Shown here one piece after another: positions 1 through 64,000 of a stretch of 64,000 nt of DNA. Position 1 is the stretch's first letter. Every line of letters begins with the position of its first letter. Position numbers and translations under genes: made by a program. The DNA comes from Chloroflexota bacterium (GTDB lineage: Bacteria > Chloroflexota > Anaerolineae > UBA4142), in the NCBI GenBank assembly GCA_016219275.1, contig JACRBM010000058.1:62001-126000 (forward strand). The letters are read 5' to 3'. The notes beneath the pieces were generated by a model. The model was not told where the DNA came from, ran no database searches, and saw only the letters and a program-made list of their open reading frames with translations.

Positions 1-275
1 CAAACGGCGTGATCTTGTGGTACGACTATCGTTTGAATCCCACGAATCCGCAAACGCGCGGCATCGAGAAAGCGGAAATCAAAACGTTATTCCCAAATTG
101 CGACTATCACTTTCGCCGCGTCACGCTCGCACCGCCGCTCGCGCGTTTCATCGCCCCACGTTCCTGGTTCGCTTGTGAGTTGTTGAATCAATTGTTTTTC
201 TTGAGAACGCATTGGTTAGCTGTCATTTCTAAAAGACTGAATTGGACGCGGACTAACGGGGATGGACGCGGATAG
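1..275 (+). CDS. C-terminal fragment of probable SAM-dependent methyltransferase
   Basis: The gene enters from the left; the reading frame is open from base 3 and stops at 273-275. The visible 90 residues read like the end of class I methyltransferases of polysaccharide clusters: a strand with ILWYDYRLNP, then an AEIKTLFP segment and a C-terminal THWLAVI strand. The SAM-binding part lies outside the window, so the family call rests on tail similarity only. The last 15 or so residues come from a dispersed GGACGCGGA-type repeat (241-275) that also supplies the stop codon, so the natural end was probably just after LAVI. It is upstream of and co-directional with the sugar transferase gene, which fits glycan methylation. 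Confidence 0.5.
   Translation, partial: NGVILWYDYRLNPTNPQTRGIEKAEIKTLFPNCDYHFRRVTLAPPLARFIAPRSWFACELLNQLFFLRTHWLAVISKRLNWTRTNGDGRG
241..275. repeat. GGACGCGGAT-type dispersed repeat (copy 1, partial)
   Basis: Two related units (TTGGACGCGGACTAACGG and GATGGACGCGGAT) sit at the end of the methyltransferase fragment. Related, longer inverted copies are at 1967-2031, 3088-3188 and 40475-40536. This copy supplies the stop codon of the first gene. Confidence 0.6.
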
Positions 276-280
276 AAATC

Positions 281-318
281 AAAAAATCTAAAATCCAAAA
301 TCCAAATTCTAAATTCAC
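281..318. repeat. Heptanucleotide tandem repeat (AATCCAA-like)
   Basis: About five imperfect 7-bp units (AATCTAA, AATCCAA, AATCCAA, ATTCTAA, ATTCACC) fill the gap just before the start codon at 321. No Shine-Dalgarno sequence is visible. Similar 7-bp arrays occur at other gene starts in the window. Confidence 0.55.
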
Positions 319-320
319 CT

Positions 321-1949
321 ATGGATCAAACCCAAACTTTTCCAAGCGTACGTTTTCCTCAAACGCCTATTTTCGATTGGTCGCGCGCGCGGCTCGACCG
401 ATTCGCTAAACGCGCCTTCGACATCGTCGCTGCGCTGGTTGGCTTGGTCGCGCTCTCCCCATTCTTGCTTCTCGTCGTCGTGCTCATCAGGCGCGAGGGC
501 GCGGGTCCGGTCTTGTATCGCGGACAACGCGCGGGGAAGGACGACAAGAACTTTGGCATCCTCAAATTCCGCACGATGCGCGAAACGCCGGACGCGCATC
601 GCGGTCCGCGTGTCACCGCGCAGGACGATCCGCGCATCACGCCGCTGGGTCGCTGGCTGCGCGATACGAAACTGAACGAACTGCCGCAATTGTGGAACGT
701 GCTGGTCGGCGAGATGAGTCTCGTCGGTCCGCGCCCCGAAGACCCGGAGATCGTCGCTGGCTGGGATGAGGACGTGCGCGGGGAAGTGCTCTCGGTGCGA
801 CCGGGGATCACGAGTCCGGCGTCGGTGCAGTATCGCAACGAGGAATCGCTCTTGCATGCCGGCTCGGTGATGGAAACGTACCTGGGATCCATCCTGCCGA
901 GCAAACTGCGGCTCGATCAACTCTACGTCCGTCATCGCACGTTCATGGTTGATTTGGATGTGCTCTTTTGGACGGCGATGGTGTTGCTGCCGCAGTGGCG
1001 CACCTTCGCGCCGCCGGAAGAATTGCTGATCTTTGGACCGTTGCGCCGGCTCGTCCGTCGCTACCTGAATTGGTTCGTCGTAGACGCACTCATCACGCTC
1101 GCCGCGATCGCGTTGGCAGGCGCGATCGAGCGTTCCCAGGGTCCGCTCGACCTAGGTTTGTGGAAAGCGTCCGTGATCGCGTTCGGGTTTTCGCTGTTGT
1201 TCGGCGCGACGAGCGCACTGCTCGGCATGTATCGGGTCGCGTGGTCGCAGGCGAGCGACACGGAATCGCTGGGTCTGGTCATGGCGGCAGCTTTGGCGTG
1301 CGGGTGCGCGCTCGCGCTCAATCAGTTCACCGGCGATCCATTGCTCTTGCCGCCGAGCATGATCGTGGTCGGCTCGACGCTTGCGCTCATCGGCTCGGTG
1401 GCGCTGCGTTATCGCGGTCGTTTGGTGGATCGCGTCTGGGCGCGCGGGGCGCGCGGGAATGCCAGCACGCGTTTGGCGCGCGAACGCGTGTTGATCGTCG
1501 GCAGCGGTTACGCGGGACAGTTTATGACCTGGTTGCTCAGTCACGGACCCAGCGCGGACGCGTTCCACGTCGTCGGTTTCGCGGACGACGACCTCTACAA
1601 GCAAGGCATTCGGATTAACGGCGTCACCGTCCTGGGTCGGCGCGGCGATATTCCACGGTTGGTCGCCAAGCACGACATTGGCATCATCGTGTTTGCGATT
1701 CACAACGTCAAACCGCTCGAACGAATGCGCTTGCTCGATATTTGCGCGAGCGCCAAGGCGCGCGTGGTGATGGCGCCGGACATTATGGGCGCATTGAACG
1801 AGGTTCGTACAACCAGCGTCGAGTTTCGGAACGCCTCCTTCAAGTCGCCCGATGCGTCGCGCGAGTTGGATCCGTGCCAGGTATGTCTAATGCGCGGCGA
1901 GAAGAACGGGCGCAATTCCTGGGTCGAGCGGCGACCACATGATGATTGA
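321..1949 (+). CDS. Sugar transferase fused to TM/Rossmann domain (permuted WbaP-like)
   Basis: The 542-residue protein begins with a bacterial sugar transferase domain: a hydrophobic anchor at about residues 31-57, KFRTM at 82-86 and the LNELPQLWNVLVGEMSLVGPRP block at about 118-139. Such enzymes move a sugar-1-phosphate from a nucleotide sugar to undecaprenyl phosphate at the inner membrane, starting glycan assembly. About four more membrane segments follow (roughly 253-370), then a Rossmann-like region with VLIVGSGYAG near 390. In WbaP-type transferases the membrane/Rossmann part comes first and the transferase last; here the order is reversed. The ATG at 321 has no clear ribosome site and follows a heptamer repeat. 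The gene heads a glycan operon. The domain calls are sure; the substrate is unknown. Confidence 0.85.
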   Translation: MDQTQTFPSVRFPQTPIFDWSRARLDRFAKRAFDIVAALVGLVALSPFLLLVVVLIRREGAGPVLYRGQRAGKDDKNFGILKFRTMRETPDAHRGPRVTAQDDPRITPLGRWLRDTKLNELPQLWNVLVGEMSLVGPRPEDPEIVAGWDEDVRGEVLSVRPGITSPASVQYRNEESLLHAGSVMETYLGSILPSKLRLDQLYVRHRTFMVDLDVLFWTAMVLLPQWRTFAPPEELLIFGPLRRLVRRYLNWFVVDALITLAAIALAGAIERSQGPLDLGLWKASVIAFGFSLLFGATSALLGMYRVAWSQASDTESLGLVMAAALACGCALALNQFTGDPLLLPPSMIVVGSTLALIGSVALRYRGRLVDRVWARGARGNASTRLARERVLIVGSGYAGQFMTWLLSHGPSADAFHVVGFADDDLYKQGIRINGVTVLGRRGDIPRLVAKHDIGIIVFAIHNVKPLERMRLLDICASAKARVVMAPDIMGALNEVRTTSVEFRNASFKSPDASRELDPCQVCLMRGEKNGRNSWVERRPHDD

Positions 1950-1966
1950 ATGGGAAAGAAAGATTA

Positions 1967-2031
1967 TTGGACGCAGACAAACGCAGATTTTTATTTTTGT
2001 CGGCGTTTATCGGCGTTCGTCTGCGTCCCAT
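1967..2031. repeat. GGACGCAGA inverted dispersed repeat (copy 2)
   Basis: The left arm TTGGACGCAGACAAACGCAG and the right arm GGCGTTCGTCTGCGTCCCA are complementary over most of their length, so the element can form a long hairpin. It fills most of the space between the sugar transferase and the dehydratase gene. Confidence 0.65.
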
Positions 2032-2065
2032 TAATTAATTTAATTTGTTGGGCTATGGGTGAAAA

Positions 2066-3070
2066 TTGATCGGCGAAAACGGATTTCTGAGAGATCGCCC
2101 GGTGCTCGTGACCGGCGCGGGCGGATTCATCGCGAGCCACCTGGTCGAAACGTTAGTGAACCAGGGCGCGCGCGTGCGTGCGTTCGTCCGCTACAACTCG
2201 CGCGGCGATCCTGGGTTGCTCGCACTGTTGCCGGCGGACGTATTGAGCCAGGTTGAATTGATCGCCGGCGATCTGCGCGATCTGCCAGCGGTGCAACAAG
2301 CGATGCGCGGCGTCACGCACGTTTTTCATCTCGGCGCGTTGATCGCGATTCCGTACTCGTACATCCATCCCGCCGAGGTCGTCGAGACGAACGTGATCGG
2401 CACGCTGAACGTGTTGCTCGCCGCGCGTGAAATCCAGGTCGCGCGCGTCGTCCACACTTCGACGAGCGAGGTGTACGGCACCGCGCAACGTGTGCCGATG
2501 GACGAGACGCACCCGTTGCAAGGGCAGTCGCCGTACTCGGCGAGCAAGATCGGCGCGGATAAACTCGCCGAAAGTTTTTACTGCGCGTACAATCTGCCGG
2601 TCGTAACGGTGCGCCCGTTCAACACGTACGGTCCGCGTCAATCCGCGCGCGCAGTCATTCCGACGATCATCGCGCAGGCGCTGACGCAAGATGTGATTCG
2701 CTTGGGCAATCTCGACGCGCGGCGCGACTTGACGTTCGTCACTGACACCGTCGCCGGTTTTCTGCGCGCGGCGCAAATTCCCGGTATCGAAGGCGAAACG
2801 TTTAACCTGGGCGCGGGCATGGAAATCGCGATTGGCGATTTGGCTCGGCAGATCATCGCGTTGGTGAACCGACCGGTCGCCATCGCGCAAGACGCGGCGC
2901 GACTGCGCCCGGAGAAAAGTGAGGTGCAACGCCTGCTGTCAGACAATCGGCGGGCGCAACAAATCCTGGGTTGGCAACCGCAAGTTGAAATTGGTGATGG
3001 TTTGCGAATCACAGTGAATTGGATCGCGGAGCATCTTTCGTTGTATCGTCCACAGGAATACCAGGTTTGA
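2066..3070 (+). CDS. NAD-dependent nucleotide-sugar epimerase/4,6-dehydratase
   Basis: This 334-residue protein is an extended short-chain dehydrogenase. It has the N-terminal dinucleotide-binding TGAGGFIASH motif (residues 16-25), the catalytic Ser region TSTSEVYG, YSASK with the Tyr-x3-Lys pair near residue 157, and the RPFNTYGPRQ loop. It probably works as a nucleotide-sugar 4,6-dehydratase or epimerase in the cytoplasm, ahead of the DegT aminotransferase at 4040; that pairing is typical of routes to amino-deoxy sugars such as legionaminic-type precursors. A stop at 2060-2062 leaves TTG 2066 as the first possible start, with GGGTGA just upstream; GTG 2102 is an alternative but would cut close to the nucleotide motif. 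The exact sugar cannot be read from sequence. Confidence 0.85.
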   Translation: MIGENGFLRDRPVLVTGAGGFIASHLVETLVNQGARVRAFVRYNSRGDPGLLALLPADVLSQVELIAGDLRDLPAVQQAMRGVTHVFHLGALIAIPYSYIHPAEVVETNVIGTLNVLLAAREIQVARVVHTSTSEVYGTAQRVPMDETHPLQGQSPYSASKIGADKLAESFYCAYNLPVVTVRPFNTYGPRQSARAVIPTIIAQALTQDVIRLGNLDARRDLTFVTDTVAGFLRAAQIPGIEGETFNLGAGMEIAIGDLARQIIALVNRPVAIAQDAARLRPEKSEVQRLLSDNRRAQQILGWQPQVEIGDGLRITVNWIAEHLSLYRPQEYQV

Positions 3071-3087
3071 TGTCTAAACAAAAACGA

Positions 3088-3188
3088 TTGGGACGCGGAT
3101 CAGCGCGGATTTCCGCGGATAATAAAAACATCCGCGTTCACACCTGTACTTGCGTGCGGTGCAAGTGTCCGCGTTTATCCGCGTCCAA
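3088..3188. repeat. GGACGCGGAT inverted dispersed repeat (copy 3)
   Basis: Arms GGGACGCGGATCAGCGCGGA and the complementary TCCGCGTTTATCCGCGTCC enclose a smaller hairpin around ACTTGC/GCAAGT. The element fills the spacer between the dehydratase and nucleotidyltransferase genes. Confidence 0.65.
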
Positions 3189-3224
3189 AAATGTCTGTTT
3201 GGGTTTCTTGGAAAAGAGGAATAG

Positions 3225-3935
3225 ATGAAAGCCGTTGTGTTAGCTGGTGGAAAAGGAACTCGTCTAGCGCCTTATACTAGAATTTTACCAAAACCGATGA
3301 TGCCCATCGGCGATTTGCCGATCCTGGAAATTCTGTTGCGCCAAATGAAACGCGCCGGCATTGACGAAGCGATTCTCACCGTCGGGCATCTCGCCGAATT
3401 GATGCAGGCGTTTTTTCAAGACGGCGAACGTTTTGGTCTGCCGATTCGTTACAGTTACGAAGATCAACCGCTCGGCACGGCGGGTCCGCTCGCGTGTGTG
3501 GCGGGACTTGACGACACGTTCCTCGTGACGAACGGCGACGTGCTGACGAACTTAGATTTGCGCGCCTTGATCGAATTTCATCGCGCCGAAGGCGGTTGCG
3601 CGACGATTGCGATGCACCAACGCAAGGTCAAGATTGATCTCGGCGTGATTCAGCGGAACGGCGGGAACGACATTATCGGCTACATCGAAAAACCGACGTA
3701 CGAGTTTCACGTGAGCATGGGCATTTATGTTTTCGAGCCGCGCGTCCTCAAGCACATTCCGCTCGGCGAGTATTTCGATTTTCCCGAATTGGTGCTGCGC
3801 TTGCTCGAACAGAAAGAGCGCGTCGTCGGCTATCCCTTCGATGGTTACTGGCAAGACCTGGGTCGCACCGACGATTACGAGCAAGCGGTCCAAGAATTCG
3901 AAACGCTCAAGCCGCAAATTTTGGGTGAGGGATAA
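3225..3935 (+). CDS. Sugar-phosphate nucleotidyltransferase
   Basis: The 236-residue protein has the N-terminal signature of the NTP-transferase family, VVLAGGKGTRLAP at residues 4-16, followed by LPKPMMPIGD, the QPLGTAGPL region and FLVTNGDVL. It should couple a sugar-1-phosphate to an NTP to make the activated sugar used by the neighbouring dehydratase and aminotransferase. It lacks a C-terminal left-handed beta-helix domain, so it is the short, stand-alone form. The ATG follows AGAGGAA at a good distance. The end FDGYWQDLGRTDDYEQA is characteristic of mannose-1-phosphate guanylyltransferase and glucose-1-phosphate thymidylyltransferase-like proteins; which of these applies is open. Confidence 0.88.
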   Translation: MKAVVLAGGKGTRLAPYTRILPKPMMPIGDLPILEILLRQMKRAGIDEAILTVGHLAELMQAFFQDGERFGLPIRYSYEDQPLGTAGPLACVAGLDDTFLVTNGDVLTNLDLRALIEFHRAEGGCATIAMHQRKVKIDLGVIQRNGGNDIIGYIEKPTYEFHVSMGIYVFEPRVLKHIPLGEYFDFPELVLRLLEQKERVVGYPFDGYWQDLGRTDDYEQAVQEFETLKPQILGEG

Positions 3936-4030
3936 CCTCACTCCCCTCCTCGCCTTCGGCACCTCTCCCCCCTCTCCCAATTGAACTTCATCGGGAGAGG
4001 GGGAAGGGGACGGGGGTAGGGGGTGAGGCA
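3936..4030. repeat. CCTCACYCCC...GGGGGTGAGG palindromic element
   Basis: The spacer begins with CCTCACTCCC and ends with GGGGGTGAGG, and inside it CCTCTCCC (3971-3978) pairs with GGGAGAGG (3993-4000). It is a pyrimidine/purine-biased hairpin element between two co-directional genes, and could act as a processing or attenuation structure. Confidence 0.55.
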
Positions 4031-4039
4031 GGAGCAACA

Positions 4040-5179
4040 ATGAACTGGCGTGTGCCACTCGCAGACCTGGATTACGGCGCGGAAGAAGAACGCGCCGCGC
4101 TCGATGTATTGCAAAGCCGCTGGCTCACGATGGGCGCGGTGACCCAGCAATTCGAACAAGAATTCGCCGCGTTCGTCGGCGTCAAGCACGCGCTCGCCGT
4201 TTCGAACGCGACGGTCGCGCTACACCTCGCGTGTCTCGCGCTCGGCATCGGGCGCGGCGATGAAGTGATCGCGCCCGCGCTCACCTTCGTCGCGACGACG
4301 AACGCCGTGTTGTACACTGGCGCGGACGTGCGTTTCGCGGAGATTCTCGGCGCGCACGATTTGAACATTGCGCCGGCGGAGATCGAAAAGCAGATCACGC
4401 CGCGCACGCGCGCGATCATCGTCGTGCATTACGGCGGGTATCCCTGCCAGATGGATGCCATCGCGAAAATTGCGTCCCGAAATAATCTGGCTATAATCGA
4501 GGACGCCGCGCACGCCCCCGGCGCGTCGTTGAACGGCAAGGTGTTGGGCGCGTGGGGCGACGTGGGCTGTTTCAGTTTCTTCTCGAATAAAAACCTCTCG
4601 ACCGGCGAAGGCGGCATGTTGGTGACGAACCGCGATGACGTGGCGGACTGCGTACGTCTGCGGCGTTCGCACGGCATGACGTCGCTGACCTGGGATCGGC
4701 ACCAGGGACACGCGTACACGTACGACGTGGTTGACCTGGGATACAATTATCGCATTGACGAAATTCACTCCGCGCTCGGACTGGCGCAATTACGAAAACT
4801 GCGCGACGGCAACGCGCGGCGCAAAGCGATCACGGAAAAATATTGGGAATGCTTGAGCGACTCGACGCTCGCGTTGCCTTTCCGTGAAACGCCGAGCCAA
4901 TCCTCTCACCATCTTTTTCCGATTCTCTTGCCAGAGCGGAGCGACCGTACGCGTTTCATGGATGCGCTGCGCGCGGCGCAAGTTCAATCGAGCATTCACT
5001 ATCCGCCGATTCATCAATTCAGCTACTATCGTAAACGCTATCCCGATATTGCGCTACCGACGACCGAGTCCGTTGCCGCGCGCCAGGTCACGTTGCCGCT
5101 CTATCCGACGATGAGCGACGCCCAGGTCGAACAGGTCATCTCCGCCACGCGCGCCGCGTTGCGCGCGGCGAGTCGGTAG
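4040..5179 (+). CDS. DegT/DnrJ/EryC1/StrS-family sugar aminotransferase
   Basis: At 379 residues this is a full-length fold-I PLP aminotransferase of the DegT family. The PLP lysine is K184 in FFSNKNLSTGEGG, preceded by the EDAAHAPGA cofactor-binding segment, and the SNATVALHLA phosphate-binding loop is near residue 55. These enzymes transfer an amino group, usually from glutamate, to a keto-sugar made by a 4,6-dehydratase, and the gene at 2066 encodes a suitable partner. CAGGAGC precedes the ATG. The downstream spacer holds a GCGGGCAG hairpin before the kinase gene, so co-transcription is likely. Confidence 0.9.
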   Translation: MNWRVPLADLDYGAEEERAALDVLQSRWLTMGAVTQQFEQEFAAFVGVKHALAVSNATVALHLACLALGIGRGDEVIAPALTFVATTNAVLYTGADVRFAEILGAHDLNIAPAEIEKQITPRTRAIIVVHYGGYPCQMDAIAKIASRNNLAIIEDAAHAPGASLNGKVLGAWGDVGCFSFFSNKNLSTGEGGMLVTNRDDVADCVRLRRSHGMTSLTWDRHQGHAYTYDVVDLGYNYRIDEIHSALGLAQLRKLRDGNARRKAITEKYWECLSDSTLALPFRETPSQSSHHLFPILLPERSDRTRFMDALRAAQVQSSIHYPPIHQFSYYRKRYPDIALPTTESVAARQVTLPLYPTMSDAQVEQVISATRAALRAASR

Positions 5180-5180
5180 C

Positions 5181-5197
5181 GCGGGCAGCCTGCCCGC
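5181..5197. repeat. Short GCGGGCAG palindrome
   Basis: GCGGGCAG and CTGCCCGC are perfect 8-bp complementary arms around one base, placed just after the aminotransferase stop and before the kinase start. It has no T-run, so it is not a standard terminator. Confidence 0.45.
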
Positions 5198-5224
5198 ACT
5201 AGAAAAAGAGTACTTGAGGTCAAC

Positions 5225-6856
5225 TTGGAACTGAGACAATATTTCGCATTATTCCGTAAATGGGCATGGTTGCTCGTTCTACTCAGCGCGCTCGCCGCCG
5301 GGTCGAGCTATGTGTACAGTTTGCAAATCCGTCCGATCTATCGCGCGGAGACGACGGTGCTCGTGGGGCAGACCGTGCAAAATCAGAATCCCTACATTGA
5401 TGCCGTCCAATCCGCGACGAATTTTGCAGGCGCGTATGCTTTGCTCGCGACCCAACCAACGGTCTTGCAAGCCACGGCGGAAGCGATCCAATGGTCGCAA
5501 CCCTGGCAGAATCTGTACTTTAAGGTTTCCGCCAAAGCCGGGGGCAGTCAGCTGATCCAAATCAGCGCGACCGACCCCGATCCCCAGCAAGCCAAAATCA
5601 TCGCGGATGAAGTTGCGCGTCAACTCATCGCCAAGGGACCGATCAGCGCGCAGCAGAAGCAATCGGAGGACCAGCGCGAGTTTGTGACCGCGCAACTCAC
5701 GCAGATCAAAGCCCAGGTCGAAAGCGCGCAGAAAACGTTGACCAATCTGACGAGCCAAGCCGCGCTCGAGAACGATCCGGTCAAACTCAACGAACTCAAC
5801 GCGCGCAGCGCCGCGTTACAATCCAAGATCGCAGATTGGCAACGGAACTATGCCTCGCTCTCCCAGTTGTTGCTCACCGGCGCGAACTTGTTTGTGACGG
5901 TGCTCGCGCCGGCGCAAGAACCGAAAATGCCGATCAGTCCCAACATTCCACAGAACGTCCTCTTTGCGATGATCGCCGGCGCGGTGCTTGCCGGCGGCGT
6001 CGCGTTTCTCCTCGAATATCTCGACGATACGGTCAAGGACGCGGACGACGCGCAACGCGTGATGGGCGTTTCGATGCTCGGCGCGATCATGCGGATCGCC
6101 GGCGTCCACCAGCCCGCCGATAATTTGGTGACGTTCAAGCATCCGCGCTCGCCGATCTCGGAAGCGTACCGCGTCTTGCGTACCAACTTGCGTTTCAGCG
6201 GGATCGAAAATCCGACCGGCGCGCTCGTCGTCACGAGCGCGAATCCCGGCGAAGGCAAGACGACGACCGCTGCGAACCTCGCGGTGACGATGGCGCAAGC
6301 CGGACGGCGCGTGGTTTTACTCGATACCGATTTGCGCCGACCGATGGTACACAAGTTGTTCGGTTTTTCGAACGAGGTCGGGTTGAGCAGTCTGTTCCTG
6401 GACGACGCGCCGGCGCTCGACCGCGTGATGCACCCGACCGCGATTGCGACTCTGCGCGTGATTACGAGCGGTCCGTTGCCGCCGAACCCCGCCGAGATGT
6501 TGGACTCGGCAGCGATGAAACAGATTCTTCACGATGTGCGCGCACAATCGGATATGGTCATCCTCGATTCGCCGCCGGCGCTCGCCGTCGCCGACGCGAG
6601 CATTCTCGGCGCGCAATGCTCCGGCGCGGTGATGGTGATTGATGCCGGGCGCACGCGCAGCGACGTTTCGCGGCGCGCGTTGCAAACGCTCAAACAGACC
6701 GGCGTCAAAGTGTTCGGCGTCGTGCTGAACAAACTCAGCACGCGGCGCGCGGGAGGGTATGCCTCCTACTATTATTATTCGTCCAAAGACAAAGAAACCA
6801 CAACGGTCGTGTCGCCGTCTCCGACAGAGCCGGTTCCGAGCGCGCCGCCCGAATAA
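5225..6856 (+). CDS. Wzz domain plus BY-kinase (exopolysaccharide tyrosine autokinase)
   Basis: The 543-residue protein joins a chain-length-determinant (Wzz) part to a bacterial tyrosine kinase. Transmembrane segments lie near residues 15-31 and 237-262, with a coiled-coil-like periplasmic region between. The cytosolic half has Walker A NPGEGKTTTA near 340, Walker A' VVLLDTDLRRP near 365 and Walker B MVILDSPPA near 442. The tail has a tyrosine cluster (YASYYYYSS), the usual autophosphorylation site. Such proteins control polymer length and export. The start is TTG, preceded by TTGAGG. Its position after the sugar-nucleotide genes supports a polymerising (Wzx/Wzy-like) glycan system. Confidence 0.9.
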   Translation: MELRQYFALFRKWAWLLVLLSALAAGSSYVYSLQIRPIYRAETTVLVGQTVQNQNPYIDAVQSATNFAGAYALLATQPTVLQATAEAIQWSQPWQNLYFKVSAKAGGSQLIQISATDPDPQQAKIIADEVARQLIAKGPISAQQKQSEDQREFVTAQLTQIKAQVESAQKTLTNLTSQAALENDPVKLNELNARSAALQSKIADWQRNYASLSQLLLTGANLFVTVLAPAQEPKMPISPNIPQNVLFAMIAGAVLAGGVAFLLEYLDDTVKDADDAQRVMGVSMLGAIMRIAGVHQPADNLVTFKHPRSPISEAYRVLRTNLRFSGIENPTGALVVTSANPGEGKTTTAANLAVTMAQAGRRVVLLDTDLRRPMVHKLFGFSNEVGLSSLFLDDAPALDRVMHPTAIATLRVITSGPLPPNPAEMLDSAAMKQILHDVRAQSDMVILDSPPALAVADASILGAQCSGAVMVIDAGRTRSDVSRRALQTLKQTGVKVFGVVLNKLSTRRAGGYASYYYYSSKDKETTTVVSPSPTEPVPSAPPE

Positions 6857-7009
6857 GGTTCTGTAACCAGCAAGTTCTTTCATCCGCGAATCACTCGAAT
6901 TTACGCGAACAAAGAACCCTGTATCGCAAAACTCGTTTTGCGGTATCGCATAGCAGATCAGCGCAGATGAGCATGATTCGCGGATCATTTTTACGAGTCA
7001 GGAAATAGT
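6857..7009. other. Intergenic spacer with repeat remnants
   Basis: The 153-bp gap contains short complementary pieces (CATCCGCGAATCA near 6890 and TGATTCGCGGATCA near 6974; CGCAAAAC near 6926 with GTTTTGCG near 6935). They resemble degenerate members of the GCGGAT repeat family. AGGAAAT near 7000 is the ribosome site of the next gene. Confidence 0.35.
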
Positions 7010-8791
7010 GTGGATCGTCTGACCAGTCGTTTGCCTTTTTTAGAAATTGGTTTGTGGATTCTGGGTATCGCCGTTGCCGTAATTATTTTCATAGCATTCG
7101 CGCCGGGCTTTGTCGCCGTGTTCGCCGGTTCAGCCACGCCAACACCGACCCCCTTGCCCAAAGCGACCGCCACGCCGCGCGCAACCTGGACGGCAGTCCC
7201 GACGTGGACGGGTATTCCTCTGCCGCCGCCGGTGACCGCGCGCACGCCGTTGCCGGTTCCCACGCCGCCGGCGAACGCAAAGGAATTCTCGTTTAACGCG
7301 GATCCTAAACGATCCGGTTGGCTTACGAACAAGGAAACCGGCATTCATTGGGGCGACCGCAACCTGCACGCCGGCGTCTATCGCGAGCAGGTTTTCCAGA
7401 CCTTGTTGTACTTTGACGTATCGAACGTTGTCCCCGGTTCGAAAATCCTCTACGCGCAGGTCGAACTCGTTGGATTGAATCGCACTAACCTGGGCGCGCC
7501 GGGCGATTGGACGTTGCGCCTGTTGCCCGCCGATCTCCTCGCGAATTGGACGCAACGTCCCAGCAAAGATTTCCGCGATGCCAGTCCCCAAGCGGACATC
7601 GGTAGCGCGCTCAAACCGGAAGACCTTGCCGAAGATCGCGTGAACCAATTTATCTTTGCGCCCGCGCAATTGGCGCGTCTCGAAGAAATGGCGACGAACA
7701 CCGGTCTCGTCGCGTTTCGTCTGGATGGTCCCGCCGGCGCAAGCGAAAGTTTATTCACCTGGGATGCTGGCGACCGCGATCCCAAGATCGGCGTGCATCC
7801 GATGTTGCGGCTGATCGTCGTGCCCGATCAATATATTTACATCACGCAGACGCCCACGCCGCAAAACGTGTTGACCGCCGCCGCCATCGTCGCGACGGCG
7901 ACGGAATTTACGCAACGCTTTGGGACGCCCACGCCGTTTCCGCGCAAGTACGCGACGATGCTGCCCTTGCTGCCGATCACGCCGGTCCCGACGCCGGCGA
8001 ACGCGGAGACTGCGACCGCGCGTGTGATGTACGCGACCGCGGTCGCGATGACGACCGGCACTCTGACGCCGACGCCGTTGCACTGGGTCACGACGACGCC
8101 GGTGCCGCTCGTCATCCCGGCGCAAAACCTCTCGCCGACTCCCATGCCGACGCGCACGCCGACGCCCTTGCCGATTCCACAATCGGCGAAGCGAACGATC
8201 CCGGCAGACTTGTACAACAAGATCATATTCCAACGCGGTCCGCGCTATGCGCCGACGATTTGGGTGATGGACCCCGATGGCAAGAACCTGGGTCTGGTCA
8301 CGGATCTCGCAGTGTACGAAACGGTCGCCGCGCGCGACACGATTTCACCCGACGGTATATTCGCGCTGTTCAACGCGACCGACCCGAATCGTCCCGACAC
8401 GCTGCAGATTTTGCGTTCCGATTTGCGTTTGCCGCTTGCGCCGCCGACGACGATGACCGCGTTGCGCGCCGGCATCGCGTTCGCGCCGGCGTGGTCGCCG
8501 GATGGAACCAAGATCGCGTACGCGAGCACGGAAACCGGGCGTCACGAAATTTGGATTCTCGATGCGAACACGCGCGTGACCAAGCAAATTACGTTCAGCA
8601 CCGACTGGTTCTGGAATCAGTTTCCTTCCTGGTCGCCGGACGGCAAGCAGATTGTTTTTTCATCGGATCGCGGACACAACGGCGCGTTTACCGAAATCTG
8701 GGTGATGAACGCGGACGGCACGCGCGCGCGCAAACTCGGCGATGACGTGCAGGACGCGTGGGGTCCGGTGTGGATCAAGTCGAAGCAATAA
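7010..8791 (+). CDS. Membrane-anchored DNRLRE-domain and WD40-like beta-propeller protein
   Basis: The 593-residue protein has an N-terminal membrane anchor at about residues 15-40 and a Thr/Pro-rich linker to about 90. A DNRLRE-like domain follows at about 95-270 (SGWLTNKETGIHWGDRNLHAG, then YFDVSNVVPGSKILYAQVEL). A second TPTP linker leads to a C-terminal TolB/PD40-type propeller part near 410-590, with repeats such as PAWSPDGTKIAYAST and PSWSPDGKQIVFSSD and IWVMNADG. It is therefore an exported, surface-facing protein, probably a binding or scaffolding component rather than an enzyme. GTG start follows AGGAAAT. It sits inside the glycan operon. The molecular role is unknown. Confidence 0.75.
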   Translation: MDRLTSRLPFLEIGLWILGIAVAVIIFIAFAPGFVAVFAGSATPTPTPLPKATATPRATWTAVPTWTGIPLPPPVTARTPLPVPTPPANAKEFSFNADPKRSGWLTNKETGIHWGDRNLHAGVYREQVFQTLLYFDVSNVVPGSKILYAQVELVGLNRTNLGAPGDWTLRLLPADLLANWTQRPSKDFRDASPQADIGSALKPEDLAEDRVNQFIFAPAQLARLEEMATNTGLVAFRLDGPAGASESLFTWDAGDRDPKIGVHPMLRLIVVPDQYIYITQTPTPQNVLTAAAIVATATEFTQRFGTPTPFPRKYATMLPLLPITPVPTPANAETATARVMYATAVAMTTGTLTPTPLHWVTTTPVPLVIPAQNLSPTPMPTRTPTPLPIPQSAKRTIPADLYNKIIFQRGPRYAPTIWVMDPDGKNLGLVTDLAVYETVAARDTISPDGIFALFNATDPNRPDTLQILRSDLRLPLAPPTTMTALRAGIAFAPAWSPDGTKIAYASTETGRHEIWILDANTRVTKQITFSTDWFWNQFPSWSPDGKQIVFSSDRGHNGAFTEIWVMNADGTRARKLGDDVQDAWGPVWIKSKQ

Positions 8792-8794
8792 GCG

Positions 8795-10012
8795 ATGAGC
8801 GAATGGCGAATAGCAAATGGCGAATGGCGGATGGCGAACAACTCTGAGCGTGTGTTGACGCAATTGATTCGCGCCGCGTTTCCGTTTGACGGTGACGCGA
8901 TTGGAATGCCTCAGGTTAACGCGGACGAGTGGATCGCCATCGCGCAGACTGCGCAACAACACAATCTTGCGCCATTGTTCTACGCGGCACTCTGGCGCTA
9001 TGACGGCGCGCCCGAACCGCCAGGCGCGCTCGTCGAATCGTTGCAGACGGCGTATCATCAAACGAAAATCGCGAACTGGGTCGCGTTCCGTGAGGTCGGC
9101 GAGTTGCTCGCCATCTTCGAGCGCGAAAAAATCCCGGCGGTGTTGCTCAAAGGCGCGGCGCTCGCGAACACGCTGTACCCCAACATCGCGATGCGTCCGA
9201 TGGGCGATATGGACATTTTGATTCACCGCGACGACGCGCCGCGCGTGAGCGACATTTTGACTGCGCGCGGTTTTACGACGACGTTAGAGCCAACCGAAAA
9301 TTTCTACACGCGCTTTTCATACGACCAGGCGTTCGAGCGCGTTGGCAAATATCCGCTGATGATCGAAATGCACTGGCATCTCTTCAACCTGCCGTACTAT
9401 CGCGAGCGAATCGCGATCGAGTGGTTTTGGCAACGCACGCTGCCGATGCGCGTGAACGATCAACCCGCGCGCGTGTTCGCGCCCGAAGCGCAGATCATTC
9501 ACCTTGCCGCGCACGCGGTTTTGCATCACCAGGGACACGGCTTACTCGCGGCGTACGACTTGGCGTTGGTGCTCGCGCGTTATCGCGAGCAGATCAACTG
9601 GGACGATGTGATCGAGTCCGCGCGCGCGTTTGGCTTGAGCCGCATCGTGCAGTCCAATCTCGCGCGCGTGGGAGATACCTGGGGTGTGTCCGTGCCGAAC
9701 GAGGTGCGCGCGCGATTGGCGCGCTCCGCCAGCGTGCGCGAACGTATCTTGTTCGCGATCAACACCGCGCCGCGCGTCGAGGCGCGCGATGTGTGGGATG
9801 GAATGAATCTGCCGAGCGGCAAATCGAGATGGCTGTACTTTTGGCACACCTTCTTTCCCAGCCGCGAATACATGCGGCAACGGTACGCCATCACCGACGC
9901 GCGCACATTGCCGTTGCATTATCTGCGGCGACTCGGCAGAGGCGCGGGCATGTTTGCCCAGTCCGCGGCGGCGATGGCGGGGAATGTGGTGAAGGTGTTG
10001 GGACGGACGTAA
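8795..10012 (+). CDS. Nucleotidyltransferase-fold family protein (NTP_transf_5-like)
   Basis: The 405-residue protein carries the signature of the uncharacterised nucleotidyltransferase family often found with exopolysaccharide and PqqD genes: LLKGAALANTLYP near residue 120 followed by RPMGDMDILI near 135, giving the D-x-D metal site. No transferase substrate is established for the family. The ATG at 8795 lies 3 bp after the previous stop, but the first 12 codons are a 7-bp tandem repeat (GAATGGC-like), so ATG 8831 may be the ancestral start. It is followed closely by a PqqD gene and the first radical SAM gene, which suggests it belongs functionally with the peptide-modification cassette. Confidence 0.7.
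   Translation: MSEWRIANGEWRMANNSERVLTQLIRAAFPFDGDAIGMPQVNADEWIAIAQTAQQHNLAPLFYAALWRYDGAPEPPGALVESLQTAYHQTKIANWVAFREVGELLAIFEREKIPAVLLKGAALANTLYPNIAMRPMGDMDILIHRDDAPRVSDILTARGFTTTLEPTENFYTRFSYDQAFERVGKYPLMIEMHWHLFNLPYYRERIAIEWFWQRTLPMRVNDQPARVFAPEAQIIHLAAHAVLHHQGHGLLAAYDLALVLARYREQINWDDVIESARAFGLSRIVQSNLARVGDTWGVSVPNEVRARLARSASVRERILFAINTAPRVEARDVWDGMNLPSGKSRWLYFWHTFFPSREYMRQRYAITDARTLPLHYLRRLGRGAGMFAQSAAAMAGNVVKVLGRT
8799..8837. repeat. Heptanucleotide tandem repeat (GAATGGC) at gene start
   Basis: Five units (GAATGGC, GAATAGC, AAATGGC, GAATGGC, GGATGGC) run in phase through the first codons of the gene at 8795. It encodes the odd N-terminus EWRIANGEWRMAN. Confidence 0.7.
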
Positions 10013-10053
10013 TACCGCTAAACTTGTTTCCTTTCGTGCGGCGAAACAATTGA

Positions 10054-10060
10054 CCAGGAG
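10054..10060 (+). promoter_or_regulatory. Ribosome binding site deciding a TTG start
   Basis: CCAGGAG at 10054-10060 is 7 bp upstream of TTG 10068 in the PqqD frame. The earlier in-frame TTG at 10050 lies before this site and has none of its own, so 10068 is preferred. Confidence 0.6.
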
Positions 10061-10067
10061 AATAACT

Positions 10068-10373
10068 TTGAAAGACACGGCGCTAAAATCACCGCGTTAC
10101 ATTATCAATCCCGATGTCGTTCTGCGCGAAGAAGATGAGGACGGTGGTCTGCTGTTCAATCCGGATACCAACCAAATTCGCGTGCTCAATCACACCGGCT
10201 TGTTCGTCTGGAAATTGTGCGACGGCGCGCACGACGCGCCGACCATCGCGAACGCGTTTTGCGATGTGTACGAGGACGTGCCGGAAGATCAGGTTGGCGC
10301 GCAAGTCAAGGTATTTATTGACGAGATGGTCGCGAACGGATTTATCGGCGTTGCGGAAGAACCATCTGCCTAG
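10068..10373 (+). CDS. PqqD-family peptide-binding protein (RRE), copy 1
   Basis: This 101-residue protein has the PqqD pattern: an N-terminal strand, the LFNPDTNQIRVLNHTGLFVWKLCDGAHDAPTIA-like core (residues about 28-58) and a C-terminal helix with VKVFIDEMVANGFI. PqqD proteins bind the leader of a ribosomally made peptide and present it to a radical SAM enzyme. A radical SAM/SPASM gene starts 11 bp downstream, so the two probably act together. It is about the normal PqqD length. The nearest candidate substrate is the Cys-rich peptide at 13487. The start chosen is TTG 10068, on the strength of the AGGAG site. Confidence 0.82.
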   Translation: MKDTALKSPRYIINPDVVLREEDEDGGLLFNPDTNQIRVLNHTGLFVWKLCDGAHDAPTIANAFCDVYEDVPEDQVGAQVKVFIDEMVANGFIGVAEEPSA

Positions 10374-10384
10374 AAAATCAAACT

Positions 10385-11482
10385 GTGAGCAACTCGCCAA
10401 CCTTGCCTCCCCCGCGTAATATGAATATCGCGCTCACGGGTCGTTGCAATCTGCGTTGCCAGTACTGTTTCTACGCGGACGAAATGACCGCGCTGCGCGA
10501 TCTGCCGACCGAACGCTGGCTCGCGTTCTTCGCGGAACTGGGGCGCTTGAAAATCATGGACGTGACGCTCACCGGCGGCGAAGCGTTTACGCGTCCCGAC
10601 CTATTCGATTTGATTGACGGCATCATTGCGAACCGAATGCGCTATAGCATCTTGAGCAACGGCACACTGATTGACGAAACGATGGCGGCGAAGTTCGAGA
10701 TCGGGAAACGCCGCCGGCGATTGAATTACATCCAGGTCTCGATGGATGGTTCATGCGCGGAGATTCACGACCAGAGTCGCCCGAACAGTTTCGCGCGTGC
10801 GGTGCGCGGTTTGCGTTTGCTCAAACAAGCCGGCTTGCCAATTACGGTACGCACGACGATCAACCGGCACAATCTCCACGATTTGGAAAACATCGCGTGC
10901 CTGCTACTCGACGACATCGGCTTGGCGTCGTTCAGCACGAACGAGGCAATGCCGATTGGCGCAGGGTGCGAGAACCAGGGCGACGTGTCGCTCACGTCGC
11001 GCGAAAAAGCGGAAGCGATGGAGATCATCGCGCGCTTGCTCGAACGCTACCCCGGTCGTCTCACCGCGAACGCGGGACCGCAAGCCAAGCGCAAGGCATA
11101 CGCGGAGATGGAACACGCGCGGCGCACCGGCGAGAAATCCGCCGGGTGGACGATGGGCTACTTGACCGCGTGTGGCTGCATCTTTTCCAATATGGATATT
11201 TTGCACGACGGCACGATCGTTCCGTGCCACATGTTGTCCGGCTTGACGCTGGGCAACATCGCGACCGATTCGCTCGAAGCGATTTGGCAAACGCATCCGA
11301 CGTTGCGCGCATTACGCGAACGTCGCGCGATCCCGATGCAGCAGGTTGCCGGTTGCGCGAGTTGCGAGTGGGCGTCGTACTGCAACGGAAGTTGCCCCGG
11401 CTTGGCGTACCAATTGACCGGCGATTTCAACCGCGCGAATCCCGAAGATTGCTATCGCCATTTTTTGATAGAGACCACGTAA
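10385..11482 (+). CDS. Radical SAM/SPASM peptide maturase 1
   Basis: The 365-residue enzyme has the 4Fe-4S motif C21-x3-C25-x2-C28 (GRCNLRCQYCFYAD), the LTGGEAF glycine-rich motif near 60 and ILSNGTL, then a C-terminal SPASM region with Cys-rich CASCEWASYCNGSCPG. SPASM enzymes install thioether, carbon-carbon or epimerised residues in peptides using S-adenosylmethionine. It follows a PqqD gene by 11 bp and precedes a second maturase. The pair and the neighbours recall the ScmE/ScmF enzymes of the cassette named SynChlorMet in TIGRFAMs; that match is from memory and not searched. The start is GTG, with no strong ribosome site, so translation may be coupled to pqqD. Confidence 0.87.
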   Translation: MSNSPTLPPPRNMNIALTGRCNLRCQYCFYADEMTALRDLPTERWLAFFAELGRLKIMDVTLTGGEAFTRPDLFDLIDGIIANRMRYSILSNGTLIDETMAAKFEIGKRRRRLNYIQVSMDGSCAEIHDQSRPNSFARAVRGLRLLKQAGLPITVRTTINRHNLHDLENIACLLLDDIGLASFSTNEAMPIGAGCENQGDVSLTSREKAEAMEIIARLLERYPGRLTANAGPQAKRKAYAEMEHARRTGEKSAGWTMGYLTACGCIFSNMDILHDGTIVPCHMLSGLTLGNIATDSLEAIWQTHPTLRALRERRAIPMQQVAGCASCEWASYCNGSCPGLAYQLTGDFNRANPEDCYRHFLIETT

Positions 11483-11483
11483 C

Positions 11484-11542
11484 GCAAATTGGAAATTTGC
11501 GCCACAATATGGAGATGACGTAGGGCAAATTTCCAATTTGCC
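11484..11542. repeat. GCAAATT-palindrome doublet
   Basis: GCAAATTGGAAATTTGC (11484-11500) and GGCAAATTTCCAATTTGCC (11524-11542) are palindromes, each followed by CACAATAYGGAGA. The second copy provides the GGAG that serves the next gene as ribosome site, so a repeat unit seems to have been co-opted for translation. Confidence 0.6.
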
Positions 11543-11564
11543 GCACAATACGGAGACAAACCTA

Positions 11565-12719
11565 GTGACCACAACTTGCGATCCAATAACCCCCGCGCAA
11601 ACCATCGCGCCGATACAACTCGATTTGCCCGAAGGCGTCCCGCCGCTCACCTCATTGTACGTGTATGCCGCCGGTTCGTGCAACCTGGCTTGCCGGCATT
11701 GTTGGATCGTGCCCAAGTTTCAACCGGACGGCGACGGCGGTCCATACGTCAAACTGGAATACGTCGAGAAAGCGATCCGCGAGGGCAAACCGCTGGGCTT
11801 GCGCTCGATCAAATTAACCGGCGGCGAACCGATGTTGCACCCGCAATTCCGTGAACTTGTTTCTTTGATTAACGATGCCGGATTGGATATCGTCATCGAG
11901 ACGAACGGAACGTTGGTGGATGATACGCTTGCGAAATTCCTGAAAGAAAAATCCCGCGTCTGTTTTATCTCTGTCAGTCTGGACGGCGTCAAGCCGGAAA
12001 CGCACGATGCGTTGCGGAGTGTGCCAGGAAGTTACGACCGTGCGGTTGCCGGGATCAAGAACCTGGTCGCAGTGGGATTTCGCCCGCAAGTGATTTGTAC
12101 GCTGCACAGGGGCAACGTCTCTGAGATGGCGGAGGTTGTGTCGCTCGCGGAAAAACTGGGGTGTGGCTCGGTCAAATTCAACCATGTTCAGCAGACTGGT
12201 CGCGGCGAAAGATTCTGCGATGACCAGGGTTTGGATGTTGTGGAGATTATCCAACTGTATCGCCGCATCGAAGATGAGATCGCGCCGCAAAGCCGAGTGC
12301 CGATTCATTTTGATATTCCCTTTGCATTCTTCCCGATTCGTAAACTGCTCAACGATGCGCTTGGCAGATGCACGGTCAAGAATATCCTCGGAATGTTGGC
12401 GACTGGCGAACTAGCGTTGTGTGGAATTGGCACGACAATCCCGGAATTGATTTATGGTCATGCCGAGACGAATGACTTGTATGAGGTGTGGTGTACTAGC
12501 CCTGGGCTTGTGCGTCTGCGCGAGCAAATTCCGTTGCGGTTGGAAGGAATCTGCGCGCAATGTCTTCATCGCGATATATGTCAGGGCGAGTGTGTGGCGA
12601 ATAATTTTCACGTTGCTGGAAAGTTGAATGCTCCGTACTATTTTTGTGATCGCGCGAATGACCTGGGATTATTCCCACCGCCCAGAAACAAACAGCCGGT
12701 TGTGGCTGTGTGTGGATAA
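11565..12719 (+). CDS. Radical SAM/SPASM peptide maturase 2
   Basis: The 384-residue enzyme has C39-x3-C43-x2-C46 (GSCNLACRHCWIV), LTGGEPM near 84 and ETNGTLV, and a C-terminal Cys set with CAQCLHRDICQGECVANNF and a final YYFCD. It is clearly distinct from maturase 1 in sequence and resembles the ScmF type (recalled, not searched). GTG 11565 is preferred to the upstream TTG 11538 because CGGAG lies about 9 bp before it; the upstream extension is inside the palindromic repeat. It lies between maturase 1 and the S26 peptidase, so it probably acts on the peptide encoded at 13487. Confidence 0.86.
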   Translation: MTTTCDPITPAQTIAPIQLDLPEGVPPLTSLYVYAAGSCNLACRHCWIVPKFQPDGDGGPYVKLEYVEKAIREGKPLGLRSIKLTGGEPMLHPQFRELVSLINDAGLDIVIETNGTLVDDTLAKFLKEKSRVCFISVSLDGVKPETHDALRSVPGSYDRAVAGIKNLVAVGFRPQVICTLHRGNVSEMAEVVSLAEKLGCGSVKFNHVQQTGRGERFCDDQGLDVVEIIQLYRRIEDEIAPQSRVPIHFDIPFAFFPIRKLLNDALGRCTVKNILGMLATGELALCGIGTTIPELIYGHAETNDLYEVWCTSPGLVRLREQIPLRLEGICAQCLHRDICQGECVANNFHVAGKLNAPYYFCDRANDLGLFPPPRNKQPVVAVCG

Positions 12720-12812
12720 CCAATGTCGCTGATCACCAAGCCCGGTATTATCGTGTCGCGCACCCAAAGACGAAGTAGACTGGGACGCGATTGATAAGGC
12801 AATGGCAAAGTA

Positions 12813-13436
12813 ATGCGCGATGGAACACTCACCTGCTATTATCGCGGCGACAGCATGCGCGGCACATTTCGCCTCGGTGACCGCTTGCTCATCGCGCCAA
12901 TGTCGCTTGGCGAGATTCGTCTTGGCGATGTTGTCGTCTTTCGCGCGACAAACCAGCGCGACGCGGCGGACGAAATCGTGCATCGCGTTGTCGCCATCAC
13001 GTCTGCGGGCTTGGTAACACAAGGCGACAACAATCCTTGTTGCGACGCGTTCCCGGTAACCGCCGACAACTTGATCGGGCGTGTGACGCGCGCCGAACGC
13101 GATGGCAAGACGCGTTCGGTGCGCGGTGGGCGAATCGCGCTCGCGCGGGTCTGGCTCGCGCGTGCCAGGCGTCACGTTCGGCGAGACGCGTGGCAACTGA
13201 TCACGTGGTCTGGGTATCGCGTCTATCGCTGGTTGCGCGATACGCGCATCGTTGCGCGCCTCTGGCACCCCGCGATCACGCAACTCACACTGACGACCGA
13301 GCAAGGACGCGTGGTCAAGTACGTGCTGCATGGGCGCACCATCGCCCGTTGGTGGCAACATACCAATCGCTTTGAGTGTGACAAACCGTACGATCTCATC
13401 CTCTCTCGACCCGATCCATCCGGTCGCAGAGTGTAG
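12813..13436 (+). CDS. S26-type signal-peptidase-like protein
   Basis: The first 100 residues of this 207-residue protein match the S24/S26 Ser-peptidase core: YRGDSMRGTF with the candidate nucleophile Ser14, a LGDVVVFR strand, and HRVVAIT followed by TQGDNN. The His in place of a Lys general base is the arrangement of archaeal/ER-type (SipW-like) signal peptidases. The C-terminal 100 residues are Arg-rich and unassigned. No clear transmembrane helix is seen, so it may act on the inner face or as a leader protease. It sits between the two maturases and the candidate precursor, which suggests it cleaves the leader. The ribosome site is weak. Confidence 0.68.
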   Translation: MRDGTLTCYYRGDSMRGTFRLGDRLLIAPMSLGEIRLGDVVVFRATNQRDAADEIVHRVVAITSAGLVTQGDNNPCCDAFPVTADNLIGRVTRAERDGKTRSVRGGRIALARVWLARARRHVRRDAWQLITWSGYRVYRWLRDTRIVARLWHPAITQLTLTTEQGRVVKYVLHGRTIARWWQHTNRFECDKPYDLILSRPDPSGRRV

Positions 13437-13486
13437 GGGCATCCTTCGACCAAGGTATTGCGCCTCTACTCAGAACGGAAGTGCAT

Positions 13487-13753
13487 GTGAAAAAGAAAAA
13501 TGGGCGACCGGTCTACGAGCCGCCACGCGCGCGCGATTTATCTACTCCCACCGCGAGCGGACTCGGTCCGCTGGGGATGTGCCTTGACGGCAGTACGCCG
13601 GCGGTAGAAACGTGTACCAACGGTTTTTTCCCGGCGCAAGACCCTTCGTTGTGTAGTCCAGCCGGCGCGGCGCCGCGCTGGGCGGGTTGCGCGAACGGCT
13701 CGATTCCATTCGCAGTGTGCTCGAACGGTTCAGCAGTGCCACGCGGCGGTTAG
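13487..13753 (+). CDS. Candidate modified-peptide precursor with repeated Cys-x-(Asn/Asp)-Gly motif
   Basis: This 88-residue peptide has a basic leader (MKKKNGRPVYEPP) and a core with five cysteines at 32, 43, 56, 68 and 78, spaced 11, 13, 12 and 10 apart. Four of them sit in C-x-(D/N)-G (CLDG, CTNG, CANG, CSNG); the other is CSPAG. It ends in PRGG. There are no membrane segments and no known enzyme domain. Two radical SAM maturases, a PqqD and a peptidase are upstream and an HPr-kinase-like gene and an ABC exporter are downstream. This resembles the small ScmA-type peptide of the recalled SynChlorMet cassette. GTG 13487 follows ACGGAAG; GTG 13481 is also possible. That it is expressed and modified is inference. 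Confidence 0.62.
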   Translation: MKKKNGRPVYEPPRARDLSTPTASGLGPLGMCLDGSTPAVETCTNGFFPAQDPSLCSPAGAAPRWAGCANGSIPFAVCSNGSAVPRGG

Positions 13754-13798
13754 TTGCGACGCGCATTGATCCAATCCACTTTGTCCCATCGAGTTTAA

Positions 13799-14737
13799 TT
13801 GTTCACCCAAACGCATCAAATCGCCGGCGTCACGTTTCACACTCAAGCCGAAACGACATTTCCCTTTCAAGACGCGTTCGCGCCTTTTCAAACGAACGCG
13901 CGCGCCAGTGATGTGCGTTGCCGGGCGCAGGTCGTTTCGCTCGACGCGTCGGCGATGCTCCCACTGACCTTGCCACCCGCTCGCCGCATCTCGCGCGACG
14001 TGGTTTTCTCGCGCGAAGAGTGGACCACCCCGCTCTTGCGTTCGCCGCTTGTGCAACACCGCTTGTGGGCGTCGCTCAATCAGCCAGAGCACAACCGCGT
14101 CGAGTTGCGCGACTGGGCAGTGACGCTGTTCGATTTCGCGCGGCGCGAAGTGGCATTATTCCACACGCTGGAGCATGACGAATTTCTCGCGCAGTGTTAC
14201 GTGGGTCCCAGTTTGTTCGCGCCCTTTTTGCCGACGTTCGACGCGATGATGCTGCACAGTTCCGCCGTCGTCGTCGGTCAAGTCGCCGCGCTATTCTTTG
14301 CGCCGGACGAAGGCGGCAAGACGACGGTCGCGCGCACCGCGCCGCGCGCGGCGATTTTGTGCGACGATCAAAATATCATTCGCCAAACCGGCAACGCATT
14401 TGTTGTTCACAGCACGCCCTGGGGTTTGTATCACGATGGTCCGCGCGCCGCGCCGTTGGGCGGTATGTTCTTCTTGGAAAAGGCGGATCGCTTTGAACTG
14501 ATTCCGCTGAAACGCACGGAGGCGATGGCGCACATTTGGAACGAGCACGCGAGTTTTCTCGCCGTGTTGCCCAAGCATCTGCGCGTGCGCGCGTTCGATC
14601 TCGTGTGCGAGGCGTGTCGCGCGGTTCCGACGTATCGAATGCGTTTCCCCAAAGATGGTGTGGATTGGCGCGCGATTGGCGCGGTGATGGAGAGGACCGC
14701 ATCGAACGTGACAAGTCGTATCTCAGGAGAGACGTGA
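13799..14737 (+). CDS. HPr-kinase-like P-loop protein, copy 1 (ScmC-like)
   Basis: The 312-residue protein has a P-loop variant, APDEGGKTTVA (near residue 170), preceded by MMLHSSAVVV, the layout of the HPr kinase-like proteins found with PqqD in peptide and glycan clusters. After it comes ILCDDQNII, a Walker-B-like segment. It is not a true HPr kinase, since it lacks the rest of that enzyme and no HPr is nearby; a role in phosphorylating a peptide or carrier has been suggested for lasso-peptide relatives. The start is TTG 13799. The stop overlaps the start of the exporter gene (GTGA), so the two are co-translated. A second copy lies at 19513. Confidence 0.65.
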   Translation: MFTQTHQIAGVTFHTQAETTFPFQDAFAPFQTNARASDVRCRAQVVSLDASAMLPLTLPPARRISRDVVFSREEWTTPLLRSPLVQHRLWASLNQPEHNRVELRDWAVTLFDFARREVALFHTLEHDEFLAQCYVGPSLFAPFLPTFDAMMLHSSAVVVGQVAALFFAPDEGGKTTVARTAPRAAILCDDQNIIRQTGNAFVVHSTPWGLYHDGPRAAPLGGMFFLEKADRFELIPLKRTEAMAHIWNEHASFLAVLPKHLRVRAFDLVCEACRAVPTYRMRFPKDGVDWRAIGAVMERTASNVTSRISGET

Positions 14738-16566
14738 CCACCTGGCTTGCCTATCTCAGACAAGGACTCGCGCGCACGTCGCCGGCGGACCGGCTCGCCG
14801 GGCGCGGGGGTTACGCCGGTGCAAAAGCGAATCTCAAGAATCTACAACCGTTCGTCGCGCGGCACTGGCGGCAAGGCGCGCTCGGCGCGCTCCTCATCCT
14901 TTTCAATGCGCTTCTCGCGTTTCCCGATCCGCTCATCTATCGTTTTCTGATTGACGATGTGATCCTGGGTCGGCAATTGAACTTGCTCGTCATCGCGCTC
15001 GGTCTGCTCGCCGTCATCAAGGTATTCGCGATGGCGTCCGGCACGTTACAGCAATTCTTCTTTACGCGCTTTGAACAGCAAGTGCTCCTCGACATTCAGC
15101 GCGATCTGCTCGACCGCACGCTGCGTTTCCCCAAATCGTTCTTTGACGACAAAGAGGTCGGCTATTTGATGTCGCGCTTGCTCTCGGACGTGCAGGGCTT
15201 GCGCTGGTTCTTTTCTAGCACGCTCGTCTATATCGTGACGAACGTTCTGCGTTTCATCGGCGGCGTCGCGTTCCTGTTTTATCTCGAATGGAAACTCGCG
15301 CTCGTCACCTTGATCGTACTCCCCGCGCTCGTATTTGCCGTGCGCTATTTCTCCGCCAAGCTGCGCGTCCTGAGTCACGCCAGCATGGAGCGGCAGGCGA
15401 ACGTCACGCGCACAATGCAAGAATCGCTCTCCGCGACCGCGCTCATCAAAGCGTTCGCGTCCGAAAAGCGCACCGTCGCGCAGGTGATGGAGCAACTGAA
15501 TGCCGCGCGGCAAATCGCGATGGAACAGATGACGGTCGGCACGCTCGCGAACCTCGCCATCGGTATTCTGCCGGACGCCGCGCGCGCGGTCGTGCTGATC
15601 GCCGGCGCGGTCTGGGTCATTCAGGGCGAATGGACGCTCGGCTCGCTCCTCGCGTTTCAAGCGTACCTGGGTTACGTGTACGGTCCCGCGCTTTTCCTCG
15701 CCTCCGCGAATCTGCAATTGCAAAACGCGCTCGCCGCGCTCGAACGCGTTTCGACCTTGTTCGACATCGTGCCGGAAGAAAACCTGGGTGTAGGCAAACG
15801 CGTCGCACGCTTGCGCGGCGAGATCGAATTCAGGAATGTGTCGTTCGCGTACAACGGCAGTGAGCCGGTCATCGAGGAAGTGTCGTTTTGCGCGCAACCC
15901 GGCGAACGCATCGCAATTGTCGGACCGAGCGGCGTCGGCAAGACAACGCTGTTGAGTTTGCTTCTGCGATTCTACAAACCGACGCGCGGCGAGATTTGCT
16001 TCGATGGCATCCCCGCTTCCGAGTACGCGCTTGGTTCTCTGCGCGAGCGCATCGGGTACGTCGCGCAGAGCACGGTGTTGCTTGCGGGCACGATGATGGA
16101 GAATTTGCGGTACGGCAATCCCGAAGCGAGCGAGCACCAAGTGATGCGCGCCGCGCAGATCGCCGGCATCCACGCGTTCATCGCCGATCTGCCGCACGGC
16201 TATCAATCCCAGGTCGGCGAGCGCGGCGTGAATTTATCGGAAGGACAGAAACAGCGGCTCGCCATCGCGCGCGCGCTGATCAAAGACCCGGACATTTTGA
16301 TCTTGGACGAGCCGACCGCCGCGCTCGACGGCTTGATCGAGCGATCCATCTTCGACGCGTTGCCGGAATTCGTGCGCGGGAAAACCTTGTTCGTCGTCGC
16401 GCACCGGCTCGCGACGATTCAAAACGCCGATCGCATTTTGTTGTTGAATGAAAAACGTTTGGTCGCGTCCGGCACGCATCGCGAATTGAGCGCGCACAGC
16501 GAGTTCTATCGCGCGCTCGTCGCGACCCAGCAATTCACCAACCCGGCAATCGCGCCGGTCTCGTAA
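14734..16566 (+). CDS. ABC transporter, membrane and ATPase domains in one chain
   Basis: The 610-residue half-transporter has six predicted membrane segments in residues about 50-320 and an ATPase domain with Walker A GPSGVGKTT near 400, signature LSEGQKQRL near 502 and Walker B ILILDEPTAALD. It should work as a homodimer exporter in the inner membrane. It has no N-terminal C39 peptidase domain, so any leader cleavage would be done by another protein, such as the S26-type one at 12813. GTG 14734 overlaps the previous stop and follows AGGAGA; the frame is open upstream but that part lies inside the preceding gene. Its place suggests export of the modified peptide, although lipid or glycan export is also possible. 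Confidence 0.88.
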   Translation: MTTWLAYLRQGLARTSPADRLAGRGGYAGAKANLKNLQPFVARHWRQGALGALLILFNALLAFPDPLIYRFLIDDVILGRQLNLLVIALGLLAVIKVFAMASGTLQQFFFTRFEQQVLLDIQRDLLDRTLRFPKSFFDDKEVGYLMSRLLSDVQGLRWFFSSTLVYIVTNVLRFIGGVAFLFYLEWKLALVTLIVLPALVFAVRYFSAKLRVLSHASMERQANVTRTMQESLSATALIKAFASEKRTVAQVMEQLNAARQIAMEQMTVGTLANLAIGILPDAARAVVLIAGAVWVIQGEWTLGSLLAFQAYLGYVYGPALFLASANLQLQNALAALERVSTLFDIVPEENLGVGKRVARLRGEIEFRNVSFAYNGSEPVIEEVSFCAQPGERIAIVGPSGVGKTTLLSLLLRFYKPTRGEICFDGIPASEYALGSLRERIGYVAQSTVLLAGTMMENLRYGNPEASEHQVMRAAQIAGIHAFIADLPHGYQSQVGERGVNLSEGQKQRLAIARALIKDPDILILDEPTAALDGLIERSIFDALPEFVRGKTLFVVAHRLATIQNADRILLLNEKRLVASGTHRELSAHSEFYRALVATQQFTNPAIAPVS

Positions 16567-16616
16567 CGTATTTCGAGAACGTCCAGTTCTGATCTCAACG
16601 AGGGAGCGTATTCAGC

Positions 16617-18050
16617 ATGGAACTGTTCAACCGCGAATCAAAAGAACTCCATCTGCCCGAGGGCGCGGATCCAGCCGCGTTGGTGTATCACCATGCGCCG
16701 GATCCAATGTTCCTCTTCCGAGTGGGTTCCGATGGAGATTATCGTTGCATTTCGGCAAACCGCGCGTATTTGAATCGGATGGGTTTGTCGGAAGCGGAGG
16801 TGGTCGGCAAACGCATTGAAGAAGTACTGCCCGAATCGGAGGTCTCCTTCACCGTGGCGAAATATCGGCAAGTGAGCCAAGCCCGCCAACCGATTCGGTT
16901 TGAGAGCGGCGCGCGCGGGGCGTCGGTCGCGCAAACGACGCTCGCGCCGATTCTCGATGCGGCGGGGCATTGCGTTTACTTGCTGGGCATTGATCGCGAT
17001 ATTACCGAATTCAAACGCGCCGAAATCGCCGAACGCGAACGCCGGATTTTCGCGGAAACGTTACGCGGCATTACCGCGATGGTCAATGGCACACTCGATC
17101 TGGATCAAGTGTTAGAGCAGATCTTGATCAACGTTGGGCGGGTTGTGCCACATGACGCCGCGAATATCTTGTTGTTGGATGCGGACGGTTCGCTGCGTCT
17201 CGCGCGTGGTCGCGGGTACGAATCCTTCGGCGGGCGGGGCGATATGCAAGGTGCGCGGATCGAGCAGATGCCGTTGTTGAAACGAATGATCGAAACCCAG
17301 TGTCCGGTCGCGATTCTGGATGTGTGCGCGTGCGACGCCTGGAACGCGGATTTGCCCGGGACGGAATGGATTCGCGCGTATGCCGGTGCGCCGCTGCGGA
17401 TGAACGGACGCGTGATCGGCTTTCTCAATCTCGACAGCGCGACGACCGCGCGTTTCACGCCCGTGGACGCGGAACGCTTGCAATCCTTCGCGGACCAAAT
17501 CACGGTCGCGATTGAGAATGCGCGTTTGCACGCGCAGGTGCGCGAATTGGCAATCGTGGACGAACTAACCGGCTTGTACAATCGGCGCGGCTTGTTCCAA
17601 TTCGGCGAGTACGAAGTGCATCGGGCGGTGCGCAACAAACGTCCGTTGTCGGTGATCTTGTTGGACATTGATCGCTTTAAGAACGTGAACGATACGTATG
17701 GACATTCCGCCGGCGACGTGGTGCTGCGCGATCTCGCGGAGTGTTGCCGCGAGGGCATCCGGGGGATTGACATTGTGGCGCGCTATGGCGGCGAAGAGTT
17801 CGTCGTGCTTTTGCCGGAAACGGACGTGAGTTCCGCCAAAAAAGTTGCCGAACGTTTGCGTTGCTCGATTCAAGAGACGCTCTTCATTGTCGGTTCGGCG
17901 GAGCGGGGGGATAGTGTTCGCATCACGGTGAGTTTGGGTGTCGTTGGGATGCATCCGGCGGTCCAGAAATTGGCTGCCTTGATCGAATGCGCGGATCACG
18001 CGCAGTATCGCGCCAAGAATAGCGGCGGCAACGCCGTGGTGGCGGTCTGA
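16617..18050 (+). CDS. Diguanylate cyclase with PAS and GAF sensor domains
   Basis: The 477-residue protein has a PAS domain (about 20-135), a GAF domain (about 145-300) and a GGDEF domain (about 310-477) with the active GGEEF motif near 391-395. It should make cyclic di-GMP from two GTP in response to signals bound by PAS or GAF. No membrane segments are seen, so it is cytosolic. No RxxD inhibitory site was recognised before GGEEF. Cyclic di-GMP commonly controls exopolysaccharide synthesis, and the window also has a cyclic-di-GMP riboswitch at 33400-33490. The ATG follows GAGGGAG. Confidence 0.92.
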   Translation: MELFNRESKELHLPEGADPAALVYHHAPDPMFLFRVGSDGDYRCISANRAYLNRMGLSEAEVVGKRIEEVLPESEVSFTVAKYRQVSQARQPIRFESGARGASVAQTTLAPILDAAGHCVYLLGIDRDITEFKRAEIAERERRIFAETLRGITAMVNGTLDLDQVLEQILINVGRVVPHDAANILLLDADGSLRLARGRGYESFGGRGDMQGARIEQMPLLKRMIETQCPVAILDVCACDAWNADLPGTEWIRAYAGAPLRMNGRVIGFLNLDSATTARFTPVDAERLQSFADQITVAIENARLHAQVRELAIVDELTGLYNRRGLFQFGEYEVHRAVRNKRPLSVILLDIDRFKNVNDTYGHSAGDVVLRDLAECCREGIRGIDIVARYGGEEFVVLLPETDVSSAKKVAERLRCSIQETLFIVGSAERGDSVRITVSLGVVGMHPAVQKLAALIECADHAQYRAKNSGGNAVVAV

Positions 18051-18053
18051 ATT

Positions 18054-18088
18054 TGGAATTTGGAACTTGCAACTTCCAACCTCTAAAC
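18054..18088. repeat. Heptanucleotide tandem repeat (AATTTGG-like)
   Basis: Units AATTTGG, AATTTGG, AACTTGC, AACTTCC, AACCTCT lie between the cyclase stop and the next start. The frame of the next gene is open through it from TTG 18053, but the repeat is likely non-coding. Confidence 0.6.
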
Positions 18089-18103
18089 TCTATCCATGGT
18101 GAA

Positions 18104-19507
18104 ATGATCGTTCTGACCAACCGCATCTCGCGCAGCGCCAGGTTTCTGCAACGCCGGCGATGGCTCATCTTGATGCTGGTCGCGCCCTTTTTATTTTTCC
18201 CCTCCCCTGATATCGCGCTCGCGCTTGTCATCGTGCCGGGGCTGTGGATTATTTTTTGGTTGGCGGGCGAGCAACCGTTTGCGCGCACACCGCTGAATCC
18301 GGCGCTGCTTGTGCTTTGCCTGATGATGCTGGTCAGTCTCGGCGTGACGTACGATGTAGGTGTGAGTCTGCCGAAAATTGCCGGCTTGATCCTGGGTATC
18401 GGCGTGTTCGATGGTTTTGCCAGTTATGCAAAGAGTCCGCGCGGTTGGTGGCTGTGCTTCCTGGTGTTCTTGCTCGCGGGACTGGGTGTCGCGGTGATCG
18501 GTTTGCTGGGCACGCAGTGGGCGATCAAGTTCGATGCGCTCGTGCCTTTCACTTATCGCTTTGAGCCGCGCATCGTCGGTCTGCCCGGCGCGGAAAAGGG
18601 CATTAGCCCGAACGAAGTTGCCGGCGCGCTGTTGTGGGTGATCCCGTCCTGGTTCGCATTCTGGTTGATCGGGTTGACGCAACTGAAACACCAAACCCCT
18701 GTGCCGCGCCGATGGCTTGCGCCGATCAACTTGCTGATCGGTGAAGCCCTGTTGTTTGTCGTTTTAGTTTTCCTGTTGTGCCAATCGCGGAGTGCGTATC
18801 TAGCCCTTGCCGTCGCGACCGTCTTGTTGGTTCTGTGGTTGGTTCGGCATCGTTCGCGATTGTTCGCGGGCATTTTGATCGCCATCGGAATCCTGCTCGT
18901 GACCTTCGCGTGGCGCTACGAAACCGACCCGTTGTTGCGCGAGGCGCTTGGCTCGTTCAGCATCGGCGGCGCATCGGTCTCGCTCGATACGTTCAACGGT
19001 CGCGCGGTCGTGTGGTCGCGCGCACGGATGGGCATCGAGAAATATCCGCTCACGGGCATGGGGATGAATACGTTTCGTTACCTCGTGAATACGCTTGAGC
19101 CGGACGATCCAATTTACGTCGGGCGCGATATCGCGCACGCGCACAACGAGTATTTCCAAGCCGCGCTCGACCTGGGAATTCCTGGGTTGCTCGCACTGGT
19201 CGGAATCTACGCAATCGCGTTTTGGATGTTGCGCCAAGTGTGGCGTCAAGCGACGTGGAAATCTGCCGGCGCGCCAGACTCCACTTGGTTGACGCCGCGC
19301 GTCACCCAGGTGCTCGTCCTGGGATTGGGACTTGGCTTGTTCGCGCACCTGCTGTACGGATTGACCGAGGCAGTCGCGTTGGGCGCTAAACCGGGCATCT
19401 TGTTTTGGATGCTCCTCGGGTTGGTGGCGGGGTTGTATCAGCAAGAAGAAATCGGCTCGCGGGTTTTGGCGAATAAAAACCATCCGCGTCCTGAATTACC
19501 AGGTTAA
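18104..19507 (+). CDS. O-antigen ligase/polymerase-like membrane protein (Wzy_C)
   Basis: The 467-residue protein has about 11-12 hydrophobic segments and a large extracytoplasmic loop before the last ones. The motif NGRAVVWSRARMGIEKYPLTGMGMNTF followed by AHAHNEYFQAALDLGIPGLL is the Wzy_C/O-antigen ligase hallmark, with Arg and His residues used in glycan transfer. It likely polymerises the glycan or joins it to an acceptor such as a surface protein, at the outer face of the membrane. ATG 18104 is chosen because the frame upstream is a heptamer repeat. It is the only polymerase/ligase seen in the window, so it probably serves the glycan made by the 0.3-7 kb genes. Confidence 0.85.
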   Translation: MIVLTNRISRSARFLQRRRWLILMLVAPFLFFPSPDIALALVIVPGLWIIFWLAGEQPFARTPLNPALLVLCLMMLVSLGVTYDVGVSLPKIAGLILGIGVFDGFASYAKSPRGWWLCFLVFLLAGLGVAVIGLLGTQWAIKFDALVPFTYRFEPRIVGLPGAEKGISPNEVAGALLWVIPSWFAFWLIGLTQLKHQTPVPRRWLAPINLLIGEALLFVVLVFLLCQSRSAYLALAVATVLLVLWLVRHRSRLFAGILIAIGILLVTFAWRYETDPLLREALGSFSIGGASVSLDTFNGRAVVWSRARMGIEKYPLTGMGMNTFRYLVNTLEPDDPIYVGRDIAHAHNEYFQAALDLGIPGLLALVGIYAIAFWMLRQVWRQATWKSAGAPDSTWLTPRVTQVLVLGLGLGLFAHLLYGLTEAVALGAKPGILFWMLLGLVAGLYQQEEIGSRVLANKNHPRPELPG

Positions 19508-19512
19508 AGAAT

Positions 19513-20337
19513 GTGCCTGCGATGCCAAATGTGATCGAACTTGATATTGCCGGAATTCGCGTCGCGCTTGATATCGCGGATGCGGCGATGCGCGTCAAGG
19601 TGCGCGAACGCTACGCGGCGTTTATCGTCGCCGAGGGACGACCGCAAGTTCGCGTGCGCGTGGAGGTCGTCGCCGAGGCACGATTTGTGCCGGCGCGTCC
19701 AGGACCTTGGGTCATCGAAACTGCGCTCGCGGGCAATCGCCTGACCTATCGTTCGTACTTTGATGCCGGGTGGGTAGACCTTGACGGCGGCGAGGGCGCG
19801 GTCAAGATCGCGCCGCACGCCGATGTCGAAAACTTTTTGCGCGTGCTGTACGCGCATCTCTGTTTGCGCGCAGGCGGACTGTTGCTGCACGCGGCGGGCG
19901 TGGTCAGAGATCAGGCGGGCTATGTGTTCTTCGGCGAGTCCGGCAGCGGCAAGACCACCACCGCGCGGTTATCGCTCGACCTGGGATGCGCGGTGTTGAG
20001 CGACGACCTGGTTATCCTCAAAAAAGACGGCGACTCGTTTCGTGTGTTCGGGGTGCCTTTTCGCGGTGAGATGATGGAAGCGCCCCGGACGAATCTTTCC
20101 GCGCATCTGGCGGGACTGTATGCGCTCGCCAAGGACACGCGCCATTACCTCGCGCCGGTCGTTTCATCGCGCGGCGTGTCCCGGCTCGCAGCGTGTGTGC
20201 CCTTTGTGATGAGCCAGCCGGCTAATGCCGGACGCGTAATGAAAATTTGCGCAGACTTGGTCGCGCATGTCCCAGTCCGCGAGTTACACTTTAGCCGCGA
20301 TGACGGCTTTTGGAAGGTGATTGATGAACTTGACTAG
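19513..20337 (+). CDS. HPr-kinase-like P-loop protein, copy 2
   Basis: The 274-residue protein has a classical Walker A, FGESGSGKTTTARL near residue 140, preceded by LLLHAAGVV and followed by AVLSDDLVIL, the pattern of HPr-kinase-like proteins paired with PqqD. It is a diverged paralogue of the protein at 13799, which has a degenerate P-loop. Its last 14 bases overlap the PqqD gene start, a gene pair seen in lasso-peptide and exopolysaccharide clusters. It may phosphorylate or otherwise handle a peptide or carrier; no substrate is known. GTG 19513 is used; ATG 19522 is a close alternative. Confidence 0.7.
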   Translation: MPAMPNVIELDIAGIRVALDIADAAMRVKVRERYAAFIVAEGRPQVRVRVEVVAEARFVPARPGPWVIETALAGNRLTYRSYFDAGWVDLDGGEGAVKIAPHADVENFLRVLYAHLCLRAGGLLLHAAGVVRDQAGYVFFGESGSGKTTTARLSLDLGCAVLSDDLVILKKDGDSFRVFGVPFRGEMMEAPRTNLSAHLAGLYALAKDTRHYLAPVVSSRGVSRLAACVPFVMSQPANAGRVMKICADLVAHVPVRELHFSRDDGFWKVIDELD

Positions 20338-20617
20338 TTATCCCGTGCCGCATTCCCAGGTTGCCGCGCAGATCGTGGATGATGAGGCGGTGATCGTTTT
20401 GGCGGATGCCGGTGAAGTGACCGTGTTGAACCCGGTGGGTACGCGCGTATGGGAATTGATAGACGGCGCGCACACGGTTCAGCAGATGGTGAACGTGATT
20501 GCGGATGAATTTGAAGTGACGCCCGAACAAGCGCGAGAAGATGTGGAAGAGTTTTTGGAAACGTTAGCGCAAAACAAGATGGTAGTGTTTGATGACACAC
20601 CACGTCACCCAAGTTGA
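20324..20617 (+). CDS. PqqD-family protein (RRE), copy 2
   Basis: The 97-residue protein shows the PqqD core VLADAGEVTVLNPVGTRVWELIDGAHTVQQMVNVI followed by a C-terminal helix with VEEFLETLAQNKMV. It should bind a leader peptide. The start ATG 20324 overlaps the end of the HPr-kinase-like gene and has GGAAGGTGA upstream. There is no radical SAM gene directly beside it; the nearest is at 23982, past two surface-protein genes, and the nearest short peptide is at 25343. Pairing with those is inference. Confidence 0.8.
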   Translation: MNLTSYPVPHSQVAAQIVDDEAVIVLADAGEVTVLNPVGTRVWELIDGAHTVQQMVNVIADEFEVTPEQAREDVEEFLETLAQNKMVVFDDTPRHPS

Positions 20618-20695
20618 GTAGGATTGGGAGCGTGGGGCATATCATTTGTTTGGCTTGGAATGGTTGAATTCATTGAATTATGTTGAGAGGCAACT

Positions 20696-22225
20696 ATGGC
20701 AAAACCAATTCGTTTTTCCCTAATTGTAGTTGTGTGGTTAGCTGGGTTGTTGCTGTTGACGCCAAAAAGCGCTTTGGCAGCAACCTGTAATTGGACTGGA
20801 AATGTTGATAGCACTTGGGCGACCATTGGAAATTGGGATTGTGGTCAAGTGCCGGTGTCCGGCGATATTGCGGTGATTGGTCCCGCAATTAACAGCCCTT
20901 TGGTAAGCACAAGTACCACGGTTGGAACTATTATTATCAACAGTGGCGGTATATTGACGTACAGCGCCGGCAGCGGAGTATCCTTTTCAATAACTACGTT
21001 TACAATCAATGATGGAGGTAAGTTTATTCATAACCGCGCAACAACTGTTCCTATCACTGGGAGCAATAGGACCTTCAGTTCCGGAAGCACAGTCGAGATA
21101 CAGGACTGGGCAACAACTACATCCTCGGCGTTACCCACGTTTGGCAATGTCATCATCAACTCGGCTAGCACGATTCAATTCGCTGGGTACTTGAGTGTCG
21201 TGAATGGAACGTTGACAAAACAAAACACAGGTGAATTGCGACTGGGAACCACGCATGCTGTGAGTGTCACCATCGGTGGTAATTTCGATCTTCAAGGTGG
21301 GACGGGAACGATTCAGAGCGGCAACACCTCAAATACCGCTACAATGTCTCTGAACGGGAATGTTTCGATTGCGAGTGGGGCGACTCTTCAACGAGGAAGT
21401 TCCGCAAGCGGTTTGTGGAGTCTTGATGTCAAAGGCAATTGGATCAACAACGGCGGTACCTTCACTGCCGGCACAAGCACTGTCGGCTTCAACGGTACCT
21501 CCGCGCAAACGATTAGCGGCACAACCACCTTCAACAATCTCACGATCAACAATGGAACCGGGGGCAGTACGACACTCGCCGCCGATGCTACCGTCAACGG
21601 AACATTGACGCTGACCACAGACCTTCAGACTGCTTCGTCCAACAACCTCACCCTGGGCAGTAGTGCGACCTGTTCAGGCAACGGCGATGTGTTGGGCAAT
21701 GTGAAACGCACTAGCATCAGCGCCGGCTCGACCTATTGCTTTGGCAATCCGAACGTGTCCATCAATTTTGCCAGTGGAACGTTCGCGTCGCCCAGCATCG
21801 TGATGTCGCTGGTCAAACCCAAACCGGCGAATGCCGATTTCTCGAATGCGGTCAATCGTCTGTATTCCATCAATGCGAACGGCGTTGATAGTTTCACCGC
21901 GACGTTGCGCTTGCACTATCTCGATGCGGAACTCAACGGCAACACGGAAGGCGCGACGCTGGCGCTCTGGAAATTCGTGGGTTCAAACACGTGGACCAAA
22001 TTCGACAACACCAACAACAACACGACGAATAACTGGGTGGAGCATAATGCCATCACTGGTTTTTCGTCCTGGGTCTTGTCGAATAATGCGCCGGCATCGC
22101 CCACCCCCATTACGATCGCGAGCATGGAAGTGGAATCCGGCGGACCCGACCTGACGCACGCGACGGTAGCCATCGGCGCGCTTGGCATTCTCGCGTTCGG
22201 CGCGATCATCTTTGCGCGAAACTAG
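20696..22225 (+). CDS. Exported repetitive surface protein with C-terminal membrane anchor
   Basis: The 509-residue protein has a signal peptide (MAKPIRFSLIVVVWLAGLLL, cut after SALAA). A long Thr/Ser/Asn/Gly-rich region follows with repeated strand-turn patterns such as TFNNLTINNG and VTIGGNFDLQGG, typical of a right-handed beta-helix or autotransporter-like passenger. A C-terminal domain near 380-470 precedes a final hydrophobic helix (IGALGILAFGAIIFARN) that ends in Arg-Asn. The anchor is like a sorting signal, but no PEP or LPXTG motif is seen. Base composition is lower in GC than the neighbours. GAGAGG precedes the ATG, and a hairpin with T-run follows the stop. Confidence 0.72.
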   Translation: MAKPIRFSLIVVVWLAGLLLLTPKSALAATCNWTGNVDSTWATIGNWDCGQVPVSGDIAVIGPAINSPLVSTSTTVGTIIINSGGILTYSAGSGVSFSITTFTINDGGKFIHNRATTVPITGSNRTFSSGSTVEIQDWATTTSSALPTFGNVIINSASTIQFAGYLSVVNGTLTKQNTGELRLGTTHAVSVTIGGNFDLQGGTGTIQSGNTSNTATMSLNGNVSIASGATLQRGSSASGLWSLDVKGNWINNGGTFTAGTSTVGFNGTSAQTISGTTTFNNLTINNGTGGSTTLAADATVNGTLTLTTDLQTASSNNLTLGSSATCSGNGDVLGNVKRTSISAGSTYCFGNPNVSINFASGTFASPSIVMSLVKPKPANADFSNAVNRLYSINANGVDSFTATLRLHYLDAELNGNTEGATLALWKFVGSNTWTKFDNTNNNTTNNWVEHNAITGFSSWVLSNNAPASPTPITIASMEVESGGPDLTHATVAIGALGILAFGAIIFARN

Positions 22226-22311
22226 GAATAGGCGCGTTGGCGCGGGAACGCAAGCGCCAAGGTAGCGCGGCGCGAAAACGGCGTTAGACGCTTCGCGCGC
22301 CTATTCCTTTT
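22225..22311 (+). terminator. Large hairpin with T-run after the surface-protein gene
   Basis: GGAATAGGCGCG (22225-22236) pairs with CGCGCCTATTCC (22296-22307), followed by TTTT. Smaller hairpins sit in the loop (TTGGCGC with GCGCCAA). It probably ends transcription of the 20696 gene or lowers it. Confidence 0.6.
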
Positions 22312-22451
22312 CAAGCAATTACGGAATTTGAGAATCGAACTTGCAAGACAAAACATCATTTGGTCGGCGAAAGTTTTTTCGCTTGCCTTGATATTCCAGG
22401 GTGATTTTTTCAGTCCAACATTCGTGAACGAGAATCTTTAAGGAGATTATC
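22312..22451. other. Leader region of the second surface-protein gene
   Basis: About 140 bp of relatively AT-rich sequence before the ATG at 22452. AAGGAGATT at about 22440-22448 is a strong ribosome site. No convincing promoter boxes were assigned. Confidence 0.3.
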
Positions 22452-23963
22452 ATGCTTCGACCCTATTCAGATCGGCTACGCACGCGTCTAGTTCGCTCCC
22501 TAGTTTTTGCCACGTTCTTGCTCGTACTCGGTATCCTCTTACTTGCTCTGCCCACAGCAGAACCCGTGTTCGCGGCAAGCGTAGGGATTGATCAGTGCGC
22601 CAATGGTGTTGCGGGTACCAATCCCCAGAGTTGTTCTTGGACAACCGGTATCGTCGGCAACTCCAATTCGTCGTACATCGAAGGTATGGCAAGCCCGCAG
22701 CGGTTTCTCTTGTCCAACTTGTACAGCGGTTCCGCCGGCAGTCAATGCAACAACACCACAAGGGTTTGTAACTTGACCTTTTCCGCGAGTTGGACTGATG
22801 GAACGAAACATGGCTACGACATGCTTGTTTCGTGGGACCAAGCCGTCGTGATCAATAAGCAGATCGCCGGCGTTTCCAATTTCTATCTAAATCCATGCGC
22901 CGGTTACAACCCCGGCGATACGGCTACCTGTACGGATGTTTATACGACGAACCAAAACATCTATAACGTTCCCTTGCCGGATGATTCATTTGTAAGCGGA
23001 TCGTTTCAGGTGGATGGAAGCACGCAATCGCGCATTAACGCGTTCGAAGGATTGTATGGTGACCGTCAACTTCGCATCTATGCCAACCAACCGATTACCA
23101 GCGCGGTCATGCTCCTATCCCATTGCACGAATAATCTTTCTTCCTGCGGCATTGCCAACGGCTCAGATACCTCTGGGCAGACCGTGATCTCATACACGTT
23201 GATCTATACGACGAATGCAACCGATGCACTTGTGACCTTCGCGGGTCATTTTGCGTTGAGTGGTAACCCGCGCATCAATCCGCTGACATGGGGTTATTCG
23301 AACGGCTCTGGCGCGATCGGTGGCGCATCCTGGCATGTGAAGGACCCAAAACTCAACTATACGGGTGGTAGTCAGGATAATCAGGCGCAATTGTTCGAGG
23401 GAAGCGCGTATCCGATTGACAGTGGTACCCGCGCCGGCGGCGGCACGGTGACGAGCGGAGCAATTACCGACACGGTGTGGATGACGAATACAGCCGCGGG
23501 CGCATCTGACATTGTTGGCAATGTTCATTTCTATGTCTGCGCGGATACCATCGTTCCGTTTTCGCCTCCACTATCCTCCACGCTTCCGTATGGATGTCTC
23601 ACGACAACAAGTGGTGCGGGCTATACGGTAACCGACATTGGCACCAAGACCTTGAACGTTGTCAACGCGGGAAATAAAAAGAATAGTTCGGTAACATCGG
23701 CGGTTTATACACCGACATTCGCCGGACGTTATTGCTTCTTGACGGTGTTCACTCCAACGGATGCAATTCCTTACAACTATAACGTCATGTCCGACACGAA
23801 CAGCACAAGCGAGTGTTTTGAGTATAACAATCCTACGCCACTTGGCGTGTACTCATTGAGCGCGAGCAGTGGCACGGATTGGACGATGATGGTCGTCGCC
23901 TTTGGGTTGCTCGGCATCGTTGTGAGCGTTGGCGTTCTGAAGTTTGGCTGGCGTCGCAACTAG
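22452..23963 (+). CDS. Exported Cys-containing surface protein with C-terminal anchor
   Basis: The 503-residue protein has a basic N-terminus and signal peptide (hydrophobic about 17-35, cut near PVFAA), a body rich in Thr, Ser, Asn and Gly with about 14 cysteines, and a C-terminal helix (MMVVAFGLLGIVVSVGVLKF) ending in GWRRN. No known enzyme motif is seen. Like the protein at 20696, it ends in a hydrophobic anchor and Arg-Asn, so both may be handled by the same anchoring or processing machinery. It lies directly upstream of a radical SAM maturase, a short peptide and the C25 peptidases. A strong AAGGAGA site precedes the ATG. Confidence 0.7.
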   Translation: MLRPYSDRLRTRLVRSLVFATFLLVLGILLLALPTAEPVFAASVGIDQCANGVAGTNPQSCSWTTGIVGNSNSSYIEGMASPQRFLLSNLYSGSAGSQCNNTTRVCNLTFSASWTDGTKHGYDMLVSWDQAVVINKQIAGVSNFYLNPCAGYNPGDTATCTDVYTTNQNIYNVPLPDDSFVSGSFQVDGSTQSRINAFEGLYGDRQLRIYANQPITSAVMLLSHCTNNLSSCGIANGSDTSGQTVISYTLIYTTNATDALVTFAGHFALSGNPRINPLTWGYSNGSGAIGGASWHVKDPKLNYTGGSQDNQAQLFEGSAYPIDSGTRAGGGTVTSGAITDTVWMTNTAAGASDIVGNVHFYVCADTIVPFSPPLSSTLPYGCLTTTSGAGYTVTDIGTKTLNVVNAGNKKNSSVTSAVYTPTFAGRYCFLTVFTPTDAIPYNYNVMSDTNSTSECFEYNNPTPLGVYSLSASSGTDWTMMVVAFGLLGIVVSVGVLKFGWRRN

Positions 23964-23981
23964 CGCGAGAATCAAACCAGG

Positions 23982-25166
23982 TTGAGCGACTCGACAATGC
24001 TACCGTCCACGCCCGTTGATAATAGGCTGCCCGATCTCGTAGACGCCCCGTCTCAGAATAACCCCTACGCGCGGATTCTTGCCAAAATGGCGAAACAACA
24101 TCGCCTTGTTGCCGTGCATTGGGAATTAACTTATCGGTGTAACGAGACCTGCGCGCACTGTTACCTCGAAGCATCCCCACCGCTTGGCGCAATACCAGGC
24201 GAATTGACGACTGTTCAAGCCAAGCAAGTCGTTGACCAAATTGCCGGGATCGGCGCGTTGCAAATGACCTTTTCCGGCGGCGAGATCTTGGTGCGACGCG
24301 ATTTTTTCGAGATCGCCGAGTACGCGCGCCGCAAGCGTTTGGCAATTCGTCTGATGACGAACGGCATCCTGATCAATCCCCGGCTCGCCGATTGCATCGC
24401 GGCTTTGCATCCAACCGGCGTCGAACTCTCGTTATATGGCGCGGATGCCGCGACGCACGACGCGATCACGCAACGTCCGCGCTCGTTTGAACTGACCCTC
24501 CGCGCGTTTCGTCTTTTGCGCGAACGCGGTGTCCATACCGTGATGAAAACACCGCTGATGCGCGAAAACGTCCGGCAATTGCCTGCGCTGCGCGCGCTTG
24601 CGGCAAATGTGGGTGCGACGTTTTATTACGATCCAACTATCACAGCAAAAGATAACGGGGACACGAGTCCGGTAAAGCATCGGCTGACGTACGACGACCT
24701 GGTGTCGTTGCTACGCGCGGAAATCAACGCCGATGATTTTGCGCTTGCTCCGCTGCGGGATGATACGCAAAATCCTTGCGCGATCGGTTCGAGCAGTCTG
24801 GTCATTGATCCCTACGGCGCGGTTTTTCCGTGTCTCCAAACGCGCATTCCGGCTGGTAATTTGCGCGATCAATCTTTGAAAGAAATCTGGGATGGCGCGC
24901 TAGTCTTCCGGGAACTCGGCGCGCTGACCTGGTCGGAATTGCCAATTTGCCGGACATGCGAACTGAACCGACTTTGCACGCGTTGTCATGGCATGGCGCG
25001 TGAGGCAAACGGCGATCTTCATGCGCCGTCCACGATCCATTGTCGTGATGCTTTAGCGCGGCGTCAGGTATTGGTTGAGAAAAAAATCCTACCCTTGGAT
25101 TTTCCAATTCCGGCGCATCTCCAAGATTATCTATTCGATGTCGCGCGTCATGCCGACTTTTCCTGA
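23982..25166 (+). CDS. Radical SAM/SPASM peptide maturase 3
   Basis: The 394-residue enzyme has the motif LTYRCNETCAHCY (C-x3-C-x2-C near residues 52-59), FSGGEIL near 99 and LMTNGIL, then a SPASM part with CLQTRIPAGN and CRTCELNRLCTRCHG. It is of the general PqqE/mycofactocin-maturase kind. A short Cys-containing peptide begins 177 bp downstream, which is its most likely substrate, and the second PqqD at 20324 may be its partner. The start given is TTG 23982, right after an AGG; ATG 23997 is an alternative with no ribosome site. Confidence 0.85.
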   Translation: MSDSTMLPSTPVDNRLPDLVDAPSQNNPYARILAKMAKQHRLVAVHWELTYRCNETCAHCYLEASPPLGAIPGELTTVQAKQVVDQIAGIGALQMTFSGGEILVRRDFFEIAEYARRKRLAIRLMTNGILINPRLADCIAALHPTGVELSLYGADAATHDAITQRPRSFELTLRAFRLLRERGVHTVMKTPLMRENVRQLPALRALAANVGATFYYDPTITAKDNGDTSPVKHRLTYDDLVSLLRAEINADDFALAPLRDDTQNPCAIGSSSLVIDPYGAVFPCLQTRIPAGNLRDQSLKEIWDGALVFRELGALTWSELPICRTCELNRLCTRCHGMAREANGDLHAPSTIHCRDALARRQVLVEKKILPLDFPIPAHLQDYLFDVARHADFS

Positions 25167-25238
25167 TTCGATGTATAGATCTTCTGACGATTCAATCGCG
25201 GCGCGTCCCATCGAGATTAAGGTTTGCTCTTGGAAGGC

Positions 25239-25278
25239 GCTCACGTTCAGACATTGCATACAACGTCTCTACGTGAGC
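25239..25278. promoter_or_regulatory. Stem-loop upstream of the short peptide gene
   Basis: GCTCACGT (25239-25246) pairs perfectly with ACGTGAGC (25271-25278), and inside it AGAC pairs with GTCT. It has no T-run. It may be an mRNA processing or stabilising structure that allows the peptide to be made at a different level from the upstream maturase. Confidence 0.4.
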
Positions 25279-25329
25279 CATGATCCTAAATCGTTAACAG
25301 CACATCTAAAGTTACGACGATAATATAGC

Positions 25330-25336
25330 AAGGAGA
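25330..25336 (+). promoter_or_regulatory. Strong ribosome binding site of the peptide gene
   Basis: AAGGAGA lies 6 bp before ATG 25343, the strongest Shine-Dalgarno match in this neighbourhood, consistent with high expression of a peptide precursor. Confidence 0.6.
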
Positions 25337-25342
25337 CATTTC

Positions 25343-25534
25343 ATGAATGAGATGAACAAGGCGCACGACAAACCAATTTCCAAAAAGAAACCTTACACCA
25401 AACCGCGTATGGTGTACAAACAAAAACTTGAAGCACGCGCGTCGGCATGTACTCCAATCGGTGTTGGTTACGGTAAAGCCACAACCGGCGGACCCTTTCA
25501 ACCTGGCTATCAATGCCAAAATCTCTTCAGTTGA
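25343..25534 (+). CDS. Candidate peptide precursor with KPYxKPxxVY leader motif and two Cys
   Basis: The 63-residue peptide has a basic, hydrophilic leader (KKKPYTKPRMVYKQKLEA, residues 14-31) and a short Gly-rich tail with Cys36 and Cys58 and the stretch TPIGVGYGKATTGG. The leader style, Tyr-x-Lys-Pro followed by a Tyr and a Leu-Glu-Ala, is common in small peptides next to radical SAM or PqqD genes (recalled, not searched). The first peptide at 13487 also has a basic leader with a Tyr-Glu-Pro-Pro. No signal peptide or membrane segment is seen. It is downstream of maturase 3 and has a strong ribosome site. Modification and cleavage site are not known. Confidence 0.62.
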   Translation: MNEMNKAHDKPISKKKPYTKPRMVYKQKLEARASACTPIGVGYGKATTGGPFQPGYQCQNLFS

Positions 25535-25625
25535 CCAACTCTCGCCAGTCGGACGCGTCGAAATAGATTGCGTATGACCACGGGAACGAACCCATCGCGC
25601 AACCAGCGCGATCGCTAAAGGGGTT

Positions 25626-26126
25626 GTGAGATTCTTGCTATCGGCTCGCTTGAGCGCGGCATTTTTGATTCTCGTCGCCATTCTCGCGTTGGCGTATGCG
25701 ATTCACGAATACCTGGCATCCAATCGTCCAAAGAACCCCCTCCCATCTTTCGTTATTCTCCGATGGTCAACGCGGCATGAAGTCAATACGTTGGGCTATG
25801 TCATCTATCGCGCGGAAAGCGCCACCGGTCCTTTTACGCAAATCAATCGTGAGCTTGTGCTTGCCGCCAACGATCCATATCTCGGCGGAACGTACACGTT
25901 TACCGACACTGAAACGATTGCCGGCGTGACTTATTATTATCAACTCGAAGATGTGGACTTGAATGGTGAACACACGCGGCAAGACCCGATTGCCGTTATC
26001 GCGCACGGGGCTAGCCCGACCATTTTTGGACATCCACTCCCCGAAATGATTCCGCTCATCGCGTTTTTGATCGCCGCCGTACTCTTGTTGCTTGGGACCA
26101 CGTTATGGATCACACGCGGAAAATAA
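25626..26126 (+). CDS. Membrane-anchored fibronectin-III-like protein
   Basis: The 166-residue protein has hydrophobic segments at both ends (about 7-26 and 143-162) and one Fn3-like domain between them. The domain has LRWSTRHEVNTLGYVIYRA and YTFTDTETIAGVTYYYQLEDVD, the W-x-T-x3-E-x-N-x2-G pattern of Fn3-type domains on exported proteins. It likely spans the membrane with the domain outside. AAAGGGG precedes GTG 25626. The stop overlaps the next start (TAATG), so it is translationally coupled to the C25 peptidase. A related domain is in the protein at 29209. Confidence 0.7.
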   Translation: MRFLLSARLSAAFLILVAILALAYAIHEYLASNRPKNPLPSFVILRWSTRHEVNTLGYVIYRAESATGPFTQINRELVLAANDPYLGGTYTFTDTETIAGVTYYYQLEDVDLNGEHTRQDPIAVIAHGASPTIFGHPLPEMIPLIAFLIAAVLLLLGTTLWITRGK

Positions 26127-29100
26127 TGTTCCAGAAACGGAGAAAGGAATGTAATACCAAAACCTGGATTGCCACCGCGTTCATTGGACTGGTTGGACTG
26201 GTTTCTCTCGTCTTATTGACAACTCAATCCACCTCGGCTCAAACCGAGATGAAGGATGGTTTGCGTCTCATTAAATCGGACACAAACAGCGTCGTCTTCG
26301 AGTTGTCGGTTCCAACTTATCAACTCGCGCGGCGAACCTTCAATGGCAATGCGTTCGACGCGCTGTCCGCGCCGGGAACACAGTCGAGTATGGATGTGCC
26401 GGGCAATCCCCAATTGCCGGTTCGCGGCGTCTTGATCGCGATTCCTCAGGGCGCGGACATTTCGGTCCGAGTGCTTTCGCAAGAGGCGGTCGAAATACCA
26501 GGTCGCTTGAACCTGTCGCCGATTCCAATGCCGCGCGTAGATCGCAAAGGATATGATACCAAGAGTTATAATTTCGTCGGTGAGGACTATCTACCCAACC
26601 GCCAATCCTATGCGCGAAACAGTTTCGAGCCGGCGTCCGTAGCGCAGGTTGGCTCGACCGGTTTTCTGCGGAGCCAGCGTTGGGCGCAAATCACCTTGTT
26701 CCCGTTTCAGTACAATGCCGCGCAGCAGCGCGTGCGTTGGTTCAAGCGAATGACGGTCGAAGTTCAATTTACTTTTCCGCATGGGCAGACGCGCCAAGCC
26801 CTGGGCGAATCGCGCGATGAAGGTGTCTTTGAACGCGTTCTGAAAAATCAATTCTTGAATTATTCCGCCGCGCGATCTTGGCGAATGCCGCGAACGCCAA
26901 TCGTTCAGTCAAAACGCGCGAGCGTCGCGTCGGGCGATTTCAAAATCGCGGTCAATCAGAACGGGATCTATCGTTTGACTTTTGCCGCGCTCACAGCGGC
27001 TGGCGTACCAGCGTCAGTTGATCCGCGCACCTTCAAGATAAAAAAGAATGACACGGAAATTCCGATCCAGGTCGCCAACGAATCTGCCGGCGTTTTCAAT
27101 TCGAGCGTCTATATTGATTTCTATGGACTTGGATTGAACACGGTCTATACGGACACGAATATTTATTGGTTGTCCTACGGCGGTTCGAACGGCGCGCGCA
27201 TGTCCACCCGCGATGCAACTCCCACCGCGTCGCCGCCGGCGACCAACACATTTCGAGATCGCTTGCGCATCGAAGAAAATCATTTTTACGTGGGCGACCG
27301 ACCGCACGGCAACGGTGATCACTGGTACTGGAATGTCGTGACGACCTATCCGGTCGCGAATCAATTTTTCATCCAATCGCCCTCCACGTACACGTTCACA
27401 TTGACCGATGCAAGCAATACCGGCGCAGCCACATTGCGGAGTAACGTCTTTGGCGCGGCGGGGAATGTGAATGATGCAGTTCCGCATCACGAGCAAATCT
27501 ACATCAATGGCATCCTGATCAAGGATGACCTCTGGACGGGCGACATTTCACGTCAAACGGAAACGATGTTCACTCAATCCTGGCTGATTTCCGGCACGAA
27601 TTCGATTTCGCTCACATTGCCGAACGATACCGGCTTGGGATACGACACGGTTTTCACGAATTGGTTTGAGCTGGACTATGACCATCAGTACGCCGCGCGC
27701 AATAATTATCTAGCGTTTGCGTCGGATGTGACTGGCACGGTTCAGCTCACGGTCACGAATTTTGCCGCCAGCAATGTGTCGCTCTACGATGTAACCAATC
27801 CTGGCACGGTCATCCGCCTGATGAATTTCTCGGTGAGCAATCTCGGAAGCAATTATGCGCTCGCGTTTTCCGACAACCTGGGATCGCCCGCTCAATACGT
27901 TGCGCTAACTGACCACGCCGTAAAATCACCCTTGAGCATCACGCGCGATGCTTCCACATCCGATTTGAGAAACACCATGAACGGCGCGGATGAAATCATC
28001 ATTGCGTCGGATGATTTCTACAGCGCCACCGCGCCGCTCGCGGCGTTGCGTTCCGCGCAAGGATTGCGCGTCTTGCGCGTCAACATGTCGGACGTGTACG
28101 ATGAATTCAGCGACGGGGTGTTCGATCCGACGGCGATCCGCGCTTTTCTCCGTTACGCGTACGCAAATTGGCAAGCGCCCGCGCCGGCATACGTTCTCCT
28201 CGTCGGTGATGGTACGATGAATTATCGCAACGATCAACCCAACAATCTTGGACCAGGGTTTACCTCTGTCGCTTATGAAGCAAACTATGTTCCACCTTAC
28301 CTCGATGCAGTGGATCGGTTCATCAATGAGACCGCAACCGATAACCGTTTCGTGAACCTGGTCGGCGATGATCTCACGCCCGACATGGCGATTGGGCGGC
28401 TACCCGTGCGGAGCGCGGCAGAAGCGCGCGCGGTGATCAGCAAGATCATCGCGTTGGAACAATCACCGCCGCCCGGCGATTGGCACACGACGATTGGCTT
28501 TGTCACCGACAATTATTATACGTCGAGTGGCGGTACGGATTTAGCCGGAAATTTTTATGCCACCGCGGATGGCATCCTTGCCAGTTTCATTCCGGCAACC
28601 TATACCGTGACGCGGGCGTATTATGACCCCGCGCCTAGTCCGCCAAACCCAGGTTATGCCTGGCACTATACATCGGTTGACGCTGCACGCGCCGCGATCG
28701 CGACGACATTGAACGCGGGTGGACGATTCATCAATTATTTTGGTCACGGTTCGCAGTTCCAATGGGCAGGCGAAAACCTGTTTGGAAATTCCGGCTCAAC
28801 GCTGAACCTGTTTGACACGATCAACAATGGCGGACGAACACCCATCATGCTTGAATTGACCTGCAAAACCGGGATGTTTCATCTTGCCGGCGTGACCACC
28901 CTGGCGGAAAGTTTTATCCGCGCGGACGGGCAAGGCGCGGTGGCGGTTTGGTCCTCGACCGGCTTGGGTGTCAACGATGGACACGATGTGCTTACCCAGG
29001 GTTTCTATGCGGCGATTTTTAACGGATCGGTGGAGACGATTGGTTTAGCGATCAATTCGAGCAAGACGAGTTTGGTGGCGATGGGCGGGCATTCCGATTT

Positions 29101-29194
29101 GGTGGACGAGTTCACTCTCTTCGGCGACCCAGCGAGCGCCGCGTTGGCGTTTACTCCCAGGTTAAAATTTTATTTTCCGTTGATCTCGCGTTGA
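26126..29194 (+). CDS. Gingipain-type cysteine peptidase (family C25) 1
   Basis: The 1022-residue exported protein has a signal peptide (hydrophobic about 16-33, cut after TSAQ), an N-terminal C25-propeptide-like region (about 35-250), a beta-rich middle and a C-terminal C25 catalytic domain (about 610-1010). The catalytic pair is visible: H874 in INYFGHGSQFQW and C913 in LELTCKTGMF. Gingipains cleave after Arg or Lys, and PorU, in the same family, acts as a sortase in type IX secretion; no other type IX genes are seen here. ATG 26126 overlaps the previous stop. The context with anchored surface proteins and modified peptides suggests processing at the cell surface, which is inference. Confidence 0.85.
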   Translation: MFQKRRKECNTKTWIATAFIGLVGLVSLVLLTTQSTSAQTEMKDGLRLIKSDTNSVVFELSVPTYQLARRTFNGNAFDALSAPGTQSSMDVPGNPQLPVRGVLIAIPQGADISVRVLSQEAVEIPGRLNLSPIPMPRVDRKGYDTKSYNFVGEDYLPNRQSYARNSFEPASVAQVGSTGFLRSQRWAQITLFPFQYNAAQQRVRWFKRMTVEVQFTFPHGQTRQALGESRDEGVFERVLKNQFLNYSAARSWRMPRTPIVQSKRASVASGDFKIAVNQNGIYRLTFAALTAAGVPASVDPRTFKIKKNDTEIPIQVANESAGVFNSSVYIDFYGLGLNTVYTDTNIYWLSYGGSNGARMSTRDATPTASPPATNTFRDRLRIEENHFYVGDRPHGNGDHWYWNVVTTYPVANQFFIQSPSTYTFTLTDASNTGAATLRSNVFGAAGNVNDAVPHHEQIYINGILIKDDLWTGDISRQTETMFTQSWLISGTNSISLTLPNDTGLGYDTVFTNWFELDYDHQYAARNNYLAFASDVTGTVQLTVTNFAASNVSLYDVTNPGTVIRLMNFSVSNLGSNYALAFSDNLGSPAQYVALTDHAVKSPLSITRDASTSDLRNTMNGADEIIIASDDFYSATAPLAALRSAQGLRVLRVNMSDVYDEFSDGVFDPTAIRAFLRYAYANWQAPAPAYVLLVGDGTMNYRNDQPNNLGPGFTSVAYEANYVPPYLDAVDRFINETATDNRFVNLVGDDLTPDMAIGRLPVRSAAEARAVISKIIALEQSPPPGDWHTTIGFVTDNYYTSSGGTDLAGNFYATADGILASFIPATYTVTRAYYDPAPSPPNPGYAWHYTSVDAARAAIATTLNAGGRFINYFGHGSQFQWAGENLFGNSGSTLNLFDTINNGGRTPIMLELTCKTGMFHLAGVTTLAESFIRADGQGAVAVWSSTGLGVNDGHDVLTQGFYAAIFNGSVETIGLAINSSKTSLVAMGGHSDLVDEFTLFGDPASAALAFTPRLKFYFPLISR

Positions 29195-29208
29195 ACCGAG
29201 TTGCGAAC

Positions 29209-30111
29209 ATGAGACTTTTGTATCATAAGTCAATTCTAGCTGGTCCGCGCGCCTGGAGTCGCGCGTTTACCTTGGGCATTACATTGTTGCTGACCGTGCT
29301 CGTCATGCAGAATCCGCCGGGCGTATTCGCCGATGTGACGATTGCATCCTTCGCTGCCCAGGGCGGCGCGGGGCAAATCAAACTTGTCTGGACAACGTCA
29401 TCCGAGCGCAAGAATTGGGGCTTTAACGTCGAGCGTTCGACCGATCAAAAAAATTGGCTGCATGTCGGGTCGAATCCAAGTACGAAAAGCCAATCGCCGT
29501 GCATTCAAAATGTGATGGGCGCATCGTATGAATTAACAGACGCGGGTCTGACCGCCGGCGTCCAGTACTATTATCGTTTGCAAACGTACGGTCAACCTTG
29601 CGGCGATACAAGCGCCTATTACGAACAAATCGTTTCGGCGGTGGTGAATGGACCTACGGCGACGCCGACGGCGAGCATCGCATCACCCGCCGCAACCGCG
29701 ACCACGCCTGGGATCGCAACACCAATCCCCAGCGCGACCGGGTTGCCTTTGCCAACCGTCACCCCAAGTCGCACGCCGGCAAACCCGATAGCCACATCAA
29801 GCAAAACACCCGCCAGACTTGCGGTTGCGCCAAGCCGAGCCACTCCAACGCCGGCGAATCAAAATGCGATGATACCATTCTCGCCGTCCGTTCAGCCATC
29901 GCCGGTGGTCGAGGCGCGCTTGGCGTCGCGCGAAGACCCTGCCGATAGCGAAGACCTGACCACACCGCCCGCGACGCAATCGAGGATGCTGGACTGGCGC
30001 GCTTTAGTTCGCGGCGGAGTCATTGGCGTGGCAGGGCTGCTCGGATTCGCGTCGTTTGTTTGTGGCGCGCTGGCATTTTTCTTGTTCGTCCGCCCGCATC
30101 TTTGGCGATGA
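29209..30111 (+). CDS. Anchored Fn3-like protein with Thr/Pro-rich stalk
   Basis: The 300-residue protein has a signal peptide (hydrophobic about 18-36), an Fn3-like domain (IKLVWTTSSERKNWGFNVERS, then YYYRLQTYGQPC), a long Thr/Pro/Ala-rich stalk with TPTPA runs, and a C-terminal membrane helix (near 270-292) with RPHLWR after it. The architecture is that of a cell-surface protein displayed on a stalk. TTG 29191 overlaps the stop of the preceding gene and could be the coupled start; ATG 29209 gives a cleaner signal peptide. Its stop overlaps the next start (ATGA). It is placed between two C25 peptidases, so it may be their partner or substrate. Confidence 0.68.
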   Translation: MRLLYHKSILAGPRAWSRAFTLGITLLLTVLVMQNPPGVFADVTIASFAAQGGAGQIKLVWTTSSERKNWGFNVERSTDQKNWLHVGSNPSTKSQSPCIQNVMGASYELTDAGLTAGVQYYYRLQTYGQPCGDTSAYYEQIVSAVVNGPTATPTASIASPAATATTPGIATPIPSATGLPLPTVTPSRTPANPIATSSKTPARLAVAPSRATPTPANQNAMIPFSPSVQPSPVVEARLASREDPADSEDLTTPPATQSRMLDWRALVRGGVIGVAGLLGFASFVCGALAFFLFVRPHLWR

Positions 30112-32243
30112 TTTTCCCCGCACGAATTTTTCTCCTCGCAACCTGGGTCTTTCTGCTGACGGCTTGCGCGTACTCTCCCGCGTCCATTTCTTCACCGCGT
30201 TACAAACTTTTCGTTTCGGAAGATGGTTTTCATCGCGTCTCCGGCGCGGCATTGCAAAGCGCCGGCGTAGATGTCGAAAAGATGGACGCGACAACCTTGC
30301 AACTTTATCGCGGCGACCGCGAGGTGGCGATTCGCGTACAGGGCGAAGGAAAGAACCTCGCGCTCGATTTCTATGGGCAAGCCAGCAATTCGCCGTACTC
30401 CGCGTACAACGTGTACTGGCTAACCTGGGGCGCGCAATCGGGCAAACGGATGCGCGAGATTGACTTGGCGGAATCCACCTCAGCACCGAGAACCATGTTC
30501 GATGCTTCGATTCGCCTCGCGCCCGCGCGTGTGTACGCGCCCCAGGTTGGCGCGACGAATTCGTCCTGGTTTTGGCAATTGCTCAATGCGCCGATGACGA
30601 CGACGATTCCGATCACCTTGCCGGGGGCGATGCCGGACCAAGCGCGTTTGCGTGTGAGCGTTCAGGGCAACAGCGACGATGCGGGCAAGCCCAATCATCA
30701 TCTGCGCGTATTTTTCAACGATATACCTGTCGCGGACGAAACATGGAGCGGACGGGCAAGCCATTCCTTCGCAGTAACGATTCCCGCTACGGTTGTGCGC
30801 GAGGGCGCGAACACGGTGCGCCTGGTCGCGCCCGGCGACACGCGCGCGATTGCGGATGTGGTTTTGCTCAGTTCGATTGAGATGTCGTACACGCGCCGCC
30901 TGATCGCTCAAAACGATGCCCTGGAATTCGGCGCAAGCCAGGGAACGCATCGCGTCGAAGGATTCAACGGCGAGGCGATTGAACTTTACGACATCACGGA
31001 CCCCGGTGAACCGCGCCGCGTCGCGAACGCTCACGTCGCGTCGGGCGCGCTCACTTTCGTTAGTGGAGATTCTGCGTCGCGCCGATGGCTCGCATTGAGT
31101 TCATCCGCGCCGCGATTTGCGCCGCACATCGCCCCGATGCCGCCGACAAATTTGCGTGCAATCGAAAACCAGGCGGATTACGTTATCATCACGCACGCTG
31201 CGCGCGATTTTGTGAACGCGTTGCAACCACTCGTGGAATGGCGCGCCAAGCGTGGATTGAGAGTGCGCGTCGTGACGACGAATGAAATCTACGATGAATT
31301 CAATTATGGCGCAGAGTCGCCAAATGTGCTGCGCGCGTTTCTCGATTTCACACAACGCGAATGGTCCAAGCCCGCGCCGCGTTTTGTGCTGTTGGTCGGC
31401 AAAGCGAGTTACGATTATCGCGATGTTCTCAACGCGCCGAACAAGAATCTTTTGCCGACCTTTCTCGTGGATACGCTCAACTCGGAAAAAAACGCGAGCG
31501 ATAATCAATTCGCCGCGACAAGCCAGGAAGACATTCGCCCAGCGTTTGCGATTGGACGCATTCCCGCCAAGACGCCCGACCAGGTTGCGCGCGTTGTGAG
31601 CAAGATCATTGCCTACGAATCCGGCGCACGCACGACAGATTGGCGCGCGCGCGCGATTTTTGTCGCGGACGACAAAGCGCCCGATTTTACGCTCATGTCC
31701 GACGCGCTCGCCGCGCGTTTGCCGGCGGGAATGCAAACGCGGAAAATCTATCTCGCAGGGCGAAGCGGCGACGTGAAAAGCGCGCGTGCGGATTTGATCG
31801 CGCAATGGAATGCCGGCGCGTCTCTGGTAACGTATGTCGGGCATGGCTCGGTTGACTTGTGGGCAACGGGTCCGCTATTCGGACCGATGTATCTCGGCGA
31901 AATCAGAAACGGCGAGCGACTGCCGATCCTTTTCACGCCGACATGCTTGGACGGATTTTTCTATCATCCGCTCAAGGATTCGCTCGCCGAGGAATTATTG
32001 TTCAAATCGGACGGTGGAATTATCGCGGGGATTGTGCCGACCGGGATTTCATTTTCGAGCGCGCAGAGCGAATTGATGCACGCGCTCTTTGGCGAATTGT
32101 TCGAGCGAGCCGCGCCGACACTGGGCGAGGGACTCACGCGGGCAAAGCAAAAACTCGATGCGGATTCGCCCGCGGTGCGCGAGGTGATCGAGACATTTGT
32201 CTTGCTGGGCGATCCCGCGCTCGCGTGGCGCGTGGGAGACTAG
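30108..32243 (+). CDS. Gingipain-type cysteine peptidase (family C25) 2, lipoprotein
   Basis: The 711-residue protein starts with a lipoprotein signal, WVFLLTAC, with the lipid-bearing Cys near residue 22, so it should be membrane-tethered. A beta-rich part leads to a C25 domain in which H579 (VTYVGHGSVDLW) and C613 (LFTPTCLDGFF) form the catalytic pair. It is shorter than the first C25 protein and lacks its long propeptide. ATG 30108 overlaps the stop of the Fn3 gene (ATGA); the frame is open farther upstream, but that would remove the lipobox from the N-terminus. It ends convergently with the minus-strand glycosidase, overlapping it by 4 bp. Confidence 0.84.
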   Translation: MIFPARIFLLATWVFLLTACAYSPASISSPRYKLFVSEDGFHRVSGAALQSAGVDVEKMDATTLQLYRGDREVAIRVQGEGKNLALDFYGQASNSPYSAYNVYWLTWGAQSGKRMREIDLAESTSAPRTMFDASIRLAPARVYAPQVGATNSSWFWQLLNAPMTTTIPITLPGAMPDQARLRVSVQGNSDDAGKPNHHLRVFFNDIPVADETWSGRASHSFAVTIPATVVREGANTVRLVAPGDTRAIADVVLLSSIEMSYTRRLIAQNDALEFGASQGTHRVEGFNGEAIELYDITDPGEPRRVANAHVASGALTFVSGDSASRRWLALSSSAPRFAPHIAPMPPTNLRAIENQADYVIITHAARDFVNALQPLVEWRAKRGLRVRVVTTNEIYDEFNYGAESPNVLRAFLDFTQREWSKPAPRFVLLVGKASYDYRDVLNAPNKNLLPTFLVDTLNSEKNASDNQFAATSQEDIRPAFAIGRIPAKTPDQVARVVSKIIAYESGARTTDWRARAIFVADDKAPDFTLMSDALAARLPAGMQTRKIYLAGRSGDVKSARADLIAQWNAGASLVTYVGHGSVDLWATGPLFGPMYLGEIRNGERLPILFTPTCLDGFFYHPLKDSLAEELLFKSDGGIIAGIVPTGISFSSAQSELMHALFGELFERAAPTLGEGLTRAKQKLDADSPAVREVIETFVLLGDPALAWRVGD

Positions 32244-33223
32244 CGCGCGCGATACATCATGCCCCAACTGGTCAAGGTGTTGCCTGAGAAATCCAGCAGC
32301 GGTGCGTGACATTCGGATTGTCCACCGGTCAATAACGGGTCGCTCGTGTCTACACGCGGCGCGAACCACGCATACCGCGTAACCATCGCGTCGTTATCCA
32401 ATTCGGCGATCAATTTCTGCGCGTCATTCATCGCGTCGGCTTGCGTCACTCCGAAGCACGCGCGATTATCCGGCACGGGGAACGCAAATTCGGTGATCCA
32501 AATCTCGGCGACGCCAAATTCAGTCGCGCGCGCCTTGTACCAATTGATCACTGCCTTGGCGTCGTTGTACGAGAATCCGTACCAATGCGCCGCCAATGCA
32601 TTAAAGCGCGGGGGCGTCCGATATGCCGCGATGTAAGCATTCCGAAATTCGATCAGCCAATTCAAATGTGCTTGCGATGGAACCGGCGCGACCAGTTTTT
32701 TGTTTGGGAACTGCGCTTCGATCTCACGCCAAAGTGGAACGGCTTGCGCGGGCGTCAAGCATGCCTGGTCGGGACACAGGTCGGGTTCGTTGAATCCGAG
32801 AATCCACTGCGAGTTGCCGCCGACCTGTTTGGTCTGCGCCCATTGGCTCGCGTCGCGGATCATCGGGATGCTCTCGAGCGCCGCGTTGCAAATTTTTGGA
32901 TTCATGCCCCAGTCGTACACCCACTTGGCGCGGACTGCTTGTGCGTCTTCACAGTACTGATACGTCCATGCCAACCCTTTCTTTTGCGATACGGCTGGCA
33001 AACTGATGTTTGTCATCGGCAGAAAAGATTTGTAAACGGTCTGTTTCGCCGCGTCCGCGCGTGCGATGATTGGTTTCGGCGGGACGGCATCGGCGTGAGT
33101 GGACAGTGCGGTCAATAACATGGCGAGAGTCAATAGCGCAAACGCCAAGCAGAATTTCGCATAACTTTTCCAGCGTGACGGTTCTGCTTGGTCGGCAGAT
33201 TGTTCCCGTGTCTCGTCAATCAT
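32240..33223 (-). CDS. GH128-like (Asl1-type) glycosidase with membrane anchor
   Basis: The 327-residue protein has a basic N-terminus, one hydrophobic segment (about 23-43) and a TIM-barrel of the Asl1/GH128 type: WVYDWGMNP, GFNEPDLCP with the acid/base Glu, HWYGF, and WITEFAFP with the nucleophile Glu. GH128 enzymes cleave beta-1,3-glucans. It should act outside the membrane. ATG 33223 follows GGAGAGG at a proper distance; a TTG six bases earlier is less likely. It is preceded on its strand by a cyclic-di-GMP-I riboswitch and two hairpins (33282-33490), so expression should depend on cyclic di-GMP. It may trim or release the exopolysaccharide. Confidence 0.8.
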   Translation of the reverse strand: MIDETREQSADQAEPSRWKSYAKFCLAFALLTLAMLLTALSTHADAVPPKPIIARADAAKQTVYKSFLPMTNISLPAVSQKKGLAWTYQYCEDAQAVRAKWVYDWGMNPKICNAALESIPMIRDASQWAQTKQVGGNSQWILGFNEPDLCPDQACLTPAQAVPLWREIEAQFPNKKLVAPVPSQAHLNWLIEFRNAYIAAYRTPPRFNALAAHWYGFSYNDAKAVINWYKARATEFGVAEIWITEFAFPVPDNRACFGVTQADAMNDAQKLIAELDNDAMVTRYAWFAPRVDTSDPLLTGGQSECHAPLLDFSGNTLTSWGMMYRAR

Positions 33224-33281
33224 CCCCAACCTCTCCAGTGCTCAGCGCGGTTTGCACGTCCGCGTAGATTTGTGCGCCAAC

Positions 33282-33311
33282 AAAAAATCCGCTCCGAGTA
33301 ACCGAAGCGGA
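33282..33311 (-). terminator. Second intrinsic terminator between riboswitch and glycosidase
   Basis: On the minus strand TCCGCT (complement of 33306-33311) pairs with AGCGGA (complement of 33288-33293), followed by TTTTTT. It lies downstream of the riboswitch and first terminator and before the gene, so transcription must pass two hairpins. Confidence 0.65.
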
Positions 33312-33346
33312 ATGGCAGAGGCGCGCGCGACGATTGGGATGCCCGC

Positions 33347-33383
33347 AAAAAAAATTGCCAGACCGATGAAATTGGTCTGGCAA
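33347..33383 (-). terminator. First intrinsic terminator after the riboswitch
   Basis: TTGCCAGACC and GGTCTGGCAA form a perfect 10-bp stem with a 9-base loop, followed on the minus strand by eight T. It sits just after the aptamer, as expected of an expression platform. Confidence 0.85.
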
Positions 33384-33399
33384 ATACACCGCGCGCCAA

Positions 33400-33490
33400 T
33401 CAGGGTCTCTTCGGTAACTCGGCGACCATGGTCGTTTGACTTTAGGCCCGTAGCTTTGCGTCTCCGGCTTTCGCCGGATTTGCCATTATC
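33400..33490 (-). promoter_or_regulatory. Cyclic-di-GMP-I (GEMM-I) riboswitch
   Basis: Read on the minus strand, the element has all main GEMM-I parts in order: GGCAAA, a CCGGC stem with a GAAA tetraloop, GACGCAAAGC, ACGGGCCTAAAG, a second stem around CCATGG, and GCCGAGTTACCGA, the tetraloop receptor side. The aptamer senses cyclic di-GMP (some members sense cGAMP). It lies in the leader of the GH128-like gene and is followed by two terminators, so ligand binding probably controls read-through. Whether the ligand turns it on or off cannot be read safely. The GGEEF cyclase at 16617 is a plausible source of ligand. Confidence 0.9.
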
Positions 33491-33517
33491 GGAGAATGGT
33501 TCTTAACGTTCGACCAG

Positions 33518-33546
33518 AGTCTACTCTATTTCATCGTTAGCCACAA
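33518..33546 (-). promoter_or_regulatory. Promoter of the riboswitch-glycosidase transcript
   Basis: On the minus strand TTGTGG (33541-33546) and TAGACT (33518-33523) are 17 bp apart, a sigma70-like pair about 30 bp upstream of the first conserved aptamer bases. Confidence 0.45.
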
Positions 33547-33578
33547 TGGGACTTTATTCCTGGGAAATAGTTTTCGTC

Positions 33579-33614
33579 ACAAAAACCTCTCGCATCCATC
33601 GCTGGCGAGAGGTT
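33579..33614 (-). terminator. Terminator of the MoaD/ThiS-like genes
   Basis: AACCTCTCGC (33584-33593) pairs perfectly with GCGAGAGGTT (33605-33614). On the minus strand the stem is followed by TTTTTG, just after the end of the 33622 gene. Confidence 0.75.
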
Positions 33615-33621
33615 TGGTTTT

Positions 33622-33903
33622 TCACGCGGCGCCGATGCTGGGTCGCATCAGAATCACTTCGTCGCCCTCGCGAATCGGCGCGCGCAAGCCGCCGAGCAAT
33701 TTCGCGGCGCGCCCGTTGATCAGGACGCCGGAGCGAAACACGAATTGATCGTGCGTGTCCAGCACGATGTCACGCACAGCATACTGCGCAAAGAGCGCGT
33801 TCAAAAGTTCGCCCAGCGATTCGCCCTCGAACGCGAACGACGTGTGATAGACGCGCACGCGTTCCCAAATCAACCCGGTGAACTTGACGCTTACGTGTGT
33901 CAT
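33622..33903 (-). CDS. MoaD/ThiS-like beta-grasp protein 1
   Basis: The 93-residue protein has the ubiquitin-like pattern of small sulfur carriers: VSVKFTG at the start, a LGELLNALFAQY helix, VLINGRAAKLLGG and EGDEVILMRP near the end. True MoaD and ThiS end in Gly-Gly; this one ends in PSIGAA, so activation as a sulfur carrier is doubtful. It is the second gene of a minus-strand pair with the paralogue at 33918, divergent from a tungsten-enzyme-type radical SAM maturase. AAGAGA precedes the ATG. A terminator follows. Confidence 0.7.
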   Translation of the reverse strand: MTHVSVKFTGLIWERVRVYHTSFAFEGESLGELLNALFAQYAVRDIVLDTHDQFVFRSGVLINGRAAKLLGGLRAPIREGDEVILMRPSIGAA

Positions 33904-33917
33904 CGGTCTCTTGAAAA

Positions 33918-34196
33918 CTACATCAGCACGAATGGACGAACCAGGACAACCTCGTCGCCGTTGTGAATCGGGATCGCCAGGTCGCCCATCGTCTCGGAGA
34001 ATTTTCCATTCACGATGACACGCGACCAGGGAATGATCTTGTCGTGCTCATCGAGTAGGAGATCGCGCACACGATGTTGGACGAAGAACGCGTTTAGCAA
34101 GTCGCCCAGATTGCGTCCCTCGAAGGCAAACCCCATTTGATATGTGTTCACCCGCGACCACACTTCGCCGGTGAATTTGAGCGTGACTTGAGTCAT
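33918..34196 (-). CDS. MoaD/ThiS-like beta-grasp protein 2
   Basis: The 92-residue paralogue of the 33622 product has VTLKFTGEVW, LGDLLNAFFVQ, VIVNGKFSETMGD and NGDEVVLVRP. Its C-terminus is FVLM, again without Gly-Gly. Small MoaD-like proteins accompany aldehyde ferredoxin oxidoreductase genes, in pterin or tungsten cofactor handling. ATG 34196 follows GGAG; the TTG six bases upstream is less likely. The gap of 14 bp to the next gene indicates one transcript. Confidence 0.7.
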   Translation of the reverse strand: MTQVTLKFTGEVWSRVNTYQMGFAFEGRNLGDLLNAFFVQHRVRDLLLDEHDKIIPWSRVIVNGKFSETMGDLAIPIHNGDEVVLVRPFVLM

Positions 34197-34304
34197 CGTC
34201 AACTCCGTTTTCTAGTTCGACGAGCGTCGTCACTCGTCAATGGCGGCACGCTTCGCCGCGCAACAACTTTGTACCAAACGCGTAGAAATCCATGCCGCGT
34301 CTTT

Positions 34305-34333
34305 TTGATAATCCCGCGCATAGCGGGTATAAT
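34305..34333 (+). promoter_or_regulatory. Sigma70-type promoter with palindromic spacer
   Basis: TTGATA (34305-34310) and TATAAT (34328-34333) are exactly 17 bp apart. Within the spacer CCCGC and GCGGG form an inverted repeat (34313-34327), a possible repressor site. It serves the radical SAM gene at 34393. Confidence 0.75.
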
Positions 34334-34392
34334 CACACTATACGTTTCGTTTCGGATTATAGCATAAACCGAAATGACATGAAAGGGTATCC

Positions 34393-35646
34393 ATGAGTAC
34401 GACACAAACATATTGGGGACACGTGGACGAACAGGGGCGGGTGGTGCTGCCGCCGGAATTCGCGGCGCAGTACGGCTTGACGCCCGGCGCGCGCTTTCGC
34501 GTGGACCCGCAAACAAATTCGCTGCGCATGCACCGTCCGATCACGCATCTCAACCGGGTGTACGTCGAGCCAACGAGCCGGTGCAATATCGTCTGCCGCA
34601 CGTGCATGCGGAACACCTGGGAAGAAGAGATGGGGACCATGACGCGTGCGACCTTCGAGCGCGTGCTCGACGGACTGCGCGAAATCGGCACCCGCCCGAC
34701 GGTGATGTTTGCCGGCATCGGCGAGCCGCTCGGACATTTTTACATCGCCGAGATGGTGCGCCGCGTCAAAGAGATTGGTTGTCGCGTCGAAATCACGACG
34801 AACGGCACGATGCTCAACGAAAAAATGTCACGCGCGTTGATTGACGCCGGACTAGATGCATTGTGGGTTTCGCTCGACGGCGCGTCGCCGGAGAGTTACG
34901 AGGATGTGCGGCTGGGTGCGGAACTGCCGAACGTCATTCACAATCTGGCGCGCTTTCGAGAAATGCGGAAAGGATTCTATCACCCCAAGCCGGAAATCGG
35001 CGTCGCGTTTGTCGCGATGAAAAACAACATCGCCGATTTGCCGCGCGTCCTTGAACTGGGTCGCTCGCTCGGCGCGACGCTTTTTTCGGTGAGCAACGTG
35101 TTGCCATATACCCAAGAGATGCGCCAAGAAGTGTTGTACGAGCGCACGCTCAAGGATGTCGCGTACATTTCATCCGAGTGGATTCCAAAACTGAGTCTGC
35201 CCAAGATGGACATTAACGACGATACGCGCGATGCGTTCTTTGCCGCGCTCAAGAGCGGGATGAGCGTGACGTACGCCGGCAACAGTTTTAGCGGCGCGAA
35301 CGATGCGTGTGTGTTCATCGAGAACGGCGCGACGACGATTGGTTGGGACGGCGGCGTGAGTCCGTGTCCGCCGCTGTTGCACAATCACACCGTGTTCACA
35401 CGCAACCGCGAACGCAACTTGCGGCGGCACATTCTCGGCAACATCAATGAACGTTCGCTTGCTGATTTGTGGAACGACGAACAGTACTTGGCGTACCGTG
35501 AACGCGTGCACCGTTTCGCGTTTCCGCCGTGCAGTTTCTGCGGCGGGTGCGACCTGCTCGATTCGAACCAGGAAGATTGTCTGGGCACACCCGCGCCGGT
35601 GTGTGGGGGTTGTCTCTGGGCGCAAGGTGTGATTCAGTGTCCGTAG
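34393..35646 (+). CDS. Tungsten-cofactor-type radical SAM/SPASM maturase with AbrB-like N-terminus
   Basis: The 417-residue protein begins with a SpoVT/AbrB-like strand set (GHVDEQGRVVLPPEFAAQYG, residues 9-28), then the radical SAM motif C-x3-C-x2-C in PTSRCNIVCRTCMRN near 60-70, FAGIGEPLGH, TTNGTM, and a Cys-rich C-terminus (CSFCGGCDLLDSNQEDCLG, CGGCLW). This layout is that of the TIGRFAM family described as maturase of tungsten-cofactor oxidoreductases (recalled, not searched). These proteins normally sit next to an aldehyde ferredoxin oxidoreductase gene, and none is in this window. Two MoaD/ThiS-like genes are divergent from it. A clear promoter lies at 34305. Confidence 0.82.
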   Translation: MSTTQTYWGHVDEQGRVVLPPEFAAQYGLTPGARFRVDPQTNSLRMHRPITHLNRVYVEPTSRCNIVCRTCMRNTWEEEMGTMTRATFERVLDGLREIGTRPTVMFAGIGEPLGHFYIAEMVRRVKEIGCRVEITTNGTMLNEKMSRALIDAGLDALWVSLDGASPESYEDVRLGAELPNVIHNLARFREMRKGFYHPKPEIGVAFVAMKNNIADLPRVLELGRSLGATLFSVSNVLPYTQEMRQEVLYERTLKDVAYISSEWIPKLSLPKMDINDDTRDAFFAALKSGMSVTYAGNSFSGANDACVFIENGATTIGWDGGVSPCPPLLHNHTVFTRNRERNLRRHILGNINERSLADLWNDEQYLAYRERVHRFAFPPCSFCGGCDLLDSNQEDCLGTPAPVCGGCLWAQGVIQCP

Positions 35647-35699
35647 GGTGGGGAGAAGCGCGGAGAATTTTTCCTTCGCGCTTGAATCGGGTGACAAAT

Positions 35700-36542
35700 G
35701 TGACGCGCAAATCGAGAACGTTGAAAGAATCTACGCTCAAGGTAGATGAGATCATCAACGCGGATTGTCTTGCAATGTTGCCGATGATGCCTGATGATTT
35801 CGTGGACCTAACACTTTTTTCACCGCCGTACGATGGCATTCGTGACTATAAAAACAACTGGACGTTCGATTATCAACGGCTCGGCAAAGAGTTGTATCGA
35901 GTAACCAAAGATGGTGGAGTATGCGTTGTGGTTGTTGGCGATGGGACGAAAGATTTTGCCAAGTCAATGACCACGTTTCGTCTCGCGGTGAATTGGGTTG
36001 ACGATGCCGGCTGGAGGTTGTTCGAGACGTGCATCTACAGACGCGATGGCAACCCGGGTGCGTGGTGGACGCAACGCTTCCGTGTGGATCACGAATACAT
36101 CCTGATGTTTTTCAAAGGCAAACGCCCGGCGACCTTTGAAAAAGAACATCTGATGATTCCCAGCAAACACGCCGGCAAGATCTATTCGGGTACGGATCGG
36201 TTGACAAACGGTGGTTTTAAGAAAATTGAACCCAAAGCAGTTAACCCGTTGAAATGTCGCGGTACGGTTTGGCAATACGCGACAAGCAATACTGAAGGCA
36301 ACAGACTCAAACTCCAACATCCCGCGACGTTTCCCGACAAACTGGCTGAGGATTTGATCCTCTGTTTTTCCAAGCCAGAGCAAATCGTGCTCGATCCGAT
36401 GTGTGGAAGCGGCACAACGTGTGCGATGGCGTTGCGGAACAATCGCCGGTACATTGGATTTGACATATCGGAAGAGTACTGTCACATTGCGAATCAGCGC
36501 ATCACACTTGAGACGCGCGAAAAAGCTAGCCGCTTGTTTTGA
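35700..36542 (+). CDS. DNA adenine/cytosine-N4 methyltransferase (N6_N4_Mtase, beta class)
   Basis: The 280-residue enzyme has the catalytic motif IV as LFSPPYDGIRDYK (SPPY near residue 42) ahead of motif I LDPMCGSGTTCAMA near 235, the order of the beta class. It should methylate the exocyclic amino group of adenine or cytosine at a specific site. GTG 35700 is chosen because GGGTGA precedes it; the open frame extends upstream into the radical SAM gene, but that part is not conserved-looking. Directly downstream is a gene resembling a restriction enzyme, broken by a stop codon, so this is likely an orphaned modification enzyme of a type II system. Confidence 0.83.
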   Translation: MTRKSRTLKESTLKVDEIINADCLAMLPMMPDDFVDLTLFSPPYDGIRDYKNNWTFDYQRLGKELYRVTKDGGVCVVVVGDGTKDFAKSMTTFRLAVNWVDDAGWRLFETCIYRRDGNPGAWWTQRFRVDHEYILMFFKGKRPATFEKEHLMIPSKHAGKIYSGTDRLTNGGFKKIEPKAVNPLKCRGTVWQYATSNTEGNRLKLQHPATFPDKLAEDLILCFSKPEQIVLDPMCGSGTTCAMALRNNRRYIGFDISEEYCHIANQRITLETREKASRLF

Positions 36543-36557
36543 TGCAGGGGAACAGCG

Positions 36558-36980
36558 ATGACAGCATTGTCTTATCGCCGCGATGCGCGAATCGCGCAAT
36601 TCGCGCTTGCCCGCATTCCAAAATCATGGGACGGCAAAAAATGCGTGCTTCAGCTGAAAGCCGCGAATTTCAACTGGCGTCAAATGGAATGGTGGGCGTT
36701 TTACTTTGAACTGCTTTGCCAACGCAACCTCGGTGCCGAGTTTACGATGCCCGGCGACTGATTTGGCAAAGCGCCAACCGCATGCTTTGATGCCAAGCGC
36801 ACAATTAACTGGGATATCAAAGCCAAAGCGATCAAATCTGATGACCAGCGTTCGATTCTCAACGATACTGCCGCGATGGACGCCAGTATTCAAAAGTACG
36901 GCGCGCACGGATTGATTGTCGCATTGTGCGATGTAGAGTACAACGACGCTGGGTGCGTTGCATCAACATCGCATTTCTGA
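36558..36980 (+). pseudogene. Restriction-endonuclease-like gene broken by in-frame TGA
   Basis: From ATG 36558 (AGGGG upstream) the frame runs for 67 residues to TGA at 36759-36761 and then continues in the same frame for 72 more codons to TGA at 36978-36980. The read-through has FDAKRTINWDIKAKA and a GLIVALCDVEY strand, and the first half has WRQMEWWAFYFELLCQ. It follows the methyltransferase by 15 bp, the usual place for its cognate restriction enzyme. A D-x-K arrangement is visible, but the family is not recognised. A point mutation or sequencing error would explain the stop. The last part also looks shortened, with a promoter overlapping its end. Confidence 0.6.
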
Positions 36981-36986
36981 TACAAT
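36958..36986 (+). promoter_or_regulatory. Promoter of the sigma/anti-sigma genes
   Basis: TTGCAT (36958-36963) and TACAAT (36981-36986) are 17 bp apart, overlapping the end of the broken restriction gene and about 40 bp before the sigma-factor start. Confidence 0.5.
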
Positions 36987-37024
36987 GCTTGCAGGGAGAA
37001 AAAAGCGACTGCCTACAATAACGG

Positions 37025-37597
37025 ATGCTAGTCGAAAAGCCTATGAACCAGGAAGATGTTCACATTATTCAACGCTGTTTGGCTGGAGATGAGAAAGCGT
37101 GGCACACGTTTGTCGAACGTTATGCGCGACTGGTGTATTCGATTCCGATCCGCAGCGGGCTTTCGACCGATGACGCCGACGATGTCTTCCAAAACGTGTT
37201 CAGCATTGCATTCCGTCATCTCGCGCAATTGCGTCAACCCGGCACGGTTGCGGCATGGCTCATCACCATCACGCACCGCGAGACCTTGCGCGCACTCAAA
37301 CAATACCATCGTCAAGATACGCTTGACGATGACATTGAGGATTCTGCGGCTCCACCGCCGGATCAATTAGAACTGTGGGAGCGCCAGCACATCGTGCGTG
37401 AAGCGCTCCGCAAGACCGGATCCCCCTGCCGCGAACTTCTTACCGCCTTATTCCTCGAATCACCCAAACCTAGTTACGATAAACTTGCCATACGGCTCAA
37501 AATGCCGATTGGTAGTTTGGGTCCTACCCGCGCGCGCTGTTTTAAAAAATTCGAAGCTCTGGTGATAGCAATGGGGTTTGATTACATTGCGCGGTGA
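37025..37597 (+). CDS. ECF-type RNA polymerase sigma factor
   Basis: The 190-residue protein has a sigma region 2 (CLAGDEKAWHTFVERYARLVYSI, then DDADDVFQNVFSIAFRHLAQL, with WLITITHRETLRALKQ) and a shorter region 4 with a helix-turn-helix near 150-175. It should direct RNA polymerase to a small regulon, held inactive by the membrane anti-sigma protein encoded 47 bp downstream. ATG 37025 is used; ATG 37043 is also possible. The region-4 recognition helix is somewhat unusual (LKMPIGSLGPTRARC), so it belongs to a divergent group. Confidence 0.82.
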   Translation: MLVEKPMNQEDVHIIQRCLAGDEKAWHTFVERYARLVYSIPIRSGLSTDDADDVFQNVFSIAFRHLAQLRQPGTVAAWLITITHRETLRALKQYHRQDTLDDDIEDSAAPPPDQLELWERQHIVREALRKTGSPCRELLTALFLESPKPSYDKLAIRLKMPIGSLGPTRARCFKKFEALVIAMGFDYIAR

Positions 37598-37644
37598 TTA
37601 GATTTACACCGCTTTTGCCCGCTGACCCATAAGCCGAAGATCAG

Positions 37645-39300
37645 ATGAGTACCCATCCAGTTTCCTACGAAACCCTGATCGCATTTGCCGCCGATGAGCT
37701 AACCGGCGGTGAGCGGGATAGACTTGCGACGCATGTACCGTACTGCGCCGAATGTGCCCCTATTGTCAACCGCTTTCGATTGATCCGGGCGGCTACCCGA
37801 ACCGACAAGTCGCCGATTCCTCCACACGCGACGGTCGCGCGAGCTCAAGCCATCTTTTCTGACCATCGTGCCAGTTTGCAATCGGAGCCTTCCTTATCGA
37901 GCGCTAGCGCGCCGATCAACGAACACCCAGTGCTTGATGAAGAGTTGATCGCCTTTGCGGTCGGCGAATTGACTGACGCGGAACAGCAAAGGATTGCGGC
38001 GCATTTACGTCAGTGTGACAGTTGCGCCACCGAAATCAGACGCATTACACAGATACGTTCTATTTTGGAATCGGATGACACGCGCGAGCCATCACCCCAA
38101 GTGATCCGACGCGCTCAAGCCATCCTCGCTCAACAAAAGCGGACCCAACTAACGCGTCGAATCGAAACCGGTTTGGACCGGCTCTTCCAAATGAGCCGGC
38201 TCTCTCCGGCTTCTGCTTTGCTCCTCTTGCTCGTGGCTAATCTTCTCGTTTTTGCCGGCTTGGGCATCGGGTTGACTCAGAATGCCGCGCCGGGAGATTT
38301 CCTGTATCCGATCAAAAGCGGCGTCGAAAATCTTCAAATTACGATGTCAGTGAGCGATGCCGATAAGCTAAAACTATATTTAGATTTAGCCGGCGTGCGC
38401 GTAGAGGAAATTCGAACCCAAGTAAGTTCGCACCAGTTTGCCAAGATTCCGGATACAGCGGTTGCCTATCAAGACCACGTACAACAATCGTCGGATTCCT
38501 TGTTGGTTGTCTTTGGCAAAAACGTCAGTCAAGCAAAGACGATCGCACAATTGATGCAGACCAGACTCGATCAATATGTAGATGCTTTGACGACGTTGAG
38601 CAATGATGTGCCCGATGAAACTAAACCGGCTTTATTGCGAGCCATCGAAGTTTCCGGCGCGGCGATTTCCGTTGCGCTTCGGATTATCAGTACACCGGTG
38701 ATCGCCCCGACACCCCGCGTGAACCCAACGCCAACCAGGGTAAATACCGTAACTCCAAGTTCAACCCCGCGACCGGCTCCGTCAAATACACGGGTCATTC
38801 CACTTCCACCCGACTCGCCAACTGTGCCATCTAGTCAACGCAAACCACCTTCGGCGACAACCGTGCGCCCGCCACCCGACAGCAGTTCACGACTCCCAAC
38901 TAGTACATCTGCGCTGGACGCGGAACGATGCCCAGCCCCGGTTCAACCCAGGTCATCGGGTATCATTACCAAGTCGGCGTTGGCAAGCGCAGTGCGTGAG
39001 CCGGATGGCGAACCGATCAATCCAAAAGACGAATTCAGACCAACCGACAAAATCTACACGGTGTTGGGGATCGTGAATGCCCCGTCGAACACCAGATTCA
39101 AAGCAATCTGGTGCGTGACCGATGTTGGTCAAGCCATGCCGGCGAATGCCAAACTAGGACAAGCGGATCTTGTCTCATCGAGTACGCGCAACATCGAATT
39201 TACTCTCGCTCTGTCGCGAGGGTTCCCAGTTGGAAGATATCGCGTACAAATCTATGTCAACGATGTTCTCGACACGGTGAAAAATTTCAGCGTGAGATAA
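37645..39300 (+). CDS. Anti-sigma factor with two zinc-finger domains and DUF5667-like region
   Basis: The 551-residue protein has two N-terminal zf-HC2 domains, each with H-x3-C-x2-C (HVPYCAEC near 30, HLRQCDSC near 125), a membrane helix near 190-212 and just after it a DUF5667-like part (APGDFLYPIKSGVENLQ). Then comes a Thr/Pro-rich stalk (about 345-430) and a C-terminal extracellular domain. The zinc fingers would bind the ECF sigma encoded upstream and the outside part would sense a signal. A duplicated anti-sigma domain is uncommon, as most have one. The signal is unknown. Confidence 0.8.
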   Translation: MSTHPVSYETLIAFAADELTGGERDRLATHVPYCAECAPIVNRFRLIRAATRTDKSPIPPHATVARAQAIFSDHRASLQSEPSLSSASAPINEHPVLDEELIAFAVGELTDAEQQRIAAHLRQCDSCATEIRRITQIRSILESDDTREPSPQVIRRAQAILAQQKRTQLTRRIETGLDRLFQMSRLSPASALLLLLVANLLVFAGLGIGLTQNAAPGDFLYPIKSGVENLQITMSVSDADKLKLYLDLAGVRVEEIRTQVSSHQFAKIPDTAVAYQDHVQQSSDSLLVVFGKNVSQAKTIAQLMQTRLDQYVDALTTLSNDVPDETKPALLRAIEVSGAAISVALRIISTPVIAPTPRVNPTPTRVNTVTPSSTPRPAPSNTRVIPLPPDSPTVPSSQRKPPSATTVRPPPDSSSRLPTSTSALDAERCPAPVQPRSSGIITKSALASAVREPDGEPINPKDEFRPTDKIYTVLGIVNAPSNTRFKAIWCVTDVGQAMPANAKLGQADLVSSSTRNIEFTLALSRGFPVGRYRVQIYVNDVLDTVKNFSVR

Positions 39301-39307
39301 ATCTTGA

Positions 39308-40489
39308 ATGATTGACACGATCCGTCCGCGTGTCGCTTCGTACCGCGACACCATCATCCACTTTCTCCGCGACCTCGTCGCGATTCCGAGTTTCGACAGC
39401 AACATTCGTGAGGTTGCCGCGCGCGTCGAACGCGAATTGCGCGCGCTCGGCTTTCGCGATATTCACTACGCGCCGTACGGCGACATCGTTGCAAAAATCG
39501 GCGATGGCAAACGTATCCTACTGTACGATTCGCACCTCGACACGGTCGGCGTGGGCGACGAACGCGAGTGGAAACACGGCGCATTCAGCGGCGCAATCGA
39601 AAACGGAATGATGTACGGGCGCGGCACGGTGGACGAAAAAGGTTCGACGCCGCCGATGATTTACGGCTTGAAAATCGCGCACGACCTGGGGCTGCTCGAC
39701 GGATTCACTGCGTACTATTTCGGTTCGATTGAGGAATGGTGCGAGGGTTTGTCCGCGCAAGTGTTTGTCGAGGAAGAACACATCCATCCCGACTTCGTCG
39801 TCATTGGCGAACCGACGAACAATCGCGTGGTGCGTGGACACAAGGGGCGCGTCGAATTGCGTGTGACCGCGCGCGGCAAGAGCGCGCACGGTGCGTCGCA
39901 TTGGCTTGGCGACAACGCGCTCTATAAAATGACCGGCGTGCTGCGCGCGATTCCCGAACTCGACGCGCGATTGGCGGACGATCCATTCCTGGGTCGCGGC
40001 TCGATTGTCGCGACGCACATTGACGTGTGCGCTGGTTCGCTCAACGTCGTGCCGGATCGTTGCTCGATTGTGCTGGATCGTCGCTTGACGGTTGGCGAGA
40101 CCGCCGAGCAAGCATTCGCGCAGGTGCGCGCATTATTGCCGTCATCCGATTTCGACGTGGAATTTTTGCGGTACACACAACCGAGTTACAACGGTTATGT
40201 GCGCGAGCACGAACAAATTTTCCTAACGTGGCTGTTCGAGGAATCGCATCCGCTCATCCACGCGGCAATCGAAACGTCGCGCGCGTTGGGCTGGGATACG
40301 ACAACCGGCAAGTGGAACTTTTCGACGAACGGCGCGTACTGGGCAGGCGTCGCGCAAATTCCGTCGGTCGGTTTCGGTCCCGGCGAAGAAAGTGGCGTGC
40401 ATATCGTGGACGAACATATTCGCGTGGACGATGTGGTGCGCGCGACGGAGTGGTACGCGTTATTGCCACAAATGATTGGACGCAGATGA
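39308..40489 (+). CDS. ygeY: YgeY-type M20 metallohydrolase (selenium-metabolism-linked family)
   Basis: The 393-residue protein is an M20-type metallopeptidase/amidohydrolase: metal ligands in LYDSHLDTVG, the GRGTVDEKGS Asp, the catalytic pair in GSIEEWCEG, GEPT and the C-terminal His in GVHIVDEH. Sequence style and length fit YgeY, which in other bacteria is linked with YgeW carbamoyltransferase, YgeX ammonia-lyase and carbamate kinase, in recently described anaerobic purine degradation. Matching carbamoyl genes lie at 49.6-53.2 kb, not adjacent. The last codons (IGRR then stop) come from a GGACGCAGAT repeat that begins at 40475, so the end has been altered by the repeat. Confidence 0.82.
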   Translation: MIDTIRPRVASYRDTIIHFLRDLVAIPSFDSNIREVAARVERELRALGFRDIHYAPYGDIVAKIGDGKRILLYDSHLDTVGVGDEREWKHGAFSGAIENGMMYGRGTVDEKGSTPPMIYGLKIAHDLGLLDGFTAYYFGSIEEWCEGLSAQVFVEEEHIHPDFVVIGEPTNNRVVRGHKGRVELRVTARGKSAHGASHWLGDNALYKMTGVLRAIPELDARLADDPFLGRGSIVATHIDVCAGSLNVVPDRCSIVLDRRLTVGETAEQAFAQVRALLPSSDFDVEFLRYTQPSYNGYVREHEQIFLTWLFEESHPLIHAAIETSRALGWDTTTGKWNFSTNGAYWAGVAQIPSVGFGPGEESGVHIVDEHIRVDDVVRATEWYALLPQMIGRR

Positions 40490-40536
40490 ACGCGGATTTT
40501 TTCTTATCCGCGAAAATCCGCGTTCATCCGCGTCCC
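40475..40536. repeat. GGACGCAGAT inverted dispersed repeat (copy 4)
   Basis: TTGGACGCAGATGAACGCGG and the complementary CCGCGTTCATCCGCGTCCCA enclose about 22 bp. The TGA in the left arm is the stop codon of the YgeY-type gene. Confidence 0.7.
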
Positions 40537-40559
40537 AAATATTTATCGTCATCATACAC

Positions 40560-40604
40560 TTGTCTCGAAACTGACACGCGATTGACACACAATCGCGTTA
40601 TCAT
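40560..40604 (+). promoter_or_regulatory. Pho-box-like triple direct repeat and -10 box
   Basis: TTGTCTC (40560-40566), CTGACAC (40571-40577) and TTGACAC (40582-40588) repeat every 11 bp, the spacing of PhoB boxes, and the last one ends 10 bp before TATCAT (40599-40604), as in promoters where PhoB replaces the -35 contact. It lies just upstream of the response regulator gene, suggesting autoregulation. A two-unit version is at 42768. Confidence 0.6.
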
Positions 40605-40611
40605 TTGAGCG

Positions 40612-41298
40612 ATGAGCAGAATTCTTGTGGTGGACGACGAGCCATCCATCGTGGATGTGCTGATGTACAATCTGATCAAAGCCGGTCATCAACCCATTGT
40701 GGCTCGCGACGGCGAGCAGGCGTTGAAACTCGCGCGCGCCGAACATCCCGACCTGGTGATTCTCGATCTGATGCTACCTGGGATGGATGGACTGGAAGTA
40801 TGCCGCGCGCTCCGCAAAGAGGGCGATCTGCCGATCATCATGCTCACCGCCAAGGACGAAGAGATTGATCGCGTCGTCGGCTTGGAGATCGGCGCGGACG
40901 ATTACGTCGTCAAGCCGTTCAGCGTGCGCGAGTTGATGGCGCGCGTCAAAACGATCTTGCGCCGCGCGCAACCCAAATCCGCCGAAACCGCGCTCGTGTT
41001 GCAAGCCGGCGATTTGCGATTGGATGTGGCGCGTCACCAGGTTGCTTGGCGCGGTGCGCCGTTCGACGTGACCGCGATTCAATTCGAGGTACTGCGCGTA
41101 CTGATGGCAAACCCAGGTCGTGTGTTCTCACGCGAAGAATTGCTCAACCAGGTCTGGGGCTATGATTATTACGGCGACACGCGCACGGTGGACTCGGCGA
41201 TCAAACGCTTGCGCGCGCGCCTGCGCGAGGTCGCGGCGGAATGCGAATTGATCGTCACGGTCCGCGACGCCGGCTACAAATTGAGCGACGATGTTTAA
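40612..41298 (+). CDS. OmpR/PhoB-family response regulator
   Basis: The 228-residue protein has a receiver domain with the acidic pocket (VDDE at 6-9), phosphorylated Asp52 in VILDLMLPG and the VKPF Lys, followed by a winged-helix DNA-binding domain (about 130-225) with GYDYYGDTRTVDSAIKRLRARL. It should bind direct repeats once phosphorylated by the sensor kinase encoded next, whose start overlaps its end. The Pho-box-like repeats before it and before the SIMPL/PstS-like genes point to a phosphate-type regulon; that assignment is inference. Confidence 0.93.
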   Translation: MSRILVVDDEPSIVDVLMYNLIKAGHQPIVARDGEQALKLARAEHPDLVILDLMLPGMDGLEVCRALRKEGDLPIIMLTAKDEEIDRVVGLEIGADDYVVKPFSVRELMARVKTILRRAQPKSAETALVLQAGDLRLDVARHQVAWRGAPFDVTAIQFEVLRVLMANPGRVFSREELLNQVWGYDYYGDTRTVDSAIKRLRARLREVAAECELIVTVRDAGYKLSDDV

Positions 41299-42745
41299 TC
41301 GTTTGACCACGCGGCTTGTCCTAAGTCATTTGTTGGTGATTGCGATTGCAATGACCTTGCTTAGTTTCGTTTTGTTCTCGCTCGTGCAAGGTTATTTCGT
41401 CCAGGCATTGCAACAGAGTCTCACCAACCAGGCGCGTTTGACCGCGCAAGCGCTGCTATCCACGAGTGCGGCGAATGTTTCCCCCGTAATCCAGTCCCCG
41501 GCGCAGAACGCGCTCCAGCAACAAACGAGCCAGGTCAATGTCCAAGTCCAGAACACCGCGCCGAATTCATTGGACAACGTCGCAATTCGTTTGAGCGCCG
41601 AGTTGGACACGCGCGTGCGCGTGGTGGATGCGCGCGGGGTCGTCCAAGCCGATAGCGCCAACGTCGAGCGCGGACGCGATCTCAGCAACGACGTGCTGGT
41701 TGCCGCCGCGCTGAACGGACAAGAACAGTCGCGCGTGCAAGACGATTGGATTTTTGTCGCGGTACCGCTGCGCCGCGATGGACGCAGCATCGGCGCGGTG
41801 TACCTGGGACAGCCGATGCGCGATGTGGCATCGGTGCTCGCGGATTTGCGCGCGCGGTTGTTCATCTCCGCGATGGTGTCGCTCGTGCTGTCCGCGTTGG
41901 TCGGCGCGATTTTGGCGCGCGCGATTGCGCAACCAGTGCGCCAACTCACGCGCGCGGCGCATCAACTCGCGCCAGGTAATTTCGATTACCCGCTCGACGC
42001 GCGCGCGTCCGATGAATTGGGTGAACTCGCGCGCGAGTTTCGCTCGATGAGCGGCGATCTTGCGCGCACGCTCCAAGCGCGCACCGATCTGGTCGGCAAC
42101 GTCAGCCACGAACTTCGCACGCCGCTCACCGCGATCAAGGGCTTGGTCGAGACTCTACGCGATGGTGCGGTGGACGATCTTGCCGCGCGCGACAAGTTTC
42201 TCGCGTCCATCGAAGGCGAAACAGATCGTTTGATTCGACTCGTCAACGATTTGCTTATCCTCTCGCGTGCCGATTCGCAAGCCCTGACCTTGCGCCGCGA
42301 ATCGTTCGATCTCACCGCTTTGGCGCGCGATTGCGCGGACGAATTCGCCGCGCCGCGCGTCGCGATTGTCGTGGAAGGTTCGCCGACCCAGGTTCACGCC
42401 GACCCGGATCGCATTCGCCAGGTGCTCGTCAATCTGCTCGACAATGCGATTCGCTATTCGCCGCCGGACGAAACGGTGCGCGTGAATGTCGCATCGGCAT
42501 CGGGCAACGTCACCGTATCGGTGCACGATCGCGGACCGGGTATTTCCATCGCCGAGCAAGCGCGCGTGTTCGAGCGATTTTATCGCGCCGATAAATCGCG
42601 CGCGCGCGATCCCCAGGATTCGGCGGGCGCGGGGTTGGGGCTTGCCATCGCGCAAACGCTCATTGTCGCGCACGGCGGTCGCATCGCACTCGAAAGCCGC
42701 GAAGGACAAGGCACGACTGTACGTTTCTCCTTGCCTGCCGCGTAA
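41291..42745 (+). CDS. Membrane sensor histidine kinase with HAMP domain
   Basis: The 484-residue kinase has two membrane segments (about 10-32 and 192-213) around an extracytoplasmic sensor region, a HAMP linker, an H-box with His near 272 (NVSHELRTPLTAI), an N-box (LLDNAIRYSPP) and G-boxes (DRGPGIS, GAGLGLAI). It autophosphorylates and passes the phosphate to the regulator encoded upstream, with which it overlaps by 8 bp. The presence of a large periplasmic part differs from the PAS-containing PhoR type. The signal is unknown; phosphate is suggested only by the neighbours. Confidence 0.93.
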   Translation: MFNRLTTRLVLSHLLVIAIAMTLLSFVLFSLVQGYFVQALQQSLTNQARLTAQALLSTSAANVSPVIQSPAQNALQQQTSQVNVQVQNTAPNSLDNVAIRLSAELDTRVRVVDARGVVQADSANVERGRDLSNDVLVAAALNGQEQSRVQDDWIFVAVPLRRDGRSIGAVYLGQPMRDVASVLADLRARLFISAMVSLVLSALVGAILARAIAQPVRQLTRAAHQLAPGNFDYPLDARASDELGELAREFRSMSGDLARTLQARTDLVGNVSHELRTPLTAIKGLVETLRDGAVDDLAARDKFLASIEGETDRLIRLVNDLLILSRADSQALTLRRESFDLTALARDCADEFAAPRVAIVVEGSPTQVHADPDRIRQVLVNLLDNAIRYSPPDETVRVNVASASGNVTVSVHDRGPGISIAEQARVFERFYRADKSRARDPQDSAGAGLGLAIAQTLIVAHGGRIALESREGQGTTVRFSLPAA

Positions 42746-42767
42746 TCGTCCTCAAACTTTTCCTCCT

Positions 42768-42801
42768 TTGCCACACGATTGACACATTCCTCTGTTAGTC
42801 T
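42768..42801 (+). promoter_or_regulatory. Pho-box-like direct repeat and -10 box before the SIMPL gene
   Basis: TTGCCAC (42768-42774) and TTGACAC (42779-42785) are spaced 11 bp, and TAGTCT (42796-42801) begins 11 bp after the second unit. It matches the arrangement at 40560-40604, so both operons are probably controlled by the same regulator. Confidence 0.55.
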
Positions 42802-42856
42802 TGTAGTCGGATAGTCCAATCGTGGCTATGCGATTAACAGATTAACGGAGGAAAAA

Positions 42857-43618
42857 ATGCGAAAAAGTGTTTTGCTTGTGGCGATTCTGTTCACTGGTAT
42901 TCTCGCGTTGCTAGGCACGCCGTCTCTCCGCGCGGAAAATCGCGCCGCGCCTGCTCTAGCCGCGCGTCCGATCACGACAACGGGTGACGCGGAAATCAAA
43001 GTTGCCCCCGATGAAGTAATTTTGATCCTGGGTGTGGAGACCTGGGACAAGAACATCCAGATCGCGAAAAAACAGAATGACGACCGCGTCAAGAGAATTA
43101 CCGCGCTGACCAAGGATTTTGGAATTGACCCCAAGCATGTCCAAACGGATCAGATCAACGTCGAGCCGCGCTATCGCAACGGCTATTACACCGACGCGGA
43201 TTTCATCGGCTACTTTATCCGCAAGACGGTCGTCATCACGTTGAAAGACGTTTCCAAATTCGAGGATGTGTTCACGGGCGCGTTGGGCGCGGGTGCAACG
43301 CACGTGCAAGGCGTCCAGTTTCGCACGACCGAACTCCGCAAGTATCGCGATCAGGCGCGCGCGCTGGCGATTCAAGCGGCGCGGGAAAAAGCGCGCGCGT
43401 TGGCGAGCGAACTAGGACGCAAAATCGGGGAACCGCAATCTATTCAAGAGAACCAATCGAGTTGGTGGTCGTCGTACAGCGCGCGGTGGGGTGGGGCGAT
43501 GTCGCAGAACGTCGTTCAGAATGTTGGCGGCGGCGGCGCCTTCAGCGAAGAAGGCACCTTCGCGCCTGGACAAATCTCGATCAGTGCGCGCGTGACCGTG
43601 ACGTTTGACCTCGAATAA
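42857..43618 (+). CDS. SIMPL-domain (DUF541) exported protein
   Basis: The 253-residue protein has a signal peptide (hydrophobic about 4-23) and a SIMPL/DUF541 domain from about 35: ITTTGDAEIKVAPDEVILILGVETWDKNI at the start, YTQ-like repeats replaced by ITLKDVSKFEDVF, and a C-terminal SISARVTVTFDLE. SIMPL proteins are exported and of unclear role, with links to oxidative stress and outer-membrane stability in other bacteria. GGAGGAAAAA precedes the ATG. A Pho-box-like promoter lies upstream and the PstS-like gene follows 13 bp later. Confidence 0.85.
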   Translation: MRKSVLLVAILFTGILALLGTPSLRAENRAAPALAARPITTTGDAEIKVAPDEVILILGVETWDKNIQIAKKQNDDRVKRITALTKDFGIDPKHVQTDQINVEPRYRNGYYTDADFIGYFIRKTVVITLKDVSKFEDVFTGALGAGATHVQGVQFRTTELRKYRDQARALAIQAAREKARALASELGRKIGEPQSIQENQSSWWSSYSARWGGAMSQNVVQNVGGGGAFSEEGTFAPGQISISARVTVTFDLE

Positions 43619-43631
43619 GTGGGAGGGCGAA

Positions 43632-44609
43632 ATGAAGAAAACTTTGCTTGGCATCGTTGTGTTTCTTCTGACTTGTTTCGGTTGCGCCTCTATGCCGATA
43701 GCCCCAACTATCGCGCCCACCGCGACGCCAACAATCAAACCGGACCTCAACTTGATCGCGCGCGACTATCCCAGGGTGGACGGCTCGACTTCGACCAAGC
43801 CGTTGCATATCGTGATCGCATGCAAGGCGTTCGGTCTGCGCTGTGTCTGGCAAGAACCGATTTTTTCGGAGCGCACCATCGCGCCTGATTTGAAAGAAAG
43901 CTTGCGCGCCGAGGCAAACAAACTATTCGAGGCGACCCAGCATACCGGAACGAACCCGGCGTACATGAATCTCATCAACGGCAAAACCGATCTGATCCTG
44001 GTCGCGCGCGCGCCATCGGAAGATGAGTTGAACGCGGCAAAACAAAACCGCGTCGAGTTGGACGCGCGCCCGTTCGCACTCGATGCGTTCGTGTTCCTGG
44101 TCAACGTGAAAAATCCGGTGGACAATCTCACCATCACGAACGTGCGTGATGTTTACACGGGCAAGATCACGGACTGGGCGACTCTGGGCGGTAAGGGAAC
44201 GATCAAAGCGTACCAGCGCGACCGCAACTCGGGTAGCCAGGAATTGATGGATGCTTTGGTGATGCGAGGCACGCCGATGATTCAAGCACCTGATATGATC
44301 ATCGAAACGATGATGGGCGCGGTCAATGCCATCGGCAGAGATCCACAGGGTGTCGGCTACTCGGTTTACTATTACGCGACATTCATGCTCCCGGACAAGA
44401 ATGTGAAACTCGTCGGCGTGAACGGAATCAAGCCGACCTCGGAGAACATTGCGACGCGCGCGTATCCGTTGACCGCGCCGGTGTATGTGGTCACACGGAA
44501 AAACTTGCCGGGAAACAGTTCCGCCGCGCAGTTGCGCGATTGGCTCTTGACTGCCGAAGGCAAAGCGGCAATCGCGGAGAGCGGGTACGTGCCGTTCGAG
44601 TCCCCGTAA
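43632..44609 (+). CDS. PstS-like phosphate-binding lipoprotein
   Basis: The 325-residue protein has a lipoprotein signal (LLTCFGC, Cys near 16) and the periplasmic binding fold of the PBP-like domain seen in PstS: YPRVDGSTSTKPLHI near the start, FLVNVKNPVDNLT, VYTGKITDWATLGGKG and YQRDRNSGSQELM. PstS binds phosphate for the PstABC transporter, and no pst transporter genes are nearby, so it may be a stand-alone sensor or an orphan. ATG 43632 is chosen, since GTGGGAGGGCGAA is upstream; the frame is open to 43605 within the SIMPL gene. A terminator follows. Confidence 0.83.
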   Translation: MKKTLLGIVVFLLTCFGCASMPIAPTIAPTATPTIKPDLNLIARDYPRVDGSTSTKPLHIVIACKAFGLRCVWQEPIFSERTIAPDLKESLRAEANKLFEATQHTGTNPAYMNLINGKTDLILVARAPSEDELNAAKQNRVELDARPFALDAFVFLVNVKNPVDNLTITNVRDVYTGKITDWATLGGKGTIKAYQRDRNSGSQELMDALVMRGTPMIQAPDMIIETMMGAVNAIGRDPQGVGYSVYYYATFMLPDKNVKLVGVNGIKPTSENIATRAYPLTAPVYVVTRKNLPGNSSAAQLRDWLLTAEGKAAIAESGYVPFESP

Positions 44610-44635
44610 GTCGGCGACTCGATCGGATTGTTCAA

Positions 44636-44669
44636 GCAAAACGAGCGTGCAACTGCGCGCTCGTTTTTG
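44636..44669 (+). terminator. Intrinsic terminator after the PstS-like gene
   Basis: ACGAGCG (44641-44647) pairs with CGCTCGT (44658-44664), flanked by AAAA on the left and TTTTT on the right, so it can work in both directions. Confidence 0.8.
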
Positions 44670-44731
44670 CATTGTTCTGAATTGTGCTAGAATGAGCCAG
44701 TAATTCAAGATGCTTTGGCTGGAGGAATCGA

Positions 44732-45463
44732 ATGCGAATCGCGCTGATCTCCGACATTCACGCAAACTTTATTGCTCTGCAAACTGTCCTTGCTCACATC
44801 GAGCGCGACCATGTCAACCAAATCGTTTGCCTCGGCGATGTCGCGGCGAATGGACCGCAACCCGTGCCGGTCATTCGCCGCGTACGCGAGCTGGGTTGTC
44901 CGGTCGTGTGTGGCAATACCGACGAGTGGTTTCTCGTGCCGCAAACGTACGATCCCAATTCCGAAAAAGAACGGCGCTTGATGGCGATGCTCGAATGGGA
45001 GATGCAACAATTTTCGTCCGCCGACCTTGAGTTCATGCGCGCGTTCCAGCCGCGCGTCAACATTCAACTTGAGGGCAACCAGACCTTGCTTTGTTTTCAC
45101 GGCTCGCCGCAATCGAACACGGATCTCATTCTCGCGACGACGCCGGAGAATGAATTACAATCACGCTTGGGCGATTATCGCGCAACGGTGTTGGCGGGCG
45201 GACACACGCATCAGCAAATGTTGCGACGATTTCGCGATGCACTCGTCATCAATCCGGGGAGCGTCGGAATGCCGATGGAGCGTGACGCCCTGGGACAGTT
45301 GCGCCGTCCACCGTGGAGCGAGTACGCGATTCTGGATTCGCGCGACCAGAACATCGCGATTGAATTTCATCGCGTGCCACTCGATGTCAATGCCGTCGTG
45401 CGCGCGGCGCGTGAGAGCGGGATGCCGCACGGCGAGTTGTGGGCAGGCGAGTGGTTGGTGTAA
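44732..45463 (+). CDS. Calcineurin-like metallophosphoesterase (YfcE/MJ0936-like)
   Basis: The 243-residue protein has the family metal motifs: LISDIHANFIAL near residue 5, CLGDVAANGP near 34, GNTDEWF near 61, CFHGSPQ near 127 and AGGHTHQQM near 152. It is a soluble phosphatase or phosphodiesterase of the kind with broad specificity. GGAGGAATCG precedes the ATG, and a terminator separates it from the PstS-like gene, so it has its own promoter, probably ending in TAGAAT near 44690. A physiological substrate cannot be assigned. Confidence 0.88.
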   Translation: MRIALISDIHANFIALQTVLAHIERDHVNQIVCLGDVAANGPQPVPVIRRVRELGCPVVCGNTDEWFLVPQTYDPNSEKERRLMAMLEWEMQQFSSADLEFMRAFQPRVNIQLEGNQTLLCFHGSPQSNTDLILATTPENELQSRLGDYRATVLAGGHTHQQMLRRFRDALVINPGSVGMPMERDALGQLRRPPWSEYAILDSRDQNIAIEFHRVPLDVNAVVRAARESGMPHGELWAGEWLV

Positions 45464-45501
45464 ATGTGATATAATTGGCGCAACGATAAACGAGGTGCAA
45501 A

Positions 45502-45792
45502 ATGGTTCTTGAACTATCAACCCAATCACCCTTTCCAGATCACATCGTCAAGGATATTGTGAAGGCGGCTTTGAAAAGCGAAGCCGTGATGGCGCGTTTG
45601 CGATACGAACAGTTTGCCAAAGAGTGTCAATCTTTTGAACAACGATTTCAGATGACGACCGATCAGTTTCTGGCGGAATTCGACGCGGGCAAGCTGGGTG
45701 ATGCTGAGGAGTACTTTGATTGGTTTGCCGCGGCGCGCGGGCGGGCGGTGTGGATGCAAAAAGCCCAAGTACTGATTGAGGTCGCGGCGTGA
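45502..45792 (+). CDS. Candidate antitoxin of a TumE-like pair
   Basis: The 96-residue, mostly helical protein is not recognised by motif. It lies directly before, and overlaps by 4 bp, a TumE/DUF6516-like gene, as antitoxins usually do. The helical part has MARLRYEQFAKECQSFEQRF and DAEEYFDWFAAARG. TATAAT at 45470-45475 is a -10 candidate and GAGGTG is the ribosome site. It has no obvious DNA-binding motif. The name is by context. Confidence 0.5.
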   Translation: MVLELSTQSPFPDHIVKDIVKAALKSEAVMARLRYEQFAKECQSFEQRFQMTTDQFLAEFDAGKLGDAEEYFDWFAAARGRAVWMQKAQVLIEVAA

Positions 45793-46175
45793 ATGCGCAG
45801 GAATACTATCGTCAATTGCTCGTGCTCATCGGACCCGTTTCGGCGATTGTCTCTTCGGATGTTTCATACCGCGAGATTGACGAGAATGAGTGTTACATCA
45901 AAGCCGTACTGAAATTTGTTCAGGGACACGTATTGCATCTTGCAGAGTATGTTGTCATCGTGAACGATCAAGTTGTACGAACCAAATACCGCTATCAACT
46001 TTTGGATGCGGGAAACAAGTCTATTGCGCGATGGGACAATGCGCCTCATCATAAAGACGTTGCGACCTTTCCCCATCATCGCCATGACTCGATGGACAAA
46101 GCGCATCCCTCGCGCGAGATGTCTCCGGCAGATGCGATTGCCGAGTCGTTGGCTTTGATTGAGCCACCGCTGTAA
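45789..46175 (+). CDS. TumE-like (DUF6516) putative toxin
   Basis: The 128-residue protein fits the DUF6516/TumE style: an N-terminal strand pair (SSDVSYREIDENECYIKAVL), HLAEYVVIVNDQVVRTKYRYQLLD, then RWDNAPHHKDVATFPHHRH. Family members are annotated as toxins of TumE-TumA systems (recalled). GTG 45789 overlaps the stop of the preceding gene. The His-rich HHRH segment could be an active site. The activity is not established from sequence. Confidence 0.62.
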   Translation: MNAQEYYRQLLVLIGPVSAIVSSDVSYREIDENECYIKAVLKFVQGHVLHLAEYVVIVNDQVVRTKYRYQLLDAGNKSIARWDNAPHHKDVATFPHHRHDSMDKAHPSREMSPADAIAESLALIEPPL

Positions 46176-46203
46176 CTCGAAGCATATTGTCGCATTTCCC
46201 TTT

Positions 46204-46231
46204 TTGACTTCTTTTCCATTTTCTGTATAAT
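46204..46231 (+). promoter_or_regulatory. Sigma70 promoter of the GntR gene
   Basis: TTGACT (46204-46209) and TATAAT (46226-46231) are 16 bp apart. Transcription should start near 46238, just before the palindromic operator. Confidence 0.75.
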
Positions 46232-46240
46232 TCAAGTTGT

Positions 46241-46257
46241 CAGACGACTGTCGTCTG
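46241..46257. promoter_or_regulatory. Palindromic operator of the GntR regulator
   Basis: CAGACGACTGTCGTCTG is a perfect inverted repeat with 8-bp arms around one base, placed right after the predicted transcription start. It suits a dimeric GntR-family repressor, so autorepression is likely. Confidence 0.7.
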
Positions 46258-46275
46258 GCAGATTTGGAAACGGTT

Positions 46276-47025
46276 ATGGTGCGTCGAAACATTTCCCTCG
46301 CTCGCCAGGTCGTGCAAGAAATCCTCGCCGGCATTCACGCCGGCAAACTCGCGCGCGACAATGGTGGGTTGCCTTCTGAAACCGAACTTAGCCAACGGTT
46401 CGGCGTGAGTCGCGCGACGATTCGTGAAGCCCTTTCCCAGATCGAACAACGCGGCGTGGTCGTGCGCCGCCACGGGGTAGGGACGTTCGTCGCGCCGATG
46501 TTGCCGCGCATTGACGCGGGGCTCGAAGAACTCGAAAGTCTGGAAACGCTCGCGCGGCGCATCGGTTTGGCGACCCAGATGGGCGAGCCAGTGATCGAAG
46601 AACGCGAGCCGACGCCGACCGAAGCCGAATGCTTGCAATTGTCCGAGCGCGTCGCGGTGATTTCGGTCGCGCGCGTGATTTTGACCGGCGCGCGTCCGAT
46701 TGCGTATCTCGTGGACGTGGTGCCGACCACCGTCCTGCAACGGCAAGACCTCGATAAAAATTTTCGCGGCTCGGTGCTCGACCTTTTATTGCGCCGCCGC
46801 GATTTGCATCTGAGCCACTCGCGCACGGACATCCTGATTGAATCGGCTGACAAGACGATTGCGCGCAAGTTGAAAATCAAAGCCGGCGAGCCGCTTCACA
46901 AACTCGACGCGCAGCTGTGCACGCACGACGGGCGCGTCGTGGATTATTCGATCAGTTATTTCGTTCCAGGTTATTTTTCGTTCCACGTGATTCGGCGCGT
47001 GGGCGCACCGAACAGCGCGCACTAG
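46276..47025 (+). CDS. GntR/HutC-family transcription regulator with UTRA domain
   Basis: The 249-residue protein has a winged helix with the GntR signature (GGLPSETELSQRFGVSRATIREALSQIEQRGVVVRRHGVGTFV, residues about 26-72) and a C-terminal UTRA ligand-binding domain. ATG 46276 is chosen because the frame upstream (TTG 46237) would run through the operator palindrome. It probably represses itself and perhaps the carbamoyl genes downstream; no second copy of the operator was found by eye near 49.6 kb. The ligand would be a small metabolite, not identifiable here. Confidence 0.87.
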   Translation: MVRRNISLARQVVQEILAGIHAGKLARDNGGLPSETELSQRFGVSRATIREALSQIEQRGVVVRRHGVGTFVAPMLPRIDAGLEELESLETLARRIGLATQMGEPVIEEREPTPTEAECLQLSERVAVISVARVILTGARPIAYLVDVVPTTVLQRQDLDKNFRGSVLDLLLRRRDLHLSHSRTDILIESADKTIARKLKIKAGEPLHKLDAQLCTHDGRVVDYSISYFVPGYFSFHVIRRVGAPNSAH

Positions 47026-47043
47026 ATGCAAATGAGGACAACG

Positions 47044-49500
47044 ATGAAAGTCTTCCTCTCCTCCACCTACATTGACTTGATCGAACATCGCAAAGCCGCG
47101 CACGATGCATTGGAACGCATTGGGCAAGAAGTCGGGCGCATGGAAATTTTTGGCGCGCGGACAGAAGAAGCAACCAGCGTTGCGCTTGACCAACTGGGAA
47201 AATGCGACCTCGTCATTGGCATTTATGCCTATCGTTACGGATTTATTCCCGAAGGTGCGGATGTTTCGATCACAGAGCAGGAATACCTTCACGCCAAAAG
47301 CAAAGGCAAACGTGTTTTGTGTTTTGTGGTGGACGAGAACGAACCTTGGCCGCCGAAGATGATGGAAAAAGACGCGGCAAAAATTAAAAAGTTGGATGAG
47401 TTCAAAGCAAAAATTTTAAAAGAAAAAGTTGTTGACTTTTTCACCTCTCCCGCTGACCTGGGAATGAAAATTGCCACATCCGTTCATAACTATCTTGACG
47501 AACTCAAACCAATCACCAATCACCAATCACCAATTACTCCACCTCGCGGCAACACCCTCCCACCCGAGGGCTTCTTCATTGGTCGCGTCAAAGAACTCGA
47601 CATCATCAAATCCGCCCTCTCCCTCGAATCCCGCACCTGGGGCGCACTCATTGACGGACCTGGCGGCATCGGCAAGACCGCCCTCGCCATCAAAGCCGCG
47701 CACGACGCGCCAGCGGAACTCTTCGAGCGCAAAATCTTCATCACCGCCAAAGTGCGCGAACTGACTGCCGAAGGCGAAGCAAAACTGACCGACTTCACCC
47801 GCCCGACCTACCTCGCCATGCTGGACGAACTGGGCAAGGAATTGGGCGCAGACGGACTCGAAAAACTCGCGCCCGATGAGCGCCCCAACACATTGCGCCT
47901 CGCGCTGGCGGGCAAAAAGGCGCTGATCATCTTCGACAATTTGGAAACCCTGCCCGAAGAAGAGCGCACGCGCCTGTTCCAATTCCTCTCGCGCCTGCCC
48001 GAAGGGAACAAAGCCATCGTCACCTCCCGCCGCCGCACCGACGTGGATGCGCGCATCGTGCGCCTCGACCGCCTCGCCCGCGACGAAGCCCTGCAACTCA
48101 TCGCCGAACTCGCCGCCAAATATCCGCGCCTCGCCCGCGCCTCCCAAAAAGAGCGCGAAGACCTGTACGAGATCACGCAGGGCAACCCGCTCTTCATCCG
48201 CTGGATCGCGGGGCAGTTGGGGCGTGATGGCTCGCAGTGCCGCACCATCGCCGAAGCCTGCGCCTTCATTGACAAAGCCCCCAAAGGCAACGACCCGCTC
48301 GAATACATCTTCGGCGACCTGCTGAAGACCTTTAGCCCCGACGAGACTCAAGTCCTCGCCGCGCTGACGTATTTCAGCCTGCCTGCCAAACTCAAGTGGA
48401 TCGCGGACATGACCGACCTGCCCAACCGCGCAGCCGAGACCGCGCTGGAAGACCTGACCGACCGCTCCATCCTGACCTCTGACCTGTCCGCCCAAACCTA
48501 TTTTTTACCCCCGCTGACAGCGAAATTCATCCGCACACGCCGCCCCGAAGCCGTCACCCAAACAGGCGACGCTCTCACCGACCGCGCCTACGCCCTCGCC
48601 ATGCAATACGGTGGCGATAGCGAAGACTATGAAAAATTCCCCATGCTGGACGCCGAATGGGAATTCATCTCCGCCGCCCTGACGCGCCTGCTGACAGGCG
48701 ACAACTCCCGCCTGCAAAGGGTGTGCAATCAACTCATGTTCTTTCTCAACTTCATGGGCAAATGGGATGAGCGCATCTGGCTTTCCGAACAAGCCGAAGC
48801 ACGCGCCATCGCAACAGATGACAAAGAAAATGCAGGCGCAAACGCATACTATGCGGGAACAACCTACCAACGCCGCAACCAACCCGCCGAAGTGCTGGCG
48901 TGCGCCGCCCGCGCCGCTATACACTGGCAGGACAGCATCCCGCGCAAAAAAGCGATTGTCATCCAATTGCGCGGAATCGGTCACGAACTGAACAAAGACT
49001 ATCCCGCCGCCATCACCGCCTACCGTGAAGCGCTGGAAATTGACCGCTCCATCTCCCCCGAAAGCGACGATGTCGCCATTGCCCTGAACCATCTGGCAGA
49101 AGCGGAACACGCCAACAAAGACTACCCCACCGCCGAGCGCGACTACCGCGAAGCCGTGCAAATTTACAAGAGAAACAGATTTGATGAAGGTATTGCTGAC
49201 GCCACAGGCAGCCTAGCAGCACTCGCCCTCGACCGCGAGCAGTGGACAGAAGCCGAATCCCTCGCCCGCGAAGCCCTCGCGCTGGCAGAAAAAATCGGGC
49301 GGCAGGAGTTGATTGCCAACAATTGTCACCGCCTCACCAAAGCCCTGCTCAAACAAAACCGCAATTTTGATGAGGCATTATCCCTCTCCCGCCGCGCCGT
49401 CGAGATTTTCACGCGCCTGCGCTCGCCAAGTTTGCAATCAGCGCAGGAAACGCTGGCGGAGATCGAGAAGGCAAGGATGAACGCTTCGCGTGAAGGATGA
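47044..49500 (+). CDS. DUF4062-STAND NTPase-TPR protein (defence-type)
   Basis: The 818-residue protein has an N-terminal DUF4062 domain (VFLSSTYIDLIEHRKAAHDALE, then CDLVIGIYAYRYGFIP; residues about 2-150), an NB-ARC/STAND NTPase with Walker A GPGGIGKTA near 205 and Walker B ALIIFDNLE near 295, and C-terminal TPR-like repeats (about 590-810). Such proteins are NLR-like; the DUF4062 part is an effector or signalling domain, and many are in anti-phage islands. From about 47560 on, the codons favour GCC and CTG over the GCG of neighbours, a sign of transfer. A 7-bp repeat is in the linker at 47512-47538. A 20-bp tandem duplication at the end (49473-49512) supplies the stop. Confidence 0.85.
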   Translation: MKVFLSSTYIDLIEHRKAAHDALERIGQEVGRMEIFGARTEEATSVALDQLGKCDLVIGIYAYRYGFIPEGADVSITEQEYLHAKSKGKRVLCFVVDENEPWPPKMMEKDAAKIKKLDEFKAKILKEKVVDFFTSPADLGMKIATSVHNYLDELKPITNHQSPITPPRGNTLPPEGFFIGRVKELDIIKSALSLESRTWGALIDGPGGIGKTALAIKAAHDAPAELFERKIFITAKVRELTAEGEAKLTDFTRPTYLAMLDELGKELGADGLEKLAPDERPNTLRLALAGKKALIIFDNLETLPEEERTRLFQFLSRLPEGNKAIVTSRRRTDVDARIVRLDRLARDEALQLIAELAAKYPRLARASQKEREDLYEITQGNPLFIRWIAGQLGRDGSQCRTIAEACAFIDKAPKGNDPLEYIFGDLLKTFSPDETQVLAALTYFSLPAKLKWIADMTDLPNRAAETALEDLTDRSILTSDLSAQTYFLPPLTAKFIRTRRPEAVTQTGDALTDRAYALAMQYGGDSEDYEKFPMLDAEWEFISAALTRLLTGDNSRLQRVCNQLMFFLNFMGKWDERIWLSEQAEARAIATDDKENAGANAYYAGTTYQRRNQPAEVLACAARAAIHWQDSIPRKKAIVIQLRGIGHELNKDYPAAITAYREALEIDRSISPESDDVAIALNHLAEAEHANKDYPTAERDYREAVQIYKRNRFDEGIADATGSLAALALDREQWTEAESLAREALALAEKIGRQELIANNCHRLTKALLKQNRNFDEALSLSRRAVEIFTRLRSPSLQSAQETLAEIEKARMNASREG
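47512..47538. repeat. In-frame heptanucleotide repeat (CCAATCA)
   Basis: Four units of CCAATCA/CCAATTA lie in the linker between the DUF4062 and NTPase domains and encode NHQSPIT. The same type of repeat is in the threonine synthase gene at 55838. Confidence 0.65.
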
Positions 49501-49512
49501 ACGCTTCGCGTG
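49473..49512. repeat. Perfect 20-bp tandem duplication at a gene end
   Basis: AAGGATGAACGCTTCGCGTG occurs twice without a gap. The stop of the STAND gene (49498-49500) is inside the second unit. Confidence 0.85.
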
Positions 49513-49515
49513 AAA

Positions 49516-49594
49516 TATGTCATTTCGAGCGAAGCGAGAAATCTCCGACTTGCGTTCACAGGGTGAGATTTCTCGCTTCGCTCGAAATGACAAT
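49516..49594. repeat. CATTTCGAGCGAAGCGAGAAATCTC palindromic repeat
   Basis: TGTCATTTCGAGCGAAGCGA and its complement TCGCTTCGCTCGAAATGACA enclose about 30 bp, giving a very long hairpin just after the STAND gene. It may act as a transcription barrier or as a mobile element. A related GCGAAGCG hairpin is at 61139. Confidence 0.7.
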
Positions 49595-49629
49595 TGAAAT
49601 AAACCACAAACCCAAAGGAGGATTTTACC

Positions 49630-50610
49630 ATGCGTAGTTTTGCCGGACGCGACATTTTGTCGCTCAAGGAATTTGAACGGAACGAGTTTTTCCACGTCTT
49701 TGACGTCGCGCAAAAGATGGAAGTGATCGCGCGCGGGCGCAAGAACGTGGACATGCTCAAAGAGAAAACGCTCGTCACCGCGTTCTATCAACCCAGCACG
49801 CGCACGCGCCTCGCGCACGAAGCCGCGATGCACCGCCTCGGCGGGCACGTGACCGGTTTCTCGGACGCGAAAATGACGCGCGCGGGCGACTGGTATCAAG
49901 AGTCCATCAAGGACACGGTCAAGATGTTGGAATTTTACGGCGACGTGATCGTGATGCGCCATTTCCAAAAAGGCGCGCCGCATGAAGCCGCGAAATGGTC
50001 GAGCGTGCCGATCATCAACGGCGGCGATGGCTGGGGCGAACACCCGACCCAGATTCTTACCGATCTCTACACCGTGCTCCGCGAAAAGGGTCGCATTGAC
50101 GGTTTACGCTGGCTCGCTGTCGGCGACATGCGGATGCGCACGATGCACTCGCTCGGTTACGCGCTCTCGCAATTCGATTGCCCCATCACGTTCGTTTCGC
50201 CGGGCGCAAACGACCTCTTCCCCAACTCGCCCGATATGCGGATGCCGGAAGAGTACAAAGCCGATTTCAAACAGTACGGACTCAACTTTACCGAAGCCGA
50301 GCATGTCGAGCAAGCGATTGCGGACGCGGATGTGATTTTGGTCGAGCCAGTAATTCAACCGGATTACACGCAGGCGCGCCAGGAAGCGAGCAAGGACAAG
50401 TCGCTGACGCCGGCGAATTACAAGATCACGCGCGAATTGTTGATGGGCAAAGCCAAGAGCGATGCGATTCTGCTCCATTCGCTTCCGCGCATGGACGAGA
50501 TTCCACTCGATGTGGACATTACGCGCTGGTCGCGTTATTGGCAAGAAGCGTTCAATGGCGTGGTGATGCGCATGACGTTGATCGCGATGGTTTTGGGAGC
50601 AGTCGAATAG
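49630..50610 (+). CDS. Aspartate-carbamoyltransferase-like enzyme
   Basis: The 326-residue protein has the carbamoyl-phosphate loop STRTR (56-60, in YQPSTRTRLAHEAA) and a C-terminal HSLPRMDEIPLDVD segment, where aspartate carbamoyltransferase has HPLPR, followed by AFNGVVMRMTLIAMVLG. It should transfer the carbamoyl group from carbamoyl phosphate to an amine. The exact acceptor is open, because the HSLPR change and the company of a second, YgeW-like transferase and carbamate kinase suggest a catabolic role rather than pyrimidine synthesis. AAAGGAGGA precedes the ATG. Confidence 0.78.
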   Translation: MRSFAGRDILSLKEFERNEFFHVFDVAQKMEVIARGRKNVDMLKEKTLVTAFYQPSTRTRLAHEAAMHRLGGHVTGFSDAKMTRAGDWYQESIKDTVKMLEFYGDVIVMRHFQKGAPHEAAKWSSVPIINGGDGWGEHPTQILTDLYTVLREKGRIDGLRWLAVGDMRMRTMHSLGYALSQFDCPITFVSPGANDLFPNSPDMRMPEEYKADFKQYGLNFTEAEHVEQAIADADVILVEPVIQPDYTQARQEASKDKSLTPANYKITRELLMGKAKSDAILLHSLPRMDEIPLDVDITRWSRYWQEAFNGVVMRMTLIAMVLGAVE

Positions 50611-50643
50611 TCACGTAGTCGAATAGTCGGATAGTCTCACAGT
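50601..50643. repeat. Octanucleotide tandem repeat array 1 (CGAATAGT)
   Basis: Five 8-bp units (CGAATAGT, CACGTAGT, CGAATAGT, CGGATAGT, CTCACAGT) begin inside the last codons of the carbamoyltransferase gene and end before the next ribosome site. Confidence 0.7.
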
Positions 50644-50653
50644 GGAGGCTGGA

Positions 50654-51031
50654 ATGGCGAAGATCGAGCGATTCGAGGATCTCAAGGCATGGCAAAAGGC
50701 GCGCGAACTTGCGAACACGATTTATGATCTGACCGAACACACGACGTTCGCCAAGGATTTCAAATTGCGAAACCAGATTCAGGGCGCGGCAGGATCCGTC
50801 ATGCACAACATCGCAGAAGGATTCGATTCAGGTTCCGATCCAGAGTTCATTCGTTTCCTGAAAATTGCGCGACGCTCCGCAAGTGAAACGCAATCGGAAT
50901 TATATCTTGCGCTAGACCGCAAGTACATCACCCAAGATGAAAGACTAGCGGCACACGACCTGGCATCTGAAGCCAAGAAACTCATCAACGGCATGATCGC
51001 GTACTTGCGCGGCAGCAAATCACGCGACTGA
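50654..51031 (+). CDS. Four-helix-bundle protein (23S rRNA intervening-sequence family)
   Basis: The 125-residue protein begins IERFEDLKAWQKARELANTIY and has QIQGAAGSVMHNIAEGFD and SASETQSELYLALDRKYI, the signature of the small four-helix-bundle family first seen within 23S rRNA intervening sequences. The function is unknown, and no rRNA is here. It stands alone between two carbamoyltransferase genes, flanked on both sides by 8-bp repeat arrays (50601-50643 and 51026-51073) that look like insertion borders. ATG 50654 follows GGAGG. These genes are often scattered in Chloroflexota, Bacteroidota and other genomes as separate modules. Confidence 0.85.
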   Translation: MAKIERFEDLKAWQKARELANTIYDLTEHTTFAKDFKLRNQIQGAAGSVMHNIAEGFDSGSDPEFIRFLKIARRSASETQSELYLALDRKYITQDERLAAHDLASEAKKLINGMIAYLRGSKSRD

Positions 51032-51073
51032 CGACTATTCGACTAACGACTACCCGACTATCAGACTACAAGA
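51026..51073. repeat. Octanucleotide tandem repeat array 2 (CGACTATY)
   Basis: Units such as CGACTATT, CGACTAA, CGACTACC, CGACTATC form the complementary orientation to array 1, so arrays 1 and 2 flank the four-helix-bundle gene as an inverted pair. Confidence 0.65.
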
Positions 51074-51088
51074 CAAGGAGACTATCAC

Positions 51089-52078
51089 ATGCAAACATTC
51101 TTACACGGTCGCGATTTGATCGGCGACCTGGATTTCTCGAAAGAAGAAGTCGAAACCGTATTGGAGGTTGCGTTCGATCTGAAACGCAAACGCGCGTTGA
51201 ACGAACCGCATCCGATTTTACGCGACAAGGTACTCGCGATGCTGTTCTTTTTCTCCAGCACGCGCACGCGCGGCTCGTTCGAAGCGGGCATGGCGCAACT
51301 CGGCGGTCACGCCGCGTTCATTGACTCGGAGACGACGCAGATTTCGCACGGCGACACGGCGAAGGAAATCGGCGAAATTTTCGGTCGCTATTTCGACGGC
51401 ATCGCGATTCGCCAATGCGATTGGAAATTCGGCAACCAGTACATCAACGAAGTCGCCAAGTATTCGCGTTCGCCCATTCTCAACATGCAGTGCGACATCT
51501 ATCACCCGTTCCAATGCCTCGCCGACTTGATGACGATCATGGAAAAGAAGGGACGCGATCTGCGGAGAAAACGGATCGTCGTTTCGTGGGCGTATGCCGC
51601 GTCGTACCTCAAACCGATCTCGGTGCCGCAATCGCTGATCCTGCAAATGCCGCGCTTTGGCATGGATGTCACGCTTGCGTATCCGCCGGAATTCAAACTG
51701 ATGCCTGACATCGTTGGGCAGGCGCAAGAGCAAGCGAAAAAATTCGGCACGGCGTTCGACATCGTGGACGACAAGAATGGCATGGAGAAAGCGTTCAAGG
51801 ACGCGGACATTATCTACGCCAAATCCTGGGGTCCCTTGTTGACAACGGACGACAAGACCGAAGGCAAAAAGATGCAGGACTCGTACAAGCACTGGATCAC
51901 CGACGAAGCCAAGATGAAGTTAGCCAAGCCCGACGCGATTTACATGCACCCGCTGCCTGCCGACCGCAACATCGAAGTGACCGATGGCGTGATTGATGGA
52001 CCGAACTCGGTCGTGTACGACGAAGCCGAAAATCGCTTGCACGCGCAAAAAGCGGTAATGGCTCTGACGATGAGTTAG
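51089..52078 (+). CDS. Ornithine-carbamoyltransferase-like enzyme (YgeW-like)
   Basis: The 329-residue protein has the carbamoyl-phosphate loop SSTRTR (56-61), a substrate segment NMQCDIYHPFQCLADLMTI and the end MHPLPADRNIEVTDGVIDGPNSVVYDEAENRLHAQKAVMALTM. This end resembles knotted or YgeW-type carbamoyltransferases rather than classical ArgF, which has HCLP. The likely reaction is carbamoyl transfer to or from an amine in a catabolic route, coupled to carbamate kinase. AAGGAGA lies before the ATG. It sits between repeat arrays and is followed by the carbamate kinase gene. Confidence 0.78.
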   Translation: MQTFLHGRDLIGDLDFSKEEVETVLEVAFDLKRKRALNEPHPILRDKVLAMLFFFSSTRTRGSFEAGMAQLGGHAAFIDSETTQISHGDTAKEIGEIFGRYFDGIAIRQCDWKFGNQYINEVAKYSRSPILNMQCDIYHPFQCLADLMTIMEKKGRDLRRKRIVVSWAYAASYLKPISVPQSLILQMPRFGMDVTLAYPPEFKLMPDIVGQAQEQAKKFGTAFDIVDDKNGMEKAFKDADIIYAKSWGPLLTTDDKTEGKKMQDSYKHWITDEAKMKLAKPDAIYMHPLPADRNIEVTDGVIDGPNSVVYDEAENRLHAQKAVMALTMS

Positions 52079-52144
52079 ATAGTGCAATAGTGCGATAGTT
52101 GAAACTCTGAATTGGCGACTATCGCACTATTGAACTATTGCACT
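52078..52144. repeat. Octanucleotide repeat array 3, inverted pair (ATAGTGCG)
   Basis: Units ATAGTGCA, ATAGTGCG, ATAGTTGA on the left and CTATCGCA, CTATTGAA, CTATTGCA on the right can fold into a hairpin. The array fills the gap between the carbamoyltransferase and carbamate kinase genes. Confidence 0.75.
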
Positions 52145-52158
52145 CGGAAGGAATTCAA

Positions 52159-53166
52159 ATGCCCACAAAAAAGAAAATTACAAAACCCATCGCGAAGAAA
52201 ACCGTCAAGAAGACAAAACGTAAACTGGCGGTCATCGCGATTGGCGGTAACTCGCTGATCAAAGACGCGGCGCATCAATCGGTCGAAGACCAGGAATCGG
52301 CGTTGCGCGAGACCGCGCACCACATCGCCGATATGGTCGAGCAGGGCTGGGACATTGCGATTGGTCACGGCAACGGTCCCCAGGTCGGTTTCATCTTGCG
52401 CCGATCCGAGATCGCGGCGAAGGTCGAAGGGATGCACGAAGTCCCGCTCGACGTGTGCGGCGCAGACTCGCAAGGTGCCATCGGTTACGAATTGCAACAA
52501 GCGTTGCAAAACGAGTTGTACCATCGCGGGATCAAGAAACGCGTCGCGACGATCATCACCCAGGTTTTGGTGAACCAGGAGGATCCCGCGTTCAAGAATC
52601 CATCCAAGCCCATCGGCAGTTTTATGGATCAAGCCGAAGCCATGCGCCGCAAAAACGAAATGGGCTGGAGTGTCGTCGAAGATGCGGGACGCGGTTGGCG
52701 GCGCGTTGTGCCCTCGCCACAGCCAGCAGAAATCGTCGAGCAAACGACCATCGAAGCCGTGCTCAATCAAGGTATCATCGCGATCACGGTCGGCGGCGGC
52801 GGCATCCCGGTGATTGACGTTGGTGACGGCGAATATCGCGGCACCGCAGCGGTGATTGACAAGGATTTCGCATCGAGTTTGCTCGCGCGCGAAATCAAAG
52901 CGGATATGTTCTTGATCGCGACCGCGGTCGAAAAAGTGGCGATCAACTTTGGCAAGCCGAATCAGCAATGGCTCGACAAGCTGACGCTCGCCGAAGCGAA
53001 GCAGTATCTCGCCGACGGCACGCACTTTGCCAAAGGTTCGATGGCGCCCAAGATGCAAGCGATCATTTGGTTCCTCGAAGCCGGCGGCAAGCATGCGATC
53101 ATCACGAATCCGGAAAATATCGGGCGCGCGTTGCGCGGTGAAACGGGAACGCACATAGTGCGATAG
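52159..53166 (+). CDS. arcC: Carbamate kinase
   Basis: The 335-residue enzyme has the amino-acid-kinase fold motifs AVIAIGGNSLI near residue 24, GHGNGPQVG near 65, VGGGGIPVI near 205 and AVIDKDFASSLLA. It makes ATP and carbamate from ADP and carbamoyl phosphate, and so completes the path from the transferases. An extra Lys-rich N-terminus of about 20 residues (KKKITKPIAKKTVKKTKRK) is not usual for the family. ATG 52159 follows GGAAGG; the earlier in-frame start would be inside the repeat. The last codons (THIVR) and the stop come from the octamer repeat that follows. Confidence 0.9.
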   Translation: MPTKKKITKPIAKKTVKKTKRKLAVIAIGGNSLIKDAAHQSVEDQESALRETAHHIADMVEQGWDIAIGHGNGPQVGFILRRSEIAAKVEGMHEVPLDVCGADSQGAIGYELQQALQNELYHRGIKKRVATIITQVLVNQEDPAFKNPSKPIGSFMDQAEAMRRKNEMGWSVVEDAGRGWRRVVPSPQPAEIVEQTTIEAVLNQGIIAITVGGGGIPVIDVGDGEYRGTAAVIDKDFASSLLAREIKADMFLIATAVEKVAINFGKPNQQWLDKLTLAEAKQYLADGTHFAKGSMAPKMQAIIWFLEAGGKHAIITNPENIGRALRGETGTHIVR

Positions 53167-53235
53167 TGCGATGGTTCGATAGTGCGATAGTTGATGCGCG
53201 AACATTCAACTATCGCACTAACACACTATTGCACG
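53153..53235. repeat. Octanucleotide repeat array 4, inverted pair
   Basis: Five units of ATAGTGCG type on the left, and CTATCGCA, CTAACACA, CTATTGCA on the right. It supplies the stop codon of carbamate kinase. Confidence 0.75.
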
Positions 53236-53253
53236 ATCGGACTGGGAGGTGAC

Positions 53254-53907
53254 ATGCCCCAATACCAGGTCTTTCTCGAAACTTCTGCCGAAGCGATTGA
53301 AGAGGGTGGCTATCTCGCGCATGTTCCCGCGTTGATTGGTTGTGTGGCGCGCGGCAAGACGAAGGACGAAGCGATGGCGAATGTGCGCGAAGCCATCGCG
53401 GCGTACCTCGCGTGGTTGCGTCAACATCATCTCGACGCGCCGGATGCGAATGAAGCAATCGAGCTCGACGTGACCGAAACGGAGAGCACGATCTTGCCGC
53501 CGGATTACGCGGCGATGAATTATGACGAACTCGAAGACTTGTGGCATCGCGCCGCGCTCTCGCGTCAAGAGTTGCTCCGCGTTCTTGCCGCGATGCCGGC
53601 GGACGCGCTCACTCGCAAATCGGGTGAAAATGATTGGGCAATCCGCAACATCCTCGCGCATCTCGCGCAAGCGGATCTGTGGTACGCGTCGCGGCTGGAC
53701 GAAGGCGGCTTGCCGGAATTGTTGTGGCGCATCGCGGCGACGCGCGCGCTCGTGTTGCAACGTCTCCAGAATTTACCCGCCGACGAACGCGCGCGCGTGA
53801 CCAATCACGGCGGCGAAGAATGGACGCCGCGCAAGGTCGCGCGACGAATGCTCGAACACGAGCGCGAGCATCTGGAACAGATCCGGGAAATTCTGAAAGC
53901 GCAATAG
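53254..53907 (+). CDS. HicB-like domain fused to DinB-like domain
   Basis: The 217-residue protein begins with a HicB-like antitoxin fold (YQVFLETSAEAIEEGGYLAHVPALIGCVARGKTKDEAMANVREAIAAYLAWL, residues about 3-57). From about 85 it continues as a DinB-like four-helix domain (DLWHRAALSRQELLRVLAAM, NDWAIRNILAHLAQADLWY, MLEHEREHLEQI), with His residues placed as in metal-binding DinB proteins. HicB normally pairs with a HicA toxin; no HicA is present. The fusion may place a metal-dependent thiol or transferase activity under a sensory domain. ATG 53254 follows GGAGGTG; the open frame upstream is repeat sequence. Confidence 0.7.
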   Translation: MPQYQVFLETSAEAIEEGGYLAHVPALIGCVARGKTKDEAMANVREAIAAYLAWLRQHHLDAPDANEAIELDVTETESTILPPDYAAMNYDELEDLWHRAALSRQELLRVLAAMPADALTRKSGENDWAIRNILAHLAQADLWYASRLDEGGLPELLWRIAATRALVLQRLQNLPADERARVTNHGGEEWTPRKVARRMLEHEREHLEQIREILKAQ

Positions 53908-53977
53908 TTCGATAGTGGAATAGTGCGATAGTTACGTGACTGCGTTTTCAACTATCGCATTATCGCATTATCGCATG
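53902..53977. repeat. Octanucleotide repeat array 5, inverted pair
   Basis: Units ATAGTTCG, ATAGTGGA, ATAGTGCG, ATAGTTAC and the opposing CTATCGC, ATTATCGC, ATTATCGC flank about 20 bp between two genes. Confidence 0.75.
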
Positions 53978-53985
53978 AGCAAACT

Positions 53986-55107
53986 ATGGGACTATTTGAC
54001 CTGCTCTCGATTTTCTACGCGGTGCTTGGCGTGCGCGCGTTGTGGACACTCAAGCAGAATTGGCGCGCGTTCACCGACGACGAGTTGTCCCCGTTCGACC
54101 GGCGACTCGCGAGCGAACTCGCGTTCTTCGTGCTCGTGCCAATCGGTGTGTTTCTGCACGAACTCGGTCACGCCGCGGCGACGTACCAAATGGGCGGAAC
54201 GATTGATTGGTTCGGTGGCGGATTTCACTACGCGCTGTTTTTCGGATACGTGATTCCGCGCGGGCGATTCACAGACTTGCAAGATTGGTGGATTTCGCTC
54301 GCGGGCAATCTTGTGTCGGTGATTTTCGGATTTGCCCTCTTGCTTCTGACGCGCGTTTCCAACCGAGCATGGTTCAAGTACACGATGCTCGCGTCCGCGC
54401 GGATTCAACTGGGTTGGGCGCTCGTCGGTTATCCGCTGATCACGTTCGCCGGTTTTGAAGGCGATTGGCAAACGATCTATTTTGCGCTTCCGAACCTGGG
54501 TGTAGCTGTTTTTATCGCGCAAGCAATCCTGGTGATTGGATTGTTTTTGCTCGACCGCAGCGCCTGGGTCAAACGTTGGGAAGTGAGTCTGGACACACAC
54601 GCGCGCGATGAATTACGCAAACTGGACAACGCGATTGCCGCGCGTCCTGGCACACCCGATCCGATCATCGAGCGCGGCAATTTTTTCGCGGCGTATGGGC
54701 ACGCCGAATCGGCGATTGCCGAGTATCGCGCCGCGGCGAAACTCGATCCTGGGAATCCGCGTGCGCTCTACAACATCGGGCAGATGCGGCAGATGCAAAA
54801 GCGCTACACCGACGCCGAGAAATATTTTCGCGAAGCGTTGCCGCGCGCGGGGAACAACGCGGCAGGCGTTCACCACAGTTTGGCGCTCGCGCTGTTCCAT
54901 CGCGGGAAAATCGCGGATGCCATGCGCGAATTCGATGCCGCCATCGCGCAGAATCCCAATGTCGCCGAGTTTTTCTTTTGGCGCGGGAATGCGCGGCGCG
55001 CACATCGCGACGATACCGGGGCGCGTTCCGATTTCGCTCACGTGCTCGAACTCGCAGTGGATAATCCGGAATTGGTGGCGCGCGCAAAGGAACTACTGAA
55101 TTCGTGA
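53986..55107 (+). CDS. Membrane M50-like metallopeptidase with C-terminal TPR repeats
   Basis: The 373-residue protein has several membrane segments in residues 1-190. The second bears HELGH (FLHELGHAAATYQMG near residue 58), a zinc-binding motif as in site-2 proteases, followed by a membrane segment with SLAGNLVSVIFG, which may supply the third ligand. The C-terminal part (about 215-370) has tetratricopeptide repeats (NPRALYNIGQMRQMQKRYTDAEKYFREAL). The site-2-protease-like part could cut within membranes, with TPRs recruiting the substrate. It is also possible that it is a non-peptidase relative. ATG 53986 lies after octamer array 5. Confidence 0.72.
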   Translation: MGLFDLLSIFYAVLGVRALWTLKQNWRAFTDDELSPFDRRLASELAFFVLVPIGVFLHELGHAAATYQMGGTIDWFGGGFHYALFFGYVIPRGRFTDLQDWWISLAGNLVSVIFGFALLLLTRVSNRAWFKYTMLASARIQLGWALVGYPLITFAGFEGDWQTIYFALPNLGVAVFIAQAILVIGLFLLDRSAWVKRWEVSLDTHARDELRKLDNAIAARPGTPDPIIERGNFFAAYGHAESAIAEYRAAAKLDPGNPRALYNIGQMRQMQKRYTDAEKYFREALPRAGNNAAGVHHSLALALFHRGKIADAMREFDAAIAQNPNVAEFFFWRGNARRAHRDDTGARSDFAHVLELAVDNPELVARAKELLNS

Positions 55108-55142
55108 CGCGTGATGTGTGATCGCGCACGATGGGAGACACA

Positions 55143-56408
55143 ATGACTTTTCATTTCAAATGTACGCTGTGCGGCGCTGAGTACGAATCGAACGCGGTGC
55201 GCTATGTTTGCCCCAAGCACGGCGATGATGGCATCCTCGACACGATCCTCGACTACAAGGCGATTGCCGCGACGACATCGCCGCGCCAAATTTCCGAGTC
55301 GCGCGATTTTTCGATTTGGCGATACGCGCCGCTGTTACCGATTGACGACGCGCACGCTTCGCGATTCGCGCCGCCGCTTCACGTTGGTTGGACGCCGCTC
55401 TATCGCGCGACGAAAGCGGGCGCGCAACTCGGTTTGAGCAATCTATATTTGAAGGACGATGGACGCAATCCGACCGCGTCGTTCAAGGATCGTGCGAGCG
55501 CGTTCGTCGTCGCCAAGGCGCGCGAACTCGGCGTCGAGATCATCACAACGGCGAGCACGGGGAACGCGGGCGCGGCGCTCGCGGGTCTCGCCGCCGCCGC
55601 GCAAATGCCGACTGTGATCTTCGTACCGCAAACCGCGCCGCAAGCCAAGATCGCGCAACTGTTGATTTTCGGTTCGCGTGTGATGCTCGTCAAAGGTAAC
55701 TACGACCAGGCATTCGATTTGTGTCTCGCCGCGTCGAAAGAATTTGGTTGGTACTGTCGCAACACCGCGTACAATCCGTTCACAGTCGAGGGCAAGAAAA
55801 CGGCGTCGTTTGAAATTTGCGAACAGTTGATGCAAATTACCAATTACCAATTACCAATTGCCAAATGGACTGCGCCTGATTCGATCTTTGTATCTGTAGG
55901 CGATGGCAACATCATCAGCGGTTTGTGGAAAGGGCTTGGAGATTTGTTGAACCTGGGTTGGATCAACCAGATGCCGAAATTGATGGGCATTCAAGCCGAA
56001 GGTTCGGCGGCGTGTTACAACGCGTGGAAAGCTGGGACGGAAAAGATTACACCGGTCAACGCGACAACCATCGCGGATTCGATCAGCGCAGACATTCCGC
56101 GCGATGGGGTGCGCGCGGTGCGCGCGGTGCGCGAGACCGGCGGCGCGTACCTCACCGTGAGCGACGACGAAATTCTCGCCGCGATTCGCGATCTCGCGCG
56201 CACCGAAGCCGTGTTTGCGGAACCAGCGGCGTCCACCGCGTATGCGGGATTGCAGAAAGCGGTCAAGCAAGGTCTTGTGAAATCGGACGAGACGATTGTG
56301 TGTCTCATCACCGGCAGCGGTCTCAAAGACATCAAGAGCGCGATGCAAGTTGCGGGTGAAGGCACGCTCATCGAGCCGTCGCTCGACGCGGTTAAACGGA
56401 TTTTGTAG
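55143..56408 (+). CDS. thrC: Threonine synthase (or close fold-II PLP lyase)
   Basis: The 421-residue protein starts with a zinc-ribbon-like CTLCG and VCPKHG, typical of threonine synthases of this type, then has WTPLYRA, the PLP lysine in NPTASFKDRAS, TASTGNAGAALAG and a GDGNIISG phosphate loop. The reaction is O-phosphohomoserine to threonine. Because the neighbours are carbamoyl-catabolism genes, a related ammonia-lyase role is possible but less likely. ATG 55143 is preceded by GGGAG. A run of CAATTAC heptamers is in the coding region at 55838-55862, encoding ITNYQLPIAK, in a loop. Confidence 0.83.
   Translation: MTFHFKCTLCGAEYESNAVRYVCPKHGDDGILDTILDYKAIAATTSPRQISESRDFSIWRYAPLLPIDDAHASRFAPPLHVGWTPLYRATKAGAQLGLSNLYLKDDGRNPTASFKDRASAFVVAKARELGVEIITTASTGNAGAALAGLAAAAQMPTVIFVPQTAPQAKIAQLLIFGSRVMLVKGNYDQAFDLCLAASKEFGWYCRNTAYNPFTVEGKKTASFEICEQLMQITNYQLPIAKWTAPDSIFVSVGDGNIISGLWKGLGDLLNLGWINQMPKLMGIQAEGSAACYNAWKAGTEKITPVNATTIADSISADIPRDGVRAVRAVRETGGAYLTVSDDEILAAIRDLARTEAVFAEPAASTAYAGLQKAVKQGLVKSDETIVCLITGSGLKDIKSAMQVAGEGTLIEPSLDAVKRIL
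55838..55862. repeat. In-frame heptanucleotide repeat (CAATTAC)
   Basis: Three to four units of CAATTAC/CAATTGC inside the threonine synthase gene, read as ITNYQLPIA. Not a normal part of the family. Confidence 0.65.
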
Positions 56409-56519
56409 GGGCGAGGTATTCGCGCAATCGTGTTTCTCGACAAGGTGATTTGCGAATGCCAAACCATTTCCGCAAGAAATCGAATTCGGCGAATGCCTCG
56501 CCCTTACGCGGAGGATCTC

Positions 56520-57278
56520 GTGTCTGTTCACATCGGCAAAGACGGCAAGCGAATGATCCTCATTCCCGCCGGGTTTTTTCTGATGGGGACGAGTGATGCT
56601 GATCTGGTCGAGATGGAGGCGCAATACGGTTGGAAGCGCGAGTGGTTTGCGGATGAGATGCCGCAACGCCGCGTGTACCTCGACGCGTATTACATTGACG
56701 AAATGCCGGTGACGAATGCCGATTACAAAAAGTTTCTCGATGCTGGCGCACTGCGACCAGTGCCGGAAAACTGGGATAAGCGTTATCGTTCGTACATGAT
56801 CGGCGCAAGCGATCACCCGGTTACCTGCGTGTCCTGGGATGATGCGAACGCGTACGCGGTGTGGGCGGGCAAGCGCCTGCCGACCGAAGCGGAGTGGGAA
56901 AAAGCCGCGCGTGGTACGGACGGTCGTTGGTTTCCCTGGGGTAATCGGCTCGATGTAACACGGTTCAACTCGCGCGAATCAAATGTGCACGGCACGACGC
57001 CGGTGAATCAGTTCTCGCCGCGCGGTGATAGTCCGTTCGGCGTGATGGATGTGGTCGGCAATGTATCCGAGTGGTGCGCGGACTGGTACGCGGAGGATTA
57101 TTTCAAGTTGTCGCCCGACCGAAATCCACGCGGTCCCGCATCCGGCGATTGGCGTGTGCTACGCGGCGGCGCGTGGGATGCCGCATCCGATCTCGCGCGC
57201 TGCGCCAGCCGCGATTACATTTCACCGGAAAGTGGATACGCAACGGTAGGGTTTCGCTGTGCAGGGTCAGTTCGATAG
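56520..57278 (+). CDS. SUMF1/FGE-sulfatase-type domain protein
   Basis: The 252-residue protein consists of one formylglycine-generating-enzyme-like (FGE/SUMF1) domain: RMILIPAGFFLMGTSD at the start, PVTNADYKKFLDAG, HPVTCVSWDDANAYAVWAGKRLPTEAEWEKAARG, and at the end GNVSEWCADWY and VLRGGAWD. True FGEs oxidise a Cys in sulfatases; many family members lack the Cys pair and only bind or act elsewhere. No sulfatase is nearby. GTG 56520 is chosen as CGGAGGA is 6 bp upstream. A second copy is in the following gene. Confidence 0.85.
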   Translation: MSVHIGKDGKRMILIPAGFFLMGTSDADLVEMEAQYGWKREWFADEMPQRRVYLDAYYIDEMPVTNADYKKFLDAGALRPVPENWDKRYRSYMIGASDHPVTCVSWDDANAYAVWAGKRLPTEAEWEKAARGTDGRWFPWGNRLDVTRFNSRESNVHGTTPVNQFSPRGDSPFGVMDVVGNVSEWCADWYAEDYFKLSPDRNPRGPASGDWRVLRGGAWDAASDLARCASRDYISPESGYATVGFRCAGSVR

Positions 57279-57330
57279 TTCGATGGTTGATGGGTTGGCA
57301 AACGGTTTTGCTCTTTAACGGAGAAAAACG

Positions 57331-58890
57331 ATGTTTGGATTTCAACCGCAAGATTTGCTGATTATTCTGATCGTTGCGCTCGTTCTATTTGGTCCAAGCC
57401 AATTGCCAAAGTTGGCGCGGATGGTGGGCGAATCGTTGCGTGAGTTTCGCAAGGCGACGGATGAAGTACAAAAGCCAGTGGAGGATGCGGCGAAGACCGT
57501 GCGCGAGTCGTTGAGCGAACGACCGTTGCTTGTGTTCGTCAGTTCGCTGATGAACCCCAAGTGCGACGATTTGATTGCCGAGCGCGCCGCCGCGAAAAAA
57601 GCGATTGAAGCGTTGCCCGTCTCGCGTTCGTGGCGATTTGAGGATAGCCCGGCGTCGCCGGAAGCCGCGCCGCGTGTGTACTTGCGCAAGGTCAAAGAGT
57701 GCGATATTTTCGTTTTGGTGCTGGGCAAAGAAATCACGTATCCGGTTTTGCGCGAGTACGCCACCGCGCGTAAACACAAACGACCACGCTTGGCTTTTCT
57801 GAAAAAATGCGAACGCACACCGGCAACGCAACAATTTGTTCGTCATATTGGCGGCGAGGTCAAGTGGAAGGATTTTGGCGCGGCGCTGGATTTGGAAAAG
57901 CAAATCCAAATTGCGATTGTGGATTTGCTTCTGCTCAAATTTCGCGACAAATTTACCGCGAATCAAATCATCGCGTTGACCGGTTTCCTTTCACAATTGA
58001 ATAAACCGATTGAAATGCCTGTGCCGCTACCCGCCGAACCCGAATCACCCGCGCCGCGCATTGAGGTGCTTGAACCTGAACCACCGCCCATTGAGAAACC
58101 GGATTCGCTGTTCACGCCGACCTACAAGTACGGTAAAGATGGCAAACGAATGATCCTGATTCCCGCCGGCGAATTTTTGCGCGGCACGAGCGATGCCGAT
58201 ATTCTAGAAATGAATCTGCGCTTTGGCTGGGACGCAAAATCGTTTGAAAACGAAAAACCGCAGCGCAAAATTTATCTCGACGCGTACTACATTGGCGAAA
58301 CGCCGGTGACGAACGAGGAGTACAAAAAATTCGCGGATGCGACTGGGCGCGATGTTCCGTACGATTGGGACAAGAACTGGCGCAGGTTTCCCACTGGTAA
58401 GGACAAGCATCCGGTTGCGAATGCGACCTGGGATGACGCGAACGCGTACGCGCATTGGGCGGGCGGACGCTTGCCCACCGAAGCGGAATGGGAAAAAGCC
58501 GCGCGCGGGACAGATGGACGATGTTATCCATGGGGCAACGAGTAACCCGATGCAACTCGTTGCAACTTTAACGACAACGAGAAAGGCACAACGCCAGTTG
58601 GAAAGTACGGCTCGCGCGGTGATAGCCCATACCATGTAAAAGAAATGGCAGGCAATGTGTGGGAGTGGTGCGCGGATTGGTATGACGCGGAGTACTATAA
58701 AAATTCACCGGCACAAAATCCGCGGGGTCCTGATTCTGGGAATTCTCGCGTTCTTCGTGGCGGGTCTTGGGGCAGCTATCGAGATTTCGCGCGTTGTGCG
58801 TACCGCGGCCGCAGCAATCCTCATATCCGTTACTACGATATCGGGTTTCGCGTTGCCGAGTCTTTCCCTGGGTTTGGTTCTGTTTCCTGA
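57331..58890 (+). pseudogene. TatA-DUF4062-SUMF1 fusion broken by in-frame TAA
   Basis: The frame starts with a TatA-like membrane helix and amphipathic segment (FQPQDLLIILIVALVLFGP, then LPKLARMVGESLREFRKATDE, residues 1-45). A DUF4062-like region follows (LVFVSSLMNPKCDDLIAERAAAKKAIE, CDIFVLVLGKEITYP, about 67-220), and then a SUMF1 domain from about 268. TAA at 58543-58545 interrupts the SUMF1 domain, which continues in the same frame to 58890 with GNVWEWCADWY and RVLRGGSWGS. The shortened protein of 404 residues would lack the end of the domain. The three-part fusion is unusual. A point mutation or sequencing error could explain the stop. Confidence 0.72.
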
Positions 58891-58982
58891 ATTCTGGATT
58901 TCTGATTTCTGGGGGGAGTCCAGAGGGTGGCGCAGTTTGCCCCCCTCTGGTCGCCGGAAAAATTGCGAGTGGTAAATGAATG

Positions 58983-59051
58983 AGACCTGTCAGGTCTTCA
59001 AGACCTGACAGGTCTGGGGAGAGCGACGCGGATGAAAGACCTGTCAGGTCT
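58983..59051. repeat. REP-like palindromes AGACCTGTCAGGTCT upstream of RAYT
   Basis: Three 15-bp near-palindromes lie at 58983-58997, 59001-59015 and 59037-59051. The first two are reverse complements of each other separated by 3 bp and fold into one long hairpin. They are identical to copies inside and after the transposase gene. Confidence 0.85.
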
Positions 59052-59068
59052 GCCAAGCGGAGGTGACG

Positions 59069-59680
59069 TTGGAAAAAGAAATTCCACTCGTTCACGGCGG
59101 TTATTATCACATTTACAATCGCGGGAACGCGGGCGAAAATATTTTTCGCGAGCAACGCAACTATCCCTACTTTTTAACGCTGTATGCCAAGTACATCGAG
59201 CCGGTGGCAGAAACATTTGCCTATTGCCTGCTGCGAAACCATTTCCATTTATTGGTGAGGATTCGCGAACGCGAGACCTGTCAGGTCTCTAAAGACCTGA
59301 CAGGTCTATCAAAGGTCTTGAATCCATCGCAACAGTTTTCCAATCTGTTCAATAGTTACACCAAATCCATCAACATAGCGTGCGGACGAACCGGCAATCT
59401 TTTTCAGCGACCATTCGGCAGAATTCGTGTGACCAATCACGAATACTTTGCCAACCTGGTTCACTACATTCACGTGAATCCACAAAAGCACGGTTTTATT
59501 GACGACTTTCGCGAATATCCGTACTCGTCGTATCAGACTTTCCGTTCTGCCAAGCCGACGCGCCTCAATCGCGATGTTGTGTTGGAATGGTTCGGTGGCG
59601 GCGACAATTTCAAAATGATACATGATCTTCCGCTCGATACTCAAGCCATTGTCGAGTTGATTGGTAACGATGGCGACTGA
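59069..59680 (+). CDS. REP-associated tyrosine transposase (RAYT, Y1 family)
   Basis: The 203-residue protein has the Y1 transposase signatures: YYHIYNRGNAGENIFRE at the start, the HUH motif in RNHFHLLVRI, a RTGNLFQRPFGRI strand, and YIHVNPQKHGFIDDF, with YPYSSY holding a candidate catalytic Tyr. RAYTs make single-strand cuts and are thought to spread REP palindromes. Here the palindromes are on both sides, and one pair (59274-59307) is inserted within the gene, in frame, giving RETCQVSKDLTGLSK. It replaces or extends a loop between HUH and the Tyr region. TTG 59069 follows GGAGG; GTG 59063 is the other choice. Confidence 0.88.
   Translation: MEKEIPLVHGGYYHIYNRGNAGENIFREQRNYPYFLTLYAKYIEPVAETFAYCLLRNHFHLLVRIRERETCQVSKDLTGLSKVLNPSQQFSNLFNSYTKSINIACGRTGNLFQRPFGRIRVTNHEYFANLVHYIHVNPQKHGFIDDFREYPYSSYQTFRSAKPTRLNRDVVLEWFGGGDNFKMIHDLPLDTQAIVELIGNDGD
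59274..59307. repeat. REP pair inside the RAYT coding sequence
   Basis: AGACCTGTCAGGTCT (59274-59288) and AGACCTGACAGGTCT (59293-59307) are separated by 4 bp. The insertion keeps the reading frame. Confidence 0.9.
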
Positions 59681-59686
59681 TAATCG

Positions 59687-59719
59687 AGACCTGTCAGGTC
59701 TTCAAGACCTGACAGGTCT
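59687..59719. repeat. REP pair downstream of RAYT
   Basis: AGACCTGTCAGGTCT (59687-59701) and AGACCTGACAGGTCT (59705-59719) are separated by 3 bp, the same layout as the pair at 58983-59015. Confidence 0.9.
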
Positions 59720-59745
59720 GAGATACACAACACAAGGAGTAACAC

Positions 59746-61125
59746 ATGTCCAAACTAATTCTCGGACCTACGTTCGAAGAAATGCTTCACCCCAACAAAA
59801 TCGCGCCGGAAATTCGCAAGCGCGCGATTGAAGCGAAGACGCAAGACCCGCTCGACCCGATCAACTTGTTCAACATCACCTGGCGCGATGGTAACAACAA
59901 CATCTACTATCACGTCATGCCGAAGGAGTTGACCGGCGTGGACGCGAACATCGTCGTCCTCTACGGCAAGGATTTTCCGAGTGGCTCGCACAAGGTCGGC
60001 GCGGCGTACTCGGTGCTGATCGAAAAGCAATCGTTCGGCGAAGTGGACCCCAGCACGCACACGCTCGTGTGGCCCTCGACCGGCAACTACGGCATCGGTG
60101 GCGCGTACGTCGGTTGTCGCATGGGCTTTGACAGCATCGTCGTTTTGCCGGCGGGGATGAGCCAGGAACGTTTCCAGCGCATCGAATCGTACGGCGCGAA
60201 AATCATCAAGACGGTCGGCTCGGAATCGAACGTCAAGGAAATTTACGACGAGACGCATCGCCTCAGCCAGAACGCCCAGGTCCGCATCCTCAATCAATTC
60301 GAGGTGATGGGCAACTATCGTTTCCACTATCACGTCACCGGCAACACGATTGTCGAACTCGCGGAGGTGTTGAAAGCGCAAGGCATCGGCACCGGCAAAA
60401 TTTCCGCGTACTGCTCGGCGATGGGAAGCGCGGGTACGATTGCCGCCGGTGATCGTTTGAAGCAAGTGTGGCACGATCACAAGATCGTCGGACTCGAACC
60501 GATTCAATGCCCCACGCTGTTCAACAATGGCTATGGCTCGCACGACATTCAGGGCATTGGCGATAAGCATGTGACTTGGATTCATAACGTTATGAATCAA
60601 GACGCGATTATGTGCCTCGACGACATTGAATGTAAAAAGGGTTTGCAACTGCTTACCGAAGAAGCCGGCTGGAATACGCTCGTCAAACGCTTCGGCGTGC
60701 CGCGCGAGTCCGTCGAAAAGATGGCGACGATCTTCGGCATCAGCGGCGTGTGCAACGTGCTCGGCGCGATCAAGACCGCGAAATTCTACGGGATGGGCAA
60801 GGACGACACCGTCGTCACGATCTGCACGGATGCGATTGATCGCTATCATTCGGTGATGGGCGAAATGACGCAGATGTTCGGTAAGATGGACGAAGCCGAA
60901 GCGACCGCACGCGCCCATATCTTCCGCGATCAAAGAACGGATTGGATTCGCGAAGGCACGACGGACACGCGTCGCCAGTGGCACAATCTCAAATACTATA
61001 CCTGGGTCGAGCAACAGGGCAAGACCGTCGAAGAACTCGACGCGCAACTGAGCCAGGAATGGTGGATCAAGCATCAACAGATGGTCGGCGAGATTGATGC
61101 GAAACTGAAAGCGGCGAGGGGCTAG
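59746..61125 (+). CDS. Fold-II PLP-dependent enzyme (PALP family) of unknown substrate
   Basis: The 459-residue protein has the PALP-fold signatures: the PLP lysine in PSGSHKVGAAYSV near residue 85, the phosphate-contacting TGNYGIGGAYVG near 117, and an SAMGSAGTIAAG segment near 225. It resembles proteins named PLP-dependent beta subunits found near YgeY and YgeW genes (recalled, not searched). It may be a lyase releasing ammonia from an amino acid such as diaminopropionate, but the typical YgeX motifs were not recognised, so the substrate is open. AAGGAGTAACAC precedes the ATG, right after a REP pair. Confidence 0.75.
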   Translation: MSKLILGPTFEEMLHPNKIAPEIRKRAIEAKTQDPLDPINLFNITWRDGNNNIYYHVMPKELTGVDANIVVLYGKDFPSGSHKVGAAYSVLIEKQSFGEVDPSTHTLVWPSTGNYGIGGAYVGCRMGFDSIVVLPAGMSQERFQRIESYGAKIIKTVGSESNVKEIYDETHRLSQNAQVRILNQFEVMGNYRFHYHVTGNTIVELAEVLKAQGIGTGKISAYCSAMGSAGTIAAGDRLKQVWHDHKIVGLEPIQCPTLFNNGYGSHDIQGIGDKHVTWIHNVMNQDAIMCLDDIECKKGLQLLTEEAGWNTLVKRFGVPRESVEKMATIFGISGVCNVLGAIKTAKFYGMGKDDTVVTICTDAIDRYHSVMGEMTQMFGKMDEAEATARAHIFRDQRTDWIREGTTDTRRQWHNLKYYTWVEQQGKTVEELDAQLSQEWWIKHQQMVGEIDAKLKAARG

Positions 61126-61380
61126 TACCATTGCGAGCGAAGCGAAGCGATCCCCAAGCAACTTGGGGATCGCTTCGTCGGCACAAACCGCCTCATCAAT
61201 GACATTTTGAATTTATGGATAATCACCAACGGGAGTGTGGTTCAACTTCGGGGTGAGCTTGGAATTCGACCGTCACGCAGCTGACATAAACCTCGTTTAC
61301 CCTGCTATGCTTTGGACGGTTCGAGCGTGATATGCAGAACTCGCCCCCAAACTGAACTGCACCCACCAAAGGTCTGTGGT
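61126..61380. other. Non-coding stretch with GCGAAGCGATCCCC hairpin
   Basis: A perfect hairpin, GCGAAGCGATCCCCAAG with CTTGGGGATCGCTTCG (61139-61171), starts the stretch. It looks like a member of a dispersed repeat and may stabilise the end of the PLP-enzyme mRNA. In the rest no gene or RNA was recognised. Confidence 0.5.
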
Positions 61381-61408
61381 TTGCGTTTCTGGCGTCTTGT
61401 GATATACT
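61381..61408 (+). promoter_or_regulatory. Promoter of a near-leaderless deacetylase mRNA
   Basis: TTGCGT (61381-61386) and TATACT (61403-61408) are 16 bp apart. The ATG at 61419 is only 10 bp beyond the -10 box, so the predicted transcript has no or almost no leader; no Shine-Dalgarno sequence is seen. Confidence 0.55.
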
Positions 61409-61418
61409 CGTACTCGCA

Positions 61419-62396
61419 ATGAAGTTCAGACGATTCCTATCGGCAACTCCCATCGCGGTGATGTTGGCGCTCGTTGGATACGCGATGGGACCCGCCTCAC
61501 AATCGCCTGTAGTGGTGCATATGGCTGGGCTGGTTCTTCCGTCTGCCACGCCAACGGCGACGAATACGCCAACTGCAACATTGACGCCGACGCCGACCAA
61601 CACACCGACCAGCACGCCCACGCCAACTGATACGCCCACATCTACACCCACCCGTACGCGCACGCCAGTGCCGCCGACGCGCGATCCTGGTCTGCGCGCT
61701 GCGCGCGTGCCGATTTTGATGTACCACTATGTCAGTGTTCCACCGCCGGACGCGGACAAGTACCGGCTCGATCTCTCCGTAACCCCCGCGAATTTTGACG
61801 CGCAGATGGAATATCTTGCGATTGAAGGGTACACGCCGGTTACCGTCTCCGCTTTGACCGACCATTTGCTTTACGGCGCGCCTTTGCCGCCCAAGCCCAT
61901 CTTGCTGACATTCGACGACGGTTATCTTGATAATTACGAATTCGCATTCCCGATTCTGAAAAAGTACAAATTCGTCGGCACGATTAGTGTGATCACCGAT
62001 TTCGTCGAAGGCAAAAGACCTGGCTATGTCAACTGGAATCAGTTGGAAGACATGGCAATCGCGGGAATGGAAATCGCATCGCATACTTTAGATCATCAGG
62101 ATCTGAGTCGCTTGCCACGCGCGCTTCAGGTGAAGGAAATCGCCGAATCCAAAGCCGCCATCGAAACGCGCATCGGCACGCCGGTGAAAACGTTCTGTTA
62201 TCCCGCCGGCAAATACACGGCGACGACGCTGGATGTGTTGCGCTCCGCCGGATACCTCGCCGGACTGACCGAAATTCAAGGCACGCGCCAATCCACGGAT
62301 CAACTTTTTGAATTGCGCCGCATCCGCGTGCGCGGCAGTTATTCGGTCGCCGATTTCGGATACTGGATCAAATACTTTCTCGCAAGCGGCAAGTAA
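61419..62396 (+). CDS. Exported polysaccharide deacetylase (CE4)
   Basis: The 325-residue protein has an N-terminal signal or anchor (about 8-25), a Thr/Pro-rich stalk of TPTPTNTPTSTP type (about 42-88) and a NodB-homology domain from about 95: PILMYHYVS, LLTFDDGYLDNYE with the metal Asp pair, ASHTLDHQDLSRL with the two metal His, and FCYPAGKY. CE4 enzymes remove acetyl groups from N-acetylglucosamine polymers. It sits outside the membrane and could modify the exopolysaccharide or peptidoglycan. The ATG at 61419 has no ribosome site but a promoter right upstream (61381-61408). Confidence 0.9.
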   Translation: MKFRRFLSATPIAVMLALVGYAMGPASQSPVVVHMAGLVLPSATPTATNTPTATLTPTPTNTPTSTPTPTDTPTSTPTRTRTPVPPTRDPGLRAARVPILMYHYVSVPPPDADKYRLDLSVTPANFDAQMEYLAIEGYTPVTVSALTDHLLYGAPLPPKPILLTFDDGYLDNYEFAFPILKKYKFVGTISVITDFVEGKRPGYVNWNQLEDMAIAGMEIASHTLDHQDLSRLPRALQVKEIAESKAAIETRIGTPVKTFCYPAGKYTATTLDVLRSAGYLAGLTEIQGTRQSTDQLFELRRIRVRGSYSVADFGYWIKYFLASGK

Positions 62397-62397
62397 C

Positions 62398-63018
62398 GTG
62401 CCTCCGTTCGCTGACCTCGAACTGGTTGCCCAGGCGGCGGTGCTCGTCGGCTTGGTCGCCGGGGCGTCCATCATCGTTCTGATTGCCGATTGGCGGGTTG
62501 CCCTCTTTGCGCTGACCGCGCAGTACCTCCTCGCCACCGTTGTGCTCGACGCGCTCCTTCCGTTTGAAACCGCGATCCTCCGCGCGATTTCCGGCGCGCT
62601 CGCCGTGTTGGTGTTGTACTTGACCGCGCGCCAAACCCGCGCGTACCACGCCAACATGTTCATCATCGGATTTTCGTTTCGCCTGTTCGCGCTCGCGCTC
62701 GTCGCCGCGAGTATTTTCGGCATCGCCTCCTCGATGACGTTTTTGAATCTCGCGCCGCGCGTCTTGTTCAGCGGCTTGTTCCTCATCGCGACCGGTATCC
62801 TTGTCGCGATTCTCTCGCGCAATGTGTTGCGGCTCGGCGTCGGCATTCTGTTGTTCAACAGTGGCTTTTGTATTCTGGAGACCGCGACCGAATCGAGTTT
62901 GATGCTGTACGGATTGCTGAACATTGCCGACCTGTTGCTCGCGGTCGTCGTCGCACACCTTGCGAAAATTTCGCTCGACGAAGGTTTGGAACGCCATCGT
63001 CGCGGAGAAGCGCCGTGA
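62398..63018 (+). CDS. Membrane protein of a complex-I/hydrogenase-4-like operon (HyfE/NuoK-like)
   Basis: The 206-residue protein has six or so membrane segments. The second half has FSFRLFALALVAASIFGIASSM and ILSRNVLRLGVGILLFNSGFCILE, comparable to NuoK/MrpC/HyfE-type subunits (family-level resemblance). It starts at GTG 62398, 1 bp after the deacetylase stop, and its last bases overlap the next start (GTGA), so it is the first gene of a membrane operon. A longer reading frame begins in the deacetylase gene but is not needed. It likely belongs to an ion-translocating complex. Confidence 0.55.
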   Translation: MPPFADLELVAQAAVLVGLVAGASIIVLIADWRVALFALTAQYLLATVVLDALLPFETAILRAISGALAVLVLYLTARQTRAYHANMFIIGFSFRLFALALVAASIFGIASSMTFLNLAPRVLFSGLFLIATGILVAILSRNVLRLGVGILLFNSGFCILETATESSLMLYGLLNIADLLLAVVVAHLAKISLDEGLERHRRGEAP

Positions 63019-64000
63019 GCGTACTCCTTCTCGTTATCGCGTGCATCATCGCCGGAGTGGCGATTCGTTTTTTGCGCCGCTGGCCCCGCCTCGTGTTCAT
63101 CGCAACGTTGCTCGCCGCGCTCACGCTCGGCGCGATCATCGCGACCGCCTCCGACGCGCCGTTTAGTTTTTTCGGACGCGCGCTCGCGCTCGACGCCTCG
63201 TCGCGCGTGTTTCTGATTCCAGCCGTCGCGATTGCCGCCGCGCTGGCGTTTTTTGGTCCGCTCAATTTCGATGCGCCCAGCACTTCCTTCTCCCAGATTC
63301 TCGTCAACTCGCAAGGTGCGTTTTTATTTTGGAGTCTCGCGCCGCTCATCGTCGCGATTGCGATTGACAGCTTTCCGCTCGCGATCTTTTTCTGGGCGTT
63401 GGGTTTGATCGTGTTGATGTTGCTCGCGCAACCGCGTCGCGAAGGAAACGTGGGCGGCGCGGCGCAGTTCATTCTTGTCACGGTCATCGCCGTGTCAAGT
63501 CTCTTGCTCGCGAGCCGGCTCATGGATTTGTATCCGCTCACGCCGGAAAATCTCGAACTGATTCGCACGACCGTAATTCTGCTCGCGCTGGGACTGGGTA
63601 TCTTGCTCGCGGTCGCGCCGTTTCACGTGTGGCTGGGTCCGCTCGCCGATGAAATCCCCGCGCTCGGCGTCGCGTTCCTAGCCGGCGTCGCGCAACCGGT
63701 CGGCGTATGGTTGTTGTTCCAGCGCATGAACAACTTGTTTTGGCTAACCGATAAATCACCCTTGTTCACGGTTCTGCTTTTCGGCGGCGCGCTGACCGTG
63801 CCGGTCGGCGCGTTACTCGCGATCACCGAACAGCGCGATGGTCGCTTGATCGCGTACCTCGCGCTCGTGTCGCTTGGTCATGCCTTGATCGGACTGGGAT
63901 TGAATACACCGCTCGCGACGATGGGCGCGTTGGCAGCGTTGTTCGATCGCGCGCTGGGTGTCGCGCTCGTCGCCGGGGGTTTTAGCTTTGTGCGTCATCA
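63015..64000 (+). CDS. Proton-conducting membrane transporter (NuoM/N/HyfB-like), partial
   Basis: The frame is open to the end of the window, giving 328 residues of a multi-spanning protein. Visible marks of the proton-translocating family are ALDASSRVFLIPAVAIAAALAFF and LLAVAPFHVWLGPLADEIPA near residue 205, with the typical FH-W-L pattern and Pro. It has many membrane helices (about nine in this part). GTG 63015 overlaps the stop of the preceding gene (GTGA), so the two are co-translated. It is the start of a complex-I-like or hydrogenase-4-like group continuing to the right. Confidence 0.75.
   Translation, partial: MSVLLLVIACIIAGVAIRFLRRWPRLVFIATLLAALTLGAIIATASDAPFSFFGRALALDASSRVFLIPAVAIAAALAFFGPLNFDAPSTSFSQILVNSQGAFLFWSLAPLIVAIAIDSFPLAIFFWALGLIVLMLLAQPRREGNVGGAAQFILVTVIAVSSLLLASRLMDLYPLTPENLELIRTTVILLALGLGILLAVAPFHVWLGPLADEIPALGVAFLAGVAQPVGVWLLFQRMNNLFWLTDKSPLFTVLLFGGALTVPVGALLAITEQRDGRLIAYLALVSLGHALIGLGLNTPLATMGALAALFDRALGVALVAGGFSFVRH

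What the first reader, a model, noticed from the sequence alone, without database searches (positions are those of the whole stretch)
13487..13753. Precursor candidate with five Cys and four C-x-(D/N)-G repeats
The 88-residue peptide has a basic leader and regularly spaced cysteines (10-13 residues apart), four of them as CLDG, CTNG, CANG, CSNG. A repeated motif of this kind is what a processive thioether- or crosslink-forming radical SAM enzyme would act on. Two maturases are available next to it.
Basis: partly seen in the sequence, partly recalled or inferred. Interest (0 to 1): 0.7.

Follow-up and report, generated by a model that had tools for sequence, protein, structure and literature searches.

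The report
Repeat-cysteine precursor of a radical-SAM peptide cassette
The small gene is a genuine precursor of a ribosomal peptide natural product whose regularly repeated Cys-x-x-Gly units are very probably modified by two radical enzymes encoded beside it; the same peptide-and-enzyme set occurs in many bacterial phyla and some archaea, but nobody appears to have determined the chemistry.

Summary
The ORF (GTG 13487 to 13753, 88 aa) has five Cys at spacings of 11, 13, 12 and 10. Homologues show the true motif is C-x2-3-G, not C-x-(D/N)-G, so all five Cys fit (four CxxG, one CxxxG). The two rSAM/SPASM genes upstream are ScmE (over NCBIfam's cut-off) and ScmF-like, i.e. a divergent SynChlorMet cassette. 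Among 62 ScmE loci from other genomes (Chloroflexota, Acidobacteriota, Verrucomicrobiota, Caldifarciminota, methanogens and others), 44 carry a small ORF with the same leader (Y-x-x-P...L) and 3-9 such Cys repeats. Of 264 core Cys, 257 are CxxG or CxxxG. In 98 relatives, precursor and ScmE occur in exactly the same four genomes. Close pairs show purifying selection. NCBIfam already names a ScmA precursor (TIGR04252), but that 49-aa model misses this peptide. The cassette also encodes a PqqD-type chaperone, an HPr-kinase/PEPCK-fold kinase, an S26 Ser-His protease, a nucleotidyltransferase and an ABC exporter. Precursor status and pairing are well supported. Cys-based thioether formation is the likeliest chemistry but is inferred. 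This is a new variant of a catalogued but, as far as found, experimentally unstudied kind of RiPP.

The parts
13487..13753 (+). ScmA-like precursor peptide, 88 aa: leader VKKKNGRPVYEPPRARDLS, core with five C-x2-3-G repeats
10050..10373 (+). PqqD-family peptide chaperone, ScmD-like (RRE-type leader binder)
   Evidence: PF05402 over cut-off; TIGR04248 66.9 bits, below cut-off 100
10385..11482 (+). radical SAM/SPASM maturase ScmE
   Evidence: TIGR04250 404 bits, cut-off 400; CxxxCxxC at C21/C25/C28 plus SPASM Cys 263, 281, 324, 327, 333, 337, 356 conserved in 95-100% of 60 aligned sequences
11538..12719 (+). radical SAM/SPASM maturase, ScmF-like
   Evidence: TIGR04251 372 bits, cut-off 400; CxxxCxxC at C48/C52/C55 plus Cys 278, 295, 339, 342, 348, 352, 370 conserved in 93-96% of 54 aligned sequences
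12813..13436 (+). S26-family (signal-peptidase-like, Ser-His) protease, likely leader protease
   Evidence: TIGR02228 over cut-off; S14, H57, D72 invariant; profile hits SEC11A/C at about 6e-14
13799..14737 (+). ScmC-like HPr-kinase/PEPCK-fold kinase
   Evidence: TIGR04249 32.9 bits, below cut-off; profile hits PEPCK and HprK at about 1e-5; model pLDDT 90, PEPCK Z 14.3
14734..16566 (+). ABC exporter (permease-ATPase) without a C39 peptidase domain
   Evidence: PF00664 and PF00005; GTG start at 14734 overlapping the ScmC stop
8795..10012 (+). nucleotidyltransferase of family NTP_transf_5, recurrent near ScmE in other loci
   Evidence: PF14907 6.7e-58; tblastn hits in many ScmE loci

Best explanation
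13487-13753 encodes a ScmA-like RiPP precursor of a divergent SynChlorMet-type cassette. SHOWN by sequence comparison: a conserved leader (Y-x-x-P-x-x-x-x-L, then G/S) followed by repeated C-x2-3-G units about 10-12 residues apart; strict co-occurrence with ScmE; neighbours that are a PqqD-type chaperone, two SPASM radical SAM enzymes with complete cluster ligands, an HprK/PEPCK-fold kinase, an S26 Ser-His protease and an ABC exporter. INFERRED: ScmD binds the YxxP leader and presents the core to ScmE and ScmF, which modify the Cys of each repeat. The likeliest modification (about 0.55 on its own) is a thioether from Cys to a backbone or near-backbone carbon within the repeat, i.e. sactipeptide- or ranthipeptide-like. 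The kinase, and perhaps the nucleotidyltransferase, decorates the peptide as the K and N enzymes do in phosphoglycosylated lasso peptides. The S26 protease removes the leader and the exporter secretes the product.
For: Synteny: 44 of 62 ScmE loci outside the window carry such an ORF, mostly just after ScmF, and 14 of 17 genomes whose fetched locus lacked one have a match to the precursor profile elsewhere (most of the ORFs read). Co-occurrence: in 98 relatives ScmE and precursor profile are in exactly the same four genomes, p about 3e-7. Decoy rSAM loci: none, best E 1.5 in 3992 ORFs. Motif: 257 of 264 core Cys are CxxG or CxxxG, 203 of 212 Cys spacings are 9-14. Selection: dN/dS about 0.1-0.35 in the close orthologous pairs, Cys kept 4/4, 6/6, 6/6. 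Homology to the catalogued ScmA: L058 precursor matches TIGR04252 at 2.5e-4 over positions 1-45 of 49. Enzyme competence: cluster ligands, protease residues, kinase fold. Leader and K/N parallel to lasso peptides: PMC10368454 and PMC8498205.
Against: The window peptide does not match the curated ScmA model, and ScmF, ScmD and ScmC fall below their curated cut-offs. No acceptor residue besides Gly is conserved, so thioether formation is not pointed to by a specific acceptor motif. Three of the 17 genomes had no detectable precursor at E 0.001. One within-locus paralogue pair keeps only 4 of 6 aligned Cys. No expression, mass or structural data on the product.
Confidence: 0.85

Rival explanations
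1. It is the precursor, but the radical SAM enzymes do something other than a thioether at the repeats (for example epimerisation, C-C or C-N bonds, or Gly/Ala alpha-carbon chemistry), and the Cys serve as free thiols, disulfides or metal ligands in the exported peptide.
For: Gly at +3/+4 and Ala/Pro at +6 are conserved besides Cys; the nearest curated models of ScmE and ScmF include heme-pathway and Trp-Gly-Lys-linking enzymes as well as sactipeptide maturases.
Against: Cys is the one strictly retained reactive side chain of each repeat. SPASM enzymes with full auxiliary ligands acting on Cys-containing precursors have thioether precedents (review PMC8326336).
Confidence: 0.3
2. The product is a small redox cofactor excised from the precursor, as in PQQ or mycofactocin, and the repeats give several copies.
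For: PqqD-type chaperone and PqqE-like rSAM enzymes.
Against: 3-9 variable repeats, two different precursors in several loci, and an ABC exporter plus kinase in the cassette. No dedicated excising peptidase other than the S26 protease was seen.
Confidence: 0.07
3. The repeats are sites of Cys to formylglycine conversion by an anaerobic sulfatase-type rSAM enzyme.
For: Anaerobic sulfatase maturases are SPASM enzymes and match weakly.
Against: No CxPxR or CxAxR motif in any of 54 precursors.
Confidence: 0.02
4. The ORF is a chance open frame and the Cys pattern a coincidence of composition.
For: GTG start, no Pfam or NCBIfam hit for the window peptide.
Against: Syntenic homologues, exact co-occurrence with ScmE, purifying selection in homologues, shuffle tests.
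Confidence: 0.01

Closest known systems
SynChlorMet cassette (NCBIfam TIGR04248-TIGR04252: ScmD, ScmC, ScmE, ScmF, ScmA precursor)
   Same: ScmE over cut-off; ScmF, ScmD and ScmC best or sole hits to the matching models; some homologous precursors align with the ScmA model from the leader through several CxxG repeats.
   Different: ScmF, ScmD and ScmC are below the curated cut-offs and the window precursor has no hit to the ScmA model; the precursor has five repeats in 88 aa where the ScmA model has 49 positions; S26 protease, nucleotidyltransferase and exporter genes are in the same run of genes.
Sactipeptides (subtilosin/AlbA, SkfA/SkfB, thuricin CD/TrnC-TrnD, ruminococcin C)
   Same: Cys-containing precursor next to one or two SPASM radical SAM maturases; acceptor side chains need not be conserved.
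   Different: Linkage unproven; tandem CxxG repeats along the whole core; separate PqqD chaperone with a YxxP leader; donor Cys not grouped in the N-terminal half.
Ranthipeptides (freyrasin/PapB, SCIFF/CteB)
   Same: Regularly repeated Cys along the core and SPASM maturase.
   Different: Only 14 CxxxD/E occurrences in 54 precursors; Asp/Glu at most about 12% at any position relative to Cys.
Phosphorylated and phosphoglycosylated lasso peptides (paeninodin, pseudomycoidin)
   Same: Leader of YxxP type, discrete PqqD-like chaperone, HprK-type kinase, nucleotidyltransferase, ABC exporter.
   Different: Two radical SAM enzymes and an S26 protease; no lasso cyclase or B2 protease recognised among the cassette proteins; leader +5 is mostly Ala/Ile/Ser/Val rather than Leu.

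Membership tests
SynChlorMet cassette | ScmE over curated cut-off (TIGR04250, 400 bits) | tested here: met
   404 bits
SynChlorMet cassette | ScmF over curated cut-off (TIGR04251, 400 bits) | tested here: not met
   372 bits, but best family by more than 240 bits
SynChlorMet cassette | ScmD (TIGR04248, 100 bits) and ScmC (TIGR04249, 125 bits) over cut-off | tested here: not met
   66.9 and 32.9 bits, each still the best family
SynChlorMet cassette | precursor matches ScmA model TIGR04252 (35 bits) | tested here: not met
   no hit for the window even at E 10; a homologue reaches 21.2 bits, E 2.5e-4
SynChlorMet cassette | two different SPASM enzymes plus PqqD plus precursor in one gene run | tested here: met
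Sactipeptide | Cys S to alpha-carbon thioether in the product | not testable with these tools
   needs mass spectrometry or NMR
Sactipeptide | maturase with rSAM motif and SPASM auxiliary-cluster Cys, adjacent Cys-containing precursor | tested here: met
Ranthipeptide (PapB type) | repeated C-x3-D/E donor-acceptor motif | tested here: not met
   14 occurrences in 54 precursors
Ranthipeptide | non-alpha-carbon thioether in the product | not testable with these tools
   needs mass spectrometry or NMR
Lasso peptide | leader motif YxxPxL | tested here: not met
   Y 98% and P 100% kept, but Leu at +5 in only 4%; window has Ala
Lasso peptide | lasso cyclase and B2 protease in the cluster | tested here: not met
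   no such family among the cassette proteins scanned
Formylglycine substrate | CxPxR or CxAxR motif | tested here: not met
   0 in 54 precursors

The most novel reading that the evidence does not exclude
A RiPP class shared by bacteria and methanogenic archaea that joins a lasso-type chassis (YxxP leader, PqqD chaperone, HprK kinase, nucleotidyltransferase) to two radical SAM enzymes making a repeat-by-repeat Cys-to-Gly (or neighbouring backbone) crosslink not seen before, giving an exported, phospho-glycosylated, cell-surface peptide often encoded within polysaccharide loci.
Probability: 0.15. Interest if true: 0.8.

Novelty: new variant of a known kind. Interest (0 to 1): 0.58.

Why it matters
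It ties a widespread but, as far as found, experimentally unstudied pair of radical SAM enzymes (ScmE/ScmF) to a concrete substrate with a clear repeat grammar, from about a dozen lineages including archaea, so the chemistry becomes directly testable by coexpression. The curated ScmA model recognises almost none of these precursors, so many are probably invisible in current annotation. The shared kinase and nucleotidyltransferase suggest that decoration modules are exchanged between lasso and radical-SAM peptide systems.

Tried and rejected
Direct protein search of the window peptide in 60 relatives gave only chance-level matches besides itself; the family became visible through ScmE loci. Plasmid search: no match. 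Papers mentioning SynChlorMet, ScmE/ScmF or TIGR04248-TIGR04251: none in the library, so the absence of published work is only known for that library. TIGR04252 searched in 16 genomes, most with ScmE: no match over cut-off. CxxxD/E ranthipeptide and formylglycine motifs rejected. ABC-transporter C39 peptidase as leader protease rejected for lack of that domain. For ScmC, the rows shown by the structure searches were nearly all PEPCK; HPr kinase appeared in the sequence-profile search. No structure was predicted for the precursor, ScmE or ScmF.

Full report
Observation. The frame 13487-13753 (+) translates as described. Cys lie at 32, 43, 56, 68 and 78. GTG 13487 is preceded by GGAAG at a 5-nt distance; another in-frame GTG lies at 13481. 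Shuffling gives p = 0.0009 for four CxxG and 0 of 200,000 for four Cx[DN]G. The window has no other ORF like it and the precursor profile finds only this place in the genome.

Neighbourhood. NCBIfam assigns 10385-11482 to ScmE above its cut-off (404 against 400 bits). Its best families for the others are ScmF for 11538-12719 (372, below 400), ScmD for 10050-10373 (66.9, below 100) and ScmC for 13799-14737 (32.9, below 125). 12813-13436 is an archaeal/ER-type signal-peptidase-like S26 protease, 14734-16566 an ABC exporter without C39 domain, 8795-10012 an NTP_transf_5 nucleotidyltransferase. This is a divergent form of what NCBIfam calls the SynChlorMet cassette. No paper in the library mentions it.

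Homologues. An ScmE alignment used against 84,980 genomes gave 62 real ScmE loci (44-81% identity) and 18 distant rSAM loci that serve as decoys. Small ORFs with the same leader and Cys repeats appear in 44 of the 62, usually just downstream of ScmF and before the kinase and S26 genes. One example is L036, MKKRVYEAPVARDLSGLGASGQGPLGNCRTG..., against the window's VYEPPRARDLSTPTASGLGPLGMCLDG. The same leader profile found nothing in the decoys (best E 1.5 in 3992 ORFs). Several loci have two precursors. Some locus ids from different tools repeat the same contig (L033/L036, L010/L032/L052, L121/L090); the count of 62 uses only L035-L096.

Independent test. ScmE was sought in 99 relatives by its family model and the precursor by its own profile in 98. 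Both are in exactly G000, G401, G448 and G458 (chance about 3e-7). The profile was built from an alignment that includes the window and a relative of G401, but not G448 or G458. In 17 genomes whose fetched ScmE locus lacked a precursor, 14 have a profile match elsewhere; most of the matching ORFs were read and show leader and repeats, for a few the reading script found no ORF. ScmE is sparse: 3 of 400 phylum genomes. The ScmE tree mixes phyla and places methanogens in two spots, which suggests horizontal spread, though bins can hold foreign contigs.

Grammar of the peptide. In 52 precursors, 264 core Cys: 206 CxxG, 51 CxxxG, 7 neither; 203 of 212 spacings are 9-14. In the window the third Cys is CSPAG, so all five fit. 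The leader has Tyr (98%), Pro at +3 (100%), Leu at +8 (81%), then Gly or Ser. The first Cys comes 16-23 residues after the Tyr in nearly all, with Gly or Ala at -2 (72%) and Ala, Gly or Val at -4 (60%). That weakly fits a signal-peptidase-like cut; the window itself has Pro at -4. Asp/Glu are nowhere above about 12% relative to Cys, CxxxD/E occurs 14 times, CxPxR/CxAxR never.

Selection. Orthologous pairs L058/L089 and L075/L080 (two precursors) have dN/dS of roughly 0.11, 0.35 and 0.26 with all Cys kept. More distant pairs also have pS above pN. The paralogue pair L081 a/b keeps 4 of 6 by global alignment.

Enzymes. ScmE and ScmF each keep CxxxCxxC and seven further Cys suited to two auxiliary clusters. 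Nearest solved relatives by sequence are PqqE and SkfB for ScmE, and cytosylglucuronate decarboxylase, SkfB and PqqE for ScmF. The S26 protein keeps Ser14, His57 and Asp72 in all aligned homologues and its profile matches SEC11. ScmC keeps His153, Gly173 and Lys174, matches PEPCK and HPr kinase by profile, and its model (pLDDT 90) aligns with PEPCK at Z 14.3 over 235 residues, rmsd 4.2.

Mechanism. Shown: gene association, conserved leader and repeats, competent-looking enzymes. Inferred: ScmD binds the leader (PqqD family knowledge); ScmE and ScmF act on the repeated Cys; the kinase and nucleotidyltransferase decorate (by analogy with paeninodin and pseudomycoidin, PMC8498205); S26 cleaves; ABC exports. 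Thioether formation is favoured because Cys is the only strictly kept reactive side chain and SPASM enzymes with such precursors have that precedent (PMC8326336). The lack of a conserved acceptor side chain fits alpha-carbon chemistry better than CxxxD-type chemistry. This step stays untested.

Comparison. NCBIfam has a ScmA precursor model, TIGR04252. It misses the window peptide and matches 4 of 53 family members at E 0.01 or better; those seen one by one are below the cut-off, the best being L058 at 2.5e-4 across nearly the whole model. So the kind is catalogued and this is a divergent variant in a family much wider than the model. The lasso resemblance (YxxP leader, K, N, chaperone, exporter) is in working parts, not membership: the strict YxxPxL motif and lasso enzymes are absent.

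Context. Polysaccharide genes flank the cassette (321-6856 and 18053-19507), as in 14 of 62 ScmE loci and 0 of 18 decoys, so a surface role is possible but unproven.

Verdict. A real precursor in a real cassette.

Noticed in passing
19513-20617 and 23982-25166: A second HprK-related kinase, a second PqqD-type chaperone and a third SPASM radical SAM enzyme, with two secreted proteins of about 500 aa between them; no YxxP/CxxG precursor was found for this set.
   Followed up: partly
321-6856 and 18053-19507: Exopolysaccharide genes (sugar transferase, epimerase, nucleotidyl transferase, DegT aminotransferase, Wzz-type chain-length kinase, Wzy/O-antigen ligase) enclose the peptide cassette; the same kinds of neighbours recur at other ScmE loci.
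   Followed up: partly
L049 7662-9083, L051 7662-9083: In some Verrucomicrobiota and Kiritimatiellota ScmE is fused to an N-terminal PqqD-like stretch, and the precursor lies outside the fetched 8-kb flanks (for L049 about 15 kb away on what appears to be the same contig).
   Followed up: partly
L120 1-8500: One genome carries two ScmE/ScmF-type cassettes side by side, with two different precursors (951-1202 + and 5010-5252 -).
   Followed up: no
L084 8235-8480 (-): Precursor with almost perfect 10-11 residue repeats, C-R-x-x-G-N-T-A-x-G-N, a good minimal substrate for testing the maturases.
   Followed up: no
22452-23963: Secreted protein of 503 aa whose presumed mature part begins near QCANGVAGTNPQSCSWTTG, a local echo of the CxxG motif in a protein that is not a precursor; probably coincidence.
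   Followed up: no
34393-35646: Another protein with a CxxxC radical-SAM-like motif (SRCNIVCRT) far from the cassette.
   Followed up: no
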